A stretch of 22,140 bases of DNA, from positions 1 to 22,140 of IMG/VR virus record IMGVR_UViG_3300027800_000211, one strand, 5' to 3'. The stretch comes from a virus. Of this stretch, positions 1 to 22,140 are shown piece by piece. Under the pieces are notes generated by a model. The model ran no database searches. It was not told the DNA's origin and was given only the letters and a program-made list of their open reading frames with translations. A program made the position numbers and the translations under genes. Positions within the stretch are counted from its first letter, which is position 1, and every line of letters begins with the position of its first letter.

Positions 1-81
1 CAAAAAATCTCTCAAACTCAGGCGCAAGGCCGCAGGATGGGACGTCCGATACATGAAGATCATCCTCGGCCTACCAACGCG

Positions 82-672
82 TTAACCTGGATTCGTTGCC
101 CTGTGGATCGTCGAGCGCCGGACGGCCAGAATCTCAGCCAGTTCGATTTGGGTAAGCGGCACAGCGCCGGTGGCGGGGGCGGCGCGAGAGAGAAGCAGCC
201 GTGCGAGCTGTGCACGCAGGTTGTGTGTCCGAACCTTTTCATCAACAGCCTTGGCGTAGGCGAATTCGGCGAACCAGAGCGCAATTCCTTCCCACACCTC
301 GGGCGTGAGCCGGAGCGCATCCATCAGGTCGGGTGTCGCAATCCGCAGCAGGGTGCAATCGGTTTCGGCGATGGCGGTCGCTGTCCTTGGCCGTCCGGCG
401 AAGATGCCCAGATCGCCGACCGGCGCGGGCCACTCCAGCAGCGCGAGACGGACGTCTCGCGACGTCACCAGCACGCTGCCCGCTTCGACGATGTACAGGG
501 CATCGCCTGGATCGCCCTCGCGCACGATCAATTGTCGCGCGGCAAAATGCTGCACATGCGCGCTTTCAACCAATTTCCACAAACACGCACCAGCAACGTG
601 AGACAGGAGCGGACACGATGTTATGGTGTTAAATTGCCGATCTGTTAGCATCCGTTCATTAGATAGCGACAT
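82..672 (-). CDS. Crp/Fnr-family regulator, C-terminally truncated
   Basis: The 196-residue product has a cyclic-nucleotide-binding-type beta barrel at about residues 25-115, with the family-like stretch VREGDPGDALYIVEAGSV, then a long dimerisation helix and the start of a Crp-type helix-turn-helix (LTQIELAEILAVRRSTIHRA). The frame stops five residues after the recognition helix, so the wing is missing; family members usually run to about 220-240 residues. It would normally be a DNA-binding transcription factor in the cytoplasm. The start at 672 has no clear ribosome binding site and a second Met codon lies at 651, so the true start may be there. The truncated end may come from a frameshift or from recombination near a prophage junction. 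The fold assignment is fairly secure; whether the protein still works is not. Confidence 0.75.
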   Translation of the reverse strand: MSLSNERMLTDRQFNTITSCPLLSHVAGACLWKLVESAHVQHFAARQLIVREGDPGDALYIVEAGSVLVTSRDVRLALLEWPAPVGDLGIFAGRPRTATAIAETDCTLLRIATPDLMDALRLTPEVWEGIALWFAEFAYAKAVDEKVRTHNLRAQLARLLLSRAAPATGAVPLTQIELAEILAVRRSTIHRATNPG

Positions 673-675
673 TGT

Positions 676-706
676 AATAATTGCGTTACGATTCGACGCA
701 ATTATT
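676..706. promoter_or_regulatory. AT-rich palindrome upstream of the Crp-like gene
   Basis: Two perfect 11-bp arms, AATAATTGCGT at 676-686 and ACGCAATTATT at 696-706, flank a 9-bp centre. The element begins 4 bp from the first Met codon (672) of the leftward Crp-like gene, so a bound protein would block its promoter. It is probably an operator; the protein that binds it is unknown. Confidence 0.5.
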
Positions 707-716
707 CTTATCGGAA

Positions 717-732
717 TGACCGAAATCGGTCA
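717..732. promoter_or_regulatory. 16-bp palindrome, TGACCGA-AA-TCGGTCA
   Basis: This has perfect 7-bp arms around a central AA and lies 11 bp beyond the AT-rich palindrome, upstream of the Crp-like gene. Its size fits a dimeric helix-turn-helix protein. From 733 to 947 I see no convincing gene. Confidence 0.45.
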
Positions 733-947
733 TCGGTTTCGCTTTGTCGCTTAGCCCTTCCCTCATACAATTGGATGACGAAGGGGATCGAAGGAGTCGG
801 AGTATTCCCGTATGCGCGAACGAACGAAGGCAGGGGATCAAGCGACCGGACGGGCGCGTCAAATCCCAACTGAAAGACGATGAGGTTTTTGGAAAATCGC
901 GTATCACGATCTTGTGATTATGTTCCTGTTGTGTTCTGATTTGGGGA

Positions 948-1142
948 ATGAGTGTGATGGAGTGGGAGTTGGGGGCACTTGATGACACCGATTTTGGGGC
1001 GTTGGTGAGTAAGCTCACCCCTGAGAATCGTCGGGTACTTTTGGAGCGTGCGCGCGTGCTCGTTGCGCAGTCAGCAAATCCAGAGCATCCGCATGGAGAC
1101 GAGCCTTACGGGCCGGATCAAGGGCTTCGTATATCGCAATGA
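948..1142 (+). CDS. small hypothetical protein overlapping the repressor 3' end
   Basis: This is a possible 64-residue protein. It starts with ATG after the purine-rich stretch TTGGGGA, and its acidic, helix-prone first 45 residues include LTPENRRVLLERARVL. It overlaps the 3' end of the leftward repressor by 128 bp in antisense. The repressor C-terminus carries a similar-looking segment (LDPARKARLHADALDLL), so part of the coding look may be a reflection of that gene. I do not recognise a family and the call is weak. Confidence 0.3.
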   Translation: MSVMEWELGALDDTDFGALVSKLTPENRRVLLERARVLVAQSANPEHPHGDEPYGPDQGLRISQ

Positions 1143-1449
1143 GTTCTTCAGCGTCCGAACGACTGAGTGCTGGTGCCGAGGCACTGTTTTCGACCGTCGA
1201 TCCGACCAGCTCTGACAAAGTAACCTCTCGACTGAGAAGCTCTGCCGCTCCACGCGCGAGCTTTTCGTATGTGTCTGCGCGCATGTTCTTTGACCTGGTG
1301 CCGTCCAGAATCTGACGCAATGTGGCTTCGCCGATTCCGGATTGGGCTGCCCAGCGATTGACGCTCTTCAAGCCTAGTGGCTTGTTCTTGGCAAAGAAAG
1401 CGCGCAGCGCCTCGCGCCGCCGCTCACGATCCTGTTCTTCCAGATTCAT
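1015..1449 (-). CDS. XRE-family phage repressor (CI-like)
   Basis: The 144-residue product has a basic N-terminal arm (residues 1-20) and a helix-turn-helix domain at about 28-66, with the segment VNRWAAQSGIGEATLRQILD. The C-terminal part is short and helical (SDAEELIAIYEALDPARKAR) and shows no LexA/CI-type self-cleavage domain, so induction would need an antirepressor or another route. The ATG at 1449 is preferred to an upstream in-frame ATG at 1527 because the upstream extension runs through the operator region. It is divergent from the Cro-like gene at 1546, the classic lysogeny-switch layout. One operator copy overlaps its start codon, which suggests that it represses itself. Confidence 0.75.
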   Translation of the reverse strand: MNLEEQDRERRREALRAFFAKNKPLGLKSVNRWAAQSGIGEATLRQILDGTRSKNMRADTYEKLARGAAELLSREVTLSELVGSTVENSASAPALSRSDAEELIAIYEALDPARKARLHADALDLLTAQRARAHAPKVPDDSQG

Positions 1450-1528
1450 TGCACGAATTTCGCCTATTTCGCGCTTCTGCGCGACCGTGCTGTTGCACGC
1501 ATTTCCCGCTTGACGAAATTCGTGCAAT
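1448..1528. promoter_or_regulatory. three-site operator region of the lysogeny switch
   Basis: The 15-bp sequence ATTGCACGAATTTCG at 1448-1462 recurs as an exact inverted copy at 1514-1528, and a degenerate copy, TTGCACGCATTTCCC, lies at 1493-1507. The core CGAA-T-TTCG is itself a 9-bp odd palindrome, as expected for a dimeric repressor. The sites lie between the divergent repressor and Cro-like genes. The number and placement match a lambdoid operator with three sites; binding by the repressor is inferred. Confidence 0.7.
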
Positions 1529-1540
1529 TACGCGAATAAT
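1510..1540 (+). promoter_or_regulatory. probable early rightward promoter (PR-like)
   Basis: A -35-like TTGACG (1510-1515) and a -10-like AATAAT (1535-1540) are separated by a rather long 19-bp spacer, which contains most of the operator copy at 1514-1528. Transcription would begin almost at the ATG at 1546, giving a leaderless or nearly leaderless message. This fits the weak ribosome binding site there. Confidence 0.45.
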
Positions 1541-1545
1541 GAAGC

Positions 1546-1752
1546 ATGACGATCTCCCAAGGCATCCATCGCGCACGCTCCTACCTCCAGGAACCGGGCG
1601 TAAACAGGTCCAAGGTCGCTGAGGCGGCGGGCCTGAATTGGCACGCCGTCAACAATCTCCTGCATGGCGATCCACGGCTTTCGACGTTGCTGGCGATTGA
1701 GCGTGTGATTCCGCCGGAGTTCGTTGCTCCACCACCGGACGGGGGAGGTTGA
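1546..1752 (+). CDS. small helix-turn-helix protein (Cro-like)
   Basis: The 68-residue product has a helix-turn-helix-like segment at about residues 20-42 (NRSKVAEAAGLNWHAVNNLL) and a proline-rich tail. It is the first rightward gene, divergent from the repressor across the shared operators, which is the position of Cro in lambdoid phages. It would bind the same operators and favour lytic growth. The DNA-binding fold is visible; the Cro role is inferred from position. No strong Shine-Dalgarno sequence precedes it. Confidence 0.6.
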   Translation: MTISQGIHRARSYLQEPGVNRSKVAEAAGLNWHAVNNLLHGDPRLSTLLAIERVIPPEFVAPPPDGGG

Positions 1753-1796
1753 TGCGCCAGTTCAGCATCCCGCACGCGCAAAGCCGATTGCCCTAA
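1752..1796 (+). CDS. possible 14-residue leader peptide
   Basis: The ATG overlaps the stop codon of the Cro-like gene and follows the strong purine run GGGGGAGG (1741-1748). It encodes MRQFSIPHAQSRLP and ends 12 bp before a hairpin. This may be an attenuator-type leader or a chance open frame. Confidence 0.2.
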   Translation: MRQFSIPHAQSRLP

Positions 1797-1807
1797 CCCC
1801 CAAACGT

Positions 1808-1851
1808 AAGAAAGCCGACCCCGGATTGCACCCCAGGAGGCCGACTTTCTT
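1808..1851 (+). terminator. hairpin between the Cro-like gene and the next gene
   Basis: Arms 1808-1820 (AAGAAAGCCGACC) and 1839-1851 (GGCCGACTTTCTT) pair at 11 of 13 positions around an 18-nt loop. The right arm ends in a T-rich stretch, so it could act as a weak intrinsic terminator or attenuator in the early operon, similar in position to lambda tR1. There is no long T tract after the stem. Confidence 0.35.
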
Positions 1852-1871
1852 TCAACACATGAGGCTGTGCT

Positions 1872-2084
1872 GTGAAGACACCCTACCACACACCATTCCT
1901 GCCCGCCAACGGCGCGGGGCGTTGCATTGAGCGCGCTGTTCTTGGCGCGCTGGCGATCATCGCCGCGTTGAGCGTGCTGGGGATTGTCCGCGATCTGGCG
2001 GCGCTGGCGGTTTCGGTTGGTCATGATGTGATCGTCGCCAAGCAATTTCCGTTCATCGACCACAAACGCGCGGCGGGGTTGTGA
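1872..2084 (+). CDS. small single-span membrane protein, hypothetical
   Basis: The 70-residue product starts at GTG, with GAGG (1861-1864) seven bases upstream. A hydrophobic segment at about residues 22-42 (VLGALAIIAALSVLGIV) should span the inner membrane once. Its stop overlaps the start of the next gene by one base, so the two are translationally coupled. I recognise no family. Small early phage membrane proteins can act in host takeover or superinfection exclusion, but nothing here shows which. Confidence 0.5.
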   Translation: MKTPYHTPFLPANGAGRCIERAVLGALAIIAALSVLGIVRDLAALAVSVGHDVIVAKQFPFIDHKRAAGL

Positions 2085-2593
2085 TGTCGCTGCAAAAATC
2101 GCGCGACGCCGACAGCATCCCCGGCGCGGTGGCCAAGGTGATTGCGACTCTGGGAAACGGCGACATCCCCGCCGGTTTGATCGAGGCCGAGGCGCTGACC
2201 GGGCGCAAGTCCTGGACGATCCGCGAATGGCTGGATCCCGACAAGGCGTCGGAACCGGGCGTCAGCAGCGCCCTGGCGCTCGACGCGGCCTATGCGCGGG
2301 CGACCGGGATGGAGGGGCCGATCTGGCGGGTCTATGGCGAGCTGCTGTCGCGCGCCACCAACGGGACGGCGGGGGCCGACCGGCTGGACCTGCTGCGCGA
2401 AACGGTTTCGGTGCAGATCGCCGCCGCCGACGTGTCGCGAGCGATCCGCGACGCCACCCACCCGGACAGCCCCGCTGGCGTGGCCATCGCGCCGTGCGAG
2501 GTCGCCCGCATTTCCCACGCCGCCGACGCGCTGGCGGACGCCAACAGCCGCGTGTTGATCGCGGCGCGCCAAACCATGAAGGAACCCCGCTGA
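2084..2593 (+). CDS. phage early regulatory-type protein, possibly CII-like
   Basis: This is a 169-residue soluble protein. The first 85 residues look like a helical DNA-binding domain: AEALTGRKSWTIREWLDPD would be the turn and recognition region, followed by a stretch resembling the layout of phage CII/CP76 regulators. The second half is helical and ends in ADALADANSRVLIAARQTM. The ATG at 2084 is chosen over GTG at 2081 because it sits in the TGATG overlap with the previous stop. It lies early in the operon, next to the switch, which supports a regulatory job. The family match is by eye and uncertain. Confidence 0.55.
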   Translation: MSLQKSRDADSIPGAVAKVIATLGNGDIPAGLIEAEALTGRKSWTIREWLDPDKASEPGVSSALALDAAYARATGMEGPIWRVYGELLSRATNGTAGADRLDLLRETVSVQIAAADVSRAIRDATHPDSPAGVAIAPCEVARISHAADALADANSRVLIAARQTMKEPR

Positions 2594-2865
2594 TGTGGGA
2601 TTACCGCTTTGTCCCTGTCCGCGACGAATCGTCGGCCCAGGCGCGCGCCTCGGCCAAGGCGATGGCGGCGCAGGTTCAGACCGCGATTGACGCCGGTAAG
2701 GTCCAGGTTCGCCGGATGGAAGGCGACATCCTGATTTCCGGGATCATGAAGCACGCGGCGATCATGACGGCCAAGGCTGTCGGTCGCGGCAACCGGGGCG
2801 GCAACGCGGCGGGCGCGCGGTCTGCGTCGCGTCGGAAGGCTGCCGGAAAGGCGGCGTCATGCTGA
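2593..2865 (+). CDS. small basic hypothetical protein
   Basis: The 90-residue product starts in the TGATG overlap with the previous gene. The N-terminal part begins MWDYRFVPVRDESS and continues as an alpha-beta region; from about residue 60 it turns into an Ala/Gly/Arg/Lys-rich tail, as expected for a protein touching nucleic acid. The family is not recognised. It overlaps the next gene by 7 bp, so all members of this cluster are probably co-translated. Confidence 0.5.
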   Translation: MWDYRFVPVRDESSAQARASAKAMAAQVQTAIDAGKVQVRRMEGDILISGIMKHAAIMTAKAVGRGNRGGNAAGARSASRRKAAGKAASC

Positions 2866-3512
2866 CGATCACCACGGAAACCACTCTGGGCGTGATGGCG
2901 CAGATCATCGGCGCCCGCCGGTGGATGGCCCCGACCTTGCCCGCCGAGTTGATGGCGCAACCGACCTGGTGGTTGCCCGGCGCCACCACCCCGGTGACGC
3001 TCCATGCGGCCTATGAGCTGGCGCTCCGCGAGTTGCACGGGGCCGAGGCTCTGCCCTTGGAGGTCTATGGCCTGCAATGGGCGATGCCGTGCCTGACGCG
3101 GGCGGCTGGGGAGCCTCTGGCGCTGTGGGAATGCACGCCGAAGCGCCGGACGGATCAGGTGCTGAGCCTGTTGGACGACGCGCTGTGCATCGCCAAGGGC
3201 CAGCCGGTGCCGAACACGCCGCGCGTCAAGCATCCCGCCAGCCTGCACGACGTGAAGGCGCGCCTGTCGCTGTCGCCCATCGACGGCGTTGTGTCGCTGG
3301 ACGGCGCGGCGGTCGGCACGATCACGCTGTTGCGCGGGCAGACGCGGCGGGGCGGGTTCGGATCGGTCCTTCAGACCTACCACATCCAGGCTGTCGTCGA
3401 GGGTAAGGAGATCGACCTCGAAACGCACGATCTGGCCTCGGCCAGCCATTGGACGGCGGTGAAGGTGGTTGCGGCCCTGCGTGACGCGATGGCGCGGGTG
3501 GGTGTGAAATGA
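2859..3512 (+). CDS. hypothetical phage protein, 217 residues
   Basis: This is a soluble protein without signal peptide or membrane segment. The N-terminal half is rich in Trp and Pro (for example PTWWLPGATTPVTLH); the C-terminal half holds a beta-rich stretch around LDGAAVGTITLLRG and ends in the helix SHWTAVKVVAALRDAMARVG. I recognise neither motifs nor family. It overlaps the previous gene by 7 bp. Its 3' end lies only 7 bp from an exact copy of the replication iteron found in the initiator gene. Confidence 0.6.
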   Translation: MLTITTETTLGVMAQIIGARRWMAPTLPAELMAQPTWWLPGATTPVTLHAAYELALRELHGAEALPLEVYGLQWAMPCLTRAAGEPLALWECTPKRRTDQVLSLLDDALCIAKGQPVPNTPRVKHPASLHDVKARLSLSPIDGVVSLDGAAVGTITLLRGQTRRGGFGSVLQTYHIQAVVEGKEIDLETHDLASASHWTAVKVVAALRDAMARVGVK

Positions 3513-3518
3513 CGACAC

Positions 3519-3538
3519 CCCCGCAAAATTCTTGCCCC
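3519..3538. repeat. isolated copy of the initiator-gene iteron
   Basis: This 20-bp sequence (CCCCGCAA, then AATTC, then TTGCCCC) is identical to iteron 3 of the array at 14927-14946. A weaker half-match, CCCC followed by AAAGAATCTTTCCCC, overlaps it at 3536-3554. It lies between two early genes, across the likely start of the next one, so a protein binding here could affect that gene's expression. Confidence 0.75.
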
Positions 3539-3864
3539 CAAAGAATCTTTCCCCCCTCCCCGATGACGATGCGGTGGTTCACGGCTGCATTCAGCGCTTG
3601 ATGGGCGCTGGCGGGTTGACCAAAGACATCGCCGGGCCGGTCGCCCAGTTCATGGAAGCGATGGCGCAAACGGGAGACATCACGCCCGACCGGATGCTGC
3701 GCGCTTTGTCCATGGCCGTGTTCGCCCTCGGCGCGGCAGCGGTTGAGAACGCCCATCCGCTGGAAGCGCATCGCCTGCCGATCAAGCTGAGCGAGCAGCT
3801 TGGCAAGGCCGTGTCGGAAGTGGCGCGCTTTTCCGCCGATTGCCACGGGGGCGGAACGGCATGA
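3532..3864 (+). CDS. hypothetical phage protein, start uncertain
   Basis: The product has up to 110 residues. The helical, protein-like part begins near PDDDAVVHGCIQRLMGAGG and continues through GPVAQFMEAMAQTGD to the end. The only start ahead of this part is TTG at 3532, inside the isolated iteron. An ATG at 3509, overlapping the previous stop, is in another frame: it gives MTTPPQNSCPQ and ends at 3601, exactly where an ATG of the main frame begins (TGATG). A one-base change in the C6 run at 3551-3556 would join the 3509 start to the main frame. The true start is therefore 3509 by frameshift or sequence error, 3532, or 3601 by coupling. No family is recognised. Confidence 0.5.
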   Translation: MPPKNLSPLPDDDAVVHGCIQRLMGAGGLTKDIAGPVAQFMEAMAQTGDITPDRMLRALSMAVFALGAAAVENAHPLEAHRLPIKLSEQLGKAVSEVARFSADCHGGGTA

Positions 3865-4175
3865 CCCACCCGGACCCGATCAACGCGGCGATCTGCGCCG
3901 CCGAGGCCCGCACGCTGGCGGCCCGCTTCATGGCCGCGACCCACCGCACGGTCGGGGACGTGGCTGCCGAGGCGCTGCGCCTGCTGGGCCACCCACCCCG
4001 CAAGTGCGCCTCCCGCCTGATCTGGTCCGATGTGCTGGAGCTGGTCGCCGTGCTGGCTGCCGAGTCCCCGACCTACGCCGGACGTCTGCGCCGCGTGGTC
4101 GCCGTTGCGGATCGTGTTGCGGATCGGCGCGCCGTCGCCCGGCCCGCTCACACCCACCACCGAAAGGCAGGGTGA
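3861..4175 (+). CDS. hypothetical phage protein, 104 residues
   Basis: The gene starts at an ATGA overlap with the previous stop. It encodes a helical, Ala/Arg-rich protein (AAEARTLAARFMAATHRTVG, later SDVLELVAVLAAES) with a basic C-terminal tail ending HTHHRKAG. I see no catalytic motif, membrane segment or known family. Position and coupling place it in the early rightward operon. Confidence 0.5.
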   Translation: MTHPDPINAAICAAEARTLAARFMAATHRTVGDVAAEALRLLGHPPRKCASRLIWSDVLELVAVLAAESPTYAGRLRRVVAVADRVADRRAVARPAHTHHRKAG

Positions 4176-4176
4176 C

Positions 4177-4557
4177 ATGACCGACGCGCCTCAAGAGCTT
4201 TCGCCCGAGAGCGAGCTGTCCATCGCCGTTGGTTTCTGGCTTTGCCGTCACCCGTCCGCCGACACCGCGCGTCACCGGCTGGCGCTGGCCGTCCAGGCGA
4301 TGGACGGGGTGACGCTGTCCGACCAGGTCCAGGCGCTGCGCTCCGCCGCGCTGGCCCGCGTCCAGGGCGCGGGGAACGACGACACGCTGCGCCAAGCGCT
4401 GGCGACCTATTGCGCCGACCACACGGCCCGCAACCCCTCGGCGCACCGGCCTGACCGGCCCGTCACGCCGACCTTGAGACCCGTCCGCAACACGCCCGTC
4501 GCCGCATCGTTCACCGCGCGCTCCGCCGCTGCGATGGACCGGCATGGGCATCGGTGA
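4177..4557 (+). CDS. hypothetical phage protein, 126 residues
   Basis: The ATG follows the purine stretch AAAGGCAGGG and lies 1 bp past the previous stop. The first 90 residues are helical (SPESELSIAVGFWLCRHPSA, later DQVQALRSAALARVQ); the last 35 are Pro/Arg-rich and probably unfolded. No family is recognised. It is the last gene of the first early cluster before the leftward toxin-antitoxin cassette, 32 bp from the HigA-type gene's 3' end, in convergent orientation. Confidence 0.5.
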   Translation: MTDAPQELSPESELSIAVGFWLCRHPSADTARHRLALAVQAMDGVTLSDQVQALRSAALARVQGAGNDDTLRQALATYCADHTARNPSAHRPDRPVTPTLRPVRNTPVAASFTARSAAAMDRHGHR

Positions 4558-4589
4558 GGGGAGCGCAGATCATGACCATTGGCCATTCA

Positions 4590-4907
4590 TCACGCTGCGC
4601 GCGGTTGGATTTCGACAAGGTCGGTTGCGGCCAGAGCGGCGACCGACAGATCGTGCAGCGTTTGCAGGTTCATCCAAAATTCCGGGCCGGTGTCGAAATA
4701 GCGGCCCAAGCGCAACGCGGTGTCCGCCGTGACCGGCGTTTCCTCGCGCGCCAGCCGCTCGATGCGCGTGCGAGGAACGCGGCACGCCTGCGCCACGCCG
4801 TAGGGCGTCAAGCCCAAGGGAATCAGGAACTCTTCCCGCAGGATTTCGCCCGGATGCACGGGCGGGTTGGGGCCGATCATGGTGGTACGTTCCCTCACCA
4901 TCGTCAC
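4590..4907 (-). CDS. higA: HigA-family XRE antitoxin-type regulator
   Basis: The 105-residue product carries the HigA/VapI signature HPGEILREEFLIPLGLT at about residues 18-34, a helix-turn-helix with GVAQACRVPRTRIERLARE and the typical end RLGRYFDTGPEFWMNLQTLH. HigA proteins neutralise HigB mRNA interferases and repress their own operon. No HigB gene is adjacent; the partner upstream is brnA, whose stop overlaps this start by 4 bp. It is therefore the third gene of a brnT-brnA-higA operon and may serve as an extra repressor. The family call is confident; the role in this cassette is inferred. Confidence 0.85.
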   Translation of the reverse strand: MTMVRERTTMIGPNPPVHPGEILREEFLIPLGLTPYGVAQACRVPRTRIERLAREETPVTADTALRLGRYFDTGPEFWMNLQTLHDLSVAALAATDLVEIQPRAA

Positions 4908-5194
4908 GGCAGACCGGCGGCGCGGCGCAGGGTTTCGTTGATGCGGGTTTGCCAGCCCGGCCCGGTTTCACGGAAGTGCTTCACCACATCGGCGTCCAGG
5001 CGCAGCTTGATGGCTTCCTTCGTGCTGTCGGATGGCGGGCGACCGCGACGCGCAGGCTTCCCGCCGATGTGCGGTTGCGCCTGTACGAACCATTCCGCCG
5101 TCAGCTCGGGAATTTCATCGTATTCCTCGGGCTGGATGACATGGGAATCGACCTTTTCCAGGTCGCTACCCAAAGCGCGCTTGCTCTCGGTCAT
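4904..5194 (-). CDS. brnA: BrnA-family antitoxin
   Basis: The 96-residue product shows family-like segments: an acidic N-terminus with GSDLEKVDSHVIQPEEYDEI, a basic linker ARRGRPP, and the C-terminal DNA-binding and dimerisation part IKLRLDADVVKHFRETGPGW followed by QTRINETLRRAAG. BrnA binds and inhibits the BrnT ribonuclease and represses the shared promoter. The start overlaps the end of brnT by 29 bp, so translation is coupled. The length is usual for the family. Confidence 0.9.
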   Translation of the reverse strand: MTESKRALGSDLEKVDSHVIQPEEYDEIPELTAEWFVQAQPHIGGKPARRGRPPSDSTKEAIKLRLDADVVKHFRETGPGWQTRINETLRRAAGLP

Positions 5195-5426
5195 TGGCTT
5201 TCCTCATCGAAATGATGTGCCGCGCATCGCCGCGCGGCGTCCACACGATCACCATCATCCGACCGCGCAGATGTCCGACCGTGACGATGCGGGTTTCACC
5301 GTAATCGAAACGATCATCCGGTCGATCCAACGTCGGGCCGATGAACACGTCTGCCGCGTCGGCGAAGTCAATGCCGCGTTCGGTCAGGGTCTTGTCGCGC
5401 TTGGCGGGATCGAACGTGATCTTCAT
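5166..5426 (-). CDS. brnT: BrnT-family ribonuclease toxin
   Basis: The 86-residue product shows the BrnT layout: FDPAKRDKTLTERGIDFADA at residues 5-24, then DRFDYGETRIVTVGHLRGR, and the C-terminal HIISMRKANDREQARF. BrnT is a small ribonuclease that stops growth by cutting RNA and is held in check by BrnA. The ATG at 5426 fits the family length; the open frame continues upstream to 5645, but that part crosses the promoter and operator. The toxin comes first in the operon, as is usual for brnTA. A -10 box ends 7 bp before the ATG, which implies a leaderless message. Confidence 0.9.
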   Translation of the reverse strand: MKITFDPAKRDKTLTERGIDFADAADVFIGPTLDRPDDRFDYGETRIVTVGHLRGRMMVIVWTPRGDARHIISMRKANDREQARFG

Positions 5427-5431
5427 GAGAA

Positions 5432-5485
5432 TTATCGTACCCCCGAGAAACAACCGTGCCAAGCCTTTTTCCGGGGGTACGATAA
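5432..5485. promoter_or_regulatory. perfect inverted repeat at the brnT promoter
   Basis: TTATCGTACCCCCG at 5432-5445 and its exact reverse complement at 5472-5485 lie 26 bp apart. The proximal arm covers the -10 box of the brnT promoter and the distal arm lies just upstream of the -35 box. This is the expected place for a pair of operator half-sites bound by BrnA, the HigA-type protein or both. Confidence 0.7.
5434..5462 (-). promoter_or_regulatory. brnT-brnA-higA promoter
   Basis: Read on the minus strand, TTGGCA (-35, 5462-5457) and TACGAT (-10, 5439-5434) are separated by exactly 17 bp, a good sigma-70-type match. The start point should fall within a few bases of the brnT ATG at 5426, so brnT would be read from a leaderless RNA. 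Confidence 0.65.
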
Positions 5486-5786
5486 ATTCCCGGGGGATTG
5501 GGAAGGCGCCGCCATCACCGTCTTGACAACCGCTGTTTCTGTGGAGCAGTCTCCGTCTTGGAGCTTGAAAACTCTTCAGAGCGGCATGCCGCCCGCGCAC
5601 TCGTGCGATGCGGCTATTTTCATGCCCGGATTCCGTCCGGCGCATCCCCTTTGCCGGGGGTCGGATAATACAATACCCGCAAGGGGAACATTCCGGCCTG
5701 CCTCTGACAGGTTTTCAGCCCCCGGCGCCAGGGCGGTCATGAAAAGCCTCCCTGCGTCGGCAATGCCGTCAGAGGAGGCTTGCGTC
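5486..5786. other. structured gap before the antirepressor-like gene
   Basis: I see no convincing gene in this 301-bp stretch, although the rightward frame stays open throughout it. It holds several self-complementary pieces: GCGGCATGCCGC at 5582-5593, a CCGG-rich fold around 5630-5690 and the hairpin at 5744-5781. The layout, a structured open frame running into an early regulator gene, recalls the region of satellite phage P4 that yields its small immunity RNA. A small regulatory RNA is possible but unproven. Confidence 0.35.
5744..5781 (+). promoter_or_regulatory. hairpin covering the ribosome binding site of the next gene
   Basis: AAGCCTCC (5744-5751) pairs with GGAGGCTT (5774-5781), extended by CTG with CAG across a bulged A and an inner CGGC-AAT-GCCG stem-loop. 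The right arm contains the Shine-Dalgarno sequence GAGGAGG (5772-5778) of the ATG at 5787, so the folded RNA would hide it. An in-frame ATG at 5739 lies just upstream; translation from it would melt the stem. Confidence 0.55.
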
Positions 5787-6593
5787 ATGGACGCAATGCA
5801 ATCGAGCGCGTGCGCGCTCACCACCACCGACATCACCATCATCGACAATGAGCCGCGCGTTACGGACGTGACGCTGGCGGCAGCCTTGGGTTACGCCAAG
5901 GTTCAAGACCTGCGTCAACTTGCAGAGCGTCACCGGGAATCCCTGGAACGGTTTGGCAGAATTTCGACGCACCGTGCGTCGAAAATCGGGCGGGGCCGCC
6001 CCAGCGAAGGAATGGCCTTCAACAAAAAGCAGGCGCTTTATCTGGGCGGTAAGACCGATCTTCCGGCGGGCGTCGAGCTGTTGATCGCCATGGTCGAGGT
6101 GTTCGACGCCGCGACCAAGCCCGCCGCGTCTTCCGTCCCCGATCAAGACTCGTCTCCCTTGGCCCTGCCGATGCGTGGCCAGACGATGACCACCGCCGAC
6201 ATCTTTCACCCGGACGTTCTGGTACAGATCCAGCGGCATGCCCGCTATCTGGCCGAATCATCCATTCCCCGATTGCAGAGCGAGTTGGTTCATCGGCTGA
6301 CCCACGATCTTGCCGGTGGTCGTTTGTGGAATCCCGAGAACGAAATTCTGCGGGTGTCGATCCTCAGTCGGTACAAACCCGGTTCGGAGGACGAAGAACG
6401 CTTCCTGATCGACCAATGGGCTTGGGAGATGGCGCCCGACATTCGCAACGTCGCGATGCGCGAGAACCTGAAAGCGGCGATCACCCCAATCCTGCGCGGT
6501 GCCACGAAAAACGCGGACACCGACAAAGGCCCGGCCAAAGCCGCCTCCGCTCGCAAAGCCATTGCCTCTAACCATGAAGGGGTTGGGCCATGA
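5787..6593 (+). CDS. phage antirepressor-like (Rha/KilA-N-type) protein
   Basis: The 268-residue product has an N-terminal domain (about 15-110) in the style of phage antirepressors: a short strand DITIIDNEPRVTDVTLAAAL, a helical DNA-binding-like part (LRQLAERHRESLERFG) and the MAFNKKQALYLGGKTDLPAG segment before a long helix. The C-terminal half has no motif I can name. Such proteins bind DNA or repressors and tip the phage towards lytic growth. This would suit a repressor lacking a self-cleavage domain. The ATG at 5787 has a strong ribosome binding site held in a hairpin; an in-frame ATG at 5739 is the alternative. It overlaps the methyltransferase start by 4 bp. Confidence 0.55.
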   Translation: MDAMQSSACALTTTDITIIDNEPRVTDVTLAAALGYAKVQDLRQLAERHRESLERFGRISTHRASKIGRGRPSEGMAFNKKQALYLGGKTDLPAGVELLIAMVEVFDAATKPAASSVPDQDSSPLALPMRGQTMTTADIFHPDVLVQIQRHARYLAESSIPRLQSELVHRLTHDLAGGRLWNPENEILRVSILSRYKPGSEDEERFLIDQWAWEMAPDIRNVAMRENLKAAITPILRGATKNADTDKGPAKAASARKAIASNHEGVGP

Positions 6594-8332
6594 TCGCCGC
6601 GCAAGAGACCCTTTTCTCTGCGCCGATGGCGGCGCGTGGGACGGGAGTGAAGATCAATCGCGCTGGCCGTCGGGGCGCTGCGTCGAGCACGCTCCCTAAA
6701 ATTCAGCAGTGGGCGCTGGACGACGCCATCACCGTGGTCCTGTTCGCCGGGCTGGGCGGGGCGTGCCAAGGCCTGGAAGAAGCCGGCATGCCGGTGAACG
6801 TGGCGAACAACCATGATGAGGTGGCCATCGCCGCGCACCAGGCGCTGCACCCGCACACGAAGCACATTCGCGGCGACATCTTCGACGTCGATCCGATCCA
6901 GGCGACGGGTGGTCGACGCGTCAAGGTTCTCTGGGCCAGCCCGGATTGTCGGGACCATTCGGTCGCCAAGGGCGGCGCGCCGCGTTCCGCCCGCGTGCGC
7001 TCGCTCCCCTGGCAGGTCTGCCGGTGGGCCGGAAAAACCAGACCGTCGGTGATCTTCATCGAGAACGTCCGGGAGATTCGCGGCTGGGGTCCGCTGGTAG
7101 CCAAGCGCGACAAGGCGACCGGGCGCGTGTTGAAGCTGGACGGCGCCGTGGCCGCGAAGGGCGAGCGGGTTCCGCGCGAGCAACAGCAGCTCGTAAGGGA
7201 CAAGGCGCGGCAGGGCCGGACCTTTCGCCGCTTTGTCAGCCATCTGAAAGAACTTGGCGCGGCCTATGATGATCGTGACCTGAATTGCGCCGATTACGGC
7301 GTGCCGACCGCCCGCCGTCGCTATTTCGGGGTCGCGCGCTTTGATGGTCAGCCAATCCGCTGGCCGGAACGCACCCACGCGCCGCGCGAAGAGGCGGCGG
7401 CGTTGGGGTTGCTGCCCTGGGCGTCGGCGGCGTCCATCATCGACTGGTCGCAGCCGATGACGAGTATCTTCGAGCGCCGGAAGCCGTTGGCGCCCGCCAC
7501 GTTGAAGCGGGTGGCCAGTGGCCTGAAGCGGTTCGTTCTTGAAACGCAAGCGCCATTCATCGTCCCGCTTTGCCATACGAAAAGCGGCTCCCGCGTTCGC
7601 GACGGAAGACAGCCCCTGCCGACCATAACCACGGCAAAGGGTGGGGAAATGGCTGTTGCGAGCGCGTTTTTAACGATCTTCAACGAGAACAGCCACGGTC
7701 AAAAGCCGGATGAGCCGATCCAAACCATTATGGCGGGCGCGCCGCGCTTTGGCTTGGTCGCTGCTTTCATGGCGCAGCACAACACGGGCTTGGTCGGTCA
7801 TGAGATAGGCGACGCCCTGTCCACGCTGACGACGGCGGGAACTCAGCAGCAAGTTGCGGCGGCGTACCTGGCTGAACTGCGCGGCACATCGACCGCCATG
7901 GATGTTGCTGCGCCCGTGCCGACGCAGACCGCTGGCGGGTTCCACACCGCTGCCGTCGCGGCCTTTCTGACCAAGTATTACGGCGCGTCGGCTGACGGCC
8001 AAGACTGCCGGGACGCCCTGCATTCCCTGTCCACCCGCGACCGTTTCGGCGTCGTCACCGTGACGATCCAGGGTCAGCCCTACGCCGTGACTGATATCCG
8101 CATGCGGATGCTGGCCCCGGCGGAAGCCGCAGCGGCCCACGAGCTGGAGTTGCCGAAATCCATTTGGATCGAGGTCAAGGGGCGTGACGGAAGCGCCGTC
8201 TGGATCGAGCGCGCCCTCACCAAAACCGAACAAATGCGCCTGATCGGCAACAGCGTGCCAAAGCGCATGGCCCGGCTGCTGGCGGTCGCCAACGACGTCC
8301 ACGCCCTGAACCGCCAGATGGCGGCGGAGTGA
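6590..8332 (+). CDS. DNA (cytosine-5-)-methyltransferase
   Basis: The 580-residue enzyme transfers a methyl group from S-adenosylmethionine to cytosine C5 in DNA. Motif I is FAGLGGA (52-58), motif IV is SPDC with the catalytic Cys at 120, motif VI is ENV (158-160), motif VIII is ARRRYF (241-246), and motif X is GNSVPKRMARL near the C-terminus. Motif IV departs from the usual PPCQ and has Arg after the Cys. The region between motifs VIII and X is long and consists of about five degenerate repeats with PLPTITT/ALSTLTT-type cores. The gene starts in a 4-bp overlap with the antirepressor-like gene and is followed by an adenine methyltransferase-like gene. It probably protects phage DNA from restriction. 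No matching restriction enzyme is seen. Confidence 0.93.
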   Translation: MIAAQETLFSAPMAARGTGVKINRAGRRGAASSTLPKIQQWALDDAITVVLFAGLGGACQGLEEAGMPVNVANNHDEVAIAAHQALHPHTKHIRGDIFDVDPIQATGGRRVKVLWASPDCRDHSVAKGGAPRSARVRSLPWQVCRWAGKTRPSVIFIENVREIRGWGPLVAKRDKATGRVLKLDGAVAAKGERVPREQQQLVRDKARQGRTFRRFVSHLKELGAAYDDRDLNCADYGVPTARRRYFGVARFDGQPIRWPERTHAPREEAAALGLLPWASAASIIDWSQPMTSIFERRKPLAPATLKRVASGLKRFVLETQAPFIVPLCHTKSGSRVRDGRQPLPTITTAKGGEMAVASAFLTIFNENSHGQKPDEPIQTIMAGAPRFGLVAAFMAQHNTGLVGHEIGDALSTLTTAGTQQQVAAAYLAELRGTSTAMDVAAPVPTQTAGGFHTAAVAAFLTKYYGASADGQDCRDALHSLSTRDRFGVVTVTIQGQPYAVTDIRMRMLAPAEAAAAHELELPKSIWIEVKGRDGSAVWIERALTKTEQMRLIGNSVPKRMARLLAVANDVHALNRQMAAE

Positions 8333-8338
8333 TCCGAG

Positions 8339-9109
8339 ATGCAGAACCGCACTCATGCCGTGATGGCGCAAAGAACCGAAGCGCGCGACAGCTTGGACGA
8401 CTTCCCCACGCCTCCTTGGGGAACGCGGGCGCTGACCGAGCATGTGCTTTACCGAAAGGACGTGCCGTTTCGTCTGCCGCCTCTGGAGGAACTGGCCGCG
8501 TGGGATCCAGCCGCCAACCGTGGCCACATGGTGCGCCCGCTGCGTGAGTCCTTCGGGTCCGTCATCGCAAGCGACGTCCACGATTATGGCGTTGGGTTCC
8601 CGGTGTCGGATTTCCTGTGGCCGGACGCCCCGCTTGTGAGGCCCGATCTGGTCATCACGAACCCGCCGTTTCGGCTGGCGACGGATTTTGTCCGCCGGTC
8701 GATGCAGGTGTCACGCCTGGGCTGCGCGATGCTGGTGCGCGGGACCTGGATGGAGACGATTGAGCGCTTCAACCTGTTCGCCGACTGCCCCCCGGCGCTG
8801 ATCGCCCAGTTCGCGGAACGCCTGCCGCTGATTGGCGGGTATCTGGCCCGAGAGGCGAGCAGCGCCACCGCCTACGCCTGGGTTGTCTTCCTGCATGGTC
8901 AGACGGATACGCGCTGGCGTCACATCCCGCCCTGCCGCCGCGACCTTGAGCGCCCGGACGATTACCCGGCCTGGGAAGATCAAGCGCGCCTTCTCAGCGC
9001 TGGCCAACTCCAGGGCCTGCTGGACCGCCACACGGACGAAACGTCCAAAGCCAAACCGCACATGCCCGAAACCATCATCCGCGCCGAACTGGCGCGTCGG
9101 GAGTCCTGA
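8339..9109 (+). CDS. phage N6-adenine methyltransferase-like protein
   Basis: The 256-residue product has DFPTPPW at 21-27, typical of phage adenine methyltransferases, a cofactor-site-like DPAANRG at 56-62 in place of the usual DPxxGxG, and the catalytic NPPF at 108-111. It would methylate adenine N6 in DNA. The motif I variant keeps Pro and Gly but lacks the usual Cys/Gly pair, so activity should not be assumed. It follows the cytosine methyltransferase by 6 bp and belongs to the same cluster. Confidence 0.8.
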   Translation: MQNRTHAVMAQRTEARDSLDDFPTPPWGTRALTEHVLYRKDVPFRLPPLEELAAWDPAANRGHMVRPLRESFGSVIASDVHDYGVGFPVSDFLWPDAPLVRPDLVITNPPFRLATDFVRRSMQVSRLGCAMLVRGTWMETIERFNLFADCPPALIAQFAERLPLIGGYLAREASSATAYAWVVFLHGQTDTRWRHIPPCRRDLERPDDYPAWEDQARLLSAGQLQGLLDRHTDETSKAKPHMPETIIRAELARRES

Positions 9110-9110
9110 C

Positions 9111-10259
9111 ATGACGAACGACATCCAACACCCCCAGGCGCAGGCGACTGACGCCCAGGACGCACGCCACACCATCGACAAAGTGACGGGCGATCCAGCT
9201 TTCGCCTCTTTCGAGATTCCCAAGGGCCTGCACCCCAACACTGCCACGCTGGTCCGCGACTTTGCCGAGGCGATGGCGAAGAAGCTCCGCGCCTCCGAGA
9301 TCAAGTATGGCTGGACGGCCAACTGGATGCGCAAGGGCTGGCGTGACGGACTGGCGGTCGAGTTGCTGCGCTACGTCCACAAGGGCGACCCCATCGACGT
9401 GGCCGCCTATGCCGCCTTCGCTTGGTTCCATGGGTGGAGCGTCGCCCCGGTCGCTGCGTCCGCCACATATGGCGGGCAGGTGGCGATCATTGCTCCCTAC
9501 ACCGACGAAGAAGGACTCCTCGATCCGGACATGGTCGGTCTGGTCATGCTCGCCATCGGTCGCCCCGACGAACTCGCTGAGCATGTGCTCGACCGTATCC
9601 CGGCTGGCGCTGCTGATATAATCCGACAGCACTCCGAAGCGCAGGCGACGGAGATCGTGCGGCTAAAGGACGCCCTCGAAGCGGATTACGACTTGGTGAC
9701 GCGGGAGCTGGCCGAGCGGACGGCTGAATTCGTTGCCATGAAGGACCGCGCCATCAAGGCCGAAGCGCCGCTTGCGGCCCTTTCGGGTTGGAAGCTGGTT
9801 CCGATCACACCGACGCAAGACATGCTGATGGCTGGTGTTGACCGGCCCCAGCCCGATCCGGCTGATCCCCGCGATCACGAATGGGGAGGGATGTACCGGG
9901 CGATTTACGGCGCGATGCTGGGGGCTTCTCCGTCCCCTGATCGTGTCGTGACGGCGCTGGCCCAGATCGACCGGGCGCTTGGTCAAGGTGAAGCTGTCGC
10001 GACGAACTGTGTCGTTGCAGACATCGACAAGCACAAGCTCGCCCTTCTGGCGCAAATCCCCGGACTGATCGGCCAAGACATGGCGGAACAGGAATTTGCC
10101 CCGGTGATGAGCAACCGGATTTGGAGCGTCCTGGCCGAGATGCCTGACATGGTCGAGATGCACCAGCGGTTTGCGCCAATCGTCAACGGCTGTCTGGGCG
10201 TTGGGTTCGTTCGGCTTACCGATGCCGGTCGGGCCGCGATTTCAGAGGGAGCGCAGTGA
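9111..10259 (+). CDS. dATP/dGTP diphosphohydrolase-like phage protein
   Basis: This 382-residue protein is modular. Residues 48-110 resemble the N-terminal domain of phage dATP/dGTP diphosphohydrolases (MazG-like): KKLRASEIKYGW, then the RKGWRDGLAVELLRYVHKGD block and DVAAYAAFAWFHGWS. Residues 175-220 form a likely coiled coil (LKDALEADYDLVTRELAERT). From 227 on, WKLVPITPTQDMLMAG and YRAIYGAML match a C-terminal module shared by many phage proteins. The first domain in related proteins removes pyrophosphate from purine dNTPs and can reshape the nucleotide pool. The metal-binding acidic residues could not be checked by eye. It starts 2 bp after the previous gene and ends in a TGATG overlap with the next. 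Confidence 0.6.
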   Translation: MTNDIQHPQAQATDAQDARHTIDKVTGDPAFASFEIPKGLHPNTATLVRDFAEAMAKKLRASEIKYGWTANWMRKGWRDGLAVELLRYVHKGDPIDVAAYAAFAWFHGWSVAPVAASATYGGQVAIIAPYTDEEGLLDPDMVGLVMLAIGRPDELAEHVLDRIPAGAADIIRQHSEAQATEIVRLKDALEADYDLVTRELAERTAEFVAMKDRAIKAEAPLAALSGWKLVPITPTQDMLMAGVDRPQPDPADPRDHEWGGMYRAIYGAMLGASPSPDRVVTALAQIDRALGQGEAVATNCVVADIDKHKLALLAQIPGLIGQDMAEQEFAPVMSNRIWSVLAEMPDMVEMHQRFAPIVNGCLGVGFVRLTDAGRAAISEGAQ

Positions 10260-10858
10260 TGGCCGACAACACGATAACTCTACTGCCCTGCCCGATGTGC
10301 GGCAACCGGGGAATCTTCGTGGAACGCGAAGACCTGTGCGCCTACCAAGCGCGTTGCGATGACTGCGGCGCTCGCGGCCCCGTCGTGGAGCATGGCGATT
10401 ACATCGAGGATGACGGTCGTGGCGTTGACGCCGCCCGTGCCGCCTGGAACCGCCGCCACCCCCAGGACAACGAGACCAAGATCGCGGCGGAGCAGGTGGC
10501 TCCCGTCGCGTGGCTGTGCGAAGACCAAATCCTCCCGGGCCGCAACATCACGCAGGATTCCCACCACGCAGAACGGAGAGCAGCGGCGCTGCACGAAGGC
10601 AAGCCCGCATGGCGCGTTACGCCGCTCTATGCCGCCCCGCCCGCGTCTGCGTGGGTGTCGATTGCCGAGGCCCCCAAGGATGAAGGCCTGGTGCGGGTTG
10701 GATGGCCCGGAGGATCGTGCAACAGCGTTTACGGCATTGCCTACGTTGATGAACTCCGGGTCGAAGGCTGGTTGGACGACGACGACCTTCTGCTGACGCC
10801 GCAGCCAACGTTTTATCACCCGTACCCCGCACCTCCGGGCGCAGAGGGCGGGCGATGA
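10259..10858 (+). CDS. Lar-like zinc-ribbon protein with DUF551-like C-terminus
   Basis: The 199-residue product begins with a zinc ribbon, CPMCG (Cys11, Cys14) and CDDCG (Cys33, Cys36), ending in AARAAWNRRH, as in Lar-type restriction alleviation proteins. A middle module (PVAWLCEDQ to RVTPLYAAPP) and a C-terminal segment starting WVSIAEAPKDEGLVRVGWPG resemble the modular phage add-ons of the DUF551 type. Lar proteins moderate host type I restriction, often by favouring methylation of phage DNA. Here it lies among three methyltransferase-like genes. ATG 10259 is chosen over GTG 10256 for its TGATG overlap. The zinc ribbon is clear; the function is by family analogy. Confidence 0.65.
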   Translation: MADNTITLLPCPMCGNRGIFVEREDLCAYQARCDDCGARGPVVEHGDYIEDDGRGVDAARAAWNRRHPQDNETKIAAEQVAPVAWLCEDQILPGRNITQDSHHAERRAAALHEGKPAWRVTPLYAAPPASAWVSIAEAPKDEGLVRVGWPGGSCNSVYGIAYVDELRVEGWLDDDDLLLTPQPTFYHPYPAPPGAEGGR

Positions 10859-11364
10859 GGCTGAAACGCGTTCTCGACCCATGCTGCGGAAGCCGCATGA
10901 TGTGGCTCAACAAAGAAAATCAGGATGTTGTTTTTGGAGATTGTCGCTCCGAAACCATCATCGTTACTGACCGCTCACATGGAAACGCCAGCGGCACCCG
11001 CAAGCTTCTTATCGAACCCGACACGCTTCTTGACTTTACTGCGCTGCCTTTCAATGACGGGACTTTTAAGCTGGTTGCGTTTGACCCCCCGCATTTGGTG
11101 AAAGCCGGGCCAAAAAGCTGGTTGGCAGCCAAATATGGAAAGCTGTCCGAAGACTGGCAGGACGACTTGCGCAAGGGCTTCGCAGAGTGCTTCCGCGTAC
11201 TTGATGACCATGGCGTGCTGGTCTTCAAGTGGAATGAGACGCAAGTGAAGCTGCGGGAAGTTCTCGATTTGGCTCCTGTCGCTCCACTTTTCGGTCATCC
11301 GTCCGGGCGGAAGGGACTGACCCACTGGCTCGTTTTCATGAAGCCGTCGCGCCCGAAGGACTGA
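10855..11364 (+). CDS. SAM-dependent methyltransferase-like phage protein
   Basis: The 169-residue product carries DPCCGSR at residues 8-14 (cofactor-binding motif I) and FDPPH at 76-80 (motif IV of amino-methyltransferases), with the C-terminal strand pair VLVFKWNE and THWLVFMK. This matches small class I methyltransferases found in phage early regions; the substrate may be DNA adenine or cytosine N4, but it is not shown. The gene is visibly richer in A and T than its neighbours (for example around 10910-10930 and 11040-11070), suggesting separate acquisition. It overlaps the Lar-like gene by 4 bp. Confidence 0.75.
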   Translation: MRLKRVLDPCCGSRMMWLNKENQDVVFGDCRSETIIVTDRSHGNASGTRKLLIEPDTLLDFTALPFNDGTFKLVAFDPPHLVKAGPKSWLAAKYGKLSEDWQDDLRKGFAECFRVLDDHGVLVFKWNETQVKLREVLDLAPVAPLFGHPSGRKGLTHWLVFMKPSRPKD

Positions 11365-11368
11365 ACCC

Positions 11369-12079
11369 ATGACTGAACCCTGCATCATCGAAACCCCGTG
11401 GGGCGTTGACGTCGAGGCGCTGGCCCGGCGTGACGATCAAGGCTGTCCGGTGATGACGTATGGCCATCCGGCGCTGGCCATCGTCTGGGGCATCCATTCG
11501 CCGGAACAGCGCGCCAGCTTCGTTCTGGACGCGGAGGACGCCGAACGGAACGGCGCGGCCCCTGACGCTCTGCACGCCCTGGTTATCCGCTATGCCGGAC
11601 GACAGGCGCAGCGGATCAAACTGCCGCCGCCTTCGCCGCCGCTGTACCCGATCCTGTGCAAGCAGCTCACCAAGCAGGCGTCGCGCGCTCTGGATTCCTG
11701 GTGTCACCGCGTTGCGGATCGCGCGGGTTGGCGCGCCCGCTCCGCTGACCTTCTGGTGCTGCTGGACGTGATGCTGGCCGCTGGCGCTCGCCCTGGCCCG
11801 TCCCGGTGCGAGGAACCGGCGGCGCTGGGGTCTCACATCGCGCGGACCCTGACCGCTGTTCTGGAGCATCTGGGCGACACGGAGGTGACGCGCATTGAGC
11901 AGGCGGCTTTTTACGCCATCACGGACCATCCGAAATGGCGGGCTGTTGGTCGGGAGTGGGCTGGGGATTGCCGGACGACATGGTGGCGGGATTGGATCGC
12001 CGCCCGCCCAGCCTACCGCCGCGCCGCCGAGTTGGCCGGGCTGCACCATGGCGTCCCTGATTGGCTGTGGAGGCTGTGA
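11369..12079 (+). CDS. hypothetical phage protein, 236 residues
   Basis: This is a soluble protein rich in Ala, Arg and Trp. It begins MTEPCIIETPWGVDVEALA, continues with a region around HPALAIVWGIHSPEQRASF and a helical C-terminal half ending in ELAGLHHGVPDWLWRL. No motif or family is recognised. It lies 4 bp after the methyltransferase-like gene and its stop overlaps the start of the DUF1064 gene (TGATG). Confidence 0.6.
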   Translation: MTEPCIIETPWGVDVEALARRDDQGCPVMTYGHPALAIVWGIHSPEQRASFVLDAEDAERNGAAPDALHALVIRYAGRQAQRIKLPPPSPPLYPILCKQLTKQASRALDSWCHRVADRAGWRARSADLLVLLDVMLAAGARPGPSRCEEPAALGSHIARTLTAVLEHLGDTEVTRIEQAAFYAITDHPKWRAVGREWAGDCRTTWWRDWIAARPAYRRAAELAGLHHGVPDWLWRL

Positions 12080-12558
12080 TGGGCGGCGGAAGACACGGGC
12101 GCGGTGTGTCGGTGCTGACGCTTGGCGCGCTGGCTCTGCGGCAGGTTGACGCCTTCCTGTTCGCCGAGCGTGAGCGGGACCGGCTGCGCGCTGAACGGAC
12201 CGGGCAGAAAGCGGCCAAGCCGAACGCCAAGCGGAACAAATACGGGGCGGTTCCGACCGAAGTGGACGGCATCCGCTTCGACAGCAAGGCCGAGGCGACG
12301 CGCTACGCTGAGCTTCGCCTGTTGGAGTGGTCTGGCGAAATCGCCGGGTTGGAGCTTCAGCCCGCGTTCCCCATTGAAATCAACGGCATCCGGGTTGCCG
12401 TTTACATCGCCGATTTCCGCTACCGCGTGGTCGCCACGGGCGTCCAGCGGATTGAGGACGTCAAATCATCTGCCACGCGGACCCCTCTGTACCGGCTGAA
12501 AAAGAAGCTGGTCGAGGCGGCTTACCCTGGCGCCACCATCATTGAGGTTGGGCTATGA
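12079..12558 (+). CDS. DUF1064-family nuclease-like protein
   Basis: The 159-residue product shows the DUF1064 layout: NKYGAVPTEVDGIRFDSKAE, RYAELRLLEWSGEIAGLELQ, YIADFRYRV, IEDVKSSAT and YRLKKKLVEAAYPG, ending in IIEVGL. This is a PD-(D/E)xK-like pattern with candidate active residues in FDSKAE, YIADF and EDVK. Family members are predicted phage endonucleases of the Holliday-junction resolvase type. It precedes the replication genes, where a nuclease for recombination or branch processing would fit. ATG 12079, in a TGATG overlap, is preferred to an in-frame start at 12061. Function is inferred. Confidence 0.75.
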   Translation: MGGGRHGRGVSVLTLGALALRQVDAFLFAERERDRLRAERTGQKAAKPNAKRNKYGAVPTEVDGIRFDSKAEATRYAELRLLEWSGEIAGLELQPAFPIEINGIRVAVYIADFRYRVVATGVQRIEDVKSSATRTPLYRLKKKLVEAAYPGATIIEVGL

Positions 12559-13238
12559 GCACGGGAGGAATCGCCGCTGAGCGGCTGAAATCGTTCGTCA
12601 CGCGGATCCGTAATCTGCGGGCGGAGGTCAAGGGCATCCAGGCGGACGTGAAGGAGGTCTTCGCCGAAGCCAAGGGCACCGGGTTCGACACCAAGATCAT
12701 CCGCCAGATCATCACCTACATGGACAAACGGGAGGAAAACGCCGCCGCCTTGGCAGAGCAAGAGGCTCTGTTCGACCTCTACAAGGAGGCAATGGGCTTT
12801 GGCGAAGGCGCTGGCACGAACCCGGACATCCCGCTCAACCCGCGCCCGGTGAAGGGCAAGGGCAACAAGGGCGCTGCCGATCCCGCTGACGACCAGCAGA
12901 CGGACATTGAGGATCATCTGTCGGGCCGCAAACGCCCCGACGCGCCACCCACGCCCCCCTCAGCCCCCGATGCTGTGACCAAGGATGAAGCCACAGCGCT
13001 GGGGAAGACAGCCGGTGAGGCCGGTGTTCCGCTGGCCGACAACCCGTTTGCCGCAGGCGACCCCAACCGGGCCGCGTGGGATGCTGCGTGGTGTGCGGCG
13101 ACCGGCAGCGACGGCATGGACCTGCCGCCCGAGTTGCGGCGCGGTGGCGCGAAGAAGGGCGGCAAGAAGCCGGGCAAGCCGGGCGGCTCCGCGTCCGGCT
13201 CATCCGGTGGTGATGACGCGACGGGCGGAGAGGGTTGA
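12555..13238 (+). CDS. GapR (DUF2312)-domain protein with RMF-like tail
   Basis: Residues 5-80 match GapR/DUF2312: AAERLKSFVTRIRNLRAEVK, IQADVKEVFAEAKGTGFDTK, then IIRQIITYMDK and EQEALFDLYKEAMG. GapR is a chromosome-structuring protein of Alphaproteobacteria that binds overtwisted, A+T-rich DNA ahead of replication forks and stimulates topoisomerases. A disordered linker follows, then NPFAAGDPNRAAWDAAW at 163-179, which resembles the short ribosome-modulation-factor-like motif found in phage proteins. The tail is a Gly/Lys/Ser-rich stretch. Free-standing GapR is about 80-90 residues, so this 227-residue form is a fusion. It sits at the start of the replication block. It overlaps the DUF1064 gene by 4 bp. 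Confidence 0.8.
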   Translation: MSTGGIAAERLKSFVTRIRNLRAEVKGIQADVKEVFAEAKGTGFDTKIIRQIITYMDKREENAAALAEQEALFDLYKEAMGFGEGAGTNPDIPLNPRPVKGKGNKGAADPADDQQTDIEDHLSGRKRPDAPPTPPSAPDAVTKDEATALGKTAGEAGVPLADNPFAAGDPNRAAWDAAWCAATGSDGMDLPPELRRGGAKKGGKKPGKPGGSASGSSGGDDATGGEG

Positions 13239-13240
13239 CC

Positions 13241-14143
13241 ATGGCAGACGCGTTCAAACCCACCAGGACGATTCGGCAGTTCGCTGAAATCCTGTACCCG
13301 CGCGATGCTGAGGCCCCGATCCTGGATCAACCGATCCGCGCCGCTCTGCGCCAATGGATGATCGAGCTGGATGCGGCGGACGAGCTGGCGGCGGTGGGGA
13401 TCAAGGCGCGCCGCACGGCGCTGATGTTTGGGCCGCCTGGATGCGGCAAGACGACGATGGCGCATCATCTGGCCGCCCGCCGAGGATTGCCCTTGATCGT
13501 GGTCAACATGGCGTCGTTGCAAAGCAAGTATGTCGGCGAAACCGGCCAGAACGTAAACGCGCTCTTCGACGATGTGATCGCTCAGGCTGATAGTTGCATC
13601 CTGTTCCTGGACGAATTTGACAGCATCGCGGCTAAGCGCACCGACGTAACCCATTCGACGGACGCCAACCGAAACAGCGTTGTCATCGCGCTGCTTCAGA
13701 TGATCGACGCCTTTCCCGGAACGTTGCTGGCTGCCACCAACCAGGGAGACGGGATTGATCCGGCGATCTGGCGGCGCTTCGGTATGCACCTACAAATCCG
13801 CGAACCGGACGACGAATGCCGCTACGCGATCCTGACGCGCTACCTGAAGCCCTACATCCTGCCTGACGAGGCCATGGATGAGCTTTGCGACGCGACGGCG
13901 GGAGCCTATCCGGCCCTGCTGCGGCAGTTGATGGAGGGGATCAAGCGGGACCTCGTCATCAGCCCGAAGATTCCTCAGGCGACGGACGTTGCGTCGGTGA
14001 TGAGCCGGGCGATTGCGTCGGTGCGGCCTCATTCGGAAAGCACGCTGCCACCGCTGTGGGGAGATGCCGCCGCGCTGGCCCGCATCAAGAAGATCGCATG
14101 GCCGCCGACGCGCAGCGACGCCAATGACCAGGGGGGGCGCTGA
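13241..14143 (+). CDS. AAA+ ATPase
   Basis: The 300-residue product holds one AAA+ module: Walker A GPPGCGKT (64-71), an aromatic pore-loop-like SKYVGET (95-101), Walker B ILFLDEFD (120-127), sensor 1 ATNQ (165-168) and arginine-finger candidates Arg178-Arg179, followed by a helical lid. The pore-loop type points to a ring that threads protein or DNA, like the classical katanin/FtsH clade, rather than to a DnaC-like loader. The start has a good GGAGAGGG site. It lies in the replication block, between the GapR fusion and the initiator, so it may remodel the replication complex; this is inference from position. Confidence 0.85.
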   Translation: MADAFKPTRTIRQFAEILYPRDAEAPILDQPIRAALRQWMIELDAADELAAVGIKARRTALMFGPPGCGKTTMAHHLAARRGLPLIVVNMASLQSKYVGETGQNVNALFDDVIAQADSCILFLDEFDSIAAKRTDVTHSTDANRNSVVIALLQMIDAFPGTLLAATNQGDGIDPAIWRRFGMHLQIREPDDECRYAILTRYLKPYILPDEAMDELCDATAGAYPALLRQLMEGIKRDLVISPKIPQATDVASVMSRAIASVRPHSESTLPPLWGDAAALARIKKIAWPPTRSDANDQGGR

Positions 14144-14145
14144 CA

Positions 14146-14388
14146 ATGCAAACGAGCGCATATCGTCGTTTGGCGCTGGCGGGACTTCGCCTGACCAAGC
14201 GCGCCGGTCTCATCCTGTTTTGGTCGTGCTGCGGGATCTTCGCGTTCGTTGCGTGGATGTCCTGGAGTGACGGGGCGCAGATCGGTTCCGCCATTTTCGC
14301 GGGCGCGCTGCTCATCGCCGACGCTCTGCCGGGCATGGTCGTCATCGTCATCGTCAACGGCAAGACGTTGCCCAACCGGGAGGGATGA
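14146..14388 (+). CDS. small membrane protein, two predicted spans
   Basis: The 80-residue product has a basic N-terminus and two hydrophobic segments, about 21-40 (GLILFWSCCGIFAFVAWMSW) and 48-70 (SAIFAGALLIADALPGMVVI). This suggests an inner-membrane hairpin. It starts 2 bp after the AAA+ gene. I recognise no family; it could be a superinfection-exclusion or holin-type protein, but the position inside the replication block does not support lysis. Confidence 0.5.
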   Translation: MQTSAYRRLALAGLRLTKRAGLILFWSCCGIFAFVAWMSWSDGAQIGSAIFAGALLIADALPGMVVIVIVNGKTLPNREG

Positions 14389-14390
14389 CC

Positions 14391-14594
14391 ATGCCGCAAG
14401 CTTCTGCTGAGACGGTTCTGAGAGCCGCCCAGCCCATTCTGGACCTGATCGAGCGGATGGAGGCGGGATGGCATCGGACGCCGTCCTGCCCCCGTTTCCC
14501 GCGCCGGGCGGCGGTGACGCTGCTGTCCACCGGCGGGGTTACCACCGAAACCGCAAAGGCATGGCGGGCCTACAAGGCCGCGCAGGGGGTGTGA
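14391..14594 (+). CDS. small hypothetical protein, 67 residues
   Basis: The ATG at 14391 has GGGAGGG (14378-14384) at a proper 6-bp distance, whereas the in-frame ATG at 14385 touches that sequence; the later start is therefore preferred. The N-terminal helix (SAETVLRAAQPILDLIERME) is followed by a basic region with SCPRFPRRAAVTLLSTGG. No family is recognised. It lies immediately upstream of the replication initiator. Confidence 0.5.
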   Translation: MPQASAETVLRAAQPILDLIERMEAGWHRTPSCPRFPRRAAVTLLSTGGVTTETAKAWRAYKAAQGV

Positions 14595-14595
14595 C

Positions 14596-15666
14596 ATGGC
14601 CTATGGCGCTCTGGATGATATGATTTGGCTGTCGTCGCTGCGCAGCACGCCCAAGCTGGTGCTGTTGCGCTGCGCCTGCTATGCCCAGCGTGACGGCAGC
14701 GGCGTCTTTCCGTCCGTCCCGGCGCTGGCCTCGGCCTGCTCGGCGACGCTGCCCACGATCCGCAGCGCCATCGCCGATCTGGTCGCCCTGGGCGTGCTGG
14801 TTCTGGTCGCGAAGGAAGACCCCGTGACGCATCGGCCCCGTGAATACCGGATCGATCTGGATCGTCTGGAGGCGATGATTCCCCCCGCAAATCGCTTGCC
14901 CCACCCCCGCAAGGAATTTGCCCCATCCCCGCAAAATTCTTGCCCCACTCCCCCGCAAGAAATTTGCCCCATCCCCGCAAACGGTTTGCGGGGGGAGGGG
15001 AATGTCGTCGCCTTCCCCCCGCAAAATTCTTTCCCCATCCCCGCAAATAATTTGCCCCATCCCCGCAAAAATTTTGCGGCTGAAGAGCTTAAAGAAGAAA
15101 AGCTAAAAGCTAAGCTTGAGCTTAAAGCTGATGGGATGGAAGGAACGGGCGCATCGCTGACCAGCGTGTCGGCGATCATCGCGGCGTTTGAGGAAGCGCG
15201 GGTGGTGGCGTTCGGGGAGGGGGCCCGCCGAACCCGTCCCGCCGCGACCGACGAGGCGGTTGCGGCTGAGCTGATCGAGGCCGGGGCCGACCTGCACCTG
15301 TGCGAACATGCGTTCCTGACGGCCCAGCAGCGTTTGGCCGACACCGGCAAGCCGCCCATCGACGCGCTGAAATGGTTTTCAAACCGGATCAAGGAGTTGG
15401 TCTCCGCGCAGGCTGCCGGGTACCCGGACGTTCGGCTGACCGCCGGGGGGCGGGCGACGGTTTCCGTGGCCGCTGCGCCCGCCGCCCCGGAGCCGCAATT
15501 CGGACGGAGTTCACCGGCTGCCCGGCAGGTCTGGCGGATGCGGTTGGGCGGCTTTGCGAAATCGAAAACGTGGCTCCCGTCCTGGGGTTCGCCGCCCAAC
15601 GAGCGCGGTTGTGAGGCTCCTTCCGACCTGATCGCCGAAATCCTGCCTGAACCCGCGCTGCTGTGA
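14596..15666 (+). CDS. lambda-O-like replication initiator
   Basis: The 356-residue product has a winged helix-turn-helix at about residues 5-90, with KLVLLRCACYAQRDGSGVFP and SVPALASACSATLPTIRSAI, as in phage O-type and primosomal N-terminal domains. Residues 96-162 are an unusual low-complexity Pro/Asn/Arg/Lys stretch (PHPRKEFAPSPQNSCP), dictated by DNA iterons in the gene. A charged helix (LKEEKLKAKLELK) and a C-terminal domain from about 178 follow, ending with an aromatic patch around KTWLPSWGSPP. By analogy with lambda O it would bind the iterons inside its own gene and recruit host helicase. No phage DnaB or DnaC homologue is seen in the window. The initiator role is inferred from domain plus iterons. 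Confidence 0.7.
   Translation: MAYGALDDMIWLSSLRSTPKLVLLRCACYAQRDGSGVFPSVPALASACSATLPTIRSAIADLVALGVLVLVAKEDPVTHRPREYRIDLDRLEAMIPPANRLPHPRKEFAPSPQNSCPTPPQEICPIPANGLRGEGNVVAFPPQNSFPIPANNLPHPRKNFAAEELKEEKLKAKLELKADGMEGTGASLTSVSAIIAAFEEARVVAFGEGARRTRPAATDEAVAAELIEAGADLHLCEHAFLTAQQRLADTGKPPIDALKWFSNRIKELVSAQAAGYPDVRLTAGGRATVSVAAAPAAPEPQFGRSSPAARQVWRMRLGGFAKSKTWLPSWGSPPNERGCEAPSDLIAEILPEPALL
14883..15079. repeat. eight palindromic iterons: probable replication origin
   Basis: Eight copies of CCCCGCAA-N4/5-(T)TTGCCCC start at 14883, 14905, 14927, 14951, 14973, 15017, 15039 and 15061. Spacings are 22, 22, 24, 22, 44, 22 and 22 bp, so one unit is missing in the 44-bp step. Copy 5 (14973-14993) is a perfect 21-bp palindrome and copy 8 holds a perfect 17-bp palindrome (15063-15079). 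A 22-bp period moves one base per copy against the codons, so the repeats are kept at DNA level, not for the peptide. The initiator gene contains them, as lambda O contains its origin. Confidence 0.8.
15081..15130. other. A+T-rich stretch next to the iterons (candidate unwinding element)
   Basis: Of these 50 bases 32 are A or T, in strong contrast to the GC-rich surroundings. The stretch follows the last iteron at once and contains GAGCTTAAAG twice (15085-15094 and 15118-15127) and several AAGCT units. Its place matches the A+T-rich unwinding region beside the lambda O iterons. Confidence 0.6.
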
Positions 15667-15674
15667 GACGACCG

Positions 15675-16664
15675 ATGAAACACGCCGTTCAGACCGTCCG
15701 CGTTCTGCCAGTTCCCGACGCCCCCGCCATGCTGTCGGTGACGCTGACCGTTGCGGTTTCAGCGACCCGCCGCGCCGATCTGCCGGATGTCTTCACGGCT
15801 GAACTGGAGCAGGGCGGTCGCGTCGTGACCCGCCGCCATTTTCGGGAAGGGAGCGAAGGGCCGGAGGACGTCACCGATCTGGTTGCCGAAATCCTGCTGG
15901 AGCGCGCCCGCCGCCGGGTTGACGGCGAGCGTGGTCGGCAAGCGGAGCAGGTGGCGCGCGTCGGCGCTGTGTCGCCGGAGCGTCATCGCCGTGACGTGGT
16001 GGTCGAGGGAACCATGCGCGCTGGTCAGTCCAGGGCGCGGGCATTGACGGCCTTGGCCACGCTCAACGGGCGTGGGCTGCTGACCATGCGGCAGTTCGAG
16101 GCGGGCGACCGATTGGGGCAGGACGCGAAGGTGGTTGCGGGCGCGCGTGACGCCAGCGACGATGAGGACGTGGGGGGCGGAGGAGGAAGCGGCCTGACGG
16201 TGGATGGCGGGCGGTCGTGGGAGGATTTCGCCGTCGCTGCCGCGATGCGGATGGATGCGGCGCGGCGGGCTTGCCAGGACGCCGGAGCGTTCGACGGCGC
16301 GTCCGTGTGGGGTATGGTCGAGGCGGTGGTCTTGCGCGAGGCGACCTTGACCCAAGCCGCCGGAGGTACGGCGCGGTCGGTGCAGCGTCGCGCCAAAGCG
16401 GCGTTGCGGGTGGGGCTGGAGGCGGTTGGCGATGTCTATGGCTTGCGGCCTGACGTGACAACCACGCAGGTGCTGGCCGATGGAATGCCGGTCCCGCTGG
16501 TGTTTTGCGAGGATCGCGACGGCTTGGACCGGAACGAGGCGTTGCGCGCGCAATTCCGAGCGGTGTCTTTGGGTGGTCGGCGGTGGCGCGCGGTCGCGGA
16601 CACGATGAGCGAATTGTACGCGGCGGCGCGGGTGGAGTTGCGCAGCCGCGCAAATACCGCTTGA
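15675..16664 (+). CDS. DUF6456-like phage protein, candidate late regulator
   Basis: The 329-residue product has a beta-rich N-terminal part (MLSVTLTVAVSATRR region). A central region follows, with RARALTALATLNGRGLLTMR and FEAGDRLGQDAK, then a Gly-rich linker. The C-terminal helical part resembles the DUF6456 style: SVWGMVEAVVLREATLTQAA, then RSVQRRAKAALRVGLEAVGD. This has the look of a sigma-like or helix-turn-helix region. It is the last gene before a promoter and terminator that precede the lysis and head genes, the position of antiterminator Q in lambda. A GTG at 15663 is the alternative start. The domain likeness is by eye; the late-regulator role rests on position. Confidence 0.55.
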   Translation: MKHAVQTVRVLPVPDAPAMLSVTLTVAVSATRRADLPDVFTAELEQGGRVVTRRHFREGSEGPEDVTDLVAEILLERARRRVDGERGRQAEQVARVGAVSPERHRRDVVVEGTMRAGQSRARALTALATLNGRGLLTMRQFEAGDRLGQDAKVVAGARDASDDEDVGGGGGSGLTVDGGRSWEDFAVAAAMRMDAARRACQDAGAFDGASVWGMVEAVVLREATLTQAAGGTARSVQRRAKAALRVGLEAVGDVYGLRPDVTTTQVLADGMPVPLVFCEDRDGLDRNEALRAQFRAVSLGGRRWRAVADTMSELYAAARVELRSRANTA

Positions 16665-16709
16665 CCCGTGAATATGACATCGTTACTTTTCTGATACGGT
16701 GTGTATAGA
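16662..16709 (+). promoter_or_regulatory. promoter-like sequence before the late genes
   Basis: TTGACC (16662-16667) lies 17 bp before TACTTT (16685-16690), and a better -10 box, TATAGA, preceded by TGTG, lies at 16704-16709. The region is A+T-rich relative to its surroundings. Either box would start RNA only a short distance ahead of the terminator at 16726-16760. It is a candidate late promoter; the exact boxes are uncertain. Confidence 0.4.
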
Positions 16710-16725
16710 CACGACCGAAGAGAAT

Positions 16726-16760
16726 AAACCCCGTCCCATATTCATGGCGACGGGGTTTTT
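16726..16760 (+). terminator. intrinsic terminator upstream of the late genes
   Basis: AAACCCCGTC (16726-16735) pairs perfectly with GACGGGGTTT (16749-16758) around a 13-nt loop and is followed by further T residues to 16760. It is the clearest rho-independent terminator in the window. It would stop early transcripts and any short RNA from the promoter just upstream. Confidence 0.85.
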
Positions 16761-16780
16761 CGTATTCAGGGTTCCCTCTC

Positions 16781-17011
16781 ATGCCCTTGCGCGACCGCCC
16801 ACAAGCCTACGCCCGAACGGTGGACGGCAAGGTGGAGCTGGTCATCTGGCGGCGTGGTCGCCGCTTCGTCCTGCCCATCCTGCTCGATGATCCTCTGGGT
16901 CTTGCCTGTGACCTCGTTGAAGCCTATCGCGAAGCCATCGCCGGTCAGCCTGATCCGGTGCGCCCCTACGCTCGCGCCGCTGGCGCGCACCCCACACGTT
17001 CCGAGGACTGA
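16781..17011 (+). CDS. small hypothetical protein, 76 residues
   Basis: This is the first gene after the terminator. The N-terminal half is strand-like (DGKVELVIWRRGRRFVLPIL), the second half a helix (LGLACDLVEAYREAIAGQ) and a Pro/Ala/Arg tail. There is no membrane segment. No family is recognised. The ribosome binding site is weak. It is followed 3 bp later by a holin-like gene, so it may belong to the lysis or late operon. Confidence 0.5.
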   Translation: MPLRDRPQAYARTVDGKVELVIWRRGRRFVLPILLDDPLGLACDLVEAYREAIAGQPDPVRPYARAAGAHPTRSED

Positions 17012-17014
17012 CCC

Positions 17015-17344
17015 ATGGCCGCTGATCCCAACCCCGATCTGATCCAGGCGGCCAAGCCGCTGCTGCCGTCCCTGCTTGGGGTTGTCTTCGGCATGTTCGC
17101 GCGGTGGTCCCGCGAGGCCAAGGCGGGCCGGGTCAAGTCGTTCCGCCGCATGATGCTGCTGGACCTACCGACGCTTGGCGCGCTGACGCTCGCCGCTGGG
17201 TCAGTCGCGCAGCGGATGGACGCCGACCCGCTCACGACGGCGGGAATTGGCTGCGCCGCCGGGTACGTGGGCATTGAGGTCCTCAACGCATTTGTGTCGT
17301 GGCGGCTCAAGGGCGTGGCTGCGCCGACGCAGGGACGGGGTTGA
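17015..17344 (+). CDS. holin-like membrane protein
   Basis: The 109-residue product has three hydrophobic segments: about 20-31 (LLPSLLGVVFGMFARW region), 49-64 (LDLPTLGALTLAAGSV) and 76-94 (AGIGCAAGYVGIEVLNAFV). A basic patch (REAKAGRVKSFRRM) lies between the first two and the C-terminus is charged. Size and layout resemble LydA-type phage holins, which open the inner membrane for lysis. Its place just after the late terminator fits a lysis gene. No endolysin or spanin gene is next to it, which weakens the call. Confidence 0.5.
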   Translation: MAADPNPDLIQAAKPLLPSLLGVVFGMFARWSREAKAGRVKSFRRMMLLDLPTLGALTLAAGSVAQRMDADPLTTAGIGCAAGYVGIEVLNAFVSWRLKGVAAPTQGRG

Positions 17345-17346
17345 CC

Positions 17347-17631
17347 ATGGCCATCCAGCCCCCGTCTCGGAGCATCGCCGACGCGGCTGCCGTCACAGAA
17401 TCAACCGCCCGCGCCATCGCCAAGCGGACCCTTCGCGCATCGATCTTCGGCGATCCGGCTCGCAACGCCGCCTGCAACGCGGCCATTGCCGAGGCGGGCG
17501 TTGATGATCCCGTTCCGCTCTACAGCGAGGCGGAGATCGCCCGGCATGTCGAGATGTCCTGGCCGCTCGTCGCTCGGATGATTGAGGCCAGGGAGATCGC
17601 GGCGGATGGTGAGGTGGGGTTCGGGCGATGA
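17347..17631 (+). CDS. hypothetical protein with helix-turn-helix-like end
   Basis: The 94-residue product starts 2 bp after the holin-like gene. Two helical parts are visible: IADAAAVTESTARAIAKRT near the N-terminus and SEAEIARHVEMSWPLVARMI near the C-terminus, each resembling a helix-turn-helix. It may bind DNA. The family is not recognised. It overlaps the next small gene by 4 bp. Confidence 0.5.
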   Translation: MAIQPPSRSIADAAAVTESTARAIAKRTLRASIFGDPARNAACNAAIAEAGVDDPVPLYSEAEIARHVEMSWPLVARMIEAREIAADGEVGFGR

Positions 17632-17807
17632 CCGATCCTCGCAAGGAAAAGACACTGGGCGAGGCGGCGCAGAACCCCGATGGCACCTTCAATGGCGCCC
17701 GCGCGCTGTCCTGGCTGTCGGAGGCGCTGAACCCCGGCAAGGGCGCGTCGCGGGAGGAGGTTCAGAAAGCCTTCGACCAGATGCGGGCCAAGAAGGCCGG
17801 GCACTGA
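17628..17807 (+). CDS. small hypothetical protein, 59 residues
   Basis: This short gene starts in an ATGA overlap with the previous stop and ends in a TGATG overlap with the HNH gene. The product begins MTDPRKEKTLGEAAQNPDGT and ends in the helix SREEVQKAFDQMRAKKAGH. It is charged and probably soluble. Tight coupling on both sides is the main support; no family is recognised. Confidence 0.5.
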   Translation: MTDPRKEKTLGEAAQNPDGTFNGARALSWLSEALNPGKGASREEVQKAFDQMRAKKAGH

Positions 17808-18109
17808 TGCCGTGCCGTCCGCCCGTGTTTCGTCCGAAGGGGTGGAGTCCAGCCCCCGCCAAGCGCCCGCAGGTTCAGGACCCCTACTACGGCTCCAGCG
17901 AATGGAAGCGGCTGCGCGCCGCGTGCTGGAAGCGGGACGGCTACCGCTGCACCGCCGAGCACTGCACCACACCGGATCGAGGGCATGGTGGAAGGCTCAT
18001 CGCCGACCACATCGTGCCACGTCGCGAAGGTGGGGCTGATGCTCTCGCGAACCTGCGAACCCTTTGTCCCACCTGCGATAATCGGCGTCACGGCAGGCGC
18101 GGGGGATAG
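17807..18109 (+). CDS. HNH endonuclease
   Basis: The 100-residue product has the HNH layout: SSEWKRLRAACWKRDGYRCT, then IADHIVPRREGGADALANLR with catalytic His68 and Asn82, and the zinc-binding pairs Cys48/Cys53 and Cys87/Cys90 before DNRRHGRR. HNH proteins next to terminase are known in HK97-type phages, where they nick DNA and are needed with terminase for cleavage at the packaging site. Here the terminase small subunit gene follows after a 96-bp gap. Identity and context agree well. Confidence 0.88.
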   Translation: MPCRPPVFRPKGWSPAPAKRPQVQDPYYGSSEWKRLRAACWKRDGYRCTAEHCTTPDRGHGGRLIADHIVPRREGGADALANLRTLCPTCDNRRHGRRGG

Positions 18110-18205
18110 GGGGGGGCAATCCCCGCAAGGGGTTAGGGCGTCCACCGGCTGGGAGTAAAATTCCTGCGCGTGCAAAATGAAAACAAAAGGGTCCGGAGGC
18201 TGAAA
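18110..18205. other. gap between HNH and terminase genes, candidate cos region
   Basis: This gap holds G runs followed by CCCC-GCAA-GGGG (18121-18132), a stem with a GNRA-type tetraloop, then an A-rich stretch and the GGAGG site of the small terminase gene. In many HK97-type phages with an HNH-terminase pair the cohesive-end site lies here. No cut site can be read from the sequence alone. The half-motif CCCCGCAA is shared with the iterons, probably by chance. Confidence 0.3.
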
Positions 18206-18712
18206 ATGGCAGGACGCCCCCCCAAACCGACGCACCTCAAGCTCGTGACCGGCACGGCGCAGAAATGCCGGACCAATAAGCGGGAGCCGAAGCCGCAACG
18301 CGCCATGCCGTCGCCGCCGACTGATCTGACGGACAAGGCGAAAACCACCTGGGGCGCTGTTTCGGTGATCTTGGATGGCATGGGCGTGCTGACCGAGGCG
18401 GATGGATTTGCGCTGACCGGGCTGTGTGAGGCCTACGCCGACCTAATGGCCGCACGCGCCTCGCTGGCCCGACCGCTGACCATGGAAGCAGAAACTGGCG
18501 CCATCGTCTTCGCCGAAGCGGGCGAGCGGTATTACTGGACAATGGGCAAGGGCGGCCCGATGCGTCGCGCCCGGCCCGAGATCGCGGACATCGCCGACGC
18601 CGACCGCCGGTTCGCCGGGTGGCTGGCGAAGTTCGGTCTCACGCCAGCGGATCGGACTCGAGTGGCAGGGAAACTGCCGGGCGATGTCAACGCCTTTGCT
18701 GAGTTGGGTTGA
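18206..18712 (+). CDS. terS: terminase small subunit, P27 family
   Basis: The 168-residue product begins MAGRPPKPTHLKLVTGT, typical of P27-type small terminases, and continues with a helical core (LTGLCEAYADLMAARASLAR) and ADRRFAGWLAKFGLTPADRT, where the family carries a conserved helix. It recognises phage DNA and regulates the large subunit. ATG 18206 is chosen over GTG 18170 because GGAGG (18195-18199) sits 6 bp upstream and the product then starts at the family's usual first residues. Its stop overlaps the large-subunit start. Confidence 0.88.
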   Translation: MAGRPPKPTHLKLVTGTAQKCRTNKREPKPQRAMPSPPTDLTDKAKTTWGAVSVILDGMGVLTEADGFALTGLCEAYADLMAARASLARPLTMEAETGAIVFAEAGERYYWTMGKGGPMRRARPEIADIADADRRFAGWLAKFGLTPADRTRVAGKLPGDVNAFAELG

Positions 18713-20511
18713 TGCCGAGAGCGCCGCGTCAACATCAGCCGGGCGTCCGCAAGGCGCGGGGTGCGGTTGGCGGCGGCAAGCCCCTCGGTCCGGTCGCGCA
18801 CCCGCATGTCGAATTGGCCGAACGCTACATCGACGACGTGCTGGTCGGCGCCATCCCGGCCTGCAAATGGGTCAAGCTGGCGTGTCAGCGGCACCGGGAC
18901 GACCTGCGGTCTGGCGGCACCGCAGGCTGGCCGTACAGATTTGACCCGGCCAAGGCCGAAAAAGTCTGCAAGTTCATCGAACTGCTGCCCCACACCAAGG
19001 GAAAGTGGGCGCGCAAGGATCCGCTGAACCCCAATGGTCATCTGATCCGGCTGGAACCCTGGCAGTGTTTCATCCTCTGCGTGGTCTTCGGTTGGGTGCG
19101 AAAGGCGGATGGGTTCCGGCGCTTTCGGCAGGTCTACATCGAGGTGCCGCGCAAGAACGGCAAGTCCGCTCTGGTCGCGGGCATCGGCCTCTACATGCTC
19201 TGCGCTGACGGCGAGCAGGGCGCGGAGGTTTACGCGGGCGCCACGTCGGAAAAGCAGGCGTGGGAGGTGTTCGGCCCGGCTCGGAACATGGCGAACGGAC
19301 GACCGGATCTGAAGTCGCACTATGGCGTTGACGTCAACGCCTCGAACATCAGCATCCTCTTGAAGGGGGCGAAGTTCGAGCCGGTCATAGGCAAGCCGGG
19401 CGACGGCGCTTCTCCGTCCTGCTCGATCACGGACGAGTATCACGAGCACGCCACGTCCGAACAGTTTGACACCATGGTGACGGGCATGGGCGCCCGCGAG
19501 CAACCGCTGGCGGTGGTCATCACCACGGCGGGCGACAACATCGCAGGCCCCTGCTACGACATGCGGGACACCGTCAGGAAGGTGTTGGAAAAGGTCGCGA
19601 ACGACAACGAGTTGTTTGGGATCATCTACACCATCGACGAGGACGACAAATGGGATGATCCGGCGGTGATCCGCAAGGCCAACCCGAATTGCGGCGTGTC
19701 GATCAACGAGGAGTTCCTGCTCAACCGTCAGCGTGAGGCGATCAACAGCCCCCGCAATCGGGGGCGCTTCCTGACAAAGCATCTGAACAAGTGGGTGAAC
19801 GCCCGGTCGGCCTATTTCGACATGGCCGCCTGGGACCGATGTGAGGCGCTGGGGCTGAAGCTGGACGACTTCGTTGGCCGACGGGTGGTGCTGGGACTCG
19901 ACCTGTCGAGCAAGATCGACGTCGCCGCCCTCGAAGCCTTGGTTCTGCCAGAGAGTGACGACGAGCCTTATCGGGTTTTCACCTTCCACTACCTGCCCGA
20001 GGACACCGTCCTCCTGCCAGAGAATGAGCATTATCAGGCGTGGGACGCCGAGGGCTGGTTGATCGTCACCGGCGGCAACATCATCGACTACGGAGTCATC
20101 GAGGAGGACATCCTCGATCTCTGCGCGCGGTTTCAGGTCGAGAACATCGCCTACGACCCGCATCAAGCTACGATGCTGGTGACGCGACTCCAGGCCAGGA
20201 ACGCCCCGGTGACTGAGTACCGACCGCTGGTGTTGAATTTCAGCGAGCCGATGAAGGAACTGGACGCCCTGATTCGGGCTGGGAAGCTTCAGCATGCCGG
20301 AGACCCTGGCATGAAGTGGATGATGTCCAACGTCGTGGCGCGGCCCGACAAGAAGGACAACGTCTACCCGACCAAGGAAAAGGATTCGAAGAAGATCGAC
20401 GGCCCCGTCGCCCTCATTTCAGCGATGGGTGTCGCGATGTCCGGTAGCGACGATGTTGGTCCTTCGATCTACCACACCACTGAGCGTTCCGCCGGATTCG
20501 TCGCGATTTAA
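18712..20511 (+). CDS. terL: terminase large subunit
   Basis: The 599-residue packaging motor has an ATPase domain with Walker A VPRKNGKS (145-152) and Walker B CSITDE (237-242), and a nuclease domain beginning LGLDLSSKIDVAAL with metal-binding Asp397, followed by IAYDPHQ. It matches the Terminase_1/HK97 type. It pumps DNA into the prohead with ATP and cuts the concatemer. Length is usual. The start overlaps the small-subunit stop (TGATG). Portal follows after 12 bp, the standard gene order. Confidence 0.95.
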   Translation: MPRAPRQHQPGVRKARGAVGGGKPLGPVAHPHVELAERYIDDVLVGAIPACKWVKLACQRHRDDLRSGGTAGWPYRFDPAKAEKVCKFIELLPHTKGKWARKDPLNPNGHLIRLEPWQCFILCVVFGWVRKADGFRRFRQVYIEVPRKNGKSALVAGIGLYMLCADGEQGAEVYAGATSEKQAWEVFGPARNMANGRPDLKSHYGVDVNASNISILLKGAKFEPVIGKPGDGASPSCSITDEYHEHATSEQFDTMVTGMGAREQPLAVVITTAGDNIAGPCYDMRDTVRKVLEKVANDNELFGIIYTIDEDDKWDDPAVIRKANPNCGVSINEEFLLNRQREAINSPRNRGRFLTKHLNKWVNARSAYFDMAAWDRCEALGLKLDDFVGRRVVLGLDLSSKIDVAALEALVLPESDDEPYRVFTFHYLPEDTVLLPENEHYQAWDAEGWLIVTGGNIIDYGVIEEDILDLCARFQVENIAYDPHQATMLVTRLQARNAPVTEYRPLVLNFSEPMKELDALIRAGKLQHAGDPGMKWMMSNVVARPDKKDNVYPTKEKDSKKIDGPVALISAMGVAMSGSDDVGPSIYHTTERSAGFVAI

Positions 20512-20523
20512 TTTGAGGCCACC

Positions 20524-21831
20524 ATGGGCAAGCGAAAGCGTGAACGGCAACAGGATGCTGTCGTTCAAAAGGCAAGTCTTGGCTCACCCCAGAACCCTTC
20601 GGACACCTTTGTCTCGCTCATGGGCGGCGCGCCGTCTGCGTCGGGCGCGCGGGTGTCGGATTCTTCGGCGATGCGCGTCTCGGCGGTCTACTCCTGCGTT
20701 CGGGTGATTGCTGAAGACGGGGCAAAGCTCAAGCCGCAGGTGTGGCGTCAAATGCCGGACGGGACGCGACAACCGGCGCGCGAGCATCCGCTTTACCGAA
20801 TCCTGCGCGCACCGCACCGGCACATGACGCCAGTCAGCTTGCTGCTCGCCCTGTTCTCTGCCTGGGGCTTCCGAGGGAATGCTATCGCTGTCATTTTGAG
20901 GGACAGGTTCGGGAATCCCGAGGGCCTCTGGCCGATCCATCCCGGCTGCGTGACGATCTTCGAGGCGATGGATGGTCGCCTGTTCTACGCCATCAGCCGA
21001 CGCACCACGCTGGAGAACGCCGTCCTTCGGGATGTGCCGATGATGGTTCCCGATTATGACGTGTTTCATGTCCGTGGAATGACCTTCGACGGCATCGTCG
21101 GTTTGTCGCCGTTGGCGCAGCTTCGTGAGTCCATCGGCATCGCCATCGCTGGCGAAGAGTTGTCGGCCAAGCTGATGGCGAATGGCGCTCAGCCGACTGG
21201 CGTCCTGAGGCACCCGAAGGTTCTCACCAAGGATGTGGCCGACCGGCTGAGTTCGAGTTGGAATGGCCGCCATGGCGGAACCAGCAACGCGGGCAAGACC
21301 GTGGTGCTGGAGGAGGGGATGGAGTTCGAGGCGCTCGGCATGACCTCGGTCGATGCGCAGTTTCTGGAGCAGCGGAAACTGACGATCGAAGAGATCGCCC
21401 GAGGCTTTCGCGTGCCGTTGCACATGATCGGCATGCTGGACCGCATGACGAACAACAATGTGGAGGCGCTGACCCGCGCATACTACGACCAGACGCTCAT
21501 GCCGATGCTGGAGTCGTTCGAGGCGGAGTTCACGAGGGCCTTCAACCTGCCCGAGGAAATCTATGTCGAGTTCGATGTCCGCCGCCTGCTGCGCGCCGAC
21601 TTCAAGACCCGCCAGGAAGGCAACCGGACGATGTTTCAGTCCGGCGCCCTGATGCCGAACGAGTGGCGCAGCGACGAGGGGTTGAACCCCACCCCGGCAG
21701 GCAACGTCTTCGCCCGCCCCCTGAACACCGCCTACGTGGACGACCAGGGCAACGTGGTCGCCATCACTCCGCCCGGCGGCAAGACGTCGGCGGACGCAGG
21801 CGCTGACCCGAACCCAGAGGAACCGAAATGA
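20524..21831 (+). CDS. portal protein, HK97 family
   Basis: The 435-residue product shows the HK97 portal pattern: SAVYSCVRVIAEDGAKLK near residues 53-70, then REHPLYRILRAPH, FRGNAIAVILRD, GLSPLAQLRESIGIAIAGEE, and the late block EEIARGFRVPLHMIG. The C-terminus is Pro/Gly-rich and loose. Twelve copies form the ring through which DNA enters the head. GAGG precedes the ATG at a suitable distance. It lies between terminase and protease, as in HK97. Confidence 0.95.
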   Translation: MGKRKRERQQDAVVQKASLGSPQNPSDTFVSLMGGAPSASGARVSDSSAMRVSAVYSCVRVIAEDGAKLKPQVWRQMPDGTRQPAREHPLYRILRAPHRHMTPVSLLLALFSAWGFRGNAIAVILRDRFGNPEGLWPIHPGCVTIFEAMDGRLFYAISRRTTLENAVLRDVPMMVPDYDVFHVRGMTFDGIVGLSPLAQLRESIGIAIAGEELSAKLMANGAQPTGVLRHPKVLTKDVADRLSSSWNGRHGGTSNAGKTVVLEEGMEFEALGMTSVDAQFLEQRKLTIEEIARGFRVPLHMIGMLDRMTNNNVEALTRAYYDQTLMPMLESFEAEFTRAFNLPEEIYVEFDVRRLLRADFKTRQEGNRTMFQSGALMPNEWRSDEGLNPTPAGNVFARPLNTAYVDDQGNVVAITPPGGKTSADAGADPNPEEPK

Positions 21832-22140
21832 GCATTCAGCGCAAAGCTCACAGCGGCGGCGCCACCACCCTGGCTGAACTGCGGCAGGTCCGAGTCATCT
21901 GCTCGGCGTCGGAGGTGGATCGATCCGGCGACATGGTCGTTCAATCCGGCATCGATCTCGTGGCCTACCGGGCGAACCCGGTGGTGCTGTGGCAGCACGA
22001 CACCGACCACCCGATTGCCCGCTGCATCGACATCGGGGTCAAGGACGGCAAGCTGACTGCTCTCGTCCAGTTCCCGCCCGAAGGCGATGACCCGCTGGCC
22101 GACCTGACCTACAACCGCGTGAAGAATGGAGTCGTGAACG
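21828..22140 (+). CDS. prohead protease, HK97 family (partial)
   Basis: The first 104 residues are visible and the gene runs off the window. SEVDRSGDMVVQSGIDLVAY and NPVVLWQHDTDHPIARCID are typical of phage prohead serine proteases, with a candidate active-site His in LWQHD. The remaining active-site residues would lie beyond the end. The enzyme cleaves scaffold and capsid during maturation. Start overlaps the portal stop by 4 bp. The major capsid gene is expected next. Confidence 0.85.
   Translation, partial: MSIQRKAHSGGATTLAELRQVRVICSASEVDRSGDMVVQSGIDLVAYRANPVVLWQHDTDHPIARCIDIGVKDGKLTALVQFPPEGDDPLADLTYNRVKNGVVN

Follow-up and report, generated by a model that had tools for sequence, protein, structure and literature searches.

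We found that one of the replication-origin iterons of this phage is also present, unaltered over its full 20 bp, far outside the origin and beside the border of two early genes, and this outlying copy is both genuine and unusual. The window analyzed here, meaning the whole stretch of DNA under study, corresponds to a complete 22,140-base record in IMG/VR. Direct comparison confirmed the identity reported in the initial annotation: positions 3519–3538 (+ strand; CCCCGCAAAATTCTTGCCCC) are identical at 20/20 nucleotides to positions 14927–14946, the third unit of the origin array, in the same orientation as in the array and 11,408 bp away from it. When both strands of the window were scanned for CCCCGCAAN5TTGCCCC with at most two mismatches, matches were found at 3519 and at seven sites within 14883–15080, and at no other place in the window on either strand, so within the window the motif is otherwise confined to the array, as had been claimed; dinucleotide-shuffled versions of the window gave a mean of 0.14 such matches. 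Between the array and the remainder of the window, the longest exact match runs to 20 nt, as compared to 10–15 nt in 400 order-3/order-5 Markov simulations, and with a simulated maximum of 15 nt the earlier judgment that chance is an unlikely source holds.

The array itself spans 14883–15080 (+), where eight 20-bp units, all on the + strand and mostly 22–24 bp apart, start at 14883, 14905, 14927, 14951, 14973, 15017, 15039, and 15061 and follow CCCCGCAAN5TTGCCCC with variations. The core GCAAnnnnnTTGC forms a dyad in nearly all of these units, and one of them, CCCCGCAAACGGTTTGCGGGG (14973–14993), is a perfect palindrome that matches on both strands. The array is contained in a gene of 356 codons (14596–15666, +) that matches phrog_270, phrog_391, phrog_678, and phrog_8540 (replication initiation/O-like; best E 1.8e-9) and, weakly, Pfam HTH_36; the iterons encode the proline-rich linker of its product. 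Because the array lies within an O-like initiator gene, the name "origin iteron" originally given to the repeat is sound. Directly adjoining the array is a stretch (15081–15135) with 62% AT, as opposed to about 36% in the window (GC 64.5%), which is a candidate unwinding element. With an O-like initiator, iterons within its coding sequence, and an adjoining AT-rich stretch all present, this is, as judged from the sequence, lambda-type origin anatomy. As to a helicase loader of the P or DnaC type beside the initiator, the next gene (15663–16664) has no PHROG match, and an AAA ATPase gene (13235–14143) is located upstream of the initiator gene. Farther upstream, 1.4 kb before the initiator gene, 12555–13238 (+) encodes a GapR-like DNA-binding domain (residues 7–81) followed by a long tail, part of which (residues 145–179) is weakly RMF-like.

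Phage lambda is among the closest known systems. The iterons of lambda gene O (ITN1–4, 39034–39118 of J02459) are, as here, near-palindromic repeats of about 20 bp within an HTH initiator gene, and in both origins the repeats stand in one orientation and are followed by an AT-rich stretch, with eight units in the window and four in lambda. However, the final 20 kb of the lambda genome, the part surrounding O, show no outlying copy, whereas the window phage has one, 11.4 kb from its origin.

The perfect copy is overlapped by a degenerate second unit, CCCCCAAAGAATCTTTCCCC (3535–3554, +), which shares four C residues with the first, matches the unit at 15017 at 16/20 positions, and keeps all invariant columns of the iteron family; since this second unit ends at 3554, that position had aptly been chosen as the end of the site. 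Apart from these, neither the remainder of the window nor the first 20 kb of the sister record described below contains a + strand 20-mer scoring above 15 against the array. The offset between the two units is 16 bp, compared with mostly 22–24 bp within the origin array, and because the spacing is 16 bp and not 22 bp, the second unit would lie on another helical face. The mini-array stands between two copies of a 7-bp direct repeat, ATGACGA (left copy 3509–3515, right copy 3563–3569, both +), and a 7-bp repeat at exactly such a distance occurs at 15 of the approximately 22,000 positions of the window. The ATGACGA flanks suggest, but do not prove, that 3516–3562 is a displaced mini-array copied from the origin array.

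Auxiliary (inc) iterons that lie outside the minimal origin and are able to bind the initiator are known from plasmids P1 (incA) and F (incC), where they make up longer arrays near rep and have demonstrated effects on copy number. By analogy, the site in the window could be likened to these plasmid iterons in that the origin repeat recurs at 3519, beyond the minimal origin; several well-formed, regularly spaced units, in contrast, are absent there. Instead of a longer rep-adjacent array, there is one perfect and one degenerate unit at a distance of 11.4 kb.

The site is located about 2 kb into a presumed rightward early operon, amid tightly packed genes that stand behind a divergent pair of ORFs (1015–1527, −, and 1546–1752, +). 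Family searches, including PHROG, returned no match for the former, and the latter has a weak Cro/C1-type HTH match; by position and size the pair look like a repressor/Cro switch. Neither the early gene upstream of the site (2859–3512, +) nor the one downstream (3532–3864, +) matched a family. The initial annotation placed the site between two early genes and across the start of the second; the first part of this description stands, and the second is only partly certain, as the downstream gene could start at TTG 3532 (within the iteron), GTG 3574, or ATG 3601. Its frame, which differs from that of the upstream gene, is open from 3508, and its coding signal is weak until about 3565 and strong from about 3595, so the iteron repeat may lie in a short intergenic gap. 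An ATG at 3509 overlaps the stop of the upstream gene; its frame closes soon and is not that of the downstream gene. A promoter scan of the site, which used the sigma-70 consensus only, found nothing, and the RNA structure at the site was no more stable than that of shuffled sequences.

Several other features of the record were noted. A Crp/Fnr-type regulator with cNMP-binding and Crp-type HTH domains, which may be of either host or phage origin, is encoded at the left end (82–672, −), and a BrnT toxin, a BrnA antitoxin, and a HigA-type antitoxin form one overlapping antisense cassette (4590–5435, −). The phage early region also contains a match to Rfam sRNA-Xcc1 (RF02221, 61 bits; 5653–5734, +), which falls within a segment (5560–5778) whose nucleotide sequence matches a plasmid of Azospirillum lipoferum at 83%, and three DNA-methyltransferase-like genes (6590–8332, 8339–9109, and 10855–11364, all +) lie in one early region.

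Bacterial genomes seldom contain the motif: exact CCCCGCAAN5TTGCCCC occurs twice in 385 alphaproteobacterial genomes, which serve as a proxy for the host. By this proxy a dispersed host repeat was rejected, the motif being near absent from these genomes. A search of viral and genome collections with the array pattern likewise yielded no true array beyond that of a sister phage, and the three genome-contig matches fell on poly-C or at unrelated sites. The exact 20-mer is found in two further IMG/VR records, once in the array of the sister phage and once alone, inside an unrelated gene of a record without an array (L005). The sister record (G001; 39,640 bp) is 100% identical to the window over 4809–22140, and its contig, the only relative found, ends at window position 4809, within the higA-like gene of the toxin-antitoxin cassette, and thus does not reach the outlying copy. 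Searches for relatives of the initiator returned the sister phage only, or weak matches. No relatives of either flanking early gene were found in viral contigs; the upstream gene had none in phage records, and the downstream gene had only a weak match (E 0.006) in the 385 genomes.

To place the copy among similar phages, we surveyed some 20 further O-type genes that contain internal repeats, obtained from a phrog_270 search of the 385 alphaproteobacterial genomes and from two phage-genome searches, each with 11–60 kb of DNA and mostly from partial genomes. An outlying copy was counted at a threshold of at least 17/18, and the procedure also recovered the lambda iterons in J02459. Two loci call for care, the BK5-T array being of low complexity and doubtful and the repeats of L067 being spread over the gene end. 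Approximately 18 of the other O-type arrays had no outlying copy nearby, and only one locus, L080, did. At 6089–6106 of L080, which is a prophage or phage locus, CCTGCTCAGATTTGAGG is a near-exact copy (17 nt exact) of the iteron in the O gene of L080 and lies 3.4 kb away from the array there; 1 of 400 simulation runs for this locus reached 17 nt. By the same test, both L080 and the window phage thus carry a copy of their own O-gene iteron in the early region, but the L080 copy is single, 17 nt long, inside an early gene, and on the strand opposite to the initiator gene, whereas the window copy is 20 nt long and at a gene border. The coding strand of L080 reads LKSEQ both at the outlying copy and at the array. 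Outlying copies are uncommon among the surveyed O-type loci, and because only L080 among some 20 loci has a comparable copy, they are not a general design.

Our preferred reading, which we hold tentatively and at somewhat less than even odds, is that 3516–3562 represents an auxiliary initiator-binding site that arose by duplication and perhaps serves as a local roadblock or feedback site. Almost as likely is an inert relic: microhomology-mediated template switching or recombination would have carried a piece of the array into the early operon, and this piece, although it may still bind the initiator, would be decaying with no selected role. The degenerate second unit and the spacing broken to 16 bp would be expected of a relic, and the ATGACGA repeat that exactly bounds the segment, the ATG at 3509, and the lack of an outlying copy at nearly all other surveyed loci point in the same direction. 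However, all 20 bp of the first unit are still intact, though such a length tells little about age, and the 7-bp repeat could be a coincidence. Because a perfect unit is found at an early intergenic spot where a bound protein would matter, we slightly favor a weak local regulatory site over a relic; the broken spacing calls for caution about such a role.

The remaining explanations are considerably less probable. One could envision that the initiator bridges 3519 and the array, within one DNA molecule or between two, and holds back origin firing much as auxiliary iterons do in certain plasmids, but we consider this improbable. The repeat is identical at both sites, handcuffing of iteron plasmids has been described (PMC4857107), and titration and handcuffing by extra iterons have been discussed for lambda (PMC3349717); that lambda study, however, concluded that handcuffing cannot account for the iteron-dependent inhibition that it examined. 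Moreover, one and a half units offer little for a bridge, and remote sites are absent from most surveyed O-type phages. An assembly artefact, with the part to the left of 4809 misjoined or the 20-mer carried over, is more doubtful still. The only other record of the phage stops at 4809, leaving none to corroborate the left part, but the second unit and the spacing differ from those of the array, which argues against plain carry-over, and the occurrence of one repeat in both parts speaks in itself for their belonging together. Iterons at 3519 might also be taken as a sign of a second replication origin, which we rejected as very unlikely because the AT-rich element beside the origin array (62% at 15081–15135, compared to 36% at 3555–3610) is absent and the full array is replaced by fewer than two good units. 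Scarcely credible is a chance match aided by C-rich coding sequence: both copies have a frame reading PQNSCP, but the Markov simulations, the dinucleotide shuffles, and the 385-genome count led us to reject it.

For an auxiliary initiator-binding site, the evidence comprises the exact 20-nt match, its 16/20 neighbor, the rarity of the motif, the O-like gene, the position in the early operon, and the parallel in L080. Evidence against a regulatory role comes from the approximately 18 other arrays without a copy, the different helical face of the second unit, and the absence of a promoter-like site at 3519 in the sigma-70 consensus scan. Such a site would most likely have originated through illegitimate duplication of a short piece of the array within the initiator gene, which would have left the early operon with a displaced mini-array made up of a perfect and a degenerate copy of the phage's own iterons. 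Given the identity of all 20 bp, the O-like initiator would be expected to bind the perfect unit about as well as unit 3. As the initiator accumulates, the bound site could, with less certainty, hinder early transcription or the start of translation at 3510–3600, and it could likewise take up some initiator and so exert weak negative feedback. Unless it is bound tightly, one site alone would make a weak roadblock. Looping to the origin would be possible, though not needed.

How early replication and early expression are shut off in O-type phages is debated even for lambda. It is conceivable, although we think it unlikely, that some temperate O-type phages, such as the window phage and perhaps L080, carry, within the early operon, a second and remote binding site through which the initiator shuts down early expression or pairs with the origin, ending early replication. 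If true, a remote initiator site in an early operon would constitute a simple feedback loop that could be tested by a few base changes. If the copy is only a relic, it would indicate that origin iterons can be copied to new places in phage genomes.
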